From Prorocentrum cordatum (taxonomy: Eukaryota > Sar > Dinophyceae > Prorocentrales > Prorocentraceae), in the NCBI GenBank assembly GCA_963575745.1, contig CAUYUJ010016893.1, positions 568,842 through 632,841 on the forward strand: 64,000 nt of DNA, in the 5' to 3' direction. The notes under the pieces were generated by a model. It saw nothing but the letters and a program-made list of their open reading frames with translations. It ran no database searches and was not told where the DNA came from. The position numbers and the translations under genes are program-made. Below, piece after piece: positions 1 to 64,000 of the stretch (position 1 is the first letter of the stretch; every line of letters begins with the position of its first letter).

Positions 1-39
1 CCGCGTGACCCCCCCCCCTAGTGCTCGCGAAAATGGCGA

Positions 40-720
40 CAGGTGCGCATTCGGAAGGCAATGCCTCGTTCGGGTCTGCGTGGGACGTCACTCCGCTGCA
101 TCCAGGCTCACAGAAGTGCCGACAGAGGAGTAGAGGGCAGCACCAAGGACTCGAGCCCGCTTCTGGATGAGCGTAGGATGTCACTCAGCTAGATATCCCA
201 GGCGCGCAAAAAAGTGGCGACGGCTACGCAACTTGCAGCATTCAAGGCAGGCGAGGTCTCCATTCGTTGTGCGCAGCCATGCACTCCGCTGGTGCCCCGG
301 GAACACACGAAAGGCACAACACCTCACATGCGTCCCCGTAGCCCCTCACCCCGACCAGGCCGACAGTGAGCACACAGGAAGGCGAGGTCTCGTTTGCGTC
401 TGCGTAGCCCAGCGCCCCGCTGGAGCCCCAACGAGCCCACCAACGTGCTGACAGTTACGCAGTTGGCGGCACCGAGAGAGGCGAGGTCTTGTTTGGGCCT
501 GCGTAGCCCTGCACCCCGTCGGATCCCGAAAGAGTTCACAAAACTGGGCGCGTGTGGGTCTCGGTGGCCTGTGGGCGGCGCGTTGGGTCTGCGTGGGTCT
601 GGTTGGCCTTCGTTTGGGTATGCGTGGCCCCACTCTGCGCTGGACGTCCAGGAGCGCACGAACGTTGCGACAGTTAGGGGTTTAGCAGCACCGACGTCGA
701 GCGAGGTCTGATTCGGGCGT
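40..720. repeat. Degenerate ~80-100 bp repeat block
   Basis: Diverged units built around a core like GTTTGCGTCTGCGTAGCCC followed by a GC-rich segment recur near positions 65, 250, 380 and 480. The spacing is irregular and no ORF looks protein-like. The implied peptides (TQLAAPREA-type) resemble those implied by the minus strand at 37.99-38.4 kb, so this may be one dispersed, decayed repeat family. No gene is recognised. Confidence 0.5.
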
Positions 721-799
721 CGCCCCATACTTGCTTCTCGCGAGGTCCACTGAAGTGACTAGCTGGCTGACTGTCTGACTGGCTGACTGGTCGCACCGT

Positions 800-1260
800 T
801 CGCATGTCGGTCATTTTTCGACCGCCGAGTGCGGAACAGATAGCGCAAACAAAACCAGGCTTCTTGATCATCGGCCGCCGAATGCGCAACCTATTGCGTA
901 TCAAATGCCAGGCCGTTATGCTCTCGGCCGCCGAGTAGGCAACCTATGGCGCAGCCAATGGCAGGCCAGTGTGTGCTCGGCCATCGCATGTGCAACCTGT
1001 GGCGAAACTAAAGGCACTTAATGCGCAACCTATGGCCCAACCAACATCAGGCTGTTGTTCACTCGGCCAAGAATGTGCAACCTTTGGCGAACACACTCGT
1101 AGAAGGTAGTTCGATTCTCGGCCACCGAAGGCGCGCGCAACCTAGATGGCACGGCAAGTATAAAACTGTCCGATGGTCGGCGACCGATTGCGTAACATGT
1201 GCCGTCAACAAAGGCAGGCTGTTTTATCACCGGCCAGCGAGTGCTCCGAACGCTGCACCC
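800..1260. repeat. Degenerate ~55-62 bp tandem repeat
   Basis: About eight diverged units contain CGGCCGCCGAATGCGCAACC followed by TATGGCG and an AAGGCAGGCT-like tail, visible near 872, 925, 978, 1021, 1063, 1119, 1177 and 1230. It is noncoding and looks like an old minisatellite. Confidence 0.65.
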
Positions 1261-1584
1261 ATCCCAGAAACCTTCTCATCATGCGAAGGGTGGTCGTAAC
1301 GGTATTATTTCACATACATGCTAGGTGCTTGAATATGCGTTGCACTTGTGATGTAGGCGCGCTTGGGACTGAAAGGAGCCAGAGGGTCCTTCCTGATCCA
1401 GAAAGAGCGGTCGTAAGGTCGAACGTGCTTGCTTCAGCCAGCAGCAGTAAATTCTGAAACCGACGCCTGAATGAGGCTGGTAGCAACTCCGCCACCGTGC
1501 CGCGAGACACGGAATGGAGCGACCTCGGGTCCTCAAGAGCCCCCAATCCTCAATAGTGCATAATTACGGTGAGGGCATTGAAAC

Positions 1585-1738
1585 GGGGACCCTTGGATAA
1601 GGAATCCAGGGTATGAAGGCCATCGGAACACCGATTGAGACTTTGCCATGGGCATCGCTGTAATCACCGCCGCAGTCGTCAGATAATGAATCCTCCAGGG
1701 TCTGAAGCCTCCCGGGGACATTCCTTACGAACGCCCCT
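1585..1738. repeat. Dispersed repeat, copy 1 (partner at 37849)
   Basis: A ~150-bp segment containing ACCCTTGGATAAGGAATCCA, then GGAACACCGATTGAG and GTCTGAAGCCTCC, is closely matched at 37849-37993. Similarity stops abruptly at both ends, which suggests an inserted element rather than a conserved gene. No ORF is credible. Confidence 0.7.
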
Positions 1739-2026
1739 ACCGTAGTAACCCATGCCCTGAAGGGTGCCCAGGGCCCCGAGCGCTTGACTTCCCAGGGCGG
1801 CTCGCGTGCCTCTTGGGGTGCTCTGCAGGCCTCTGTGGAGGTGTGGCGCGCGTCTGCTCCCGGGTGCCAGGAGGCCCCGACGTGGGCCAAGAGGGTCCCC
1901 CTCCCCTCCCTCCTCCGCTGCTCGTGTGGCTCCTTCCTACCCCTTCCCCACCCTTCCCCCCTCCCCTCCCCCTCCCCCTCCTCCTCGTCCTCCCCCTCCT
2001 CCCCTCGGCACGGACTCGATTCGCCG

Positions 2027-2378
2027 GAGTCTTGGTTCGCCGGGGCTCGGATCGCCGGAGCTTGGTTCGCCGGGGCTTGGTTCGCTGGGGCTCGCTTCGC
2101 CAGGGCTCGCTTCGCCAGGGCTCGCTTCGCCAGGGCTCGCTTCGCCACGGCTCGATTCGCCCAGCTCGGTTCGCCGAGACTCGGTTTGCCGGGGCTTGCT
2201 TCGCCTGTCTCGTTTCGCTGGGGCTCGTTTTGCTGGAGTCTCGTTTGCGCTTGAGTCTCGTTTCGAAGGAGGCTGGTTTCGCCAGAGTCTCGTTTCGCCA
2301 GGGCTCGTTTCGCCGGGGCTCGTTTCGTCAGGGCTCGTTTCGCCAAGGCTTGATTCGCGGGGGCTCGCTTCGCTGGGC
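2027..2378 (+). repeat. 15-bp tandem array, unit GGCTCGCTTCGCCAG
   Basis: Roughly 20 units of a 15-bp repeat with point variation. Because 15 is a multiple of three, all frames stay open on both strands and give artefactual ORFs. The same unit occurs in reverse complement at 2866-3350, so the two arrays face each other across a GGGCGGGTCGGGTCGG-rich centre. A pyrimidine-rich tract precedes it at about 1880-2010. Confidence 0.8.
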
Positions 2379-2394
2379 ACGTGAAGGATCCAGA

Positions 2395-2865
2395 GGAGGA
2401 GGGGGAGCAGGCAGGCGGACCCTGACGGGCGAGTCGGGTCGGGCGGGCGGACCCTGACGGGCGGGTTAGGTCGGGCGAAACATTAACGTATGACGTTTCA
2501 TCCAGTTAGCACGCGCGAGCCCGAAAGGGCGGGTCGGGTCGGGGGCGGACCTTAACGGGCGGGTCGGGTCCGGGGGGCGGACCTTACCGGGCGGGTCGGG
2601 TCGGGAGGGCGGATCCTGACGTCGGGTCGGGTGGGCGGACCCTATATAACGGGCGGGTCGGGTCGGGTGAGCGGGGCATTAGCACGCGAGAGCCCTAACG
2701 GGCGGGTCGGGTCGGGCGGACGCGAGATTCAAGTATGACGCATCATCGAGTTAGCACGCGCGAGCCCTAACGGGCGGGTCGGATCGGGCGGGCGGACCCT
2801 AACGGGCGGGTCGGGTAGGGCGGGTGGACCTGAACGGGCGGGTCGGGTCGGGCGGGCGGAGCCGG
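2395..2865. repeat. GGGCGGGTCGGGTCGG-type repeat block
   Basis: About 15 irregular units of 25-50 bp combine GGGCGGGTCGGGTCGG with GCGGACCCTAACGGG. Two longer sub-units carry AGTATGACG...GTTAGCACGCGCGAGCCC. This forms the centre between two oppositely oriented 15-bp arrays. G-rich repeats with similar composition recur at 28870-29150. Confidence 0.75.
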
Positions 2866-3350
2866 TCGAATCGAGACTCGGGCGAACTGAGCCTGGGCGA
2901 ATCCAGCCGGGCGATTCGAGCCCTGGGCGAATCGAGCTGGGCAAATCGAGTCCCGAACGGATCGGCGAATCGAGCCTCTGGCGAATCGAGCTGGCCGAAT
3001 CCAGCCAAGGCGAATCGAGCTGGGCGAATCGAGACAAGGGCTAATCGAGCCGGACGATTCGAGCTGGGGCGACTCGAGCCGGGCAAAGAAAGTCGGGCGA
3101 ATTGAGAATCGGCGACTCGAGCCCAGCGAAGCAAGCCAGGCGAATCGAGACTCAGGGAAATCGAGCCAGGCGAATCGAGCCGGGCGAATCGAGCCTCGGC
3201 GAATCGAGCCAGGCGAATCGAGCGGGGCGAATCGAGACTCGGCCGAATCAAGCCGGGCGAATGGAGACTCGGTGAATCGAGCCGGGTGAATCGAGACTCG
3301 GGGAATCGAGCCGGGCGAATCGAGACTCGGGCGAATCAAGCCTACGCCCT
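2866..3350 (-). repeat. 15-16 bp tandem array, reverse orientation
   Basis: About 30 units of GGGCGAATCGAGCC(T/A)-type sequence, the reverse complement of the unit at 2027-2378. It is noncoding, and the open frames follow from the period. Confidence 0.8.
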
Positions 3351-3369
3351 CCCCTCGTCCCCCCCCCCC

Positions 3370-3535
3370 GAGCTCTTTCGCGCGTCCCCTCGATACCACC
3401 AGGCCGGTCCCATGGGACCCCCGAGACGGCCCACGAGCGCTCAAAGACGCCAGACTGGAGGCGGGGCCCCCAAAGACGCCCCAAGAGGGCTTCAGGAGGA
3501 CCCCCAAGAGGGTCCCAAGAGGAGAAGAGCATAAA
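3370..3535. repeat. CCCAAGAGG-type dispersed repeat
   Basis: Runs of GCCCCCAAAGACGCCCCAAG-like sequence with a ~9-12 bp rhythm. The same style recurs at 15160, 18270, 22570, 32690, 40200 and 49720, and in the opposite orientation at 6590, 8880 and 39640. One strand would encode Gly-Pro-Leu-Gly-Ala-Ser-Trp-rich peptides, but frames are not kept. Confidence 0.6.
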
Positions 3536-5169
3536 CTCCCACGTGATGTTTGAATGAATGATCAGTCTTCCAACGCCCCAAGGCAACTCAAGAGGCGCCG
3601 AAGGTCGCCCCACGAGGTCTTAGGAGGATTCCCGAATCACTCCATCCCAGCACAAGAAGCCCCGACGAGACCCACGCCCGCCCCCAAGATGCCGCCAAGA
3701 GGTCCGAGATAGTGCCCAACGTTTGGCCGCATGGGAATTTCCAAAGGCCAGTGGTGACTGTGGTTCGCCGTAGGCGTCTTCGATAAATTCACGAATGTTT
3801 ACAGCTGCGTGCGTGCCTATGCCCTACGAAGCCACTTGAAAGATTCCGACTGCACCGAAATCCAGCATTCTTCTGGCCAAACAACTAATAATCAACCTCT
3901 ACCAACTACACTAAACGGCTTAAAATGTCGGCGTCGAGGACATCCTGCGGCATTCAATCCAGGACCCTCCAGACTCTAGACGAGACGTTCACTTAAACCG
4001 TGCTCTCCCATCCGCTTAACTCTCCTGCTCGTCTTGTGCCACTGTAAATGCTTGTGCCCCATTTCCTATTCGACAACCCCTGGCGCTTCAGACCGGCGCG
4101 CGGATGCAATGCCAACAGCGACCACCGATCCTGGATTGCCGTCCTGAGGCGAGCCTTGCACAGTGTGAGATGCTGACCCTTGTGTTTTGGAGGCTTACAC
4201 AGACACCAGCGTGCCGCTCTCTCCATTATATTCGCCGCTTCCTTGTGTCTCGAGGGTGTGTCAGACTGGCTCGACTAGGCCCTGCCAGTCCAAACGCGTT
4301 GGCTTACCATGCCGCACCATTATATTGAACCCTTGTTCCCGAAATATTCCGCAAGCAGACAGGGAACGATAGGGACGACGCTCGAAAAAACGGTTGTCGA
4401 CATGAAGCAGCATTACCTGTCAATCCGTCGGTGTTCCCCGCATGGGGTCTTATGGGCCTATCCTGCTGATGCTTCTGTCTTGCCAGCCCACATGGGATCA
4501 AGCAACATCATGCAGGCACGCCTAAGTGAGCAAACAACTGCCTATTCACGAAGGTATCCCTCGCTTGCCGATGCCAAGCCCTGGTTGTCCGCTCTACCGT
4601 TGCTCGCGCTCCTCATATTGCTCATGACGTCGTCGAGCGGAAAAGTTGAATGAGGAAAGCGAGGGGAAGCGAGAAGGATCAAGACGAGGATAATGGTGAA
4701 TAATACCTGGAAGTGAGAAGCAGGAGGAGGAAAAGCACGAGAGGGACCCAGAGGGGCGGCAATGCTGAGGCGGAGGTGATGCAGTGTTGGCACCAAGCCC
4801 CTGTCCAATCGTAGGCACATGACGCTGTCATATCTGCTGCTGCTGTTTGGAGATGGCACGCAACTGCGGCGCAATCCGCATGTGTCGTGTAGCAGGGTAT
4901 GGCAACTGTCAGACGCCGCACCCCCTTGCTCACGCACAGGCTGGAGCCGAGACCTCCCCACCCTGTCATCCCTCCCCCCCCCCTGCCCTCCACCATCGTC
5001 CTACTCCCCCTCCCCCTGCCATATAAGAAATGAGCCCCTGGGGAAGGAATCCTGGACCCCGGGGCAGCGGCTTCTCGTCCCGAGTCGGTCTCTGACGGTC
5101 CCGGGGACCAGGGATCGCCCAGGGAACCCGAAGAGGGCGAACACACTCCAGGATCCGCTCCGACCGGGG
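3536..5169. other. No gene recognised
   Basis: Mostly unique-looking sequence of mixed composition. No ORF here has recognisable motifs. The part from 5030 to 5130 resembles, in reverse complement, the GGCCTCTGGGGG repeat family seen at 12367 and 13335. Confidence 0.6.
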
Positions 5170-5334
5170 CCCCTTTCGGTGAACAGATGTTTTGATTCGC
5201 GGGTCGAGAGCGCACCTCTTCCGGTCGAAGCTAAGCGGGCCGCGCGAAGCTTGAATTAACAATGAGGGGGAGGAAGGGGGGAGAGCGCAGCCTCAGGGCG
5301 AGGCCGGGGGAGGCAAACCCCTTTCGGTGAACAG
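5170..5334. mobile_element. Short element between 17-bp direct repeats
   Basis: CCCCTTTCGGTGAACAG occurs at 5170-5186 and again at 5318-5334, bracketing 131 bp. The enclosed sequence contains CACCTCTTCCG...AAGCTAAGCGGGC...CAGCTTGAATTA-like words also found at 46925-46975. That second site is itself bracketed by a near-identical ~14-bp direct repeat. The pattern suggests a short insertion with a TSD. No coding capacity is seen. Confidence 0.5.
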
Positions 5335-5358
5335 GTGATGGAATAAGCATAGAAACTC

Positions 5359-5488
5359 GGAGGTCCGCGCGGATTTCTCGGATCGCCCCCGGACCCTCCT
5401 CCCTGGCGCTCGAAGCGCGCTAGGGGCGGTGCCGGAGGCGCCGCCAAGGGGGCCCCAGCGCCGATCTGAGGAATCCGCGCGGGCCTTC
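5359..5488. mobile_element. Foldback element, family F1 (GGTCCGCGCGG)
   Basis: The ends GGAGGTCCGCGCGGATTTCT and AGGAATCCGCGCGGGCC are imperfect inverted repeats about 130 bp apart. Three other copies have the same design (51519-51640, 54483-54598, 57195-57331). A GGCGCCGCCAGGGG-like middle is shared with the 51.5-kb copy. It is a noncoding MITE-like element. No clear TSD is visible at this copy. Confidence 0.75.
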
Positions 5489-5514
5489 GAGCTTCCATGT
5501 TTATGTCACTGTTT

Positions 5515-5600
5515 GTTCCCCTGTTTGAAAGGGCCCTGGGACACACAAATAAATACACACAAGTATTCACTTCGTGGAGCTCCCCATATGTGCATCTCAT
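5515..5600. repeat. Partial copy of the 165-bp ACACAAATAAATACACAC element
   Basis: AAGGGCCCTGGGACACACAA starts here exactly as at 38487. The match is lost after ~35 bp, and the sequence continues into a TTCAC(T)TCGTGGAGCTCCCC segment that also occurs at 6407-6440. It reads as a truncated or chimeric repeat. Confidence 0.55.
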
Positions 5601-5837
5601 GTTTTATATTATGCTGTAGCGAGCGTCTGTTCATGAGCGTTTGACTATAATAGCCCGTCAACGTTGGCGACAGGCCCGACGAAGACGAGTGCATCCTTGA
5701 TACAACTGAGTGGGTATGAGTCAGAGTGAGCTGAGTATGATTGAACATGAGCCTCGTCATCTTCACTCCCCCTCCTCAGCTGCCAGGCCGTGCCCTCCTC
5801 AGCCTGCGGTAACTTCGAAGCTTCCCAGATGTGCATA

Positions 5838-5938
5838 CTCTTACTCCTCCTCCTCCTCCTCCTCCCCCTCCTCCTCCTCCTCCACCTCCTCCTCCTCCTC
5901 CTCCTCCTCCTCCTCCTCCTCCTCCTCCTCCCCCGTTC
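5838..5938. repeat. (TCC)n microsatellite
   Basis: About 100 bp of nearly pure CTC/TCC trinucleotides. It produces artefactual poly-Ser, poly-Leu and poly-Arg frames. Confidence 0.95.
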
Positions 5939-5945
5939 CTCCATC

Positions 5946-6405
5946 CTCAAAATCTGCTATGAAAGCCAAGGATGTTGAGCACAAAAACAAGCAAACCGCC
6001 TGAGACATCCCCACAAACTGGCCGCGAACGGGCCCGTGATATACCCCCTGGCGGCTCCCCTTAGGGGTGCTGAAGCCAGCGCCCCGCCTGAGACATCCTC
6101 AAAATCTACTAAAGCCAAGGACGTTGAGCACGGAAACGAGCAAACCGCCTGAGACATCCCCACAAACTGGCCGCGAACGGGCCCGTGATATACCCCCTGG
6201 CGGCTCCCCTTAGGGGTGCTGAAACCAGCGCCCCGCCTGAGACATCCTCACAATCTGCTATGAAAGCCAAGGATGTTGAGCACGAAAACGAGCAAACCGC
6301 CTGAGACATCCCCACAAACTGGCCGCGAACGGGCCCGTGATATACCCCCTGGCGGCTCCCCTTAGGGGTGCTGAAACCAGCGCCCCGCCTGAGACATCCT
6401 CAAAA
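5946..6405. repeat. ~150-bp tandem repeat, three units
   Basis: Three near-identical units contain AAAGCCAAGGATGTTGAGCA, then GCAAACCGCCTGAGACATCC, then CTGGCGGCTCCCCTTAGGGG. An isolated further unit lies at 10204-10345. A related ~220-bp unit is tandem at 9140-9960, and a diverged relative spans 47790-48660. It is noncoding. Confidence 0.85.
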
Positions 6406-6589
6406 TGATTCACTGCGTGGAGCTCCCCATATGTGCATCTACTCGCATGGACCTGTCCGCCGTGAATGTCTAGGCGCAAGAGCTTTCGAATACTAACGGG
6501 CTTCAGTTGTGACGGTCTGGACATCAATCTAACTGCGAATGAATTGGAGTGTGAATGAGCCTCAGTAGTACAAGCGCGTCTCTGTGCAT

Positions 6590-6690
6590 GAGCCTGGGGC
6601 CTCCTGGGGCCTCCTGAAACCTACTGGGGCTTCCTGGGGTCTCCAGGAGCCTCTTGGGACCTCCTGGGACCTGCTAGGAAGGTTTCGTGC
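6590..6690. repeat. CCTCCTGGGGCCTCCTG repeat
   Basis: About 100 bp of short CCTCCTGGGGCCTCCTG-like repeats. It matches 8880-9135 and is the opposite orientation of the CCCAAGAGG-type repeats. Confidence 0.7.
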
Positions 6691-6750
6691 CCCAGGAGAG
6701 GCGCAATCTATAGCAACAGACGTACATAAAACATTGCGGATTAGAGCCAC
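6690..6750. repeat. Left fragment of a ~52-bp repeat array
   Basis: One unit (GTGCCCCAGGAGAGGCGCAA...ATAAAACATTGCGGATTAG) matches the array at 8658-8870. The retropseudogene at 6751-8644 has split the original array, and this piece remained on its 3' side. Confidence 0.75.
6738..6750. repeat. TSD of retropseudogene, 3' side
   Basis: GGATTAGAGCCAC matches GGATTAAAGCCAC at 8647-8659 with one mismatch. The two copies bracket a cDNA-like insertion. The A tail (T7 on the plus strand, 6751-6757) abuts this copy. Confidence 0.8.
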
Positions 6751-8644
6751 TTTTTTTATGACCAAGGCAGCCCGTGCGGCACGAGCCGATCCTGCCGCCA
6801 ACAAGGCGAGAGCCGCAAAATGCGGCCAGGAGGCTCCGCAAACAGCGGCCTCCAAGTTGCAGCACACTCGCCACGCCACGTGGGTGTGCAATGCGGCGCC
6901 TCCCACAAAAGGTGAGAAGCAGAAAGCGCCCAGAGGCTACCGCAACAGCTCGAGGAGTGTCGCCGCGGCAGCGGGCGCGCTGGGTCAGCGAGCGGCACGG
7001 CGGGCGCGGCGCGAGCCCTCGCCGTCGATGCGTCTGGCCGCCTCTTCGATGGACTCAGGCTCCCAGACCGCGCCTCCGTGCCAGGCCCCAGGATCAGCGA
7101 GAAGCCGTCTCACCCAGCGGAGCCCCTCGCGCTGCTGGGCAGGCGTCGGGGGCACCTCCACCCCAGCTGCGGCATCGGCGGCCTGCCAGCCAGGTCTGCG
7201 GAGGTCGCGGTCGTCGATGGGCACCGCGGCACCCTTGACGACCTGAAGTCGGAGTCGATCGAGGCGAAGGCGAGCACGAACCGCCGCACCAAGCTGGGGA
7301 GCGGGCGCGAGGGCCGCGGCGTCCCCCACCACCAGCTCCAGCACGTCACCGTGCACCTCCTCCACGACCTCCTCCTCGGGCCCTTCCTCGAGCCCGTCGG
7401 CAGAGATGAACACCACGGAGGCGTCTCCCTGCCCGTCGTCGACGTCGTCAGCCGCAGCGCCGACGGTGAGAGCCTCGGGGCCCTCCGCCACCACGAAGTC
7501 CGCGTCACAAGCCGAAGGGGGCGCGCTCGAGGCCGCGCTCGCGCCCGCCGCGGAGTGGTTGAAGCCGTCCAGCTCCTTCAGGCCGCCTCCGAACTCGTGG
7601 CAGGCAAGCTGCCTGGCCGAGCCCTGCTCCGCATGCTCGAGGTCCCCTTCCCACCAGCGGGGCCCCGAGGCGAGCGGGGCGGGCACGGGGGCAGCCGAAA
7701 GACGCGCTCGATCAGCGAGAGCGAAGCGGGCGCCGGCTGGGAGGCTGCGCCCGCGGCGGCAGGCGACCTCCCAGGAATCCGACACGCCCTCGGCGGCCGA
7801 GCGAGCCGCGGGCTGGCGCCGGTGGGGCAGGGCGCCGGAAGCCCCGCGAGGCGGCCGCAGCCGCACCGGAGGCCCAGCACCAGCAGGGCGAAGAGGAGGA
7901 AGATCTCCACGGCCTCGAACACCAGCGCTGCGACCGTGACGAGGCTGCCCCCCATGCCGACCCCGCCGTGCCCTCGGAGCAGCCGAGCGTTGCAGGCGGT
8001 TGAGCGCCCGCTGAGATAGCCTGCGCACCTCCGCCGCCGAGATCGTCGGGTTGTGGCTGACCACGTTCCGACGCCCGACGTCCAGGGTGGCTGCAGGCTC
8101 GTTGAGGAGGTCCGCCGCCATGACGGGCGCGACCAGCGCCAGCCTTGCGACGACCTCGGGGGCCGCAGCGCGGAGCAGCGGGTCCCTCTTGCCGTCCAGG
8201 TCCGCGGAGTCCTCGCACAAGCTGTCGACGTCGCCGCCCGAGCCAGCACCAGGAAGACCACCACCGTCATGGACAGCATCCGCCGCAGGGGAGCGGAGCC
8301 GCGGGCCTCCTGCGCGGCTGCGCGCGCCGCAGCCGTGGCCACCGCCTGGCTAGCGTCCAGCGCGTGGCCCAGCTCCGCCTGGAGCCGCGCGCACTCCGCC
8401 TCGAGGACGGTCACCCGCGCCAGGGCCGCCTGCAGCCGCCCAGCGCAGGCAGCGCGAGCCGCCGCCTGCCTGGAGCGCCTCGCGGGCCAGAGGGAGCCCC
8501 CAGCGCATGGCGGCTCAGCAGCCGCACGGGCTGCTTGGCCGCCGCCCGCAGCCATCTCCCCAAGCTTCCGATCACTGCGGCCTCCCGCGGGGCCCAAAAC
8601 GAGAGCGAGCAGAATGGGAACGGCTTGAGCCAAAATGGCTACGG
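6751..8644 (-). pseudogene. SL-tagged processed retropseudogene, coiled-coil/TM protein
   Basis: This minus-strand cDNA copy begins with an exact SL (8644-8624), ends in A7 (6757-6751) and is flanked by 13-bp TSDs. The first ATG after the SL is at 8555. Protein-like sequence runs 8555 to ~8260 (Ala/Arg-rich, with a heptad segment LEAECARLQAELGHALDAS). It shifts frame into ~8235-7985 (DSADLDGKRDPLLRAAAPEV). It shifts again into a membrane segment at ~7985-7870 (VTVAALVFEAVEIFLLFALL). After an unclear stretch it returns to the second frame, from ~7690 to a stop at 6985, as an acidic region (GLEEGPEEEVVEEVHGD). A processed copy should have no introns, so these changes are best read as indels in a dead copy. 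I do not recognise the family. Confidence 0.8.
8624..8644 (-). other. Relict dinoflagellate spliced leader
   Basis: Read on the minus strand, this is an exact copy of the SL core (CCGTAGCCATTTTGGC plus TCAAG). In dinoflagellates this sequence is added to mRNAs by trans-splicing. Its presence in DNA at the 5' end of a TSD-flanked copy shows the insertion derived from a mature mRNA. Confidence 0.95.
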
Positions 8645-8646
8645 AG

Positions 8647-8659
8647 GGATTAAAGCCAC
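8647..8659. repeat. TSD of retropseudogene, 5' side
   Basis: GGATTAAAGCCAC is the partner of 6738-6750. It sits two bases beyond the SL. Confidence 0.8.
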
Positions 8660-8870
8660 AGGAGAAGGGCAATATATAGGAACACGCGTAAAACACCAAG
8701 GACTCGTGCCCCAGGAGAGGCCCAATATATAGGAACATGAGTAAAACATTTAGGATTGTGTGCACAGGAGAAGGACCATCTATAGAAACATACGTAGAAC
8801 ATCAAAGAATCGTGCTCCAGGTAAGGCCCAATCGATAGGAGCATACGTAAAACGCATGGGATTGGAGCCA
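8658..8870. repeat. ~52-bp tandem repeat, about four units
   Basis: Units follow the pattern CAGGAGAGGCCCAATATATA, then GGAACATGAGTAAAACA, then a TTAGGATTCGTGC-like end. One further unit lies across the retropseudogene at 6690-6750. It is noncoding. Confidence 0.85.
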
Positions 8871-8879
8871 CTCCTGTTG

Positions 8880-9135
8880 CCTTCTGAGGCCTCCTGCTCC
8901 TGGGGCCTCTCGGGGCCTCCTGTTGCCTTCCGAGGCCTCCTGGCGCTTCCTGTTGCCTCCTGGGGCCTCCTGTGGTTTCCTGAGGCCTTCTGGAGCTTCC
9001 TGGGGCCTCCTGGAGCCTCTTGGGACATCCTGTGGCCTCTTGAGTCTTTCTGTGGCCTCCTGATGCCTCCTGGGACCTCATGTGGTCTCCTGGGGCCTCC
9101 TGGAGCCTGTTGGAGCCTCCTGTGGCATCCTGAAA
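8880..9135. repeat. CCTCCTGGGGCCTCCTG repeat block
   Basis: About 250 bp of short imperfect units such as TCCTGGGGCCTCCTG and TTCTGAGGCCTCCTG. It directly follows the 52-bp array, and the same order is seen in mirror at 6590-6750. Confidence 0.75.
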
Positions 9136-9139
9136 AGAA

Positions 9140-9960
9140 TCTGCGCCCACGAGCCTGGCCACCAAAACAAGCAAACCGATCGAGACATCCTCAAAATCTG
9201 GCCCACCTGGGGGGTGAAAATGAGCGCCTCGCTCGAGACATCCTCCAAATCTGCTCCGAAAGCGAAGGATGTTGAGCCCAGAAACAAGCAAACCGCCTGA
9301 GACATCCCCACAAAATGGCCGCGAACGAGCCCGTGCAACCACCCCTGGCGGCTCCCCTTAGGGCCACGAGCCTGGCCACGAAAACAAGCAAACCGATCGA
9401 GACATCCTCAAAATCTGGCCCACCTGGGGGTGAAAATGAGCGCCTCGCTCGAGACATCCTCCAAATCTGCTCCGAAAGCGAATGATGTTGGGCCCAGAAA
9501 CAAGCAAACCGCCTGAGACATCCCCACAAAATGGCCGCGAACGAGCCCGTGCAAACACCCCTGGCGGCTCCCCTTAGGGCCACGAGCCTGGCCACCAAAA
9601 CAAGCAAACCGATCGAGACATCCTCAAAATCTGGCCCACCTGGGGGGTGAAAATGAGCGCCTCGCTCGAGACATCCTCCAAATCTGCTCCGAAAGCGAAG
9701 GATGTTGGCACAGAAAACAGGCAAACCGCTCGAGACATCCCCACAAAATTCCGCGAACGGGACCCCGTGAAATACCCCCCCGCCGCCCCCCTTAGAGTGC
9801 TGAGACGAGCGAATCGCCTGAGACATCCTCCAAATCTGCTCCGAAAACGAAACATGTTGGATCAGAAAATGGCCAAACCGCCTGAGACATCCCCACAAAA
9901 TTCCGCGAACGGGACCCCGTGAAATACCCCCCCGCCGCCCCCCTTAGATTGCTGAGACGA
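9140..9960. repeat. ~220-bp tandem repeat, about four units
   Basis: Units contain CCACGAGCCTGGCCACCAAA, then GATCGAGACATCCTCAAAAT, then GAGCGCCTCGCTCGAGACAT, then the GCCTGAGACATCCCCACAAA block shared with 5946-6405. The last units are diverged (AAATTCCGCGAACGGGACCC). It is noncoding. Confidence 0.85.
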
Positions 9961-9964
9961 GCGA

Positions 9965-10135
9965 ATCGCCTGAGTCTGAGTGATGACTGAGTCTGAGTGA
10001 TGAGAGAGCATGAGTGAGTCTGAGTGATGAGTGAATCTGAGTGGTGAGTCTGAGTGATGAGTGGTGTGTCTGAGTGAGGACTGAGTCTGAGTGATGAGTG
10101 AGTCTTGATGAGTGAGTCTGAGTGATGAGTGTGGT
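9965..10135. repeat. (GAGTCTGAGTGAT)n minisatellite
   Basis: Imperfect ~13-20 bp units of GAGTCTGAGTGATGAGTG. A looser relative spans 48715-49110. Short GTATGAGCAAGTCTG units also occur at 10341-10390. Confidence 0.8.
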
Positions 10136-10203
10136 GTTCTGTCCTGTTCTGTGTCCTTCCGGCGCGGTCCGCCAATAACAAGAACCCCATCTTTGGATAT
10201 GGG

Positions 10204-10345
10204 GAATCAGCTATGAAAGCCAAGGATGTTGAGCACGAAAACGAGCAAACCGCCTGAGACATCCCAACAAACTGGCCGCGAACAGGCCCGTGATACACCC
10301 CCTGGCGGCTCCCCTTAGGGGTGCTGAAACCAGCGCCCCGAGTAT
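10204..10345. repeat. Isolated unit of the GAGACATCC repeat
   Basis: It is nearly identical to the 150-bp units at 5946-6405. It lies between direct repeats of AACCCCATCTTTGGATATGG type (about 10176-10203 and 10467-10494). Confidence 0.75.
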
Positions 10346-10466
10346 GAGCAAGTCTGGGTATGAGCAAGTCTGAGTATGAGTAAGTCCGACAGGAGGGGAG
10401 GACGAAGGAGGAGGAGGAGAGGAGAAGAGGAGGAAGAGAAGAGGAAGTAGGAGGCGTCCAAGTAAT

Positions 10467-10622
10467 AACAATAACCCCATCTTAGGATATGGGGAAATAA
10501 ACATATTCCTCATATTTTCCTATATCTTCTGGGTTGTTGTCTTCCCCCCCCTTCCCATATGTTCCCATATTTTCCTGGGAATCGACGATTAATTGTGTCT
10601 GTGTGTTTCTTTCCCTCCTGAC
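10467..10622. mobile_element. Copy of the ATTAATTGTGTCTGTG element
   Basis: The right-hand ~125 bp (CATATTTTCC...TCTTCCCCCC...ATTAATTGTGTCTGTGTG, then TTTCTTTCCCTCCTGA) matches 25355-25526 and 38486-38650. The left end has a different sequence ending in GGATATGGGG. It is noncoding. Confidence 0.7.
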
Positions 10623-10629
10623 TGCTTCC

Positions 10630-11685
10630 CGTCAAGCTGATAGTGCCCTCTCCCCAGACCTCCGAGGTCGTGATATTTTCACAAGGTCGACCCCTGGAGG
10701 CCTCGCGCCCCCGCGCGGGGCTGGCTCTTCGACCTTGGCTTTTCCCGTTGACGGCCCCTGGGCCCAGCAAGGCCCCCGGAGGCGGAATAACGATACACAC
10801 ACACACACACCTTTCGCCGAAATATGTTTCACGACGCGAGGGGGTATGTCCAGGGGTCAAAAGCCGACCCCAGACATGTCCTTAGGCGTGTTCTGGTAAG
10901 GATTTCAAGGCGCATCCAACGAGGACAGTGAGAAGCCTCCCGGAGGTCCAAGAGGCGAAAAGAGTCCAAATACCTTGGTCCTCGAATCGGGTGCAACGAA
11001 CAGGCGGGACAGGAAGAGGGCAGTGAGCACATCATGGCCCGAGGCATGTGCGCGGACGATGGGGGGGGTCGCAGGAGAGGTAGCGAAAGAGAAGGTGTCA
11101 TGGCATCGGAGGGGATTTGTGGCCCTGGCCATGATCCCCCCCCTGTGCTCTCCCCTCCTCGACGCCCCATCAAAAACATAGAAAAACGTCCAACATATCT
11201 GGCTCCTCTAAGTTCGCGCCTCGCAATTCGACTTGGCATGAAAGAAACGGCTCCTGAGGGAAACGGGTCCTGGGCCCTGGGGCCTTCCCCCGGGACCAGC
11301 TTTCGCCCTGAGTCGCTCTCGGACAGCCCCCCGGGGCCCTGGCAATCCAAGCCGTTTCCTCGGACCTGTTTACTCCATGGCGACTCGATGCTCTCAGCTG
11401 CCCCAATGCGCAGCACGGAGCCCGTAGCGTGCTGGCACGGAGCTCGGCACGCAGACGGAAAACGTAGGTCTGGCACGATACGTTCGATCAAGCGTGGGCC
11501 CAAACCCATTGAGCCAACACGCAGCGTGCGAACGCGGACGGTTCGAACACGGCACGCGCTGCGTTTGCAAAACGGGCGCACCAGGGCGACTGCCCAGACC
11601 GCCGCCATGACATGCTCATGACGTCGACCCCCAGAGGTCTCGCCCCCTTCCCATGGCACCGCTGTTTCATGCTGAGCCGTTCCTC
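10630..11685. other. No gene recognised
   Basis: Mixed sequence with a (CA)n tract at 10795-10812. A GGCCCTGGGGCC-rich segment at 11240-11350 may be a diverged reverse-complement copy of the GGCCTCTGGGGG family. No ORF carries recognisable motifs. Confidence 0.6.
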
Positions 11686-11811
11686 GCCATCGCTCGGACG
11701 TCCATTCCCTGTGTTATGTTCGGTTTCGTGCGTGTTTTTTTTTCGCCAAATGATCAAGGATGCTCCTCGATGGTTCTCGCCGAGAAAAAATGCACACGTC
11801 CGAGCGATGCC
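11686..11811. mobile_element. Foldback element, family F6 (CGCTCGGACGT), copy 1
   Basis: Ends CCATCGCTCGGACGTCCATT and ACACGTCCGAGCGATGCC are inverted repeats ~125 bp apart. The interior TTCGGTTTCGTGCGTG...GATGGT is shared with copies at 12930-13051 and 56647-56766. It is noncoding and no clear TSD is visible. Confidence 0.85.
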
Positions 11812-12039
11812 AGGGTTCTCTTGACGGCCCCGAGGCCCGGGAAAGGGCCCCCGGAAGGCCGAACACGAGGCCCCCGCAGCACCTCCCGCCGTGACTCGCC
11901 CGGAGCACTTCCTTTGGGCGGAGGGCACGGGGCGAGATCTGAAATGCCGCTCCCATGGCTTCGCGAGGCTCGCAGCTGCGAGCGGTGGCTCGCAGGGCGG
12001 ACTGCTCTCCGAGGCGCAAGAAGCCCACCTGGCTCTCAC

Positions 12040-12150
12040 CCCGAGCCCTCTCCTTCTCCTCCTCCTCCCCCTCCTCTTCCTCCCCCTCCTCCTCCTCCTC
12101 CTCCTCCTCCTCCTCCTCCTCCTCCTCCTCCTCCTCCTCCTCCTCCCCCG
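12040..12150. repeat. (TCC)n microsatellite
   Basis: About 100 bp of CTC/TCC trinucleotides with a few interruptions. It is followed by very GC-rich sequence up to 12366 with no recognisable gene. Confidence 0.95.
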
Positions 12151-12366
12151 CCCCAAGCGCATTGCTCCGCTCGCCCGGGGCTCGGCGGGCGGGCCGAGGA
12201 TCGCCCGGGGGGCCTCGCGCGCCCGGGCGGGGGCGGCGCCGCGCCGCGGGTCCTCTAGGTGCCTTCCGGCACGGGCGCCCGGCTCCGGCCGCACCGGCCC
12301 ACGGCCTCGGGGGCGGCGGGGGCGCGGGGGCCGCCCGGGGGGGGCGCCCCCCCAGCCCCGACCCCC

Positions 12367-12540
12367 TCGCGTCATGAAAAAATCACGACGGGAGGTTTTT
12401 CGCTATTTTCGGCCTCTGGGGGCCCATACCGGGACTCGAGACCGTCAAAAAACGACTCAGGATGAAAAACCGGTCCCGGGGAAGGGGTCGGGACCTCTGG
12501 GGGTCGCGTCATGAAAAAATCATGACGTCGGGGGTCTGGG
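12367..12540. mobile_element. Dispersed element, family F15 (GGCCTCTGGGGG), copy 1
   Basis: A ~24-bp word beginning TCGCGTCATGAAAAAATCA stands at 12367-12390 and again at 12504-12527 with one difference. The interior has TTTTCGGCCTCTGGGGG, GGGACTCGAGACCGTC and AGGATGAAAAACC, closely matched at 13335-13500. Reverse-complement relatives lie at 29290-29400 and 23750-23875. The right terminal word is itself a near palindrome (TCATGA-A-rich-TCATGA). It is noncoding. Confidence 0.7.
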
Positions 12541-12717
12541 AGCGGCGCCGCGCCAGAGTTGGGTCGGGCATGTCCCCCCACTACGGGGGGGATTTTGGGG
12601 GCGAAAGGTGAGAGATCCTCCAACCATGCCCCCCAAAGGGGCAAAAGTAGTCCAAACATCGTCCCCAGACCTTTTTTTAGACTGCTTCTGAATAGACCTC
12701 CTGTAGAGGGACAGGCC

Positions 12718-12903
12718 CGACTTGACGCCAGAGTGACCTGGGGCAAGGGTGACCTTCGCTGCGCGACTTAATGGGGGCGCGGGGTGGCCAAGCCCGGGCG
12801 CGCAGGCCGCTGCTACCGCTTCGCGTGCAGCGATCGGGGGCCCCAAAAATTGGGCCCGCACCAACAGGTCACTCTGGGGAAAGTTCACTCTGGCGTGTAG
12901 TCG
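12718..12903. mobile_element. Foldback element, family F16 (CGCCAGAGTGA)
   Basis: CGACTTGACGCCAGAGTGAC on the left pairs with the reverse complement of TCACTCTGGCGTGTAGTCG on the right, 186 bp overall. A second nested pair is AGAGTGACCT/AGGTCACTCT. It is a single copy in this window and noncoding. Confidence 0.7.
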
Positions 12904-12929
12904 ACCCCACCCCCCGTTCCTCCCCTTTA

Positions 12930-13051
12930 CCATCGCTCGGACGTCCATTCCCCGTGCATTGTTCGGTTTCGTGCATGTTCTTTGTCGCAAGAGGGTCCCA
13001 AACGCTCCTCATGGTCCCCGCAGGGAAAAACGCACACGTCCGGGCGACGCC
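12930..13051. mobile_element. Foldback element, family F6, copy 2
   Basis: It begins CCATCGCTCGGACGTCCATT and ends CACACGTCCGGGCGACGC, with the same interior as copy 1 (TTCGGTTTCGTGCATG, CTCATGGT). It sits only 26 bp from the F16 element. Confidence 0.85.
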
Positions 13052-13054
13052 AAC

Positions 13055-13258
13055 ATTGGATACCATATCTTTTCGGTCGCGATGGGTAGCGATCGATCGA
13101 CACTCCAAATGGGTCGCGACCGATCGCGACCGATTCCAAAACTGGTCGCGACCGATCGCGGCAGGTCAGTCGCGATCGATTTTGAAGCAAATCGGTCGCG
13201 ACCGATCCCAGAGTTTGAAACAAAAGCGGAAGTGACCGATCTCGTCGGTCGCGGCTAG
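13055..13258. repeat. Cluster of GGTCGCGACCGATCGCGACC palindromes
   Basis: Several overlapping palindromic words (GGTCGCGACC, CGATCGATCG, GGTCGCGACCGATCGCG) are spread over ~200 bp between TCTTTTCGGTCGCGATG and CGTCGGTCGCGGC. It could form extensive cruciform structure. It is noncoding. Confidence 0.7.
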
Positions 13259-13334
13259 ATCACTACAGCATCCAATGATCAGGGTCCTCCTCATCCACTC
13301 TCTTCCCTCAGCTCCCTCCCCACTGCCTCCCCAG

Positions 13335-13500
13335 ACCCCCCTCGAGTCATGACAAGTACACGCCGGGGATTTTGTTTTTTTTCGGCCTCTGGGGGGCTCG
13401 ATCGGGCCTCAAGGCCGTCGAGAAGACGACCCAGGATGAAAAACCCGTCCCGGGGAATGGGTCGAGACCTCTGGCGATGAAAGAATCATGACGTCGGGAG
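13335..13500. mobile_element. Family F15 element, copy 2
   Basis: It shares TTTTTCGGCCTCTGGGGG, the ACGACCCAGGATGAAAAACC block, GTCCCGGGGAATGGGTCGAG and the terminal ATCATGACGTCGGGAGTCTG with 12367-12540. It is noncoding. Confidence 0.75.
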
Positions 13501-13559
13501 TCTGGGTCCTTCCCCTCGCTCGCTCCTCCCCCTCCCCTCCCCTCCCCTCTCTTCGCCTG

Positions 13560-13790
13560 CCCCTCCTCGTATTCCTCCATCACTTCTCGATCCTCCTCCT
13601 CAATCCTCCTCGATCCTCCTCCTCTCTCCTCGATCCTCCTCGATCCTCCTCGATCCTCCTCGATCCTCCTCGATCCTCCTCCTCGATCCTCCTCCTCGAT
13701 CCTCCTCCTCGATCCTCCTCGATCCTCCTTCGCCCCATCCTCTATGCCTCCCTCCTCGATCCTCCTCCTCCTCTCCTGGTCCTCAGGTCA
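13560..13790. repeat. (CGATCCTCCT)n microsatellite
   Basis: Imperfect repeats of CGATCCTCCT and CGATCCTCCTCCT. The long plus-strand frame crossing it is an artefact. Confidence 0.9.
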
Positions 13791-14139
13791 CCCTGCATTC
13801 CAAATCCGCCCTGCCACCATCGGCACGAAGCAGGCATCTCGCGACGAGCATGTCACAACCATGCTGATCCTGAAACAGATCCCCGATCGACTGGTTCGGT
13901 CGCTTCGCCATCTGGGGGCACTGCCTCGGGCCTGGGACCGTAACAGATCCACCTGGGGTGCAAAACTGGCCCCCGATGGGCCCGAGGAGGGGTGCAGAGA
14001 CCGACTTCGAGCGGGTCTGATCGAGCGTGCCGTACCACTGCCGTCGCGGTCTGGACGCCGAGGCACAGGCCCGCGGACACGCTCCGCGCGGGGCATCCGC
14101 GCTACGGCCGCCCTGTCTTCGTTGAGTTGCGGCCGAGGA
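13791..14139. other. No gene recognised
   Basis: Apparently unique GC-rich sequence. Plus-strand reading gives an open frame without recognisable motifs. Confidence 0.5.
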
Positions 14140-14144
14140 GTGCA

Positions 14145-14311
14145 TAGGGCGACGAGATCTATGCATATCCACTGCTCCTGGCCAGGCCCATCCTGGGCCC
14201 AGGAGCGGTGTATATGCCTCCCTGGCCAAGCCAGGAGGGCGTATACACAGCTCTTGGGCCCAGGATTGGCCTGGCCAGGAGCAGTGGATATGTATAGAGA
14301 TCGTCGCCCTA
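14145..14311. mobile_element. Foldback element, family F9, with 5-bp TSD
   Basis: A 167-bp near-complete hairpin. TAGGGCGACGAGATCTATGC on the left matches the reverse complement of the right end (ATAGAGATCGTCGCCCTA). Pairing continues through ATATCCACTGCTCCTGGCCA. GTGCA lies directly outside both ends (14140-14144 and 14312-14316), the expected mark of a transposase-style insertion. It is noncoding. Confidence 0.8.
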
Positions 14312-14529
14312 GTGCAGAGCGCGGGGCCGTGTCTGTGGGTCGGGGGGTGCGGATGAGGGATCGAACAGAAAAAGGAATCGCCCAACCGAGAAATCGAACT
14401 CGGTGTTGGTTCGTGGCGTGCGTGGCGCGAATGCGGGCAAGGCGAGGCGATGCTGCGAGAGTTCCAACTCGAGCAAGGGCCAAGTCAAGCCAAAATGAGT
14501 CGGAACCGCCCTGGCCAGTGGATGCGGGC

Positions 14530-14882
14530 TGCCAGATGGTTGTCTCGATGGGCGTCACGACGGTAGTACTGATGGTTATACGGATGGTTGTCTCGATGGT
14601 TGTCCCGACGGTTGTAATTACCGATTGTTGTCCCGATGGTTGTCTCGATGGTTGTGTCGATGATTGTCCAGATGATTGTCCCGATTGCTGTCCTGGTGCT
14701 GTCTCGATGGTTGTCTCGATGATTGTCTCGATGGTTGTCCCGATGGTTGTCCTGATGGTTGTCCCGATGGTTGATCCAGTGGTTGTCCCGATGGTTGTTC
14801 CGATTGTCGTTCCGATGATTGTCTCGATGATTGTCCCGATGGCTGTCCCGATGATTGTCCAGCTGGTTGCCCCGATGGTTTT
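14530..14882. repeat. 12-bp tandem repeat GATGGTTGTCCC
   Basis: About 29 imperfect units with a period divisible by three, giving artefactual Met-Val-Val-Pro repeats. A weak relative appears at 19740-19970 (CGATGGCTGTCC). Confidence 0.9.
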
Positions 14883-15159
14883 GCCAAGCCATTATTACCA
14901 ACAATGTGCTTGGCAAGGCTGTCAGAACGAAGAAATGCGCTCTGCGAGGCCATTCAGCAAAATCCCCCGATTCGGCGAGTTAGTTTTCAAATGCTACAGT
15001 CTGAGCTTCAGCTCTGCTGGGGGGGGTGTCCCGGGTGGCCCTGCCAGGAAAAGGTGGGAGGGGGGAGGCTGCTCTACCATTTCTGGGGCCGCACGGGAGG
15101 GGGGAGGCGGGGGAATTCTACCATTTCCAGGGCCGCTCCCGCGCCGCAGGAGAAAAGGT

Positions 15160-15310
15160 CGGCAACGCCGCCAAGGCCGCCAAGGCGGCCTAAGAGAGCT
15201 CCCACACGCCCAAGATGGCCCCAAGACCCAAGACTGACCAAGAGACCCCCAAGAGGCCCCGAGAGCGCTCCAAGAAAATCCTCAAGAGGGTCCCCCAGGA
15301 GGCAACAATC
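15160..15310. repeat. CCCAAGAGG-type dispersed repeat
   Basis: GGCCCCAAGACCCAAGACTG-like units, preceded by two CTACCATTTC(C/T)(A/G)GGGCCG blocks at about 15072 and 15118. Confidence 0.6.
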
Positions 15311-15549
15311 ATTGATGCATCTTGAATTTTCAACGTTTTTCCCCACATGTTTCGTGGGGTTCTGGTTTTCTTCCCTGCCGCGGCGCACCCGCGTCTCCTC
15401 CTCCCCTCCTCCTCTTCATTCCTCTCCTCAGCCCGCGGTCAACACGTGCACGGCAAGTACATGAGACACGCGTCTACATACAGCCGCACGCATGCACACA
15501 CTCGCACACACAAGACGCATGTTCACTGCATCATACACCGAAGACGTCT

Positions 15550-18145
15550 GCACAATCTGTGAGGGTCGTCCAGGGCACAGCAGGCATGGCATATTCTCGA
15601 CACCATAGGGGGTGCGCAGGGGGTGGTTTCTCACCGCGGCCGCTATCCGTGACGGTAGTCCAGGGCATAGCAGGCAGGGCAGATTCTCGACACCAGGAGG
15701 GGGTGCGCAGGGGGTGGTCTCTCACCGCGGCCGCTATCCGTGACCGTCGTCCAAGGCACAGCAGGCATGGCATATTCTCGACACCATAAAAGGGGTGCGC
15801 AAGGGGTGGTCTCTCACCGCGGCCGCTATCCGTGACGGTCGTCCAGGGCACAGCAGGCATGGCATATTCTCGACACCATAGGGGGTGCGCAGGGGGTGGT
15901 CTCTCACCGGCCGGTGACGGTCTGGCATCTCGTGCGCAGGGGGTGGTCTCTCACCGCGGCCGCTATCCGTGACGGTCGTCCAGGCATGGCATATTCATGG
16001 TCTCTCACGGCGGCCGCTATACTAGGGCACAGCAGGCATGGCATATCTCGACACCATAGGGGGTGCGCAGGGGGTGGTCTCTCACCGCGGCCGCTATCCG
16101 TGACGGTCGTCCAGGGCACAGCAGGCATGGCATATTCTCGACACCATAGGGGGTGCGCAGGGGGTGGTCTCTCACCGCGGCCGCTATCCGTGACGGTCGT
16201 CCAGGGCACAGCAGGCATGGCATATTCTCGACACCATAGGGGGTGCGCAGGGGGTGGTCTCTCACCGCGGCCGCTATCCGTGACAGTCGTCCAGGGCACA
16301 GCAGGCATGGCATATTCTCGACAGCGTAGGGGGTGCGCAGGGGGTGCTCTCTTACCGCGGCCGCTATCCGTGACAGTCGTCAACGGCACAGCAGGCATGA
16401 CATATTCTCGACACCATAAGGGGGTGCGCAGGGGGTGGTCTCTCACCGTGGCCGCTATCCGTGACGGTCGCCCAGGGCACAGCAGGCATTGCATATTCTC
16501 GACACCGTAGGGGGTGCGCAAGGGGGTGGTCTCTCACCGCGGCCGCTATCCGTGACGGTCGTCCAGGGCACAGCAGGCATGATATTCTCGTAAGGGGGTG
16601 CGCAGGGGGTGGTCTCTCACCGCGGCCGCGCCGTGCCGGTCGTCACACAGAGGCATGGACACCATAGGGGGTGCGCAGGGGGTGGTCTCTCACCGCGGCC
16701 GCTATCCGTGACGGTCGTCCAGGGCACAGCAGGCATGGCATATTCTCGACACCATAGGGGGTGCGCAGGGGGTGGTCTCTCACCGCGGCCGCTATCCGTG
16801 ACGGTCGTCCAGGGCACAGCAGGCATGGCATATTCTCGACACCATAGGGGGTGCGCAGGGGGTGGTCTCTCACCGCGGCCGCTATCCGTGACGGTCGTCC
16901 AGGGCACAGCAGGCATGGCATATTCTCGACACCATAGGGGGTGCGCAGGGGGTGGTCTCTCACCGCGGCCGCTATCCGTGACGGTCGTCCAGGGCACAGC
17001 AGGCATGGCATATTCTCGACACCATAGGGGTGCGCAGGGGGGGTCTCTCACCGCGGCGCTATCCGTGACGGTCGTCCAGGGCACAACAGGCATGGCATAT
17101 TCTCGACACCAGAGGGGGCGCGCAGGGGCTGGTCTCTCACGGCGGCCGCTATCCGTGACAGTCGTCCAGGGCACAGCAGGCATGGCATATTCTCGCCACA
17201 CCGGGGGTGCGCAGGGGGTGGTCCCTCACCGCGGCCGCTATCCGTGACGGTCGTCCAGGGCACAGCAAGCATGGCATATTCTCGACACCATAGGGGGTGC
17301 GCAGGGGGTGGTCTCTCACCGCGGCCGCTATCCGTGACGGTCGCCCAGGGCACAGCAGGCATGGCATATTCTCGACACCAGGGGGTGCGCAGGGGGGGTC
17401 TCTCACCGCGGCCGCTATCCGTGACGTCGTCCAGGGCACAGCAGGCATGGCATATTCTCGACAGCGTAGGGGGTACCGCGGCCGCTAAGTGGTCGTCTCG
17501 CGGCCGCTATCCGTGACGGTCGTCCAGGGCACAGCAGGCATGGCATATTCTCGACACCATAGGGGGTGCGCAGGGGGTGGTCTCTCACCGCGGCCGCTAT
17601 CCGTGACGGTCGTCCAGGGCACAGCAGGCATGGCATATTCTCGACACCATAGGGGGTGCGCAGGGGGTGGTCTCTCACCGCGGCCGCTATCCGTGACGGT
17701 CGTCCAGGGCACAGCAGGCATGGCATATTCTCGACACCATAGGGGGTGCGCAGGGGGTGGTCTCTCACCGCGGCCGCTATCCGTGACGGTCGTCCAGGGC
17801 ACAGCAGGCATGGCATATTCTCGACACCATAAGGGGGTGCGCAGGGGGTGGTCTCTCACCGCGGCCGCTATCCGTGACGGTTGTCCAGGGCACAGCAGGC
17901 ATGGCATATTCTCGGCACCCGCGGCCGCTATCGGTGACGGTCGTCCAGGGCACAGTAGGCATGGCATATTCTCGACACCATAGGGAGTGCGCAGGGGGTG
18001 GTCTCTCACCGCGGCCGCTATCCGTGACGGTCGTCCAGGGCGCAGCAGGCATGGCATATTCTCGACACCATAAGGGGGTGCGCAGGGGGTGGTCTCTCAC
18101 CGCGGCCGCTATCCGTGACGGTCGTCCAGGGCACAGCGGTATCGG
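15550..18145. repeat. 90-bp satellite, about 29 units
   Basis: The unit reads GACGGTCGTCCAGGGCACAG, CAGGCATGGCATATTCTCGA, CACCATAGGGGGTGCGCAGG, GGGTGGTCTCTCACCGCGGC, CGCTATCCGT. Units at 16670-17030 and 17515-17830 are essentially identical, while edge units and some internal ones carry indels. Each unit has overlapping SacII (CCGCGG) and NotI (GCGGCCGC) sites. Because 90 is divisible by three, long frames are open on both strands. No start context or variation pattern suggests translation. Confidence 0.97.
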
Positions 18146-18269
18146 CGGGGCAACGGCCACCAACATCATTCTCACATGCTTCACTTCAGCTCTCATCACT
18201 CCAGCCATAATATAAGTATGTGGGGTTCCTCGGTAGCGTAATTGAGGTTCTCGCCTTTTCCAGCCTCCC

Positions 18270-18650
18270 ACGCTCCAAGACGGCCCAATAGGCCCCCAAC
18301 ACCGCCCCAAGACACCCCCAGAGGCCCCCAAGACGGCTCCAAGACGGCCCAAGAGGGTCCAGAGACGACCCAAGAGGCGCCCAGCAGGGCCCAAGAGGGC
18401 CCCAGGACGGCCCCGAAGGAGGAAAAATGAACCGACGATTGGAGCCTTCCGCCCCAAGAGGCCCCTAGGAAGCCCCAAGAGGCCCCCGAGAGGCCCCAAG
18501 GGGCTCCCAAGAGGACCCCAAGAGGCCACAAGAGCCCCCAAGATGCGCAATAGAGGCTCCCAAATGGCCCCCAAGAAGCTTCACAGCTGCCTCCAAGAAG
18601 CCCCCGAGAAGCTCCCCACGAGATCCCACCGAACCTCCAAAAAGCCTCGG
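18270..18650. repeat. CCCAAGAGG-type dispersed repeat
   Basis: About 380 bp of GCCCCCAAGAGGCCCC-like units. The right flank (CACCCAGGCACGGTGG) resembles the right flank of the block at 22570-23075 (ACCCAGGCGCGGTGG), which suggests a longer transposed unit. Confidence 0.7.
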
Positions 18651-18884
18651 ACCCACCACCCAGGCACGGTGGCAGAATGAGCTGAAGCCCACCAGACAGG
18701 AGAAGATAGAAACGGCGGGACGGATCAACGCAACATAAAATATGAACGCTAAGATCCGCCCAACGACAACCCACCAACGAGCCCACCCGTCCAGGAACCA
18801 GCCCGCCAACCAGCTCTACCGACGCAAACGACGCAAACCTTCCATTCAGCACATGCTGCCTAAAGGCGACTGCCAAAATCCTTC

Positions 18885-19045
18885 CCCGCCTCCTCCTCCT
18901 CCTCCTTTTCCTGCTCCTCCTCCTCCTCCTCGTTCCCCACCTACCTCCTTCCCCACCTACCTCCTCCTCCTCCTCCTCCTCCTCCTCCTCCTCCTCCTCC
19001 TCCTCCTCTCCTCCTTCCTGTTCCTCCCCCTCCCCCCTCGCTCAC
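18885..19045. repeat. (TCC)n microsatellite
   Basis: Imperfect CTC/TCC trinucleotides with a CCCACCTACCTCCTTC duplication. Confidence 0.9.
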
Positions 19046-19049
19046 CCTC

Positions 19050-21613
19050 CCTCCCGCCTCCCCGAGGCATACAGCTTACCAAACGAAATCGGCTGGACGA
19101 GAGCGCGCACGGAGCGCCCCGGAGGCGCCCCGGAGCGGCCCGGCACAGGCAGGCCGGAGGCCTCTACAGCAGAACAGGATACAGTCGGACTTGATCATGG
19201 GGAGGCCACGCGAGAGGGCACAGAAATGCAGGAGGCCACGCGAGAGGACCCTTCCGAGGACCAAGCTGCCACAGGAAGTGCAGGAGGCACGGGGCCGCAA
19301 GGCACAGGGCACGAGGGCACTCTTGATCTGGCAAAGTCAACCTACTCATCCGGGCCGCCTGTAGACTCGTTTGGGCCATGCTAGCAGACTGATGAGGTCT
19401 GAGAGGTGAGAATAGCAAAATGCGCTCTGCGAGGCTGTAGTACACAGGATTGCTCCCTGCTGGGTAAACAGCTGCCAAACATGTGCCCTGCGGGGCAAGC
19501 ACATATTTAAGCAATGCGTCCAACAGGCAATGACATAAAACATGCACACTGCGGAAGCAAAACACAATAAGACCAACATGGTAACACATGCAAATAAGGA
19601 AATATGGCATACGGAATGTCAATCAATGAAAAAGCAACAGCCACCTTGCGAACCCAAAGAGAAACGACAGGCCCACAGAGAAACGTGTTAGATAATGCCT
19701 CCATCGAAAAATATTCTCTGATGCGTCCATAGGTGACAGATTGGTGTCCCAATGGGTGTGGCGATGGTGGTTCCGTTGATTGTATCGGTGGTTGCCTTAA
19801 TACATAGATAGACAGATAGATAATGATAGCGGCAGATATCTTGGTAGTGAGATCAAGAGGTCGAGAAGTGGGACCGATTGAGGCTGTTCGATAGAAACGG
19901 TTATCCCCTATGATTGTACCGCTGGTTCTCCGATTGACACGGCTGTCCCGATGGCTGTCCAGATGGTGCCCCGAAGGTTGATACATGTATACGTATATAA
20001 AGAGAGATGGACAAGTGCATTGATACAGTGATCGACGGGGGTGTATACAGATGAGATTGTGATGCCCTGAAAGGCAGATACATAGAAAAGTAGGCAGATC
20101 GTATCAATATATATATATGTGTAGAATTAAAAAACCGATGGAAAATTAGACAACGACATTTGTGCACCAATCAATGTACATGTTCCGATGTGTGTCCACT
20201 CGTGAACTGAACTGCACGTTCCAAGCGTATCTAAGATTATGTCAAAGCCCCCAAGACAAACAAAACAAACAAAAAAAAACAAAAAAAAACTCCTCATCAC
20301 CCGAAGGGTGGACTTACCGGTATGTTTCCCGCCCGCGAGCAATTCTAAATGTTGGCCCCGACTCTCGAGGATCCAAGGGAGGGATCTGCGGGCGTTCTCG
20401 GATGGTTGTTGGACGCTGTTGGCTCCTGAGGAGCCTCTGGAAGCACATGTGTGGACTTCCAGGGACCTGAAGGGCCACGACCTATAACGGAAGCAAGAAA
20501 CGTACCAGGCAAGCATCATCACCGTCACCGCCACCGTCGTCGTCGACATCGTGTAGCAATATCACAATTAGCGTCGCGGTGTCGAAGCCGTCCACCGTCA
20601 GCACCACCGGCACTTCCCGACGCGTGCCGCTGCCAGCACGTGTGCTCCAAGAAGTCTCCATGCCTTTGGCACGAAGTTGTCGGTATACATCGTCATCGTC
20701 ACCAGGTCGTTGTCACCGCCGTCACAATCACGCTCGCAGCCGTCACCTCCAAAAACATAGCGATCACATGCTGCTATGATTGCGGCTCTGGACGCACCTG
20801 CCGGTGCAAAATCTGGTGTCCAAGGGAAGACGTGGCCGCGGCAGGAGCTGCATAGCCGAAGGGCGCCTCGAGCACATCCTGAGGTGCGGCCCTCGGAAGC
20901 TTTTTACCAGTACCCGTGGGTTCGACGTCTCACAATGCTCAGCGCCGCGCAGGCTTCAGCAACTGCATGGCCGTGCAGCACTCGGAAGAAGAGGAAACGG
21001 GAAAGAGGGGAAGGAGGAGGGGGAGGAGGAACAAGAATTCGCGCCGCCCCTTGGAACACTTGAAAACGGCACAGTGAGCAGCTCACTGCGGCATCAACCA
21101 TCTAAAAACTCGGACGTCCCACGAGCTGCTGCGAAGACCAGCAAGTACGCCAACTCCCTTGAAAACGCGCCCCCAACACAAAAAAACGCAATGGCGCCAA
21201 TCGTCGCGATCGGAAGGACGATCCAGTGCACCCTTGCGCTTTGTAAGCTGCCCTCTTAACACTCACACAGACGCGTTTGAGGTACAAGTCGAAAGGCGAA
21301 GCGGCCTTTAGCATTGCAGCTTAGGTGGTGCAGTCAACTGCTCATCAAATGATTTCGACTGGGCTTCAGAGACCTCCGTAATCAGCTCGAGGCATTTTGC
21401 TCGAACTCGGATCGACCAATTGGGTGATCAGCAAGTACAGTCCGTAGACACGCTGTCTATACACGCCTGTCGGCCCCCGCAAGCACATCCGAACTCGTCA
21501 GGTACGCACGGGCAGGGCTGCACCACGCAGATATCAGCACCGATGGAATGAGAAAACGACTGCGTACGTAGGGAAGCACCCTGAGCAAGATGGGCAGGCA
21601 TGCATTAGAGACC
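19050..21613. other. No gene recognised
   Basis: The left part is GC-rich. From 19.4 to 20.3 kb the sequence is relatively AT-rich with GATAGACAGATAGATA at 19806 and (TA)n at 20107. AAATGCGCTCTGCGAGGC at ~19417 repeats a word at 14933. No ORF has recognisable domains. Confidence 0.6.
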
Positions 21614-21820
21614 GTTTTTTGGAATCGGCGATACCCGGGTTATCCTGGGGGGGGGAGGAGGGGGCCGGCCGATAACCTAACCCTCGCGCTGTGGGCAGCC
21701 CTGCATATGCACGCGCCCCCCCCTCCCGTGGACCTGCACAACCAGCAAGGTTAGTTTATCCTTGAGAGGGGGGGGGAGGCAAGCCCGATAACCCGGGTTA
21801 TCGCCAAGCCCTAAAAAAAC
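21614..21820. mobile_element. Foldback element, family F8 (CCCGGGTTATC)
   Basis: GTTTTTTGGAATCGGCGATA followed by CCCGGGTTATC on the left pairs with GATAACCCGGGTTATCGCC...CTAAAAAAAC on the right, ~207 bp overall. The interior has G-rich and C-rich strands. It is noncoding and no TSD is evident. Confidence 0.75.
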
Positions 21821-21967
21821 AGTCCCTTGGCATCAACACGGTAAGGAAATAGCACATAAATAAACCGGGCGCCTTGCGGAGGCGATGCCGCCAAGATGGC
21901 GTTGAACGGGTGCGCCTTCTCAACCGGAATAAAAAAAGGTATGCAAAACGGAAGTGCACCCTGTCTT

Positions 21968-22164
21968 GGCGGGGAGCGAGGGGGGGAAGTGAGAAGGATA
22001 AGGCCTTCTCAGAAGGCGGCGGAACTTCTCAGAACCCCTCGCGCCTTCTGCGAAGTTTTTGTGTGTCTTCGGGGAAGGCTTAGAAAACTTCTGAGAAGGC
22101 CAGGGGACTTCCGAACCTTCTGAGAAGGCCCGCCCCTGCTCACTTCCCCCCCTCGCTCACCGCC
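21968..22164. mobile_element. Foldback element, family F5 (CTTCTCAGAAGG), copy 1
   Basis: GGCGGGGAGCGAGGGGGGGA plus AGTGAG on the left pairs with CTCACTTCCCCCCCTCGCTC plus ACCGCC on the right. Internal GGCCTTCTCAGAAGGC palindromes recur several times. The interior is similar to the copy between ankyrin pieces at 56207-56362. Confidence 0.85.
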
Positions 22165-22565
22165 GACTCTCAGGCAATTCAAGCAAAAAACGGCGGGCAA
22201 CAACAACGATGGCCATCTACTACCGCAGAGAAGCCGCAACGCGCTGTTGTTGCGAAACATGAGAGGCAGCACACGGGGGGGTGATATCAGCAACTGGCGA
22301 CGAATGCGGTATGCTCCCTAGCCTCATCTCTACATTCGACATCTCCCCATCAACCCACTACCCTTCACTCTCCGGTATCTACGCTTCGCTCTGGAATCAG
22401 TTCTGTTTTATCCGCCACCGTGCCGCGAGGCACTGAGTGGAGTGTCCTATGATCCCTTGGGACCCTCTGTGCATAAGAACATGCTTCAAGGGGCCCGCTA
22501 CCCCGAACTGAGACGATTCTCGGGCACTTCCGGGCGCTCTTAGGTCTTGGCGCGTGTTCTTGCGT
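22165..22565. other. No gene recognised
   Basis: Unremarkable sequence. GCCACCGTGCCGCGAGGCAC at 22414 resembles GCCACCGTGCCGCGAGACAC at 1491, a short dispersed match. Confidence 0.55.
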
Positions 22566-22569
22566 GACC

Positions 22570-23075
22570 TTTTCGGAAGCAAGAGAGCCCCCAAACAGGC
22601 CACAACGGCCCCAAGAGGCCCCCTAGACAGTCCAAGAGGGCCCCGAGTCACCCAAGGATCGCTCCAAGACGCCCAAGAAGGCGTCAAGACGGCCTGAGAA
22701 GCTTCCAAGACGCCCGAAGAGGATTCACAGAGGACCCCCAGGGACCCAGAGGCCCAAATCATTGATTTCCCAATTGTTTTGGACAAACTTTGGAATTCTC
22801 ACCTTGTCAAGCTTCCGACGCTCCCCGACGGCCCAAGAGGCCTTCAAGATCGCCCCAAGGCAGCCCAAGAGGCCCCCAAGAGGGCCCCAGACGGCCAAAG
22901 GTGGCCTCAAGCCTCAGGATCCGAGAAACACAAACCGACTGTTGGAGAACTCTCCGCCCCACGATGACTCCCGAGACCGCCTGTAGGCCCACAAGAGGCC
23001 TCCCAGAAGCCCCAAGAGGCCCAAAAAGGTCCCCAAGAGGCATCCGAGAGGCCCCCAAGACACAACAAAACCTAC
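22570..23075. repeat. CCCAAGAGG-type dispersed repeat
   Basis: Two blocks of GGCCCCAAGAGGCCCC-like units are separated by an AT-richer insert (CAATTGTTTTGGACAAACTT at ~22772). Minus-strand frames give Gly-Trp-Leu-rich peptides with no domain. Confidence 0.65.
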
Positions 23076-23214
23076 TTAAAAATGCTTCGGATAGACATCC
23101 GTAGAGATGCCCACAGGCATCCAAGAGGCTTCGGACATACAACCCAGGCGCGGTGGTGGAGTGGGTCCCAGGCGGCCACTAGATACTCTCTTCTCTCCAC
23201 TCTCGACCCCTGCT

Positions 23215-23395
23215 TACCACAGTCAACCCGTGTAACAAGGACGCAAAATAAGGATGCAAGGGCCTTGGAAGGCCATATCGACACTTTGCGAGCGGGGCGC
23301 GGCCAGCGAAAGTGGCAAAGGATGAGCTGAAGAAGAAGGATGCAAGGGTAACCTTGGAAAGTCTGTCAACCTTACTTTGCGGGTTGACTGTGCTC
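23215..23395. mobile_element. Foldback element, family F3 (AGTCAACCCG), copy 1
   Basis: ACAGTCAACCCGTGTAACAA on the left pairs with CTTTGCGGGTTGACTGT on the right. The interior AAGGATGCAAGGGCCTTGG...GGGTAACCTTGGAAAG matches 53479-53646. The TSD is unclear here, though it is clear at the other copy. Confidence 0.85.
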
Positions 23396-23399
23396 CACC

Positions 23400-23945
23400 T
23401 GTACTCTCGAAGCCCCAGGAAACTGGGTGCAACAGGAAACGAACTAAACCCAGCCGCCCAGGACCAAAAGTCTGGGCACAGGGAGCCACGGAACCTAACA
23501 ACCCACCGGCATCGGCAACGAACTTTCGACCAATCCTGACAACATCATGACGCCCGCGAGAAGCAAGAGAAACATAATCTGAAATCTTGTAACCGGAAAT
23601 CCGACCGCCTGCCGAAACTGGCGGCCAACGTTCGCCAAATCAGATCCGTACAACATCCGTCTGGTTGGGGAATCAACGCCAGATCCTCCGCTATGTTCTG
23701 GGGGCGACGGCGACGACGACGACGGCCAAAGACATTGCGCGAATCGATTTGTTCGATACGTGGGCCCCAGAAGTCTGGGCCCCTTCCTGGAGAGCGGCCC
23801 TTCATCCTGGACGCTTGTGCGACGGTCCCGAGGCTGGAGACATGCCTCCAGAAGCCACGCGAAACCCTGAGATCCGACGCTGAAAAAGACAACATCTGGG
23901 CGAAGGATGCAACCATACGCAGTTGTGAACACCGTCGTTGCGGGT
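23400..23945. other. No gene; diverged F15 copy inside
   Basis: The part from 23750 to 23875, read in reverse complement, follows the F15 order (CTTCTGG..GC, CTCGGGACCGTC, CAGGATGAAGG). The remainder is unrecognised. Confidence 0.5.
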
Positions 23946-23949
23946 ATCG

Positions 23950-25050
23950 CCTTCCCGGGAGCTCCTCACGGGGCCATGAAGCCTGCGAACGGTGTGCCGA
24001 CATGGGGCGGGGCCCCCATTTGGGAGATGCCACTGAGGCTTTCGCTAAAAACCCAGTATGGGGCCGTGAAACGAGTGAGGGGAACGCCGCAAGGGGCGGG
24101 GCCGCCACTATGGGGCAACGACAAGCTGTATTGAGTGGGGGAGGCGCATGCGAACGCTGCCACTGGGGCCTTCGGTGGAGCTCCCTCTGGGGCCACGAAG
24201 CGGTGTACGAAGCGGGGGAGGCGCAGTCGAACACCGCCACTGTGGCCTTCTGTGGAGCTCCCTATGGGGCCACGAAGCGCTGTACTGGGTGGGGGAGACG
24301 CATGCGAACAACGCCACTGGAGCCTTCGGTGGAGCTCCCTATGAGGCAAAGAAGCGCTGAACTGGGTGGGGGAGACGCATGCGAACACCGCCACTGGGGC
24401 CTTCGGTGGATCTCCCTATGGGGCCACGAAGCGTTGTACTGGGGGGGGAGACTCATGCGAACACCGCCACTGGGGCCATCGGTGGAGCTCTCTATGGGGC
24501 CACGAAGCGCTGCACTGGGCAGGGGAGACGCATGCGCACGCTGCCACTGGGGCCTCCGGTGGAGCTCCCTATGAGGCCACGAAGTGCTGTAGTGGGCGGG
24601 GGAGGCACATGCGAACACCGCCACTGGGGCCTTCGGTGGAGCTCCCTCTGGGGCCACGGAGCGCTGCACTGAGCCTGGGGGACGCATGCGAACACCGCCA
24701 CTGAGGCATTCGGTGGAGCTCCCTATGGGGCCACTGAGCGGGGGGGACGCATGCGAACACCGGCACTGGAACCTTCGGTGGAGCTCCCTATGGGGCCACG
24801 AAGCGCTGAACTGGGTGGGGGAGGCGCATGCGAACGCCGCCACTGGGGCCATCGGTGGAGCTCCCTATGGGGCCACGAAGCGCTGTACTGAGCGGGGGAG
24901 ACGCATGCGAACACCCGAACACCGCCACTAAGGCCTTCGGTGGAGCTCCCTATGGGGCCACGGAGCGCTGTGCTGAGCGGGGGAGACGCATGCGAACACG
25001 GCCACTGAGGCATTCGGTGGAGCTCCCCTTGGGGCCACAGAGCGTGTGAG
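23950..25050. repeat. ~77-bp tandem repeat, about 12-14 units
   Basis: The unit is GAACACCGCCACTGGGGCCT, TCGGTGGAGCTCCCTATGGG, GCCACGAAGCGCTGTACTGG, GTGGGGGAGACGCATGC. It carries a SacI site (GAGCTC) and SphI-like GCATGC. Spacing varies over 76-78 bp, so frames shift from unit to unit. Units before 24130 are decayed. Confidence 0.92.
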
Positions 25051-25354
25051 GCGTGCCAAAATGGTTGACTGATGCGGAAGGCGGGGGCGCGTGGCGTTCT
25101 CTCCAACACGAGGACCCAGCACCACAACGTGGTTGGGAAATACCGCACCGTGAACCAAAATCCCGGCAGGAGCCCAAGACCCCGTCTTTCTGCGTCAGTT
25201 TTCGAGCCGGATCGTTCTGGGATGGCCCCCAAGCCCGACCCTGGGCGAAGACGCCCGGCTCGAGAGTAAACGAGACGCCAGGACCTCAAGGAACACGAAA
25301 CCACTGCTGCCCCGATTCGTCGGATGCGCTGGGATGTCTGAGGGCGACGGCGGC

Positions 25355-25526
25355 GAAGACTGAAGAGGCCCCAGGACACACAAAAAAATACACCCAAATA
25401 AAAAGCACTCCTGATTGTCCCATATTTGCTGGGGTTCTGTCTTCCCCCCACTTCCCATATTTCCCCATACTTTTTTTTTGTAAATCGACGATTAATTGTG
25501 TCTGTGTGTTTCTTTCCCTCCTGAAA
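25355..25526. mobile_element. ATTAATTGTGTCTGTG element, copy with 9-bp flanking repeat
   Basis: It starts GAAGACTGAAGAGGCCCCAG then GACACACAAAAAAATACACC and ends ATTAATTGTGTCTGTGTGTT then TCTTTCCCTCCTGAAA. It is very similar to 38486-38650. GACGGCGGC lies outside both ends (25346-25354, 25527-25535). The ends are loosely complementary. It is noncoding. Confidence 0.75.
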
Positions 25527-25689
25527 GACGGCGGCACAACGGTAGGGAGCAGGGCGCCGCGAGTAGTATGGCCGGGGCTCGACCTCGAAGGCCACGCAGG
25601 CGCCCTGGCGTGGCAGCAGGGCCGCGGCAGCAGGAGGGGGCGGCGAGGAGGGCAGAGAAGGGAAGCGGCAAGCGACGGGGGAGACAGGG

Positions 25690-25825
25690 AGGGGGGAGCG
25701 AGAGAGAGAGAGAGAGAGAGAGAGTGAGAGAGAGAGAGAAGGAGGGAGAGAGCGAGAGAGACAGAAAGAGAGAGAGAGAGAGAGCTATAGAACAAGAGTC
25801 AGAAAGAGAGATGGATAGGGATAGA
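25690..25825. repeat. (GA)n microsatellite
   Basis: Imperfect AGAGAGAG tract with GGGAGAGAGCGAGAG interruptions. Confidence 0.95.
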
Positions 25826-25849
25826 GACGTGGAGCTGTGAGCGGGCCCC

Positions 25850-26580
25850 GTGTCGGACGCTGTCTTGCACGGGTGCCGTGGGGTGCAGGGGGACTACGAA
25901 AGTTTAGGGAATCTAGAGAGCCAGGGGATCCAGAGGGTCCAGGGGGACTGGGGAGACCAGGCAGTCTGGGGAGTCCAAGGAGTTCACGGGGGCCTGGGAA
26001 ATCCAAAGAGGCCAGGGGCCCCAGGAATCTCGGACATCTTCTGGGATAGCGGAGTTCAGGGAGCGTATGGGAGCCCAGAGAATGCAGGGAGTCTACCACG
26101 TCCAGGGGGTCTTGGGGGACTAGGGGGCCCAGGGGCGCCATAGGGTCTCGAGGGCCCTAGGGGCCCAAGGAGCTTAGGGAATCCAAGCTGGCTGGCGAAT
26201 ATAGGGGGCCCGGGGAGACCACGGAGTTTTGGGGGCCCAGGGGGTAGGAAGTCCAGGGGGCCCATGCGGGTCCAGAGGGTCCAAGGAACCCGATGAAACT
26301 CGGAAGCCTAGGGATGTCCAAGGAGTCAAGGCAGCCAAGGGAGCCCATGCAATCCGGGGGATCCGTTGCAGTCCAGGGAGCCAAAGGAAATCCAATGAGC
26401 TCATGGAACCCAGAAAGTCCATGGGAGTCTAGGCGGTCAAGGGTGTTGGGAGAGTCTTGGAAGTCTAGGTGGCCCAGGGAAGTCCAACGTTCAAAGGGTC
26501 CACCGAGGCAGTCCAGGGACAAGAGAACCCAGAAGGCCCAAGGATCCAGTCGAGCCGAGCTCAGGGAATCCATAGTCCGG
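25850..26580. repeat. GGGGTCCAGGGAGTCCAAGG-type short repeats
   Basis: About 700 bp of 9-10 bp units (GGGGGTCCAGG, GGAGTCCAAGG). Frames on both strands give Gly/Pro-rich peptides, a composition effect rather than a collagen gene, because Gly is not kept at every third residue. Confidence 0.7.
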
Positions 26581-27005
26581 GGATTCCACGGGGTCCAGGA
26601 ACCAATGGGGCTGATGGCTACTAGCCACTGCGTTGTAGAAGTGGAGACGTGCTACCTATAGGACCACCCTGCGGATGATAAGAAAGTTGGATGGGAATGA
26701 ATGCACATGTGGCTCTGCGAATGGCGTCGCGTCAAATTCGCTAGCGACTTCGATACCTGCGTATCGATATCATTTGCAATTTGCCCCACGATCTGCCAAT
26801 CGATCCACCTATACAGCTGCCAAACTAACGGACGATCTCTCTTTAGACAGATCCCACTGCCAATCGATCAACCGACATCACAATCAGATGAACCACCTAC
26901 CGACCTCACTATCGAATGGTGGGTCGATCTCAAAACCAATTCTCGAAATGTGAACCACAGACAGCCCTTTCCCTTAAAGATTCTTGCTTTTGTCCCCTAG
27001 GTATT
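26581..27005. other. No gene recognised
   Basis: Moderately AT-rich unique sequence with no recognisable ORF. Confidence 0.55.
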
Positions 27006-27009
27006 GGAT

Positions 27010-27205
27010 GGGTCAGCCGAGGTTTCGACTGGTGCCCCCCTTGGGCACCTCGTGAGGTCGGTCGGTCCATCGAGGTTTCGCCTGGTGCCCGCCCGTGGGC
27101 GCCTCGAAGGCGCCTCATGCGCTGGGGAGGGTGGGGGGGTCAGCCGAGGTTTCGCCCGGTGCCCACCCGTGGGCCTCTCGCGGGCGCCTCGTGTGCGACT
27201 CGCGC
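27010..27205. repeat. GGTTTCGCCTGGTGCCC repeat
   Basis: Three ~60-bp units: GTCAGCCGAGGTTTCG, then (A/C)CTGGTGCCC, then GTGGGCGCCTCG. Reverse-complement relatives occur at 47090-47640. Confidence 0.7.
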
Positions 27206-27214
27206 GCTGGACGG

Positions 27215-27475
27215 CCGCATAGCTCCCACCACACAGCTCCCACCACATAGCTTGCACCACACAGCTTGCACCACGTGTGTTACACCGCGCAACTTGCACG
27301 ACATAGCGGACTTCACAAACACTGTGCCGCGTAGCTTGCACCACATAGCTTGCACCGCGCAATTTACACAACATCCGTTACAGCATACAGCGTGCACGAC
27401 CTAACTCACACCGCGCATATCTACAGTATGCATGGCATAGCTTACACATACACCGTGCAATAACTCACTTCGTGG
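27215..27475. repeat. ~15-bp repeat CACCACATAGCTTG
   Basis: About 15 diverged units of TAGCTTGCACCACACAGC. The inverse (GGTGCAAGCTATGTGGTG-like) appears at 43014-43110. Confidence 0.75.
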
Positions 27476-27479
27476 CGTC

Positions 27480-28865
27480 CACGCTGGCACACGTATAGCT
27501 GCATGTGTGTAGATGCATGCGAGTTGGAAATCTGGTCCACTTTGTTTTTGCTCTTCCCAAAACCACTGCCATGGCCTTTATACTAATCATCTTAATGCTC
27601 TTGTCAGGAAATGTTGCAGGATGAATTGGTCCCGCCATCCGCGCGAATGACCTCAAGAATTCGCGCAAAACTTCGCACGCATGCCACGCGTGACACGAAA
27701 TCGAAATGCGATGTCCCGGTCAGGGAAGCTTCAAGAGAAACCTTCCCACACCAACCATCAGTCGAACCTGACGACTAGAAACATCCGACTCGCAATGGCA
27801 GCGTGGGTCTCGGAACGAACGTAAGCTGAGGATTGCCGTGAACGTGCCAGTATTCGCCATGTGGATATCAATCACAATGCGACGTGCAGGGGGTAACATC
27901 AAATGCCCTCCTAATGTCTTCCTCCTCGTGGCAAATCAGAACCCCGAACCACCATGGAACCAAGAGAACCACAACACGACCGATCATGTGCTCATGAACA
28001 GCAAGACGCATTTCAGGATCACAGCAGGCTTGGTGCCGTGTTCTATGCATACATCCCATGCCAGGCGCAACCATACAATGAGACGCACGCGTGAGCACAT
28101 ACTCAAGGAAAACAGGAGTAATTTAACTTCGAAGGGGGTATTAATGATAACGCGATGCGACAATCATTTCGTATTCTCTGCACTGGCTGTACTGTGGAAG
28201 ATGAGAATGCCAGAGAGAAAGCAGCTCAATCTTGTGCGTATGCTGGTCCTTCTCGTTGAAGCCAGTCCACTCACAATGCGTGAGGACCTGAGAGCGAAGC
28301 GCGTGCGTGTGAGCCGGGGATACACTCGCAGCCTGCGGAGGAGCATAATGAATGCTGGGAGTATATGCAAACCCGAACCGAACGTGCTACTCAGAAGAAA
28401 CCACTTGGCTGTCGCCCAACCCGGTCCGCCTCAGACCCCCCCTCCCCAGATCTAACCCCCACTCTTCATTCTCCAGCAGATGAACCATCTGTTCTACACC
28501 CTTACACATTCGAGGGATATCTGGTCGATTCTGAATACGCATACAAACACACACACACACAAACGGCCGAAATCTTGAGCTGCAGGGTACGATCTGTGTG
28601 TCCATGTAGGCTCCCCCGTCGTATCTTTTGCCACCTCTACTGTTTCCTACTCCTCCACCTCATACAACCAATATCACGATTACTCACCATCATTATCACC
28701 AACAGTATTACCACCAACACCACCAGCATCAATATCAGCACTGTTTTTACCTTTGACCACTTTCGTTGGCCCGCGCGTCATGCAACTTGATGCTCACCCG
28801 CACCCTCGATGTTCACCCTCTCCATCTATGGACGTGCCTCCTGGGAAAACCACTGCAGGGTAAGA
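27480..28865. other. No gene recognised
   Basis: Mixed sequence. A 205-codon plus-strand frame (27838-28455) shows no domain or membrane pattern and I do not call it. There is a (CA)n tract near 28548 and ACCACCA-rich sequence near 28690-28740. Confidence 0.5.
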
Positions 28866-28869
28866 CAAG

Positions 28870-29150
28870 CGGGCTGAGCGGGCGAGCCCGAACGGGTGGA
28901 TCGGGCGCGCGGCCGCTCCCTGGCGGGCCAGGCTGGCGGGCCGTGCGGGCGGATTGTGTCTGGCAGGCCGGGCGGGACAGCAAAGCGGGGCTGCCAAGCA
29001 ATTGAACGGGCGGACCCAGGCGGGGCGGGCGGGCGGGCGGCGCATGGAAGCGGGCGGGTCAGGCGGGCAGACCCGACAGGGCGATTCGGGCGAGCGAGCC
29101 ACAACGACTTGGTCGGGCGGGTGGGCGGGCTCTAACGGGCGAGGCATACA
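28870..29150. repeat. GGGCGGGC-rich repeats
   Basis: Short units such as GGGCGAGCCCGAACGGGTGG and GGGCGGACCCAGGCGGG resemble the centre block at 2395-2865. Confidence 0.6.
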
Positions 29151-30000
29151 AGTGGGAACCCTGAGGAAACTGTCAGGGAGGCTCGGGGGAGAGCGGGATT
29201 CTAGAGTGAACTGGGGGTCTGAATGGTTGGGACCCGAGAAATTCGGTCAGGGCGGGGGGGTCCAAGCCAAATCCGCTCAAAACAGGCCCCCGGACCTCTC
29301 CAGGGGTCCATCTGGTATAGTTCTTCACCCGGATCCGTTCTTCACGGTCTATAGGTCCCGAGAACGGCCCCCAGAAGCCGAAAAAGGCAAACCCAATTCC
29401 CGAACGCAGCGTCTCGAACCTGCCCGCCCGTCCTGCTGGCCGGAACCAGTGCTGGGCCACCTCGGACCCCCAGCTGGCTCCCACGAGGGCGAGAGCAGCC
29501 CTCTGAGTATCGGGAGCGCGCCGCCTCGGTAAGCACATCGAGGATGTCAAAGCCCCGATGCGAGGGCGCGACGCGCGAGGGCAACCGCGAGGGGTCACAG
29601 GCGAGAGCCCGACTCCTGAGCAAACTACGCGATTCTTGCAGAAGTGTTTTCGGATTCGCAAACGTATGCACGTCTCGGTGTTGGCCCTGAAGCTCGTGCA
29701 CGTGGCGTTCACATCACGAGCCAGTTGCAAACAGAGCGCGAAGCAGAGACGACGATACCAACGCAGATCTATCACAGCGTTGTGCGTGTATCCTCCGATT
29801 CCTGCATAAGTCGTGAGAAAGTTTCAGGCGGGATGCGCTGCCCAGGTGCACTGCTTGAGCCCGAAGAACTTTCCTGACAAACAGCCGGATGCGAGCGCCG
29901 ATGGCCGCACTTCAATTGAAGAAACAACTCGAGCCAGAAAGTGGGAACTACGATTAACTCCCAGAGGTGATAGCTTATCACCACCAACGCTCTCCCCGCT
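29151..30000. other. No gene; reverse-oriented F15 copy at 29290-29400
   Basis: On the minus strand, 29400-29290 reads TTTTTCGGCTTCTGGGGG, then CTCGGGACCTATAGACCGTG, as in the F15 family. The rest is unrecognised. Confidence 0.55.
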
Positions 30001-30004
30001 GATG

Positions 30005-30545
30005 CCTCCTTTCTCCTCCACTCCTCCTCCTTCCTCTGCTCCTCGTCATCGTCCTTCCGCCACCTCCACTCTTCCCGTTATCCTCGTTCCCCTCTTCCTC
30101 ATCTTCGTCCCTCTCATCTTTCTTCTCCTCCACCCCCCCCAATCCTTCTCCTCCTCCTTCTCCTCCTCCTTCTCCTCCACCTCCTCAATTGCGGCCCGTT
30201 CTCTTCCTCCTCGACCTCCTCGTGGCCTTCTTCCTCGCCGTGTTCATCCGATTCATTGTGCTTTTCATTATCATCGTCCTCGTCCTGCGCGTCCACATGA
30301 TCATTCTCGTCCTCATCCCTTTTCTTCTCCTCCTCCTGCTCCTCCTTCACCACTCCCCCGTTGTCTTTAGTCCTCCGCCTCCAGCTCATCCTCCGTCTCC
30401 TCTTCACGTTCATCCTCCTTCAAAACGTCCTCCTCCTCCTCCTCCTCCTCTTCCTCCTCCTCCTCCTCCTCCTCCTCCTCCTCCTCCCCTCCTCATCCTC
30501 CTGCTCCTCCACTACCTCCTCCTTCTCCTCCTCCTCATCTTCACC
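30005..30545. repeat. Imperfect TCC-rich tract
   Basis: Over 500 bp of imperfect TCC/CTT trinucleotides. Hydrophobic and Ser/Pro-rich frames here are artefacts. Confidence 0.85.
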
Positions 30546-30959
30546 TCCTCGGCAAAACAAAAAGCATGCTACGCGTCAAGGGCCTCAAAGTTCTGCAGAT
30601 TTCTGGATGCTCTTGGGCGCTTCCGAGGCTTGGGCTGCGAATGTCCCGAGACACTGGACGCGTCGCTTGAAATCCTCGCCTCCGATGACCAATATGTGTT
30701 TAGGATGATCCCAGGGGGCCGCCCTGGAGCTATCTTGGTGGCCGCCTTGGAGGCACTCAGGGCCCGCCCAAGAGGCAAATGAACAGCATGAAGTTGTACG
30801 ACTTTCACAGTTTCGCCCATTCGATAATCAGAGCGTCCACGAAGGCCAAAGAGGCCCCAGTATAGCCCACATACGGGCGGTAACCCCGACAAAACAAAAG
30901 GACCACGAAGAACCCCACATGGGAACTCGAACTAGAATCCCACCAGCCCTCTGGGCGTA
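30546..30959. other. No gene recognised
   Basis: Unique-looking sequence. Both strands have short open frames across 30560-30780 but no known motif. Confidence 0.45.
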
Positions 30960-32510
30960 GGTGGTCTGGGGCGCTTCCTCTTCGAACCCCCTTCTTCCCC
31001 TTCGGGGGGGGTCATCATTGTTCCCTATTAATAACACCCCCTCCCCCACCTGGCCGGCAGCCAACCCGGAACCATGCGGCCCCCCCCCATCATCCCTGTC
31101 AAAAAAAATACAAAATGCACATTGCGGGGCCCACCCTGCCAACACCCTCCACAATCCTATCAAAAAACAATACGAAGTTCACATCGCAGCAACATCTGGA
31201 AAGTGCGCTGGCGCCATGTGAGCAAGTTGCGTTGTTTTTGACAGGGGTGGCGGGGCACCCTTAGTGAAACCGCTATGTGCAGGACCACCATCCGTGTCAA
31301 AAACAATGCAAAGCGCACGTTGCGACAACGACGTGGGTATTGTGCTGGCCACCCGCGATCACTTTGCATTGTCCTTTGGCAGGGGCAGCGGTGGTGCCCA
31401 CATGATGATGCTTGCTGTGCGCAGGCCCAGGATAATGCTGACGCCCCCCAGATCAGCATCTGGACCATGCGGACGGGGGGGCATCACGTTACTTTCAAGG
31501 ATGGTACACCAACCGCATGTGGAGCCCGCGGCGAGCGTCGCGCAACTGGCATCCACTTTGGTTCCCAGTGGCTGTCCATCCAGTGGCGACCCCTTGCTAT
31601 GCCGAGACTCGGATGCCACTTATGTGGTGGGAGGGCGGGTGTGAGTGAGCTAGACGGCTTGCGTGCGGAAAGGGTGTCTTGATTACTGTTCCCTAAAAAC
31701 ACCCCCTCCCCCACCCGGCCGGCAGCCAACCAGGAACCATGCGCACACCATGAGGGCCCCCCCACCACCATCCCTGTCAAAAAACAATACAAAACGCACT
31801 CTGCCTCCAAATTCGGAGCATGCGCAACCAACCCGATGCGGGCCCCCCCCCACCATCCTTCAAAAAACCATACACCATACAGTTTGGGGCGAAGTCTGGA
31901 GTCATGTTCGTGAGGCCCGCGGGCGCTTTGTATATTTTTCGACAGGGACGGCGGGGGTGTCAACATCTTGCCTACTGCGTGCAGGGCTACCATCCCTGAC
32001 AAACACACAATACAAAATGCACCTCGCGGCTGAATGTGGATAGTGCGCGGCCACCCGCGATCATTGTCAAGTGGTTTTTGTCAGGGACGGCGGGGGTGGT
32101 GGTGTATGGCCTGCTGTACGCAAGCCCACCAAACACAATAATGGGCATTGGTTTTCGACAGGGATGGTGGGGGCCGGCATGTTTCCCGATGTGTGCTGTC
32201 ATGTGCGCAGGCGCACCTGACACACACTGCACGTGCCCCAGACGTGGCGCACCTGGCGCGGCTCGAGGGAGCATCTGGCGCACTAGGCGTGCCTGGCACG
32301 CTCGGGCCCCAGGAGTGCCTGGCGCGCGTGGCGCGCCTGGCACGCGTGGCGCACCTCGCCCCAGCGTCGCGCACATGGGCTTGGCTTTGATTCCCAGTAG
32401 CTGTCTATAAAAAGACGACCGCGGAACATACGGAGGCTCGGGTGTTACTGATGTGTTTGGAGGGCGGGTTGGAGTGAGCTAGACGGCTTGCTATCTGGAG
32501 GGTGTCTAAG
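30960..32510. repeat. ~0.7-0.8 kb tandem unit with CCACCATCCCTGTCAAAAA words
   Basis: ACACCCCCTCCCCCACC...GGCCGGCAGCCAACC occurs at ~31030 and ~31699. GTGAGCTAGACGGCTTG occurs at ~31644 and ~32475. Inside, CCACCATCCCTGTCAAAAAA and its reverse complement are scattered in both orientations, each followed by CAATACAAAATGCAC. It looks like a composite of short inverted elements within a larger duplicated unit. It is noncoding. Confidence 0.65.
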
Positions 32511-32689
32511 CCCCTCCCCCTACCCCCTCCCCTGGACCTGGACAAGGGGGGCCGCGACGCGTTGGAGCGTCCAAAACGGCGTCGGCGAAGAAGCCAAAAT
32601 CATTGGTTGTACTAAGGTTTTGGTCCCATTTTGGCCCCTTGGGGGGGCAACGCTAACTAAAGCTCCCCTCTTGTTTGATCGATGTTTTC

Positions 32690-33300
32690 AAGGATGGCCC
32701 CGAGAGCACCCCCAAGGCTCCCAAGAGCGCTTCAAGAGGGCCCCAAGACGCGCCCAGGAGGCCCCAGGAGGCCTCGAGAGGCGCCCAGGAGGCCCCCGAG
32801 AGGCTCCCAAGAGACCCCCAAGAGGCCCCAAAAAGCCCCCCGAGGCACCCAAAACTCTCCAAGAGGCCTCCAGGTCCGCCAAGAGGCCTCCAAGACGCTC
32901 CAAGAGGCTCCACTGCGTGCTGCCCACTTCCCTGATCGAGGCAACTCCTCCAGGCATCGTTTCTGGCTGGGCTGGTGGGGGTATTTTGTTATGCTTTTTT
33001 TTCTTTTCTTTTCGCGGCCTCGAGCGAAAGCGCAGGAGGCGTCCGAAAGCTGGCGGGGTTACGCGAGGCGTCAATAATTTCAAGCCCTCCACACCAAGAT
33101 TCCCCCTGAGACCGCCACCGTGCCCCCAGGAGGCGCCCAAGAGGCCCCAAGCCGCCTCCAAGAGACCGCCAAGATGCCAGAATCATGCCCAAAGAAGACC
33201 TCCACGAGCCTCCCAAGAGGTCTCCCAAGAGGTCTCCAAAAGGCCTCTCGTCCACTACCCGAACACCCCGGACCTCCCCAGGGCACCTCTGGGTCGTGGA
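32690..33300. repeat. CCCAAGAGG-type dispersed repeat
   Basis: Two blocks of GGCCCCAGGAGGCC and CCCAAGAGGTCTCC units flank a T-rich segment (33000-33018). Minus-strand frames give Gly-Ala-Ser-Trp peptides. Confidence 0.65.
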
Positions 33301-33439
33301 CCTCCCCTGGGGCGTCCAGGATATCGCTACCCTGAAACGCCCCTCACGCGGGCAGCAACCAACTGGATACAGATAAATATGTGGAACGTCGTGGTATCTC
33401 CTCCTCCTCCCGCGTCCTTCCACCAGAAAACGTTGTGAG

Positions 33440-35465
33440 GTCTGGCATTGGCCATAGAGCGCCCCCAGCTCAAAGGCTCAAGCAAGGCCAGCTGCCAAAG
33501 GCGGCCTCCAGCGCCGCCTTTCCCGCTCCGCCGATGCCGCTGCCGTCCAGAGGCCAGATAGTCAGGCCTGTCGCGGAGGGCAACACCCCCGCCAGGGCAT
33601 GCGCGCCCTCGTCGCCGATGCCGATGCCGTCCAAGAGCAACGTCTGCAGGTCGGGCATGGAGAGCAGCGCTCTGGCCAGGGCCAGCGCGCCGACGCTGCC
33701 GATGCTATTCTCGCCCAGGCACAGGAGTCTGTAGGCCAGGCATGGAGGGCAGCGCCCCCGCCGGGGCCTGCGCGCCGACGCTGCCGACGCCGTTAGGCGC
33801 AGCGTCTGCAGGCTGAGCATGAAAGGCTGCGCCCCCGCCAGGGCCAGCGCGCCGACGCTGCCGATGTTGTTCTCGCTCAAGCACTCAAGCACGGAGCCCG
33901 CAGGCTGGGCATAGGGGGCAGCGCCCCCGCCGGGGCCTGCGCGCCGTAAAACATGCCGATGTTGCTTTGGTGCCGCTCCAGCGTCTGCAGACCGGGCATG
34001 GAGGGCAGCGCTCCCGCCACGGCCCGCGCGCCGACGCTGCGGATGCCGTTTTCACTCAGGCACAGCGTTTGCAGGCCCAGCGCGCCCTCATTGCCGATGT
34101 CGTTTTGGTGCGGGTCCAATTTTGACAAGCCCCGTTCCTGCAGCGCCCCCGCCAAGGCCTCCGCGCCCGCAGTGCCGATCTTGCAGCCCTTAAGGTCCAG
34201 CTTCTCCAAACGAGCGCGCAGCCCCGCGGCCTGTTCGGGGGTCAAGGGCGGCATCCCCGTGACATGCAGCTACGTGGCGCCGCCCAGCTTGGGCAGGGCG
34301 TCGCCCTCCTTCGCGCCCGCAGGGCCGGTCCCGCAACCCTTCAGGTCCAGCTTCTCAGAAGGGTTCACAGCCCCGCGGCCTGCTCGGGGGTCGGGGGCGG
34401 CATCCCCGTGAAATGCTTCTCCGTGGGGCCGCCCAGCTGGGGCAGGGCGTCGCCCTCTTTGGCGCCCGACGGGCAGACCTTGCAGCCCGTCAGGTCCAGC
34501 TTCTCCCGGCGCGCGCACAGCCCCGCGGGCTGTTCGGGGGTCAGGGGCGGCATCTCCGTGAAATGCAGCTCTGTCACGCCGCCCAGCTGGGGCAGGGCGT
34601 CGCCCTGCTTCTCGCCCGCAGGGCCGACCTTGCAGCCCGCCAGGTCCAGCCCTTCCAGGCGGGCGCGCAGCCCCGCGGCATGTTCGGGGGTCGTGGGCGG
34701 CACCCTCGTGAAATGCATTCCGTCGCGCCGCCCAGCTAAAGCAGGGCGTCTGCTCTTGGGTGGCGGCCAGCTCCTGGAGCGCCCGCTTCCTCTCGGCCCT
34801 CTCGATGCCCGCCTGCTTCCCCATGGCCCCCGCGTCCGCCTCCGCCCGCTCGGCCCGGGCAATTGCTTCGGCGAGGAGATCTCTCGTCCTGCTCAGCTCC
34901 TTTTCGGATTCCTCGGGCTTGGCCTTCCACCCCGGCATCTCCGTGCTGCGAGCTTCACTTGCTTCTCTGGCCTTCTTCTTCCCGCCCTGCCTGCTCCGCG
35001 ATCAGCTCTTTCGCCCTCTCGCCGTCGCCCAGGCACTGCGACCGATGAGCGTAGAGCGCCAGCAGCTTGTCGTCCTGCGCCCGAAGCGCCGCCGCCTGCG
35101 GCCGCGGGCGCCTGCGCCGCGGCGGGCGCGGGGGGCGGCGAGGGGCCGGCCGCCGCGGGGTCCTCCCCGCGCAGCGCGCCGATGGCCTGCCTCATCCTGC
35201 GGATGTGCGTGGGGCCGGCGCCGGCGGCTGCCAGCCTGCCCTCCAGCTGCGTGAGCTCGTCGGCGGGCGCCTCCTGCAGGTCCTCCACCAGCTCCAGGCC
35301 GAAGCCCTCGAAGATGGGGCTCCACTTCGCGCCGTGGCCCGCGCGGAGGGCCCCGAGGAACGCCCCGACGGGGCCCTTCACGGCGCCCATTGTAGCGGCG
35401 GGCTGCCGCCCTGCAGCGGGAGACAGCAGCGCGAGCAGCAGCATCAAAACCGCCCAAAACGCCAT
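33440..35465 (-). pseudogene. Frameshifted signal-peptide/SAM-like/coiled-coil/LRR gene
   Basis: From the ATG at 35465, the minus strand encodes a hydrophobic start (MAFWAVLMLLLALLSPAAG), then a SAM-like helical domain (WSPIFEGFGLELVEDLQEAP ... GPTHIRRMRQAIGAL). After a frame change comes a charged coiled coil (~34935-34740, SEKELSRTRDLLAEAIARAE). After another change come ~50-residue repeats with LDLTGCKVCPSGAKEGD (34690-34270). Next are leucine-rich repeats of ribonuclease-inhibitor type (LQTLCLSENGIRSVGARAVAG, LQTLLLDGIGIGDEGAHALA), ending at 33470. At least four frame changes are needed. A diverged SL 60 bp upstream points to a retrocopy, so these are likely indels. LRR and SAM domains are typically protein-binding. 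No TSD or A tail was found. Confidence 0.65.
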
Positions 35466-35524
35466 GTTCGCTGTGAGACGGGCAGTCTGTGGCGCGCGCA
35501 GTCAGAAGAGCCACGTGTCTCGAG

Positions 35525-35545
35525 CTCGGGCCCACATGGCTACGC
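35525..35545 (-). other. Diverged relict spliced leader
   Basis: The minus strand reads GCGTAGCCATGTGGGCCCGA, matching the SL at 16 of 21 positions, including the block CGTAGCCAT. It lies 60 bp upstream of the ATG at 35465, where an SL would sit in a retroposed mRNA. Confidence 0.5.
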
Positions 35546-35615
35546 ACCCCATATTCCTGCTCCTCCTGCTCTTCCTGCTCCTCCTGGTCCTCCTGCTCCT
35601 CCTGCTCCTCCGCCT

Positions 35616-36390
35616 CTAACACGGAGGAGCTTGGAATAAAAGGATATCCGGGACCCAGCGGTCTGCCAGCGACGCGGCGCCCCCCGCAGCTCGCCCATGG
35701 GGCGGCCCATGGCGCGAGACATGCGAGGAGAGCGCCGGGCGCCGCGCGCTCCTTCCTAGCGGGCCGCCAGGCGCCCGGCTACTGTGATTGCCGCGAGGAC
35801 ATCCGCGTCCTCGCGGCACCGGCGCCGCAGCTCTGCCGCACCGCCCCCTTCCCATGGGGTGCCTGCGGCTGCGTCCTGAGCGGCGCGGGCTGCCAGGGAG
35901 CACGCCCCGAGGTGGCTGGCCGTCCACCGGGGCCTCTACGCCGCACCGCCGGCAGGGCGCCACCAGGCTGCCGCCGTGGGTCGTGAACCCGCCCTGGAGC
36001 CGCAGCTGCGCCCAGGGGCGGACGGCGTGGCGCACCAGGGCCAGGTCGCCGACCTCCGCCACGGCTGCGCGCGCCCCGTGCCGGGTGCAGCGCGCACTGG
36101 GCCGTGAAAGCCACTCGTCCTCTCGCGCCCGCAGGCCTGGGCCGTCGGCCTCGCGGAAGTATCGCCATGCCGCCCGCTTCCCCGCCGGCGCGCCGAAGGC
36201 CTGGGCATCCTGGGCGAGGGCGCCGCGGGCCCAGGTGGCAAAGAAGGGGATGCCGAGGTCGCTCGCGTACCTAGCTCGAGCGCGGCCGTCCACGCCACGT
36301 TTCCTGACACTCACGCGCTGCCCGCAGGACGCGGGCCGGGTGCGCCGACGGCGGCCGCGCCTGCGCGCGGGCGTGGAGGGCCGAAGGCGT
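35616..36390 (-). CDS. Hypothetical protein, partial
   Basis: A minus-strand frame ending at 35616 has protein-like composition in its middle (YASDLGIPFFATWARGALAQ, then AWRYFREADGPGLRAREDEW and LQGGFTTHGGSLVAPCRRC). The frame extends upstream to 36662 but becomes Arg/Pro-rich and doubtful beyond ~36390. Its last ~80 residues are also Arg-rich, so a frameshift or intron near 35930 is possible. It lies just 5' of the LRR pseudogene in the same orientation. I do not recognise the family. Confidence 0.35.
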
Positions 36391-36659
36391 GGCAGAAAGT
36401 GCTGGCGCTCAGCCTCCATGCGAAGCCGCCTTCCTGGAGGAGGGCGATGCGCGGTGCTGGTTGGGAGGGGTCCAGCAGCCGCGACACCTACCAGTCTGCA
36501 GTGGCGTCGACGCGGCGTCCCCAATCGCCACAGACGATGAGCAAAACCGCCCGCCGATGCTCCATGCATGGTCCATGTCCTGGCACCCTCGCGCCCCCTC
36601 GTGCCGACGCGCGGCGACGCTGCAGACGAGCTGGATTCCGCTCGCCAGCGGGACTCCTC

Positions 36660-37125
36660 CAACCTCCTCCGTCCTCCTCCGTTTTACTCCTCCCTATGTC
36701 CTCCTCCGTCCTCCTCCGCCCTCCTCGTCGCTTTCCCCCTCCTCATCCCGCAGGGGCAGGCGCGATCTCCAGCTCTACAACTCTGAAGATCCGCGGGCTG
36801 TCGGCGGCCGCCAGCTGGAAAAAAAACGATTGAGACTGCGCCTCGGCATCGTCCTCTTCCTTATCCTTCGCTCCTCATTCTCGTCCTCCTTATCCTCATT
36901 CTCCCCGTCCCCAGTGGTTCTTACAATGTAAGAAGCACTTCCCTCTCCTCTCGGCGGTCGCGGAGGGCAGGCGGCGGGGTGGGCGGGTTGGCTGGTTGGC
37001 TGGGCAACGGGGTGGCTGTTTGGGCTGGTTGGCTGACAGGCTGGCTGGGTGGCGGGGTGGCTAGTTGGGCTGGTTGGCTGGTTGGGTTGGTTGGGTTGAC
37101 AAGTTGAGCTGGCTAGGGCAATTGA
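36660..37125. repeat. TCC-rich tract and (GGTTGGCTGG)n repeats
   Basis: 36660-36770 and 36850-36915 are CTCCTCCGT-rich. 36960-37120 holds ~12-bp GGTTGGCTGGGTGGC units. It is noncoding. Confidence 0.8.
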
Positions 37126-37560
37126 TTTCGACACCCGAGACCTCCCCCAGGGCGCGTCGTGACCAAGAGTCCGAGAGGGATCCTCCAACCGTGGTGACAA
37201 GGGCCCCTGGGAGGCCCAACAATGCTACAACGCGTGAAGGGCGCTGGTGTTGGTACATCGGAAGAACAGAAGACAACATACACATACACTTTCGGAGGTC
37301 CGCGCGGACCATCGCATGTCAATGTGTATGTAGCTCCTCCTTCTTCAAATATGTTCATCCCTGGCCCTCCCCACACAGGTTCAGCAATGCCAGTGCTGAT
37401 AAGAGACAATGAAGGACAACCAGACGGCTAGTGGCAAAAGTTCACCGTGAGGGCGCATCAGCCCCAACCTTCACGAGATTGCGCGCTGCAACCAATCAAA
37501 ACGGCGTCCTGGACGCATGGCATCGAACGTTGGCGCGAAGCCTGAGCCCCGTTTGAATTG
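37126..37560. other. No firm gene; palindrome at 37271-37331
   Basis: ACATACACATACACTTTCGG, GGTCCGCGCGGACC and CATGTCAATGTGTATGT form a ~60-bp imperfect palindrome with a perfect 14-bp centre. The minus strand has a protein-like frame across 37409-37190 (GGPGMNIFEEGGATYTLTCD), and the plus strand is also open. Neither is recognised. Confidence 0.4.
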
Positions 37561-37848
37561 ACCCCCGTCTCTTCAGCTCCGATGCTGGCTCGCATGGCTG
37601 ACCCTGGGGGGACCCGCCTTGCAGAGAAAGGAGATGCTGAAGGGCAGGAACGGCAGGGAGAGCAGGCCATACAGGACCTGTGCGGCGGGGGGGGGGGGCG
37701 GTCCCCTCCCAGCCCTCCTCTGGTGGGGCCCTCGCCTCGACTAGGCACTCGTTGCTTCTCCCTCCTTTCGCCCTCCCCCTCCCTTCCTCTGCGCTTCTTC
37801 CTCGTCTCTCTTCCCTCGCAGCACGGTGTGGGCATGGGAAAATTAAGG

Positions 37849-37993
37849 AACCCTTGGATCAGGAATCCAGGGTCTGAAACCCGGTGGAACACCGATTGAG
37901 GCATGGCCATGGGTATCACCGCCGCCCTCGTCAGATATTGAGTCCTCAAGGATCTGAAGCCTCCTGAAGGCATTCCCGAACGAACGCCCCTTC
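37849..37993. repeat. Dispersed repeat, copy 2 (partner at 1585)
   Basis: AACCCTTGGATCAGGAATCC, then GGAACACCGATTGAG, GATCTGAAGCCTCC and CATTCCCGAACGAACGCCCC follow the order seen at 1585-1738. Confidence 0.7.
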
Positions 37994-37994
37994 T

Positions 37995-38400
37995 GGTACC
38001 GGGGCGCTGCCAGCTTCGCCTCCTCGCCTCTTCGCCTTTCCTCGCATCGCTTCTCTGGACACTTTCGTGGGTTCGTGAGGGGGGGTCTTCCCTAGGCGCT
38101 GCCAGTTGCGCAGCTGTCGCGATCTTCGTGAGCTCCTCGGGGATCCAGCGGGGTACAGGCTTTTCCGGATCGAAGCTAAGTATCCACTCCCAGAGCTCTG
38201 CCAACTGCGACACGGTCGGCTGTTTCGTAAGCTTGTGCTCACGTGCAATCCAGCGAGGTACCCGCCGAATTCCGATCCCAACTAGATTACTGGCCTTCCT
38301 AGGCGCTGCGAATTGCACACCTGCTGGCTCTTTCGTGAGCTCCTGTGGGGTGCAGCCGAGGGCGACCTCGTCCCAACAACCCAACCTACCGTGCGGACGC
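37995..38400 (-). repeat. ~90-bp degenerate repeat, about four units
   Basis: Units contain CTAGGCGCTGCCAGTTGCGC, then CGATCTTCGTGAGCTCCTCG, then a GGATCCAGCGGGGTAC-like end. The minus strand would encode a ~30-residue motif (VPRWIPEELTKIATAAQLAA). Similar words occur at 380-560 (plus strand) and more weakly at 39280-39480. Whether it was ever translated is unclear. Confidence 0.55.
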
Positions 38401-38449
38401 GGCCGCGCGAAACCCTCGCGAGAAGACCCAGCACTGAAAGCCCGCACGC

Positions 38450-38686
38450 GAGATGCCAGAGGGGCGGAACCCAGAGCACCCTGAATGAAGGGGCCCTGGG
38501 ACACACAAATAAATACACACACAAAAAAACATGTTCCCCATATTTTCCCATATTTTCTGGGTTTCTGTCTTCCCCCCCAATTCCCATATTTTCCCATATT
38601 TTCTGGGAATCGAGGATTAATTGTGTCTGTGTGTTTTTTGTCCCTCCTGAGAGATGCCAGAGGGGCGGAACCCAGAGCACCCTGAA
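38450..38686. mobile_element. 165-bp ATTAATTGTGTCTGTG element between 36-bp direct repeats
   Basis: A 36-bp word starting GAGATGCCAGAGGGGCGGAA and ending CACCCTGAA stands at 38450-38485 and, identically, at 38651-38686. The enclosed 165 bp begins TGAAGGGGCCCTGGGACACA and ends TGTGTTTTTTGTCCCTCCTGA. It is the same element as 25355-25526. The duplication is unusually long for a TSD. It is noncoding. Confidence 0.85.
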
Positions 38687-38853
38687 CGCAGCAGCTTCTG
38701 AGACGGCCGCGGAAAGTCACCGCGCAGCGCGCGGAGCCAGGAGACCAAAAGGACCCCTCACGGAAAAAACAGTCGACTCTTTGACGCGCGTCCCCAGTGT
38801 ATGAATTTCTCTCCCTGGGCGATCTCTGGCGGCTCCGGGAGGTGGATATTGGC

Positions 38854-39012
38854 TACCTACCAGACCACCCCAACCCAACCCGAAGACCCGAATTTCGGGT
38901 TGGGGGCGGTACGGGTTCCATGTGTGTTTTCTCAATGTTCCCCGACCCCCCCCCACTGGAAATGGAGGTCAAATTGAGAACTTCGAGTTGGGGTGGGGTG
39001 GCTTGGTGGGTG
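38854..39012. mobile_element. Foldback element, family F2 (CCAACCCAACCCGAAG), copy 1
   Basis: TACCTACCAGACCACCCCAA then CCCAACCCGAAG on the left pairs with GAGTTGGGGTGGGGTGGCTT then GGTGGGT on the right. The interior GACCCGAATTTCGGGTTGGG and CCCCACTGGAAAT(C/G)GAGG are shared with 51875-52039 and 52915-53074. No TSD is visible at this copy. Confidence 0.88.
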
Positions 39013-39029
39013 GTGAGATATGGAACGCG

Positions 39030-39500
39030 ATCTTATCCTGGTCTCCCCCACTGGGTGATGTGCCACAACTGTGCAGCGGCCTGGGAGCTTCCGCGGCGTG
39101 CGGCCTCGAGCGGGTCCAGGCGAAGGCCCCTTCCGGGGCGCTGCCCACGCCTGCGCAAGCGCGGTCGCTGCCGTGACCTGGCAGCCCGCGGCCGGTTTTT
39201 CGAATCGTCATCCCGGGCGCCGCCGCGTGAACACGACCCCCGGTCATCTCTTCATCGTCATCCTCCATTAGGGAGGTCCAGCGGGGTGCGGTCAGATTCG
39301 GAACCCAAGCTGTCACTCCCTGCCCTGGGTGGTGCCACAGCTGCTCCACTGCCGTCACTCTCGCGAGCTTGCGGGGGGTCCAGGGGAGCGCTGTCATATC
39401 CAGACCCGTGCCTGCGGCAAATCCGACACCGTGCCAACGACGCAGTCCGCGTGCGATCCCTCGAGCACCGCCGAGAAAGCCGCGACACGTGACACCTCTC
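39030..39500. other. No firm gene; weak ~90-bp repeats
   Basis: GC-rich sequence with GGGGTCCAGG(G/C)GAG and GTCCAGCGGGGTGCGG words loosely like the 37995-38400 block. Minus-strand frames are open but unrecognised. Confidence 0.4.
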
Positions 39501-39639
39501 GTCTCCACTTCTTGTGAGGATGGGGCTGCAGTGAACTCCTGAGTGGCAATGTGATGGGGTCCCTTGAAGACCTCTTCGGAGTTTCTGGAGCCCTCCTCAG
39601 CCGTCTCGTAGCCCTCCGGATCCGTCTTGAACAAGTTTA

Positions 39640-40395
39640 GCCGTCCGGGGGGTATCGTGGGACAGGCTTGGGGTCCTCTTGTGCCGTCGCGGGGCCTCCT
39701 TGAGCCGTGTTGGGTTCCTCCAGAGCCGTGTTGGGTTCCTCTACAAGCCTTTTGGGGTCAGCTTAAAGCTCTCTTGAAGCTGCATTGGGCAGTCTGCGGA
39801 CCCTCTTGGGGCTCCCAGGTGTTCCCTGGTGGGCCTTGGAGGACTGCAAGTGGAGCGACATTCGACCGACGAGGTGGAAGGAGAAACCTTGGAGCCTCTC
39901 GGGAGCCTGTTGGGACCTATGGGGCGTTTCCTAGGAGGCTTCTGGATGCCTCTTGAAGCAGTGTTGGGCCATCTTGGCGGCCCTGGTGGTCTTCCTGGGA
40001 CCTCTTGGGAACCCTGGAGTGCTTCGGAGAGCCCCAGGACGTCGCCGGCCCGCCAAGGGAGCCTCGGGAGAGAGGGCCGGCACACGCGTTTCGACAGGCG
40101 CGTGTGGAAGCGCGCGAGTGTAGCCCGAATGTTAGACTGTGATGCGGACTCGTGTGATCGGCGCATGCCAGATCCACGCGGATGCACCGCGTGGTGAAAT
40201 GAGAAGGCCCTGCGACGGCCCGAGAGGGCGCCAGGACGGCCCCACGACGCCCCCCAGGCACCCACCATACGGCCCAAAGGGCCCCAAGACGGCCCACAAG
40301 AGCATAAGAGGGCCCCGAGATGGCCCAAGAGGGCCCAAGGAACCCAACAGACTGCCTCCCAGGAGGCCAAGACAGGCCCAAGACTGCCCAAACGA
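39640..40395. repeat. CCCAAGAGG-type repeats in both orientations
   Basis: 39640-40040 carries GGGGTCCTCTTG and GGCCTCTTGGGA units, and 40200-40395 carries GGCCCCAAGACGGCCC units. The two face each other across ~160 bp of unique DNA containing GTGTGATCGGCGCATGCC, so the region could fold back on itself. Confidence 0.65.
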
Positions 40396-40399
40396 GATT

Positions 40400-40420
40400 C
40401 GTCCGCATCATCATCAGCAC

Positions 40421-40504
<84 letters not shown>

Positions 40505-40524
40505 CATCATCCTCATCCTCATCC

Positions 40525-40562
<38 letters not shown>

Positions 40563-41735
40563 TTCATCATCACCACCAGCAGCAGCATCAGCATCAACAT
40601 AAGCATCAGCATCATCATCACTATCACTATCACTATCATCATCACCAACATCATCAGCATCATCCTATTCATCATCATCAGCATCAGCATCAGCATCAGC
40701 ATCAACATCACTAGCACTATCATTATCTTCATCATCAAACTCATCACCAGCATCTGCATCATCAGCATCAGCAGCAGCATCAGCAGCAGCATCAGCATCA
40801 GCATCCTCAGCATCATCAGCATCGTCACCATCATCAGCATCAGCATCATTATCATCATTGTCATCATCATCATCATCGTCATCATCCTCTTCATCACCAT
40901 CAGCATCATCATCACGATCACTAGCATAATCGACATCATAATCAGCAGCATCGTCAGCATCAACAACATCGTCATCATCATCAGCATCATCAGCATCATC
41001 ATCAGCATCAGCATCATCAGCATCATCACCACGATCACTATCATCAGCATCACCCTCAACCTAATCAGCATAATCGGCATTATCATCAGCATCATCACCA
41101 GCATCAGCATCCACACCATCATAAACATCGTCATCATCATCATCATCATCATCATCATCGTCGTCATCATCATCATCATCAGCATCATCATCATCATCAG
41201 CGTTATCATGATCATCATCATCGTCATCATCCTCTTCATCACCATCAGCAGCAACACACGAATAGTAAGAGCAATAAGAATAGCAAACCAAATTCAATTA
41301 TTATATTTAGCAATAACAAGAATAGCAATACTAATATTAAGAAGCATCATCATCAGCAGCGTTATCACAATCATCATCGCCAGCATCATCATCATTATCA
41401 ACATCAGCGTCGTCATCATCATCAGTATAATCATCGTCATCGTCAGCATCATCATGACCATCGTCTTCGTCATCATCATCGTCATTGTCATCAGCATCAT
41501 CATCACCATTTTCATCAACATAAACATCAACACCACCAGCATCATCGTCATCCGCATCCGCATCCGCATCCTCATCGTCATCCACATTATCATCTGCATC
41601 CGTATCCTCACCATCACCCTCCTCATCACCACCATCGTCATCATCGTCATCACCATCATCAGCTTCACCCTCGCCATCATCATTGGCACCGTCATCATCA
41701 GCGTCAAACCATTATCGTCGTACTCAGCGTCATCG
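40400..41735. repeat. Imperfect (CAT)n/(CAG)n tract, 1.3 kb
   Basis: Starts as pure (CAT)n for ~100 bp, then becomes CATCAGCAT-type sequence with scattered substitutions. Around 41280-41340 is a short AT-rich non-repeat. Poly-Ile, poly-His, poly-Met and poly-Asp frames across it are artefacts. Confidence 0.95.
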
Positions 41736-41749
41736 TCTATCATAAAGCT

Positions 41750-42060
41750 CCGGTGAGTCCGCGGCGGAGGAGGGCGGCGGAGCCGACCTGCCCTGTGAGA
41801 GGACGGCCTACGAGGCGCAAGGTCTGCCATGTCAGCTCTGCGGTGCAGGCTATGCGGCCGCCCACGGGGCGCCGGCGGGGGGCCACGAGCCGCGCGGCGA
41901 GCCCCCGACCGGCCCACGCAGCGCACGGGGCGCCCACGAGGCGCCCACGCGCGGCCACGAGCGGCGACGCAGCGAATCCTCGACGGGCCCACCGAGCGCA
42001 GCGTGCGTCCACGAGGCGCCCTCGGGCGGCAGCGTGGCGAAGCCTCTCGGCAGACCGACC
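41750..42060. other. GC-rich degenerate repeats, no gene
   Basis: Words such as GGCGCCCACGAGGCGCCCAC recur irregularly and loosely resemble 47090-47640. No recognisable protein. Confidence 0.45.
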
Positions 42061-42099
42061 CAACGACCGAAAACCGAACTCGAATCCCCTAAGCACATG

Positions 42100-42597
42100 C
42101 ACAGCTTGGTGAGCAATGAGTGGATCTAAAGATAGACACATACACATACATCCGTACATGTATACATATATACATACATGTTTACACACATGTAGTTACA
42201 CAGGTGTGCTTACGCACACTCCCATATATGGTCGAGGGTTTGAGCCCCCCCCCATGCTAATGCCATTGCGCCCCCCCCCCCCCCCCGCGCGATGGTCCCC
42301 CCCCCCCCTGCCCCTCAGGATGTGGTGTGGGTGTGGTGTGTTGCTGTGGGTGTGTGTGGGGTGACCCAGTGTCCTCCCCCCCCCTCCCCCCCTGTGGGTG
42401 TGGTGTGGGTGTGCGTGTGGCTGTGATTGTGGCGTCATGCTGACGTGCTTTCGGAAAGCTCCGGTGCTCGACGTCGTCGCCGCCGCCGCCGCCGCCGCCG
42501 GTGCCGTCGACGTCATCGTTGTCGACGTCATCGTTGTCGTCGTCGTCGTTGTCGTCGTCGTCGTCCGTCGTCGTCGTCGTCCGCCGTCGTCCGTCGT

Positions 42598-42647
<50 letters not shown>

Positions 42648-42659
42648 GTCCGTCGTCGC

Positions 42660-42690
<31 letters not shown>

Positions 42691-42970
42691 TTCGTCGTCC
42701 TCCTCCTCCTCCTCCTCCGCCTCCTCCTCCTCCTCCTCCTCCTCCTCCTCTCTCCTCCTCACCCCCCCATCCCATCTGGGGGGGGGGCCGAGGACCCTGG
42801 GACCCATCCCATCGGGGGGGCGTGGGGCCCGTGGGCCTGGAACCCGCGATCATATATATATATATATATATAGATACACACCTGTTATACACATGTGTAA
42901 ATTCATGTATATGCATGTATGTGGATACATATATATATATATATACACATGTGTGCGCGCGTGTGTGTGC
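42100..42970. repeat. Cluster of simple repeats
   Basis: In order: CATACATA-rich (42130-42200), poly-C (42247-42310), GTGTGGGTGTGG (42318-42420), (CGT/GTC)n with CCGCCGCCG (42468-42690), (TCC)n (42698-42755), (TA)n (42853-42871) and (TA)n with (GT)n (42930-42970). Confidence 0.9.
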
Positions 42971-43013
42971 TTGCGAGCGTGGGCCCCAACAATAAAGGTA
43001 TTGCACTGTAGGA

Positions 43014-43110
43014 GTGCAAACTTGGTGGTGCAAGCTATGCTGTACTAAGCCACGTCGTGCGGTCTACGTGGCGCAAGGCACAAGCTATGTGGTGTCAGCG
43101 TATGGTGCAC
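43014..43110. repeat. GGTGCAAGCTATG repeats
   Basis: Diverged ~15-bp units such as GGTGGTGCAAGCTATGCTGT and CACAAGCTATGTGGTG, the inverse of the array at 27215-27475. They form the left flank of the retrogene insertion. Confidence 0.65.
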
Positions 43111-43113
43111 GCT

Positions 43114-43129
43114 ATGCCACACAATCCAC
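43114..43129. repeat. TSD of membrane-protein retrogene, 3' side
   Basis: ATGCCACACAATCCAC is identical to 44462-44477. It is followed by T6 on the plus strand (43130-43135), which is the A tail of the minus-strand copy. Confidence 0.85.
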
Positions 43130-43458
43130 TTTTTTGGCGTGGACACTGTTTGCTGCGTCAGGCCGGCGCTCAGGACCATCCTCCAGGGGTCGGCGCACGC
43201 TCGAGTGGGGCGGCACTTGTAGGCAGGTCTTTACGATTGAAATGTTCGCTCATCTTCGAGGTCATTTCAGAATCGTCTCTGCGTTGGGAAGGGGAAGGAG
43301 GCAGGATCGGAGAGATAGACGGAGGGGGGGGGAGGGGCGGGGAGAGGAGGAGGAGCGGCACACCCTTAGAAAATTTGCCAGGCCGCGCGGAGACGGCGCG
43401 ACCCTACGGGGACAGCGGCGACTTCGGCGAATGAGGCCTGGGTAGCGCCTGCCGCGGC

Positions 43459-44391
43459 TCACAGCACGACCTCGAGGCGCGGCACGCCGCTGTCGCCGCG
43501 GGCCAGTTGGACCTGGGGCAGCCCGAACCTGCGCCGCAGCGCCGAGGGCCCCAACGCCGCCGCGGCGGCGAGCGTGAGCGCGAGCGCGCAGCACGCGGCC
43601 GCCCGCGGCCCCGCGGGGGCGGCGGCGCCCGCGCCGGACAGCAGCAGCAGCACCGCGGCCAGCGTGGTGAGCGCGTAGGCCAGCGCGCCGACTGTCTTGT
43701 GGTACTTGATCAGGAGCGCCTTGCCGCGCACGGGCGAGCCAAAGTGCCGGGTCAGGTACCACTTGACCGGCGCCGGGTACCCCCTCGGCCCGAAGATGGC
43801 CCCCGAGCCGTTGGCGCAGGCCCAAGCCGTGAAGAGCACCGCGGCCATGGCCACCGTGCGCGGCCCTGCGTCCGCGAGCGGCAGCCCCCTGGCCGCCCCG
43901 TAAATCAGTGGCCCGAGAGACGCGGCCGCGAGGGCGCCGTGGGCCCAGAACAGTACCAGCCGCCGCCTGTGGTGCAGGCCCTGCGTCGCAGCCGCGGCCG
44001 CGAGGGAGACGGCCGCACATTGCAGGGCGGCCGAGGCGCTGAGCCAGACCAGCCAATGCTCGGCCGTGTGGGCGGCGCTGGGCCGGAGCCACGGCCGCGG
44101 CAGCGGGCTGGTGCACGCCAGCACCGCTGCGACCGCGGCCGCGGCCGCAGGAGCCACCACACGCAGGGCGCGGTGCAGCGGCGTCGATGGCAGCTGGCCG
44201 GGCGCGCGGCCTCTGGCACGCCGCAGTGCGCCGGCGGGGCACCGCCGGCTCCTGCCCCGTCCGCGGGCAGCAGCGCCCAGGCCGCAGGGCGCCGCTGGCG
44301 CGCCAGCGCCCGAGGCCCACTTCGCCGCGGCAGGGCGCGGGATCGCAAGTGCCCGCGGCGTAGCCAGCGCGGCACCGACGGTCATCGCCAT
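43459..44391 (-). CDS. Multi-pass membrane protein, retrogene with intact ORF
   Basis: From the ATG at 44391 (first in-frame Met, MAMTVGAALATPRALAIPRP) to a stop at 43459, 310 residues. The frame is open ~40 codons further upstream, but that part lies outside the inserted unit. The N-terminal ~75 residues are Ala/Arg/Pro-rich and could be an organelle-targeting region. About five or six hydrophobic segments follow (VVAPAAAAAVAAVLACTS, LVWLSASAALQCAAVSLAAA, LVLFWAHGALAAASLGPLIY, MAAVLFTAWACANG, TVGALAYALTTLAAVLLLLS, AAACCALALTLAAAAALG). His residues near helix ends (AEHW, FWAHG, KYHKTVG) are reminiscent of cytochrome b561-type or DUF4079-type proteins, but this is only a resemblance. The unit 43130-44461 is a retrocopy by its TSDs and A tail. 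The uninterrupted frame suggests it is young or under selection. Confidence 0.65.
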   Translation of the reverse strand: MAMTVGAALATPRALAIPRPAAAKWASGAGAPAAPCGLGAAARGRGRSRRCPAGALRRARGRAPGQLPSTPLHRALRVVAPAAAAAVAAVLACTSPLPRPWLRPSAAHTAEHWLVWLSASAALQCAAVSLAAAAATQGLHHRRRLVLFWAHGALAAASLGPLIYGAARGLPLADAGPRTVAMAAVLFTAWACANGSGAIFGPRGYPAPVKWYLTRHFGSPVRGKALLIKYHKTVGALAYALTTLAAVLLLLSGAGAAAPAGPRAAACCALALTLAAAAALGPSALRRRFGLPQVQLARGDSGVPRLEVVL

Positions 44392-44446
44392 GCCGCGCCC
44401 GCTACACCTCGCACCCACCCGCTGGTGGCCAGCTGGCTGGGCAAAC

Positions 44447-44461
44447 GCGGCCCGAGCCACA
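44447..44461 (-). other. Possible degraded end of a relict spliced leader
   Basis: Reading from the TSD on the minus strand, CATTGTGGCTCGGG matches the SL 3' part CATTTTGGCTCAAG at 11 of 14 positions. It lies at the 5' junction of the retrogene. The match is short and may be chance. Confidence 0.35.
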
Positions 44462-44477
44462 ATGCCACACAATCCAC
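44462..44477. repeat. TSD of membrane-protein retrogene, 5' side
   Basis: ATGCCACACAATCCAC, an exact 16-bp partner of 43114-43129. Confidence 0.85.
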
Positions 44478-44569
44478 CTTGCAGAACTTGAAATCGTGAA
44501 CCCCACTGATCGCGCAATCATCACACCCTCCCGCCCGTGACCTGTTTTGCACAACCCACGCGGCAGCGA

Positions 44570-46790
44570 TTGCGATGACTACGTGGCGTTGGCTGGCGCA
44601 TCTTTGCGGCTGCGCTAGCGCGCAAACTTGCGCGCAGAGCGATCAGCTGGATTTGGGACGCCCGAGAAGCGTACGGAAAAAATTGGCACGGCCGCTGTTG
44701 GGTAGGCGGTTTCTGTCTCAAATGGATACAGGCCGCGGCGGCGCGGACAGCGAGTCCTTTCAAAATGAACAAGAACAACTGCTGGGCATTGTACCCATTC
44801 TTTCCGTACCAATTTCGTTCGTGCCGATGGATTGGCGCAGCCGATGCAGCCGCGATAAGTTATCGCGGTAAGCGTTATCGCCGATAACGCTTACCGGTGG
44901 GAACTTCGCAGCGCGTCTCAAAGGCCGTGTTGGCGCGCGGGCATTTCAGTGTGGGTCGGTGGCTCGCGCGGGCGCGGTATCAGGATGACGTCGGCAACGG
45001 CGGTAACGTTGATGTTACCAGTGATGGTGGTGGTGAAAATTACGATGACGATGGCACGACCAATGACGGCGCCGATTCTAGTAACGACGATGACGATGAT
45101 GATATCCACATGTCGATGATGAGGGTGCTGGGATGATGATGGCGAAAGTTGCAGTGATTGTCGATGATGATGACGTGGCGCGGCGGTGCTGTTTCGGGTG
45201 ATTGCGAGGAAGTGCGCGCGCGAACATTTCAGAACCCTGGCAACCATCAGGTTGACATACGCATGAACGTCATACATGTCGGAAGAACTCTATGTAGCAT
45301 CGCTTCGGAATACCAACGTGGTTTGGGAAGGGTTTCACCACGCGCGCGTGGCCCGCAAGGTATGACTTGAAACGGATTCGCGCACTGGGCGGAGCTGGAT
45401 CAACGCGGACGCACCACCTCGTGAGCTGACAATGCTGGTTCTGAGCGAGATTGCTAACACCATCTGGACTTCCCACGATGTGAGCAAACGCGCGCGGACA
45501 GCAACTTGTTCGGTATGACTTCGGCATGTGCGTGCATGCGTGGACTTTGTGCAGCTGTTGCTCTGGGGACTCTTGGGTAATGGAAACACATCTGTGTAAA
45601 CACACATGCGCATATACTGCGGTCAAAGAGTGCGCGCGCAAAATATTTACAAGGATTGGGGGGATGGCCAACTGGCTGGAATGATCTGATTCATGTAGAC
45701 ACTCAACGATGGGGCACCATCGTTCGTATGCAAATTGCACTGTCGGCGGGGGGGCGGCGGCGATAACCCCGAGGGGAGTGGGTGGTGGAGTCGATTATGT
45801 TTCTTGATTTCTTTGAATGGCGCATCTAAGGGTGTTGGAGTCTAGTCTTTTTGCTTGGAAGGAGCATCTGCGTGGAAGAATCAATTTTTGCCAACACATG
45901 AATTGTCAACGATTGCTTGGCCATGGCTGGCGCATCTCTGAGGCCGCAGTGGCCCGCGCAAGCTCGCGCGCAGAGCGGCCAACTGGCTAGGCACAACCAA
46001 TGCGGCCGCGACGGCACTTGCCGATGGCAACGTCCAGGCGCGTGACAAAGGCGGCGCTGGCGCGCGGGCACGTCAGTGCGGGTCGGTGGCTCGGGCGGGC
46101 ACGGCAGCATGATGTCGACAACGGCGGCAATCATGATGATGGTAGCGATGGTGGTGGCGATGATGACGATGACCACGGCAAGGCCACTGACGGCGCCGAC
46201 CCGGTAACGCCGCTGGCCGTGATGATGTCCATGTGTCGATGATGATGGAAGTGCTTGGGTGGTGATGGGGCGGCGGCGCTGATGAGACTGCTGAAATTGC
46301 TGATGACGGTGACGTGATGCAGCGGCGCTGATGAGAATGATGGTAAGGAAATACGCGCATGCGGGAATCTGACAACCCTGGCACAATTCCTGTTGAGCAC
46401 TATGAACTTGTTCATTCGTGTTTGACGAGCTCAATGTTGAAATGTTTGAGACGTCCCTGGTTGCGGAAGAGTTTCGGCACGCGAGCGTGGGGGGCGCGCG
46501 CGTGGCCTGCATGGTATCATGCGATACGGCTTCGCGCACTGGGCGCATGCCGAATCAACGCGGAAGTACCGCTTGGTGAGGTGGGGATGCGGGTGCTGGG
46601 CGGGATGGCAAAACAAAAAACCCAAGTTGGTTCGCTGTAAGCGCGGGCAGAGAAGTCGCAAGCTTTGTGATGAGGCCTACTTGCTTGAGTTAGAGGTTTG
46701 TAGGTCGGAGTGCTTGCAAAAACTCGTGTGCTTGGTTCATTTCGGCATGTGCGCGCGTGTGGACTCTGTGAAATTGTTCTGCAAGGGGTT
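44570..46790. repeat. Diverged tandem duplication, period ~1.2-1.3 kb
   Basis: The order GGCTGGCGCATCT, GCGCAAGCTCGCGCGCAGAG, GTGCGGGTCGGTGGCTCG, GATGATG-rich stretch, AACCCTGGCA, TTCGCGCACTGGGCG, CGGCATGTGCG is seen from 44575 to 45540 and again from 45910 to 46760. The copies are well diverged. A short part (CGCATGCCAGATCCACGCGG) also appears near 40160. No gene is recognised in either copy. Confidence 0.7.
44851..44895. other. Two adjoining perfect palindromes
   Basis: CGCGATAAGTTATCGCG (8-bp arms, 1-nt centre, 44851-44867) runs into GGTAAGCGTTATC-GCC-GATAACGCTTACC (13-bp arms, 3-nt loop, 44867-44895). They could be a cruciform or hairpin site, or the remnant of a foldback element. They share the GATAAC/GTTATC motif with family F8 at 21614-21820. 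Confidence 0.8.
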
Positions 46791-46898
46791 ATTGAAAGCA
46801 TGTTTTGCGATAAACGACTGGCCGCGCGTACTGTTTTTCGGCAGTGATGGGGGGGGGACGATACCCGGCCTGCCTGGAACTGTGCTCTTCGAACAACG

Positions 46899-47009
46899 GG
46901 GCGGAAACATTTTGGTCGGCGGGGCAAGAGCGAACCTCTTCCGCTAAAAGCTAGGCGGGCTACGCACAGCTTGAATTAGGGAGACAGGGCACAACCGGGG
47001 CGGAAACAT
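46899..47009. mobile_element. Short element between ~14-bp direct repeats
   Basis: GGGGCGGAAACAT occurs at about 46899 and again at 46997. Between them, GCGAACCTCTTCCGCTAAAA, GCTAGGCGGGCTACGCACAG and CTTGAATTA match the element at 5187-5317. It is a second copy of that short family, again flanked by a direct repeat. Confidence 0.5.
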
Positions 47010-47089
47010 GTATCGATTGCCATGTCCCAGGAGGTGTCGAGAAGCCTGGGGGGAGAAGCCGTCGAGCCAGAGTCCATGCTTCACTCGAG

Positions 47090-47378
47090 AAACCACGTGG
47101 GCGCACGAGGAGCCCGCGAGAGGCGCCCACGGGCGGGCACCGGGCGATGCCTCGGCACACTTCCCCCCCCCCCCTCCCCAGGCGGGGCGCGGGGCGCCCG
47201 CGGGGCGCCCACGTGCGGGCACCGGGCCCTGCCCCCCCCCCCCCCCCCCTCCTCCTCTTCCTCCTCCTCCTCCTCCTCCTCCTCCTTCTCCTCCGCCTCC
47301 TCCTCCTCCGCCTCCTCCTCCCTCCTCCTCCTCCTCCTCCTCCTCCTCCGCCTCCTCCTCCTCCTCCTCCTCCTCCTC

Positions 47379-47411
<33 letters not shown>

Positions 47412-47640
47412 GGCTCGAGGCGCCAGCGTGGTGCCCAGGAGGGGGGCACCAGGGGCGATGCCTCGCCCCCCCCCCCCCCCCGCGCGGGGCGCTCACGGGG
47501 CGCCCACGTGCGGGGGGCACCGGGCGGAAAGCTTGGCAGACACCCCGCCCCAATGCGGGGGTTCAGCGCGGGGCGGCCACGCAGCGCCCACGGGCGTCCA
47601 CCAACCAGGCACCCGCCGAAATCCCGGCATACCCATCCAA
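47090..47640. repeat. GGGCGCCCACG repeats with poly-C and (TCC)n
   Basis: GAGGCGCCCACGGGCGGGCA units surround C-runs (47163, 47232, 47466) and a (TCC)n tract at 47248-47402. They are related to 27010-27205 in reverse orientation. No gene. Confidence 0.85.
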
Positions 47641-47789
47641 TTCCTTAGCCATCCAGGGAAAAGAAGCCCTCAGCGTAAGCACGAAGTCGGCGAATGCTAC
47701 GCCAGAGAGCTACTCGACGCGGAAATCCTCGTACGTGGTTCTCACTTCCTGGCACCACCTACGCGCGAACCGGGAAGTGTCCCGCTCCC

Positions 47790-48660
47790 GGGAGGCCCAA
47801 TATCCCGCTAAACATGAAGCTCTCAAAGTCAGGAGGCGCGGGTGCAAAACGAGCACCTCGCTGAAGATATCCCCACACTCCGGACGCGAGCGGGGAAAGT
47901 GCCCCCCTCCCTGGCGGCTAGAACCTCGTAGATTGCAATGATCACGAAACGCTCAGAAGAAAGGGGTCGCAGGTGCAGGACGGGCGCTTCGCTCGAGACA
48001 TCTCCACAACCTGAGCGCGATCGGGGAAGTGTTCCCCTATCTGGCGGCTCCTCCCGGGGGCACCCAAGTGCCATGCCTGCGATATCGCGGTGGTCACGAA
48101 GCCCTGAAAAGAGAGGCGCCGCAGGTGCAATGCGAGCGCCTCGCTCGAGGCATCTCCACAACCTGCGCGCGAACGGGGATGTCTTCCCCTTCATGGGGGC
48201 TCCGTCGGACACCCAAATGCGACGCCTTCAATCTCGCGGGAAACACGGAGCTCCCCAAAAAATTAATCCGCAAGTGCAAAACGAACGCCTCGCTCAAGAC
48301 ACCCCTGCCGTCCCTGGCGGCTGCTCCTCGGGGTGCCCAGGTGCTACACCTGAACCGTTGAAGCCATCACAGGGAACGAGTCGCGGTTGCAAAACGAGCG
48401 CCTCGCTCGAGACAACTCCACGATCGGAGCGCGAACGCGGAAGCGTCCCCCCCCTTCCCGCTCCCTGGCGGCTCCTCCTTGGAGATGCCCAGATGTCGTG
48501 CCTGCTATCATGTGGTGGCCATGCAGCTCTAAACACAAACGAGTCGCAGGTGCAAACCGAGCGTCTCGCTCGAGGCATCTCCGCAATCTGAAGGCAAATG
48601 GGCAGGGCAGTGTACCCCCACATGGGCGCTCCTCCTTGGATCCTTGAGGTGCCCAACTGC
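47790..48660. repeat. Diverged ~150-bp GAGACATCTCCACAA repeats
   Basis: About six units have GGTGCAAAACGAGCGCCTCG, CTCGAGACATCTCCACAACC, GCGCGAACGGGGAAGTG and CTGGCGGCTCCTCC. They are clearly related to 5946-6405 and 9140-9960. It is noncoding. Confidence 0.85.
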
Positions 48661-48714
48661 CATGTCCTCTATATCGCTGCGAGCACGGGCGAGACTGAGT
48701 AGAGGAGGCGAGCA

Positions 48715-49110
48715 TAAGAGGGTCTGAGTGTGAGTGTCAGAAATGTGGGTATCTGATGACTGGGCTGAGTATGTATGAGCTTCTGCGGGTGAGCTGTCTG
48801 AATGTGTGACTCTGAGTTTGGGTGAGTCTGAATGTGCATGTGTCTGCACATGACTGGGTCTGAGGATGAGTGCGAGTGTCCGAGAGTCTGAGTGTGAGTG
48901 AGTCTGGGTATGAATACGTCTCTGGGTATTGGTGAGTCTGATTATGAGTGGGTCTGTATAGCGAGTCTGGGTATGGGTGAGTCTGAGTGTGACTGAGCTT
49001 GGTAAGCGAGTCTGAGTACGAGTGGGTGTAATTGTATGACCAGGCTGTATGCGATTGTGGACCTACGTACGACTAAGCTAAGTAGAGTATGAGTGTACTG
49101 GAGAAGCGGG
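48715..49110. repeat. GAGTCTGAGTGTGAGTG repeats
   Basis: Loose ~12-20 bp units of GGTGAGTCTGAGTGTGA. They resemble 9965-10135, and in both places they follow the GAGACATCC repeat family. Confidence 0.8.
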
Positions 49111-49249
49111 TGAGTGATGAGGAGACGTGGGCGTCACACTAATGACAAAGTCCCCGTCTTAAAATACCCAGAGAACAACGCACGGATCCCACGCATGCCC
49201 ACCGTGAAAGCTGCCAGAACTTCTCCTGTGCATAATCTATACTCTGTCC

Positions 49250-49370
49250 ATTCTCTCTCTGTCTCTAACTATCTCTATCTCTCTTTCCGCTCTACTCTCT
49301 CTCGCTCTCTCTCTCTCTTTCTCTGTTTCTCTGTCTCTGTCTCTCTCTCTCTCTCTTTCTCTCCCTTGCA
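49250..49370. repeat. (CT)n microsatellite
   Basis: Imperfect TCTCTCTCTG/TCTCTCTT tract. Confidence 0.95.
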
Positions 49371-49719
49371 TTCCTTACCTCTGCGTTATACTCTCTGATC
49401 CACCGCCGTGCCCCCTGGCACGTTGAGGCGTGGAAGATTGCCAAGGTCTGCCTTGTAGGGTCCCTGTAATCTACTGTGGACCTCCTCCTCGCACACCTCG
49501 TGAAAATAAGATGGATTTGCGTCCCGACCTTCCAGGACAGCCAAGGCAGACCACACGCCGGCCCAGTATGGCGTTCAGACGGCCTACGCTGCTTCCAAGT
49601 TTGCCAAAAAAGGCCACCAGAGGACTCGCAACAAGAATTCGAAGAAAACAATCATATTGACTTCCCTTACGTGTTTGAAGAGTTTCTGGATTCTCGCTTT
49701 TCGGGCCTCCGTCAACTCA
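49371..49719. other. No gene recognised
   Basis: Unique-looking sequence with no recognisable protein, leading into a CCCAAGAGG-type block. Confidence 0.5.
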
Positions 49720-49990
49720 AGACGGCCTAAGAAGGCTTCAAGATGGCCCAAGAGGCTCCCTAGAGGGTCCCAATAGGCCCCAAGAGGGCCCACGATGGCC
49801 CGAGAGACATGCATCCAAAACGCCCCGAGATGGCCAAAGAGGGCCTCAGAAGGAACCGAAGACGGTCTTAGAAGGCCCTTCGACTGCCGAAGACGGCGCC
49901 ACGACGGCCCCCAGACATCCCATACGGCCAAGAGGGCCCCCAAGACGGCCCAAGAGAGACACCCAAGACGGGCCTACAAAAGCCCCGGGA
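49720..49990. repeat. CCCAAGAGG-type dispersed repeat
   Basis: GGCCCCAAGAGGGCCC and GGCCCAAGAGGCTCCC units. The left flank (TTTGAAGAGTTTCTGG) is AT-richer, as at 22772 and 15330. Confidence 0.65.
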
Positions 49991-51515
49991 CGGCCTTCCA
50001 TCCGCAGGGGCCCCTTCAGTGCAGGCACCAGTCGGGGAATATAAGACCCATGTCAGAGCTGTGCTCTCGGAATGCCCTACAGAGGGGTCCTCATCCGGTC
50101 GCGCGCTCGAGCCGTGATAAACATATGGCAGGGCGTTCCGATGGCTGGCGCGGCCTCCCTGGAGCCCTGGAGGGGGCACGGGTGGGGCTCGTGGGGGGGC
50201 GAGAAATGGCACGGACCCTGGTGCATGACAGTGGACCTCGACGGCTGGCAGAGCCTGGCGCGGCTTCCCTGGAGGGGCAAAATGTGTTTCACCGAGGCTC
50301 GTGCAGCGGAAGCGCATGCGGGAGGAGGATGGCACTCATGTCCGGACCCGTGCAATGGAAGCACATGCAGGAGGCGGCACCCGTGCAGTGCGTATGCAAG
50401 AGGAGGTGGGACTTGTAAGCGCGTAGGGGGAGGGAAGGATTTTTGGATTGCGCTGCTGATGAAGCGTATGGCCTGTCAGCTGATGGCGGCGCTGCGGCTA
50501 GCAGAGGCGGTCAGCACAGTCAACTCGTGTGGCTATGCTAAACGGCGAGGCTCGCAAACTCTGCACGGGCACCAAGTCGGAGGGAAGGAGGAGAGGGAGG
50601 AGAGGAACCTGTCTTGAAGCATAAAAGCCCCGCTTTTGGCGTGGACGCGGGTCCTCTCACCCTGCTCCTCCCTCGCCTCCTGCGGCTCCTCGCCACCGCG
50701 CCTGGAGTTCCAACGCGACGGGGAACAGCTTCCCGCGCGCTTGCTGTCTGTACCGTCGGCGTCCCGGGGTGGGTCCCCTGGCCCACAGTGGCCCGCGCTG
50801 AAGGACTGGTCCTGGGGATGGGGTCGAGTATGTGGCTCAGGGAATGAAACAGCTCAGCGCCGGAAAGCTGGGACGGGACCTCCCTCCACTCTTCCGCCCC
50901 CCATGCTGATCTCACGGAGATCGGTGGGACATGTTGGCATATGCTTGCGCTGCGGACAGAGCAGCTGGAGCCCATGGAGGCGAATCTCAGCATTGCGAGC
51001 TTGAGGCTGCGTGCTCAACTTCTGGGCGTGGCCTGCAAACCCAAGTATATGTAACTTCAGCATTCCGTCAGCATTATGTTGGGAAGGGGGTAAAGCCACT
51101 CGCTTCATGACGTGAGCCTGAGGTGGATGTGGAGCGGAGAAGGGGGGGAGATAAATTATTGGGGGCAACGGGAAGCAAGGGAGATGCGGGCGGGGGACGA
51201 GAAATACAAGATGGGAGACACATTGAGATGGGAGAGGAGGAACTGCTGATGAAAGAGAGAAAGGGGCTACGCGAGGGAAGAATTCGGAGGAAAGGGGGGA
51301 CAGCAGACAGCAAACGGGACAAGGACACTTAGAACATCGGACTGGACTGTAGAGCGCAACGCTGCAAACACGTGACCAGAAGCGAGGACATGTGAACGGC
51401 ATGCGCAGATCAGGCAAACACAGCTTTCGAGGAGATGCAAAGGGATTCCGTGATCCTGTGCGCTTTGACAAGTAGAACCCTCCCATGAAATCTTCACATG
51501 TTAGCAGACACAATT
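49991..51515. other. No gene recognised
   Basis: Mixed sequence. Plus-strand frames at 50072-50617 are open but lack motifs. 51120-51330 is GGGA-rich. No recognisable element ends. Confidence 0.5.
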
Positions 51516-51518
51516 TCT

Positions 51519-51640
51519 CGAAGGTCCGCGCAGATTTCTTGGATCAGCGCTGGACACCCCGCAAAGTACGCCAGGGGCGGCGCAGGAGGCGCCGCCAGGG
51601 GGGCCCGACGCAGATCCAAGAAATCCGCGTGGACCTCCGA
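51519..51640. mobile_element. Foldback element, family F1, copy 2
   Basis: CGAAGGTCCGCGCAGATTTC then TTGGATC on the left pairs with GATCCAAGAAATCCGCGTGG then ACCTCCG on the right, about 27 bp of near-complete pairing over 122 bp. The middle contains GGCGCCGCCAGGGGGGCCC, as in copy 1. Confidence 0.88.
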
Positions 51641-51674
51641 CAAATGACGAGCAGGAGCTGCTGCTTAGCATGTC

Positions 51675-51861
51675 TTGGCGGCGCTCCCCGCGACACGCTG
51701 CGCCTGGCGAGCGGACAGCGTGCCGCTCCGCTCCGGGGGGCCGGGAGGCTCGGAGAGGCTCGGCACGCTGACACCTGTGCACTGCGGCGTGGGCAGCGTG
51801 TCGCGCCGCAGCCAGAAGCGGCGGCGCGACGCGCGGAGCCAGAGTTCCTGACCGTCTGTTC
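51675..51861. mobile_element. Element family F17 (GACAGCGTGTCGCGCCGC), copy 1
   Basis: CGCGACACGCTGCGCC...CGGACAGCGTGCCGCTCCGC...GGGCAGCGTGTCGCGCCGCA...GCGCGACGCGCGGAGCCAGA then GTTCCTGACCG parallels 57011-57186 step by step. Palindromic GCGACACGC words recur within it. It abuts the F2 element on its right and lies near an F1 element on its left, as it does at 57 kb. Confidence 0.75.
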
Positions 51862-52052
51862 GTGCCGCTCTTTCGGACTACCTACCAGACCACCCCAACC
51901 CAACCCGAAGACCCGAATTTCGGGCTGGGGGGGGGGGTAAGGGTTCCACGCGTGGTTTTTCTGTGTTTCCCGACCCCCCCCCCCACTGGAAATCGAGGGT
52001 AAATCTGAGCCTTCGGGTTGGGTTGGGGTGGTTTGGTGGGTGCCGCTCTTTC
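51862..52052. mobile_element. Foldback element F2, copy 2, with 13-bp TSD
   Basis: GTGCCGCTCTTTC stands at 51862-51874 and 52040-52052, bracketing a 165-bp F2 element (51875-52039). On the minus strand the word encodes KERH. Removing one repeat plus the element (178 bp) joins STKKERH to EQTVRNSG in one frame. This is what an intron born from an insertion would look like. The junction dinucleotides are not canonical GT-AG, so splicing is unproven. Confidence 0.8.
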
Positions 52053-52237
52053 TTCGTCGAGACGAGCTGCCACGGCGGGCCCATTTGCCACCGACAGACC
52101 GCCAGGAGCGACCGCGGCGGCGCCCCGAGGCCGCCGCGCTGCCCTGCGAATGGGCGCGGCCCCCCTTCGCCGGCCTCCGCGCGCAGCCGCGCGAGGGCGC
52201 CGCGGCCCTCGAGGCTCGCTCGGGCGCTAGGGGATGC
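52053..52237 (-). CDS. Ankyrin-type coding piece (downstream module)
   Basis: The minus strand from 52237 reads ARASLEGRGALARLRAEAGE then GLGAPPRSLLAVCRWQMGPP, a decayed version of the module at 52680-52893 (DASLEGHGAIVRLLAEAGAA, GLGEPPRWLLAAYRR). Helix-turn-helix spacing fits an ankyrin repeat. It probably belongs with the other minus-strand ankyrin pieces up to 57736. Decay of key Leu residues suggests relaxed constraint. Confidence 0.5.
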
Positions 52238-52496
52238 CAAGGTACTCCGTGATCCGGTGCGCTATTACGGGAAGAACCCTCTTGTGCAGTCCTCGGATGA
52301 GCTTCCAGGGCAGGCCCATCTGCCACCTGCGGCGGCAACTCATGGGAGCCTCCACTACCCATCTTGCTGGCTCTTGCGCATCGACGCCAATCGACGCTGT
52401 GCCGACGCAGACCGACGCGAAATCGGCGGCTTCTCGTCGATCGCCCGACGCTGGCGCACTGTGATGCACCCTGCAGCCAGCATCACGAGGACACAT
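52227..52496 (-). CDS. Coding-like piece with WQMGLPWKLI motif
   Basis: The minus strand encodes RRRWQMGLPWKLIRGLHKRV then LPVIAHRITEYLGIP and a stop at 52227. The core WQMG(L/P)PW(K/Q)L(I/V) is repeated in the neighbouring module at ~52070-52110, so a short segment of this gene has been duplicated. The function is unknown. Confidence 0.4.
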   Translation of the reverse strand: MCPRDAGCRVHHSAPASGDRREAADFASVCVGTASIGVDAQEPARWVVEAPMSCRRRWQMGLPWKLIRGLHKRVLPVIAHRITEYLGIP

Positions 52497-52508
52497 AAAA
52501 CAGGGCTA

Positions 52509-52639
52509 GGATCGGGATAAATCGCTCCAGAGCGTTCCGGAGCGCTCTCAGAGCCTTCCGGAACGCTCTGGAGCGGCCGCGGCGCCCACTACATCCTCCA
52601 AACCCGCCGCTTCTCAGAGATTTCGAGTTATCCCGATCC
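52509..52639. mobile_element. Foldback element, family F7, with inner 19-bp hairpin
   Basis: GGATCGGGATAA (52509) and TTATCCCGATCC (52628) form 12-bp perfect ends. Inside, CGCTCCAGAGCGTTCCGGA (52523-52541) pairs perfectly with its reverse complement at 52557-52575. It sits between two ankyrin-like coding pieces. Confidence 0.8.
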
Positions 52640-52679
52640 GAGTTTGTCCCGATCTTCGCGTCGTTTTAACACACGAGGA

Positions 52680-52893
52680 CCCCATGAGTTTTCACCGAAC
52701 GCCGCCGATACGCCGCCAGGAGCCACCGCGGCGGCTCCCCGAGGCCGCAGTGCTGCTCCGCGAAGGGGCTCGGCACCGCCGCGCCGGCCTCCGCCAGCAG
52801 CCGCACGATGGCGCCGTGGCCCTCGAGGCTCGCGTCCGTGAGCGCCGTCCTCACGACCGGCGAGCAGATCCATATCGATCGGGGCTTCGCCAA
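52680..52893 (-). CDS. Ankyrin-repeat coding piece
   Basis: The minus strand reads CSPVVRTALTDASLEGHGAI then VRLLAEAGAAVPSPFAEQHC and PPRWLLAAYRR. TAL..ASLEGH..IVRLL.EAGA is a clear ankyrin repeat (two antiparallel helices, usually a protein-protein interaction surface). An F2 element abuts its 5' side. The boundary GGTAGGTAGTCAG/TTTAGC on the minus strand offers a plausible AG acceptor. Confidence 0.65.
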
Positions 52894-52914
52894 CGGGGGT
52901 TTCGCTAAACTGAC

Positions 52915-53074
52915 TACCTACCAGACCACCCCAACCCAACCCGAAGACCCGAATTTCGGGTTGGGGGGGGGGTAAGGGTTCCACGCGTGTTTTTCGATGT
53001 TTCCCGACACCCCCCCCACTGGAAATCGAGGGTAAATCTGAGCCTTCGGGTTGGGTTGGGGTGGTTTGGTGGGT
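52915..53074. mobile_element. Foldback element, family F2, copy 3
   Basis: TACCTACCAGACCACCCCAA to GGTTGGGGTGGTTTGGTGGGT, 160 bp, highly similar to copy 2. It lies immediately upstream (minus sense) of the ankyrin piece at 52680-52893. No TSD is seen. Confidence 0.9.
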
Positions 53075-53467
53075 GGTGATACACGGGGGCGGAGGCCTGT
53101 GCATCTCTATCCCCCGCGTGCTGTACCCCCGCTCACGGCGCCCAGGGCCCCCCCACACGGGGGCACCGCCAAGCGTGGAAAGCAGCGTTCCCCGCACGCG
53201 CCCCCGCGTGCTGCGCCCCCGTCTCTGTCTGGCGCCCCGTGGCGCGCCCTCGCGACCTGGAGGCTCGGGGCGCGGTCCGTCGCCGCCGCGGCCCTGAGGC
53301 GGCGCGCTCTGCCCGGCAGGCGGACGGCGTGCCGCCCCGCCCCGCGGGGCTCGGGCAGGCTCGGCAGACGCCGGAGCCGGGGCGCCGGGCAGGGGAGAAG
53401 CGAGGGGGGGCAGAGCCGGCACAGGCGACGCGCTGTTCCAGATGGGCTCCGCCGTAGATGCCTCCCC
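53075..53467. other. GC-rich segment with diverged F17 copy
   Basis: 53240-53420 has CGCGACC, GGCGGACGGCGTGCCGCCCC, GGGCTCGGGCAGGCTCGG and CGCCGGAGCC in the order of family F17. CCCCCGCGTGCTG is also repeated at ~53109 and ~53203, bracketing ~75 bp. The minus strand is open but unrecognised. Confidence 0.45.
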
Positions 53468-53657
53468 AGATGGGGTCGGAGAAGAGTCAACCCGCACAGT
53501 AAGGATGCGCGAGAAGGATGCAAGGGCCTTGGGCGCCCATTTCGAAGCTTTTCGAGCGGGCCGCGGCCAACGGAAGCGGCCAAGGAGGCAAGGAGGCAAG
53601 GGTACCCTTGGAAAGGCTGCCCATCCTTACTGTGCGGGTTGACTGTAGATGGGGTCG
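53468..53657. mobile_element. Foldback element F3, copy 2, with 11-bp TSD
   Basis: AGATGGGGTCG at 53468-53478 and 53647-53657 brackets a 168-bp element. Its ends AGTCAACCCGCACAGTAAGG and CCTTACTGTGCGGGTTGACT are perfect inverted repeats. The interior shares AAGGATGCAAGGGCCTTGG with 23215-23395. It is a recent insertion, given the exact TSD and ends. Confidence 0.9.
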
Positions 53658-53968
53658 TGGAATCAGGACGCATCGTCGATGCACGACCGACTCATCGGCG
53701 GTGCATCGGCGACGGCGGTCCTGCATCGGCGACGCCGGCGTGGAGAGCCTCGGGCGCCACATCGAGCCGCATCGCCGACGCATCGGCGATGCGGCGCGAT
53801 CCTCCGACCGCATCTCCTGGGACCCCATCAGGGAGGCCTACAGACCCGCGATCGCACGGATACGTTCCGCGCGGGGCCTGCGCGAGAGCACGCCCCGTAC
53901 CCGCGGGGTCGCGGCGCTGGTGCCCAGCCCGGAAGGCCGTGGACACGGATCTGTGTTTTGCGGGACTG

Positions 53969-54130
53969 GAAAATGACCACAGCCACTGCTTCTTGTTTGC
54001 GCCGCCTTCCAGCCGGCCGAACAAGAAATTTCACTGGTGCCAAGCTCAACGAAAATTACCACAACCACTGCTGTGTTTCTGCGGGCTGGAAGGCGGCAAC
54101 AAAAGAAAAGCAGTGGCTGTGGTCGTTTTC
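53969..54130. mobile_element. Foldback element, family F4
   Basis: GAAAATGACCACAGCCACTG then CTTCTTGTTTGCGCCGCC on the left pairs almost fully with GGCGGCAACAAAAGAAAAGC then AGTGGCTGTGGTCGTTTTC on the right. A second GGCTGGAAGGCGG/CCGCCTTCCAGCC pair lies within. It is 162 bp and noncoding, next to the ankyrin piece at 54150-54239. Confidence 0.88.
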
Positions 54131-54149
54131 AAGCCCCGTGGTGTTTCGC

Positions 54150-54239
54150 CCACGGCGTCCCCCCGTCGTCGTCGGCGGCATCGAGGCACGCGCCCGCGCT
54201 CACGAGCACCGCCACGACCTCCTTGCGGGGAGACGTAAG
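54150..54239 (-). CDS. Ankyrin-repeat coding piece
   Basis: The minus strand reads LTSPRKEVVAVLVSAGACLD then AADDDGGTPW. KEVVAVLVSAGACLDAADDDGGTPW has the helix 2/beta-turn pattern of an ankyrin repeat. Coding resemblance stops at the F4 element on one side and at a foldback-like segment (54270-54385) on the other. Confidence 0.6.
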
Positions 54240-54269
54240 GCTCGGGTTCGGGGGGCTCGGGCTGGCCTG

Positions 54270-54385
54270 ACGGGGCCGTCGGGCGAATGACGAGACCCAG
54301 TCTGGAGCCTGACGAGGGCTTCGGCTGCAAACGTGCCACGAAGCCTCAACCGTCAAATTTCAGGCTGGGCTCGTCAGGCGGCAAC
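54270..54385. mobile_element. Possible foldback element (GCCTGACGAG)
   Basis: GAGCCTGACGAGGGC (~54306) and GGGCTCGTCAGGC (~54366) are inverted. GGCCTGACGGGGCCGTC further out pairs loosely with GGCGGCAACGGCAC. The ends are not sharp. Confidence 0.4.
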
Positions 54386-54482
54386 GGCACACCCGAGGTC
54401 CGGGGAACTCGAGTCTTACGTTCCCCCTCCCCGACCCCCGACCCTTACGAGGAGCAAGAAAAAGAACACAGACACATAATTC

Positions 54483-54598
54483 CGCAGGTCCTTGCGGACG
54501 TCTTGGGCCCCCGCTGGACACCCCCCTCGCTGGCGCGCCCTGGAGGCGCTGCCAGAGAGGCCCAAACGTCCAACCCAAGAAGTCCGTCCGGACCTCAG
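54483..54598. mobile_element. Foldback element, family F1, copy 3
   Basis: GCAGGTCCTTGCGGACGTCT then TGGG pairs with CCCAAGAAGTCCGTCCGGAC then CTC, 116 bp. The interior CGCTGGACACCCC is shared with copy 2 at 51.5 kb. Confidence 0.8.
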
Positions 54599-54729
54599 GA
54601 AGTTCACTGCGTACTGATGGCATACACCTGTAACATTAGCTAATTGATGAACTCTTTCCTCTAATTATCCCGGCAAAGCAACCTAACAGCGATGTGTAGA
54701 AGCATAGATGGAAACATTGCATGCGGTAT

Positions 54730-55290
54730 TCATGTAAGAGCGCTGTTGTAGAATTCTGGTGTTCTCGCAGTCGCATTCGGATTCGCAGTGGCAGTCGCAG
54801 TGGCAACATCAGCGGCAGTCGCAGTGGCACTGCCAGTAGTTACAGTAGCAATAGCTACACTAACAGCAGCAACAGCAGCAGCAGCAGCAGTAATAGTAAC
54901 AGTAGTGTAGCAGTAGAAGTAGTAGTGATGGTAGTAGTGGTAACAGTGAAGTAGTAATTGTAATGTGTGGAGTGAACGAGTAGGAGTGATGGGAGCAGTG
55001 GTAGTAGCAGTAGAATCACTGCTTTCGATAACGGGGATGCGGTCGCGATGGTCCGAGAAACGTTTGGCCAACTTGTTTTCGGCCCGTTCTTGTTCGGACG
55101 TTCCTTTATTTCGCTTCGGTATCCGGCCGAACTGCTTCACGTGCTCGACGAGCGTTTGCAGAGGACCGCTCAATGCAGCACGCTGAGGAGCAGCGCTGTT
55201 CCCTGCCGCAGGCTGAGGAGCACCGCTGTTCAATGCAGCAGGGTCAGGAGCAAAGCCGCCAGACCGAGAACTATCAGCATGTCCTGGCAT
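54730..55290 (-). CDS. Small protein with helicase-associated-like motif
   Basis: From the ATG at 55290 the minus strand encodes ~90 credible residues: an Ala/Pro-rich start, then LVEHVKQFGRIPKRNKGTSE and ERAENKLAKRFSDHRDRI. The pattern FGR(I/L)P...ERAENKLAKRF recalls helicase-associated-type helical modules, though I cannot name the family. From ~55020 the frame runs into (GTA/CAG)-like simple repeats, so the true 3' end is probably near there. A diverged SL lies ~60 bp upstream, suggesting a retroposed copy. Confidence 0.5.
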   Translation of the reverse strand: MPGHADSSRSGGFAPDPAALNSGAPQPAAGNSAAPQRAALSGPLQTLVEHVKQFGRIPKRNKGTSEQERAENKLAKRFSDHRDRIPVIESSDSTATTTAPITPTRSLHTLQLLLHCYHYYHHYYFYCYTTVTITAAAAAVAAVSVAIATVTTGSATATAADVATATATANPNATARTPEFYNSALT

Positions 55291-55347
55291 TGAGGTGCGC
55301 AGTAGGCGCTGCGCAGTTCCTTTGAAAGGAAATCTTCGAAAGCAAGG

Positions 55348-55368
55348 CTGTAGCCAAGATGGCTACGG
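55348..55368 (-). other. Diverged relict spliced leader
   Basis: The minus strand reads CCGTAGCCATCTTGGCTACA then G, matching the SL at 18 of 21 positions. The sequence is also palindromic (GTAGCCAAGATGGCTAC), so chance cannot be excluded. It lies upstream of the ORF at 55290. Confidence 0.55.
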
Positions 55369-55399
55369 GGACGATGATGATGATGAAGATGATGAGTCT

Positions 55400-55725
55400 T
55401 GGAAGTCTGGGAAGTGGAAGAGCACGAAGTGGCGTACAGTTGGCTCCGGGCATTCAAAATGTTGCCCGGGAGTAAAATTCTGGTAAGTGGAAGAGCACGA
55501 AGTGGCCTACAGTTGGCTCCGCGGCATTCAAAATGTGGCCCGGGAATGGTGTTCTGGGAAGTCGAAGAGCACGAAGTGGCCTACAGTTGGCTCCGGGCAT
55601 CCAAAATGTGGACAGGGAATGGAGTTCTGGGAAGTCGAAGAGCACGAAGTGGCCTACTGTTGGTTCTGGGCATTCAAAATGTGGCCCGGGAATGGAGTTC
55701 TGGGAGGTCGAAGAGCACGAAGTGT
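55400..55725. repeat. ~75-bp tandem repeat, 4-5 units
   Basis: The unit is AGTCGAAGAGCACGAAGTGG, CCTACAGTTGGCTCCGGGCA, TTCAAAATGTGGCCCGGGAA, TGGAGTTCTGGGA. The 75-bp period keeps a 25-residue plus-strand frame (EVEEHEVAYSWLRA) for parts of the array, but indels break it. Confidence 0.9.
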
Positions 55726-55739
55726 GTCCCCCGGGGGAG

Positions 55740-56206
55740 TCATCAGATGCTTTCTTTTGACCCCATTAGAAACCTATCAGTCTTCGCTGTTAAGTAAAAA
55801 TCCACCATAATATTTTTCAATATTTTATTCAATACCTTTTTATAATCCACCTGTGCCGATCATCGGTGCAGGGCGAGTTGAGACAGAGGCAGCTCCATGT
55901 TGGGCCGCGGGAGCCCTCCAGAGGGGTCCCAACGCACCAGTGCTCCGCGCTGCGTCCACCGGGCCAGCTGTCGCTGTCTCGACCGGCCCTCCTCTGAGAG
56001 TAGGTCGGCGGCGAGCCCTGGGGAGAAGGGAGAAGGAGAACAGGGGGAAAAGAAACCTACCTCGCTTTTGACCACCCTCGCTTCCAAAAGATACCAAACG
56101 ATGCCAAACTACGGCCTGTACTGGTCAGGCCGCTTAACGAGGAGGCGCGTGGTATGGCTTGGTTTTGCATGGAAGCGAAAGCGGGGTAGGTAATTCACGC
56201 TCTGAG
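55740..56206. other. No gene recognised
   Basis: An AT-rich segment (55790-55850, AATATTTTTCAATATTTTAT) is followed by GC-rich unique sequence. No ankyrin-like coding is seen. Confidence 0.55.
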
Positions 56207-56362
56207 AGAAGGCCTCCTCAGAAGGCCAGGAAGTCCCCGGGCCTTCTGAGAAGTTTTCGACACCCTGCCCGAAGACACAGAACACTGTTCAGAAGGGGTG
56301 AGGGCTCCAAAAAAAGTCCCGCCGCCTTCTGAGAAGGCCTTCTCCTTCTCACTTCGCCGCCG
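56207..56362. mobile_element. Foldback element F5, copy 2, between ankyrin pieces
   Basis: AGAGAAGGCCTCCTCAGAAG...GGCCTTCTGAGAAGTTTTCG...GCCGCCTTCTGAGAAGGCCT then TCTCCTTCTCACTTCGCCGCC. It has the same order of CTTCTCAGAAGG palindromes as 21968-22164. On the minus strand it follows HAAFRG of the ankyrin piece. A GT (GGGGTAACCAGG) between coding and element could serve as a donor. Confidence 0.82.
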
Positions 56363-56389
56363 ATCAGTCTTCCTCGGCTCCTGGTTACC

Positions 56390-56465
56390 CCGGAAGGCGG
56401 CATGGATCAGCGCTGTCCGCCCCGCCCCGTCAGACGCGTTGGCGTCCTTCGGTGGGTCCACAACT
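56390..56465 (-). CDS. Ankyrin-repeat coding piece
   Basis: The minus strand reads VDPPKDANASDGAGRTALIH then AAFRG. DA...DGAGRTALIHAAFRG is the start of a canonical ankyrin repeat. The repeat is cut off just where its second helix should start, where the GTAACC and then the F5 element begin. Confidence 0.65.
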
Positions 56466-56646
56466 CGGCTCGCTGGCAGCCGCTCGCCGAGGCGCGGCCG
56501 CTGGAGGGCACCCCGAGGCTGGAAAGCCGCCGAGAGCCGACCACCAAACGCCCAACGAAACCTCCAACCCCACACCCGGAACGACCTGCGGACCTCCGAC
56601 CCCGAACCTCGGGCCGAGCCTCGAGACGGCCCGAACTTCGTGCCGC

Positions 56647-56766
56647 TGCTCGGACGTCCATGTCCCGCACATGCTTCGGCTTCGTGCGTCTCTTGGTTTT
56701 CTGCTCGAGGCTCCAGGATGCCCTTCGATGGTCCCCGCCGAGAAACAATGCACACGTCCGAGCGAA
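56647..56766. mobile_element. Foldback element F6, copy 3, between ankyrin pieces
   Basis: GCTGCTCGGACGTCCATGTC to AATGCACACGTCCGAGCGAA, the interior CTTCGGCTTCGTGCGT...TTCGATGGTCCCCGCCGAGA matching the 11.7-kb and 12.9-kb copies. On the minus strand it begins right after ankyrin residues ADASACDEA. Confidence 0.87.
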
Positions 56767-56990
56767 GCCCAGGCTTCGTCGCACGCGCTGGCGTCCGCGC
56801 CCGCGCAGACCAGCAGCCGCACGATGGCCGCCCGGCCGTCAAACGCGGCCAGCAGCAGCGCCGTGTGGCCCTCGTGGTCCGCCGCGTGCACGTCGGCGCC
56901 GGCGGCGAGCAGCAGCCCGGCGAGGTCCGCGCGGCCGTGCACCGCCGCCTCCACAAGCCGAAGAACAGCAGGGACAGCATCGGGAGCACT
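56767..56990 (-). CDS. Ankyrin-repeat coding piece, two repeats
   Basis: The minus strand reads VEAAVHGRADLAGLLLAAGA, DVHAADHEGHTALLLAAFDG, RAAIVRLLVCAGADASACDE. These are nearly ideal ankyrin repeats. The frame differs from the 5' piece, with F17 and F1 elements between them. An AG at ~56990 (GAGCAG) is a possible acceptor. Confidence 0.75.
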
Positions 56991-57010
56991 TCTGCTCATA
57001 GGGCGACGTG

Positions 57011-57186
57011 GCGGCGGCCCCGGCGACACGCTCCGCGGACAGCGTGTCGCGCCGCTCCGCGGGGCGGGAGGCTGGGAAAGGCTCAGGGCGTTGACGCCGG
57101 GGGGCCGGGGCGTGGACAGCGTGTCGCGCCGCAGCACTGCGGGCCAGAACCGGCGGCGCGACACGCGGAGCCAGAGCTCCTGACCG
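57011..57186. mobile_element. Element family F17, copy 2
   Basis: GGCGGCGGCCCCGGCGACAC, GCTCCGCGGACAGCGTGTCG, CGTGGACAGCGTGTCGCGCC and GCGACACGCGGAGCCAGAGC then TCCTGACCG. It parallels 51675-51861. Inverted GCGACACGC words give hairpin potential. It is immediately followed by an F1 element. Confidence 0.75.
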
Positions 57187-57194
57187 CACGCTTC

Positions 57195-57331
57195 CCGAGG
57201 TCCGCGCGGGCTTCTCGGCTCGGCGCTGGGCGTCCCCCCCGGGGCAGCGCCCCCGGGGCGCCGCCCCTGGCGCTGGGGAAAGGGGGCGTTCGGCGCCGAG
57301 CCGCGAGATCCGCGATCCGCGCGGACCTCCG
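57195..57331. mobile_element. Foldback element, family F1, copy 4
   Basis: CCGAGGTCCGCGCGGGCTTC then TCGGCTCGGCGC on the left, GCGCCGAGCCGCGAGATCCG...CCGCGCGGACCTCCG on the right, 137 bp. It separates the first ankyrin piece from the second. Confidence 0.85.
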
Positions 57332-57344
57332 AGAGCGGATGCTC

Positions 57345-57736
57345 GTGGCGCGCTTGCTTCTTCGAATGAGCGCGGTGCGCCCCTCGCCGTCGGTCGCGTT
57401 CACGTCGGCGCCCGCCTCCACCAGGAGCCGCGCGATCTCCATCGGGCCGATCGCGGCCGTGCCCATCAGCACCGTCCAGCCGCACCGCTCGTCGGACCGC
57501 GAGCCGGACTCCACGAGCTGCCTCGCGATCTCCGTGGGGCCCTTGGCCGGGAGCACCATGAGCGGCGTGCGCCCGCGCCGCCAGTCCGGCAGCTGGTCGC
57601 CGAGGAGTCGCCGCGCGTGCCCCTCCGCCGCGGAGGCATCCTCGGCACGCGCGGCGGCCTCCAGCGCGGCCCAGGCGTCGCGCATCTCGCTGCGGATGGC
57701 GCCGGCAGTGCCCTTCCACGCGTGCCCGTGCGCCAT
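57345..57736 (-). CDS. Ankyrin-repeat protein, N-terminal piece
   Basis: The ATG at 57736 starts MAHGHAWKGTAGAIRSEMRD, then WAALEAAARAEDASAAEGHA and ankyrin repeats RTPLMVLPAKGPTEIARQLV and CGWTVLMGTAAIGPMEIARL then LVEAGADVNATDGEGRTALI. Ankyrin repeats usually mediate protein binding. The next repeats follow at 56990. Coding resemblance stops near 57345, where an F1 element starts. The LINE insertion lies 26 bp upstream of the ATG. I chose this Met because upstream codons run into the TSD. Confidence 0.75.
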
Positions 57737-57762
57737 GCTCGGGCGTTGCTTGATGGGGGTGC

Positions 57763-57777
57763 TACACAAAGGGGAGG
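57763..57777. repeat. LINE TSD, 3' side
   Basis: TACACAAAGGGGAGG is identical to 63594-63608 and sits directly next to the LINE tail. Confidence 0.95.
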
Positions 57778-57931
57778 TTAGGTTAGGTTAGGACAGCCCC
57801 GAGGGGAAGAGCCTCGCAAGACTAAAACAAGGGGGGGGAGTGGCACCCCTCGGAGAGGGATTTGTTACCCTGGAGGACAGAGCTCCCCACACTCTGACCA
57901 GGGCCCGCGACGGGGTGCCACAGCCCCGAAA

Positions 57932-60900
57932 CTACTCCTCGGCCTGGAAGGCCTCCTTGGCTCGCACTCGCTTTGCGAGGGCAGCCATCCGTCGCTCGTA
58001 CTCAGGGACGGTGGGGGCACACGAGTGGGCCGAGGGAACAGACGTACAAGTGAGCGTCCTAGAACGCGGCTTGGGGGCCACAGACATTGCAGTGACCGCA
58101 GCAGCTCTATCAATCAATTGACGGATACGATTACTGGGGCCTACGCCTCGCGAGTACTTGCTTAGTACCTCACGACCCTTCCTAGAGGGCCGTTGGCACT
58201 TCTTATCAAGATTACGGGAGCACCTCTGGGCCCAGCAGCCGCAGCCGCAGCGAGCCGATTCAGCTTGGCTTGCGATGGCTCTGGGGCTCTGGGGTGGGTC
58301 TCGTGAGAGGCCACACCAATAACCAGGTGCCCCAGGGAACGGCGGACGACCTGACGAACGAACTCGGGGGCCCCAGAGCAGCCCAGAGCCTCTTGGGGGG
58401 TACCCTCATGGGCGACCACCAGACAATGCTTGCACTGCAGACCTAGCAGGCCACCCTCCCACTCATGCCACCCAGGAGCGGACCTGACAGAACGGTGACG
58501 GGCAAAGGGCCTGACGCGCTTCGCTCTGGACTGGAAGGCAGGTAGCACACTAGCAGCAAGCTGGAAAAAATACCTGGCGGTCTCAACTTCAGACTCGAGG
58601 CGGTTGGCTGCCTCGGGTCCGATCGAAGCGTGCATATTGAGAGCCTCCTTGGCGTGGAGGTCGGCAGCGCGGTTACCTTTCGCAGGCGCCCGCTCCACGA
58701 GCGGCAAGTTATCTATCGCGCCCTCGCTTCGATGCGCTTTCACATGCTGGATGGACCTTATGTGGCCGTGCCCGCTGAGGGAGCGGGCGAAGGCCGAGAC
58801 ACCAGCGAAGACCTTACTCGCACGAAGCTGTTCGTGCTCGGGAAGGAGGGCCTGACTTATTGCTGCTTTACAGTCGGCATGCATGAAGGAGCAGCGATCT
58901 GCGATCTGGCAAGCAACAGCAATCGAGAAAGTTTCAGCCATCGCTGGGGACTGCGGAAAACCTCCAGGCACAGTGCCACGCACTACCGAAAGGGCGGCCT
59001 CGGCCTGGGGGTCAAACAAAACGACCGCGTACGCAGCACGCTGAAAACAGGACAAAATCGGCATTGCACTGCTTCCGTCCACCGCGATGTGTAGGTTATC
59101 GCTATGGCCGGCGAATTGCACAGAATTCTCGGGCTCCAGTTCGGGAAAAACCTCACCTAAGTGGTTAGGCCTACAAGTGCATCATACGGAAAAGCCACGG
59201 CATGCCAAATCATCTTGGACCACTGGAGCGCGGGTGCCATGGCCTCACGCACCGCGGGCTCGCCGTGCAATGCCAGCTTGGCACGCAAGCTCGCGCCCCC
59301 CGTCGCAGGCGCCAAGTAGGACATGGCCTGGCGACGGATGGCGAGCAGCTCCTGGTCGTCAACGCCATTGACCTCGACCCCGTAGTGAGCTGCCATCTTG
59401 ATTCCAGTGGTGTAAACTCGTCCAAGCCTCTCATCGGCTTTCCTCATAGACTTGAGCTTGACCGCCTTGGCCAGGCGCTGGGAAGACTTCCGCAGACGCA
59501 TCTTCCTCTTTCCAGCGGTGCGGGCTTGTCCTCGTCGCCGTCCGCAGGCGAAATCCGTGCCAAGATAGGTGACCGCTGGCTTGGACTTGTCTTTGGCGAG
59601 GCCGAGCTTAGTGGCCACCTCCATGCCAAGGGCACAATCGCTGGCCACGACGGCAACCTTATCATTGAGAGTGGCCTGAAGTCGTCGGGAAACTGCTTGA
59701 AACTGCACACCCGCTTGGATCGCAACGCCTGCGACGATGTCTCGGCCACGGCCGCTCACGTGGACTCCAGTGTCGTCGATGTAGCGCATGAAATCAATCG
59801 ACGGGTTGCGGCACACAAACTGGTCGCACTCTGTGATCGTGAAGGCTCGAACCGCAACATCAGCGAAAGCACAGCCTGCTGGTAGCCCGAACGTGGCGAA
59901 CAGAACTGTGCTGCTGTGGCGCAGGCCAAGGCGAAGGATGCGTGGTGACTGCCACGTGTTGAAAATCAACTTGAGAATCGGCATGGGCATGCCGCAGGCA
60001 AGGACGCGACAACGTAACACCTCCAGCGGGATGCCCTCGTAGAACTTGCTGTAGTCCATCAGAATGAGCAGGCTGTAATTGTTCTGGCTGGCCTCAGCCT
60101 CACTGCGCGCAGCCTGCAACCAAGACAGATCGAGTGCACTGCGGCCTGCCAGGGCGCCCCAGCACGGGCGGCGCAGCTGCTGGTGAAGGCCATCGAGGCC
60201 ACGGCGCCGAAGTCTCTGCCAGACACGGTAAATGCCAGAGTACATTATAATCAGACGGTGGCCCTGGTCAGGCTTAGCTAGCATGGGCATGGCAATGAAA
60301 CGCAACTGGCGAGGCAAAAGACCAATCCGTTCGCATGCCTCAAAGAGCGCTGCCATGGCGTCGAGCGCAGCGCGAGGAAGTAGCCCAAGGTGACGAGGAT
60401 GCACTCGATCAATACTGGCTGTAGTGGTGCGCGGAAAGCTGTTAGACACATCACCAATGACGTCCGCACTGGCCCTGTCCATTGCCGTCCTGTCGGGCGT
60501 CCAGGCTTGGCTCGGAAACTGGCTAGCATGCCACAGCTTCTCATACTTGCGAACCTCAGCCTCGACGATATCATGGGGATGTGCCGAGAGCCCTCCTGCG
60601 ATACGAACTACCGTAGGGTGAAGCGCATTGGGAACTCGGGTAGTACGGTGTAGTCCTCGCGAACCATTGGACGATGCCGCGTCGCACCAGTCCTGCCACC
60701 GTTGGCGATCATCTTTAACTTCATCCAGCTCGGCCTTCCGTGCATCAGCTGCAATGTCTCGACGGCACTGCTCAAGAGTTCCAGCAGCTCGGCGGCTGTC
60801 ACGGTGGAGCCGAGGTGCGACACGAGTCTCGAAATCATCGTCCTGAGTGGCAGTTCCAGACTGGTCCCCGAGCTGCACATTGATGCCAAAGAAATCATCC

Positions 60901-62354
60901 TGGTCAAAGTCGGGCTCGTCAAACTGCAGGCCTTCCTGTCCTGAAAGGCCAACCTCGACAGCGGCCGCAGGGGCCGCTTCTGAGCGTAGATGTGCTGTGG
61001 ACGGTGCTGGTAGCGGGCCTTGGGCTCCAGCTGCACGAAGTAAGGCATTGCCTACTGCGACACGCGCCTCGAGGACACTGGCATCAAGGCGTGCGCATAG
61101 CCCCTGCCCGAAGTACTCAGCGGTCGAAAACACATCCACCTCGGCTTCCAAACAAGGTACTGTGGTGTGATTGAGCCTCATGAGCTTGCACAGGTTGCCC
61201 AGGGACTGCGATAACCATGTCCAGCCGCGAGAGATCGCCTTCGCTTCAGCAACGGTCTCGGGGCGGTGATTGTAATCAACCCATCTGGCTTTGGGTGGCG
61301 CCCCCCACGAAGCGCTGCTGGACGCACCCAAGCCAGTGACTGCACTAATCTCCTTCTCGGCGGCATGGGCGAAGGTAGCCCACGCTCGAGACAAAATGCA
61401 CCATGCTTCACGGACAGGCTTCTGGCGACTAGCATCGACGGCCGCCTCAGCCATCACAGAGGGGTGGTGCCAATCTGGGCCTTCTCGTGTGGGTCCGATG
61501 ATGCGTTCAGCCCCATACTTCTTTGCCACCGTGTATACCATGTACTGCTGCCTTAGGCCTTCCGTAGAAAGACCCAGTGAGATGGGGCGGCGAGGTCGCT
61601 TCGGCCAGGAAGTGTCCACATGGACGGACTCAAGCAACCTCTTGGCAACAGTGTTGACAGCAAAGAAATCAATCGCACGGCTCGACTTGGGTGTGATGCA
61701 AGTGGGCAGGGACGGGGCCACGAGTACCATCCTGGCTTCTCTCGGGAAGCCTGACTCCTCGATGTCCCTCGGGGTAGCATTCCAGTCACCAGCCAGGACG
61801 ACGGGGTCGGCAATCTCAGATACCCGCGTGCCGATCTGAGCCAGGATGCGCGCATTCCTGCCCTTGATGCCCTGGTTGACCACCAGGTAGAAGCAGACAA
61901 TGTGCAGCGGCGGCCAGCCAGGAAGGTGCACAACTGCATGCAATGCGCGTCGCTGGTGAAGGACAGCGTGGGCGCAACCTGGTCCCCGAAGTCCAACGTG
62001 ATCCCCAGCCAGAATAGCTACTCCCTGCGCGGGCGTTGTTCCCCTGGACTTGGCGCCAGGGCTGGCGAGGCACTTCCACCCACGACGACCTGCCCAGGCA
62101 ACAAAATCAGCATTGTCATCATCGTGGAATCCGACTTCCTGTGCGACGAAAATTGTCGCTGACGAAGCCTGTATCTTTTCCTTCAGTGTGCGGATGCCAC
62201 GGTTAGCGTTGAAGGATTCCACGAAGAACTGGCTACGGGGGTCAGCATTCGGTGGTGGCCGAACTTGGCCGTGATGAACAGGTAAGCTACTGACTAATAC
62301 AGGCAGATCAAAGGCGCTGCCGTTTATCACGATGCATGGCCAGTAGCTTGTCAT
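57932..62354 (-). CDS. LINE ORF2: endonuclease, reverse transcriptase, RNase H
   Basis: The first usable Met after the shadow of ORF1 is at 62354, overlapping ORF1 by 47 bp. Endonuclease (~62230-61600): FVAQEVGFHDDD, VVLAGDWNATP (~61797) and SRAIDFFAVN fit the exonuclease-endonuclease-phosphatase fold. Reverse transcriptase (~60300-59500): FIAMPMLAKPDQGHRLIIMY, LLILMDYSKFYEGIP, FGLPAGCAFADV and the catalytic box FMRYIDDTG (~59785). RNase H (~59080-58600): D in HIAVDGSS, E in SPAMAETF, D in FMHADCKAA, then VKAH and the final D in NRAADLHAKEA. Frame changes lie near 59160 (RT to RNase H) and ~58190 (to the C-terminus ending AALAKRVRAKEAFQAEE at 57932). ORF2 makes the machinery for target-primed reverse transcription. 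Confidence 0.92.
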
Positions 62355-63570
62355 GGAACTTCTGCATGAGGTCTTCGTTGCTGTCGTCAGGGTTGCCCCC
62401 TTTGACAAGCTCGAACAGTACCTTTGACTCCTCGAAAGTGGGGTCGAGGTCACGCTTGACGCCGCCACCAGAGGAGCCGTCATCGCCAGGAGTAGGAGGT
62501 ACATCCGAACTCTCAGCGGGCTGCTGTGGCATGGGGGCATCCTCGTGCTCAGGTACGGTTGCCTTCCGCACCTGGCCCTCGAGGTCGGAGAAGAACTTGT
62601 CAATGGTCTCCGCTCCGATGGATTCGAGGGCGGTGCGGATCTCCTCGGGGAGCCCATCCTTGTCGAACTTGAAATCAGAGAAGAGGGGCCGCTCGGGGGC
62701 GACAGCCTTCGCGGTCTCAGCGAAAGACTTCTTGTAGCCATCGATCTCCGCCTCCTTGGAGACGATTGCGGCCCTCTTGTTCTCCAGTGCGGCCTGGAGA
62801 TCGTTAACTTGCTTGGACATCTTCTCAGCCTCGCGCTGGAGCTTGACCAACTGGGATTGCGCATTCTTGAGCTTGTCCTGGGCCCTGCGATGGGCAGCCT
62901 CGGGAGACTGGACGCTCTCGAGCTGCACACGGAGGGTCTCGAGCTCGAGCTGGTGCGCCTGCTTAACATGAGACGGCAGCGACGGCTCCTTGATGGGACT
63001 TCTCATAGAATGCGATCGACGAGAGAATCTCCGCTCGGGTGGCTCCTGCATCCTTCGGCCTCTCAGCACCTGTGCCCTGGTCGGGCGTCGGGTCCTTGAG
63101 GCTTGTGTTGGCCAACTTGCGCTCGAGCGCGGCCAGCTGCTTGCGGAGCTCCTCGTTCTGGTCCCGTGCCCATGGCGCTGGTGTGGGACGACGGCCACCA
63201 AGCACGGGCTTCCTCCCTTGCGCTTCCTTCTCGGCTCTAGCATGTGCGGTCTTGGCTGCGGCGACGATGCGAGCCGGGGCAGCTGTGCCGCAACGGCATC
63301 GGACACGGCACGCCCAGTTCTTGTCTGCGCCGCAACTGCATCCCCAGTACGGCGACCTGGGGCCGCGCAGCACATCAGAGGCGGGAGGCGGTGGGACCAT
63401 GGGGCTCGCGAGCCCTCCAGCTGGAGGACCCCTGAAACCCTCGACTGAGGGGCCTCCGTGAGGAAGGGTGGAACTGGTGCAGGCGCCCAACCCCTGCAGT
63501 AAAGGCGGAAAGCTTCGAGGGCAAGCTGCGGACTAGCGGTATCCGTTTTGGCCCCAAGGGAACCAGGCAT
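62308..63570 (-). CDS. LINE ORF1: zinc-ribbon-like and coiled-coil protein
   Basis: The ATG at 63570 directly follows the SL. Protein-like sequence starts MPGSLGAKTDTASPQLALEA, changes frame near 63500, then shows a Cys cluster WGCSCGADKNWACRVRCRCG (~63345-63285) that could bind zinc. It continues through RDQNEELRKQLAALERKLAN. Near 62980 it returns to the first frame as a long coiled coil (LQREAEKMSKQVNDLQAALE), then an acidic tail to the stop at 62308. Two opposite single-base shifts suffice, so the ancestral ORF was likely continuous. By analogy with other LINEs, ORF1 would bind element RNA. Confidence 0.75.
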   Translation of the reverse strand: MPGSLGAKTDTASPQLALEAFRLYCRGWAPAPVPPFLTEAPQSRVSGVLQLEGSRAPWSHRLPPLMCCAAPGRRTGDAVAAQTRTGRAVSDAVAAQLPRLASSPQPRPHMLEPRRKRKGGSPCLVAVVPHQRHGHGTRTRSSASSWPRSSASWPTQASRTRRPTRAQVLRGRRMQEPPERRFSRRSHSMRSPIKEPSLPSHVKQAHQLELETLRVQLESVQSPEAAHRRAQDKLKNAQSQLVKLQREAEKMSKQVNDLQAALENKRAAIVSKEAEIDGYKKSFAETAKAVAPERPLFSDFKFDKDGLPEEIRTALESIGAETIDKFFSDLEGQVRKATVPEHEDAPMPQQPAESSDVPPTPGDDGSSGGGVKRDLDPTFEESKVLFELVKGGNPDDSNEDLMQKFHDKLLAMHRDKRQRL

Positions 63571-63591
63571 CTTGAGCCAAAATGGCTACGG
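63571..63591 (-). other. Spliced leader at LINE 5' end
   Basis: Exact SL core on the minus strand (CCGTAGCCATTTTGGC plus TCAAG). Here it is joined to ATG of ORF1, so the inserted template was a trans-spliced LINE mRNA. Confidence 0.95.
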
Positions 63592-63593
63592 AG

Positions 63594-63608
63594 TACACAA
63601 AGGGGAGG
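63594..63608. repeat. LINE TSD, 5' side
   Basis: TACACAAAGGGGAGG. It runs into a (GGA)n tract that would have been part of the pre-insertion site. Confidence 0.95.
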
Positions 63609-64000
63609 AGGAGGAGGAGGAGGAGGAGGAGGAGCGACCGTACCAAGAAAGGACGAGACGAGGGCAAGCGGGCAAGACGCGAGAAGAGGGCAAGTGTCCG
63701 CGCGTCCGCTTGTCTCAGTCTATGGCCGCATCGCGTGCCGTGCAGTAGCTAGGCACTCGGTGCCTGTAGTGTAAAGAAGCGCGGCGCTCGGCGCGGCGTG
63801 CGTAACGATACGCAGTTTGTTATAGAAGTGAAAGGACAGTGCCGAGGAGAAGGAGGAGGAGGAGGAGGAGGAGGAACGTGCACCTTCCGTCCTCCCTTTC
63901 GGGCCCCACGGGGCACAAGAGGTGCACCTGCCTGCACTCCCCCCCCCTCCATCACGCAACGCCCGACATACGTTGTGCCCTACCATGCCGGCGACGGCAT
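63609..64000. other. No gene recognised; (GGA)n tracts
   Basis: GGA repeats at 63601-63633 and 63846-63874 surround unique GC-rich sequence. This is likely the 5' flank of the interrupted ankyrin locus. GTGCACCTTCCG...AGAGGTGCAC (63877-63926) is a short inverted repeat. Confidence 0.6.

Follow-up and report, generated by a model that had tools for sequence, protein, structure and literature searches.

An introner-like element and nested foldback elements in the introns of an ankyrin-repeat gene of Prorocentrum cordatum

An ankyrin-repeat gene of the dinoflagellate Prorocentrum cordatum (contig CAUYUJ010016893.1) is interrupted by short foldback elements, which raises the question of whether these elements created the introns that hold them. 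The gene was analysed within a window of 64,000 nucleotides, to which all coordinates refer; the assembly has a size of 4.13 Gb, and exact dinoflagellate spliced leaders are present. Joining six minus-strand exons yields an ankyrin protein of 299 aa, i.e. 299 codons without a stop, with a match to Pfam Ank_2 (E 5.3e-50). Exon 1 (57365..57736) begins with an ATG at 57736 and matches Pfam Ank (E 2.9e-10), as does exon 2 (56796..56951; E 2.7e-7), which would start at 56948 if AG|G is the acceptor. Exon 3 (56381..56446) taken alone reaches E 8.6e-4 for Ank_4, under the cut-off of that model. Exon 4 (54160..54221) and exon 5 (52706..52849) are followed by exon 6 (52227..52326), which carries the stop codon. 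GC3 is strong in all six exons (0.79–0.98). The public homologue P0001 (292 aa, 1154-nt contig; E 4.7e-80, 56% identity) aligns without a gap at any of the five exon junctions, including the end of exon 1 and the junctions of exons 3, 4 and 5; judged by shape only, it is taken to be an uninterrupted transcript. The preliminary description had already listed minus-strand ankyrin pieces, and the Pfam matches and the single joined protein bear this out. Its exon borders had to be corrected, exon 6 was missing from its list, and the piece at 52237-52053 is no exon: it overlaps a tandem copy that has decayed and lies past the stop codon. No second ankyrin copy was found in 200 kb of contig flanks, and no homologue of the C-terminal part among 225 candidates. 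Likewise, ten window ORFs outside the ankyrin gene gave no Pfam match above cut-off, and Rfam gave 0 matches at the gathering threshold.

Four of the five junctions (introns 2–5) are in frame, with GA, GA, GA and GC donors, respectively, and AG|G acceptors. Published P. cordatum splice sites comprise GT (24.7%), GC (51.4%) and GA (23.8%) donors, and 79.7% of the acceptors are AGG. The exception is intron 1 (56952..57364), where no G[TCA]/AG pair yields a one-residue join and the nearest in-frame pairs are four residues off. As a clean in-frame canonical join is missing here, this copy of the gene could be damaged or misassembled. A decaying pseudogene, on which elements piled up without any splicing, would account for intron 1, for the heavy insertion load and for the lack of constraint in the tandem copy (unit B, see below). 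The uninterrupted reading frame and the GC3 of the six exons argue against a dead gene, as do the four in-frame junctions and their gapless alignment to a distant homologue, and this explanation is considered unlikely. Rather, the exons point to a dinoflagellate ankyrin-repeat gene that has six exons and would be spliced as modelled.

The abundance of foldback elements noted earlier is confirmed to be far above chance. The window holds 14 arm pairs, eight of them between 51.5 and 57.8 kb, whereas five Markov-shuffled versions of the whole window yielded 1, 0, 0, 0 and 1. Across 264 kb of the contig, which include the window, there are 39 merged foldbacks; these 6.3 kb account for seven of them and the remaining 257.7 kb for 32, and the second densest stretch of 6.3 kb has five. 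No P value is attached to this density because the region was picked for being dense. Folding z-scores (60 shuffles each) range from -7.3 to -11.3 for F4, F3, F2a, F7, F2b and F1b, and from -2.8 to -4.5 for F1a, F17a, F6a, an element at 54.5 kb and F17b, with -2.0 for a piece at 54.3 kb. The repeated element of intron 2 (-0.0) and the stretch at 53.11–53.46 kb (-0.2) fold no better than their shuffles. Controls outside the gene gave 0.8, -0.1 and -1.3, exon 1 gave -1.2 and 0.5, and exon 5 gave 0.8. Among the eight families listed initially, F1, F2, F3 and F6 have copies elsewhere in the window, as does the intron-2 element. The 54.5-kb element, which we equate with F5, a family listed without coordinates, belongs to the F1 family.

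If every named foldback family had made the intron that holds it, as originally proposed, element ends and splice sites should coincide. The elements are indeed dense in the gene and several lie near exon ends, but the listed families are not found at the intron borders. The ends of F1a, F17a, F6a, F4 and F2a lie about 10–60 nt inside introns; for F1a (57345-57189) and F17a (57186 to about 56976) in intron 1, the element of intron 2 (about 56771-56645) and F6a in intron 3, the distance is about 19 nt or more. Several introns moreover hold more than one unrelated element. Intron 3 (54222..56380) contains F6a, the F1-family element, a further TIR element (see below), a tandem repeat (55400-55724) and a spliced-leader relic with an ORF, which is probably the relic of a retrogene. 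Intron 4 (52850..54159) contains F4 (53962..54137), a further family (53959-53646), F3a (53485..53645) and F2a (52911..53079), all on the minus strand and nested within the intron.

The target duplications point in the same direction. That of F7 (52493..52671, minus strand) is good, an exact 9-bp repeat GTCCTCGTG at 52680-52672 and 52492-52484, the length expected of a Mutator-like element, albeit indistinct in three other aligned F7 copies. Those of F4 (GCGAAACAC/GCAAAACAC, 8/9) and F2a (GTGTA/GTTTA, 4/5) are fair, and the direct repeat of F3a (CGACCCCAT) is weak, its right copy being displaced by 6 nt. Among random pairs compared at tight offsets, a 9/9 match turns up in 0.275% for the region and in 1.13% for the whole window; with loose offsets, three of 16 elements reach 9/9, with 5.2% expected per element. 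The duplications of F2a, F4 and F7 consist of intronic rather than coding sequence, and F3, deep within intron 4, may show the same, given its weak repeat. As F2a, F4 and F7 and their duplications lie wholly inside introns, they would have landed in introns that already existed, as F3 may have done, and it is very unlikely that the named foldbacks produced the introns around them.

F2 itself can be classified. MITEs are short elements with inverted repeats, and F2 is a MITE: it is non-coding, has inverted repeats, is flanked by a short duplication of fixed length and occurs in high copy number. All 40 scored places among 1205 first-look candidates, F2a included, aligned at a level of at least 97%, plus two short pieces. 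An exact 5-bp duplication was present at 21 of 30 loci (F2a itself is among the 30, as are two loci whose flanks are identical), compared to 4.3% in the null; F2b, with a 12-base repeat, is at odds with this rule. A Mutator-type duplication of 9 bp for every family was rejected on the same 21 of 30 loci. A possible preference of F2 for coding sequence was examined through the open frames around its 30 insertion sites, which span a median of 904.5 nt versus 768 nt at random places. The F2 pattern gave 0 matches in viral contigs.

The ends of the first four introns were inspected for traces of their own origin. Terminal inverted repeats measure 4–5 nt in introns 2 (56447..56795), 3 and 4 and 7 nt in intron 1, and the idea that introns 1–4 end in foldback arms was rejected (looser test, P 0.11–0.90). 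Intron 3 closes with a TIR element (54226..54445, minus strand) that was aligned with three other copies; the right end of this element lies 4 nt before the splice acceptor, and its left end is uncertain. Direct repeats do occur at the splice sites: 16/19 in intron 2, which none of 50000 random pairs with the same spacing attained, AGGAG in intron 3 and GGACG in intron 4. Introns 2–4 might accordingly be old introners with decayed ends and GA donors derived from a duplicated target. Repeats of 3–5 nt, however, follow in part from the AG|GA splice consensus, and the terminal inverted repeats do not exceed chance, which makes this origin rather unlikely. A more far-reaching version, in which introns 2–5 are introners of different families, took their GA and GC donors from the duplicated target and later offered unrelated MITEs a safe place to accumulate, would explain the very long introns of the genome; we consider it improbable. 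Introns 1–4 may be older, and appear to have become nests of insertions.

Intron 5 (52327..52705, minus strand) presents a different picture. It consists of a TIR element whose ends hold the predicted splice sites, and it carries a 10-nt inverted repeat no more than 30 nt from both ends (P 0.0017; looser test, P 0.014–0.029). The published criterion for P. cordatum introners asks for inverted repeats of at least 8 nt no more than 30 nt from both intron ends, and intron 5 is the one intron of five that shows them. The right part of the element represents a genome family: all 40 scored places of 1270 candidates (its own included) belong to it, the other 39 being 76–89% identical. Of 41 alignment rows, own place included, 40 end at query positions 148–157, and the remaining one, a second piece, ends at 109. 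The query itself runs only up to the splice site, so that reaching 148–157 is not in itself proof of an element end. That the element ends at the splice site follows from five other copies aligned together with their flanks. All five have the right inverted repeat, and similarity breaks off no more than 2 nt from the acceptor. The left end, as the presumed source of the donor, is plainly shared by three of them, weakly recognisable in L053 and unrecognisable in L055; in L052, no AG directly follows the element end. The flanks were read at these five of the 39 other places, and a genic setting is established for none of the 39. A duplication around the element is discernible by eye (GGCGG/GGTGG, 4/5), the longest exact repeat being 3 nt. 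The element was not on the original family list. Taken together, intron 5 is probably an introner, a repeated inverted-repeat element with putative splicing at its ends, and F7 is nested inside it. The proposal of transposon-made introns is consequently retained for intron 5 but not for the families to which it was first applied; bulk creation of introns by those families is not shown here, given ends off the borders, intronic duplications and inverted repeats at the ends of one intron in five.

A partial tandem copy of exons 5 and 6, unit B (51430..52219, minus strand), provides the same coding site without the element. Although split by F2b, F17b and F1b, it aligns with the gene over 145 gapless, in-frame columns across the exon 5/6 junction, and intron 5 is missing exactly. 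Divergence amounts to dN 0.173 and dS 0.166 (dN/dS about 1). Unit B could come from a spliced transcript, by retro-insertion or gene conversion, in which case intron 5 would be absent by loss and the site would not be an empty one. Retroposition is described as common in dinoflagellates (PMC6050394), and unit B begins directly after the stop codon. On the other hand, it starts and ends inside exons, as a tandem duplicate would, neither leader nor tail was seen by eye, and a gain is directly accounted for by a repeated element whose ends match the splice sites. A retro-origin is hence judged somewhat unlikely, and intron 5 was presumably gained in the gene rather than lost from unit B.

In summary, we favour with reasonable confidence a sequence of events in which a short inverted-repeat element, non-autonomous and ending in splice sites, inserted into coding sequence and became intron 5, its splicing out restoring the ankyrin protein. 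Unrelated MITE families, the tandem repeat and the probable retrogene relic would later have entered existing introns, leaving coding bases untouched. Introners of dinoflagellates and other eukaryotes have already been published (Gozashti 2022, PMC9860276; Roy 2023, as summarised in PMC11453091). They resemble intron 5 as repeated non-autonomous inverted-repeat elements with splice-site ends that keep the frame; here, by contrast, there is a single intron, predicted from DNA, with an unrelated MITE nested inside. Dougan 2023 (PMC10666404) describes inverted repeats of 8–20 nt near both ends of P. cordatum introners and common GC and GA donors, as seen here, although only intron 5 of this gene has such repeats. 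The introner elements of Amoebophrya (Farhat 2021, PMC7789003) likewise have repeats at the intron ends, both inverted and direct, but a broad non-canonical set of splice sites, whereas the GA/GC donors with AG|G found here are those of P. cordatum. The intron-5 element would thus fit as one further case among the known dinoflagellate introners. The locus allows three states to be compared: a coding site that lacks the intron (unit B), the site with a putative introner (intron 5), and the introner with F7 nested in it. The mere presence of a foldback within an intron does not make it an introner; most of those in this gene seem to be passengers that arrived later, a point of relevance to introner counts that are based on inverted repeats alone.

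Most of the ankyrin pieces noted on the minus strand in the preliminary description fit one gene model: six exons (57736-57365, 56951-56796, 56446-56381, 54221-54160, 52849-52706 and 52326-52227) join to 299 codons plus a stop codon, with GC3 values, in order, of 0.96, 0.98, 0.82, 0.95, 0.98 and 0.79. A protein search with the product (8000 candidates scored, best 120 of 2005 matches listed) gave P0001, a public homologue of 292 aa, as the top match among those listed (longest contig 1154 nt, E 4.7e-80, 95% query coverage). The pairwise alignment is gapped only within the N-terminal third and at its extreme end, and is gap-free at every exon junction. The remaining 119 listed matches contain ankyrin domains, with query coverage of 29-78%; two of them were inspected and none used. 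Splice sites were picked by gapless fit and ankyrin pattern for introns 2 (G|GACGCC..AAG|GACGCC), 3 (CAG|GAGCCG..AAG|GAGGTC), 4 (GGG|GACGCC..GAG|GACGGC) and 5 (ATCG|GCGGCG..GCAG|GTGGCA), P0001 supporting the lengths rather than the exact bases. For intron 1, G[TCA] donors at 57390-57290 and AG acceptors at 57010-56935 formed 35 in-frame, stop-free pairs, none of which gave the expected join; the closest were off by 4 residues in one direction or the other.

Intron 5 (52705-52327) is the best candidate for an element-derived intron. The end of the gene is duplicated 3′ of the stop codon, and the joined exons 5-6 align with this copy (unit B, 52219-51430) over 145 columns without a gap at the junction, where the gene itself (genomic unit A) has 379 nt. 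As dN is 0.173 and dS 0.166, the two sequences give no sign of constraint since duplication. Removal of the nested element F7 (52671-52493) together with one 9-bp F7 repeat leaves a 191-nt foldback, with a terminal stem from the first base and a folding z of -3.4. In the assembly searched (4,128,499,153 bases, 21,875 contigs), the right part of the element matched at all 40 places that were scored from 1270 first-look candidates, its own among them, and identity at the 39 others is 76-89%. Forty of the 41 alignments, own place included, end at query positions 148-157, most at 154; the last, a second piece on one contig, ends at 109. Because position 157 is both the end of the query and the final base of the intron, these stops alone are no proof of an element end. 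On sequence grounds, that end is instead established by five of the 39 other places, aligned with their flanks (L052-L056): the right inverted repeat is present in all of them, with GTTGCCACCGA or a near variant at its end, and the sequences diverge beyond. L052, L054 and L056 have a clear left repeat TCGGTNGCAANTCATGGGAGC together with a left end resembling GNGTCATTCGG, which would provide the splice donor; in L053 this repeat is weak, and in L055 it is unrecognisable. An AG directly follows the right end in L054, L055 and L056 (AG|G in the latter two), lies a few bases past it in L053 and does not follow it in L052; thus not every copy of the element carries a complete acceptor of its own.

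The remaining elements were judged by their target duplications. F2 (ends TCACC..GTCA; 40 of 40 scored genome places at at least 97% identity, plus two short pieces) has an exact 5-bp duplication at 21 of 30 loci, vs 4.3% of random pairs; the copy F2a matches at 4 of 5 bases. A 9-bp duplication was sought at 16 elements. F7 and F2b matched 9/9 directly at their ends, F3a 9/9 with a 6-nt offset, F4 8/9, and an F3 copy outside the gene 8/9 at the offset limit; the other 11 reached 5-7/9. Random pairs gave 9/9 and 8/9 in 5.2% and 13.8% (loose), 0.275% and 1.3% (tight, gene region) and 1.13% and 3.6% (tight, whole window), so that the evidence is graded good for F7, fair for F4 and weak for F3. 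Where the duplicated bases are intronic, the insertion cannot be the origin of that intron. The idea that the elements create introns is best supported for intron 5, the only one in which, as read from sequence, element ends, inverted repeats and an intron-less site all agree; it fails for F7, F4 and F2a, and probably for F3a in intron 4. Distance from the splice sites, a less strict argument than intronic duplications, points the same way for F1a, F17a, F6a and the intron-2 element. Within the ~298 kb searched, further copies were found of F1, F17, F3, F7, the intron-2 element and two further families (54445-54226 and 53959-53646), and none of F4 or F6. The element at 54445-54226, whose left boundary is approximate, has its right end 4 nt upstream of the intron 3 acceptor, onto which it may have inserted. 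The top-scoring foldback of the window (14145-14311, score 55) lies outside the gene, and foldbacks scoring 52 and 65 begin at contig positions 472438 and 646376. A second cluster, five elements in <6.3 kb (contig C16044, 643276-647005; window coordinates 74435-78164), may mark a further gene like this one.

Upstream lies a minus-strand LINE (57777-63592), its reverse transcriptase above the Pfam cut-off and its endonuclease just below. Between the reverse-transcriptase ORF and the following ORF of the LINE, for which Pfam gave no match, lies an in-frame stop (59121-59159, minus strand). The LINE starts with the spliced leader TCCGTAGCCATTTTGGCTCAAG; since 37 of 39 other scored genomic copies of its 5′ end (842 candidates) start no more than one base from where the leader begins, the copies appear to have been made from trans-spliced RNA, of which no report was found in the portions of the literature searched. 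By eye, a 14-bp duplication CTCCCCTTTGTGTA flanks the LINE (63594-63607 and 57763-57776), and the site minus the LINE reads as a pyrimidine tract plus AG, 25 nt upstream of the ankyrin ATG, which the duplication rebuilds; this is likely the gene's trans-splice acceptor. The window holds two exact leader copies and one with three mismatches. The latter and the 186-aa ORF behind it, which has no Pfam hit reaching the cut-off (54730-55368, minus strand), mark a probable retrogene nested in intron 3; an exact leader at 8624-8644 (minus strand) precedes a long GC-rich open stretch, a possible retrogene. A long tandem repeat (15896-18057) reads as repetitive ORFs on both strands.

Mean GC of the window is ~61%; for P. 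cordatum CCMP1329 the published figures are 59.7% GC and an assembly of 4.15 Gb in 22,724 scaffolds (PMC10666404). Introners are described for many eukaryotes (PMC9860276), for Amoebophrya (PMC7789003) and for dinoflagellates (Roy 2023, as summarised in PMC11453091), and P. cordatum introns as enriched in inverted-repeat introners (PMC10666404). As introners are already published in these groups, the phenomenon is a known one, and the ankyrin gene is a probable example of it.
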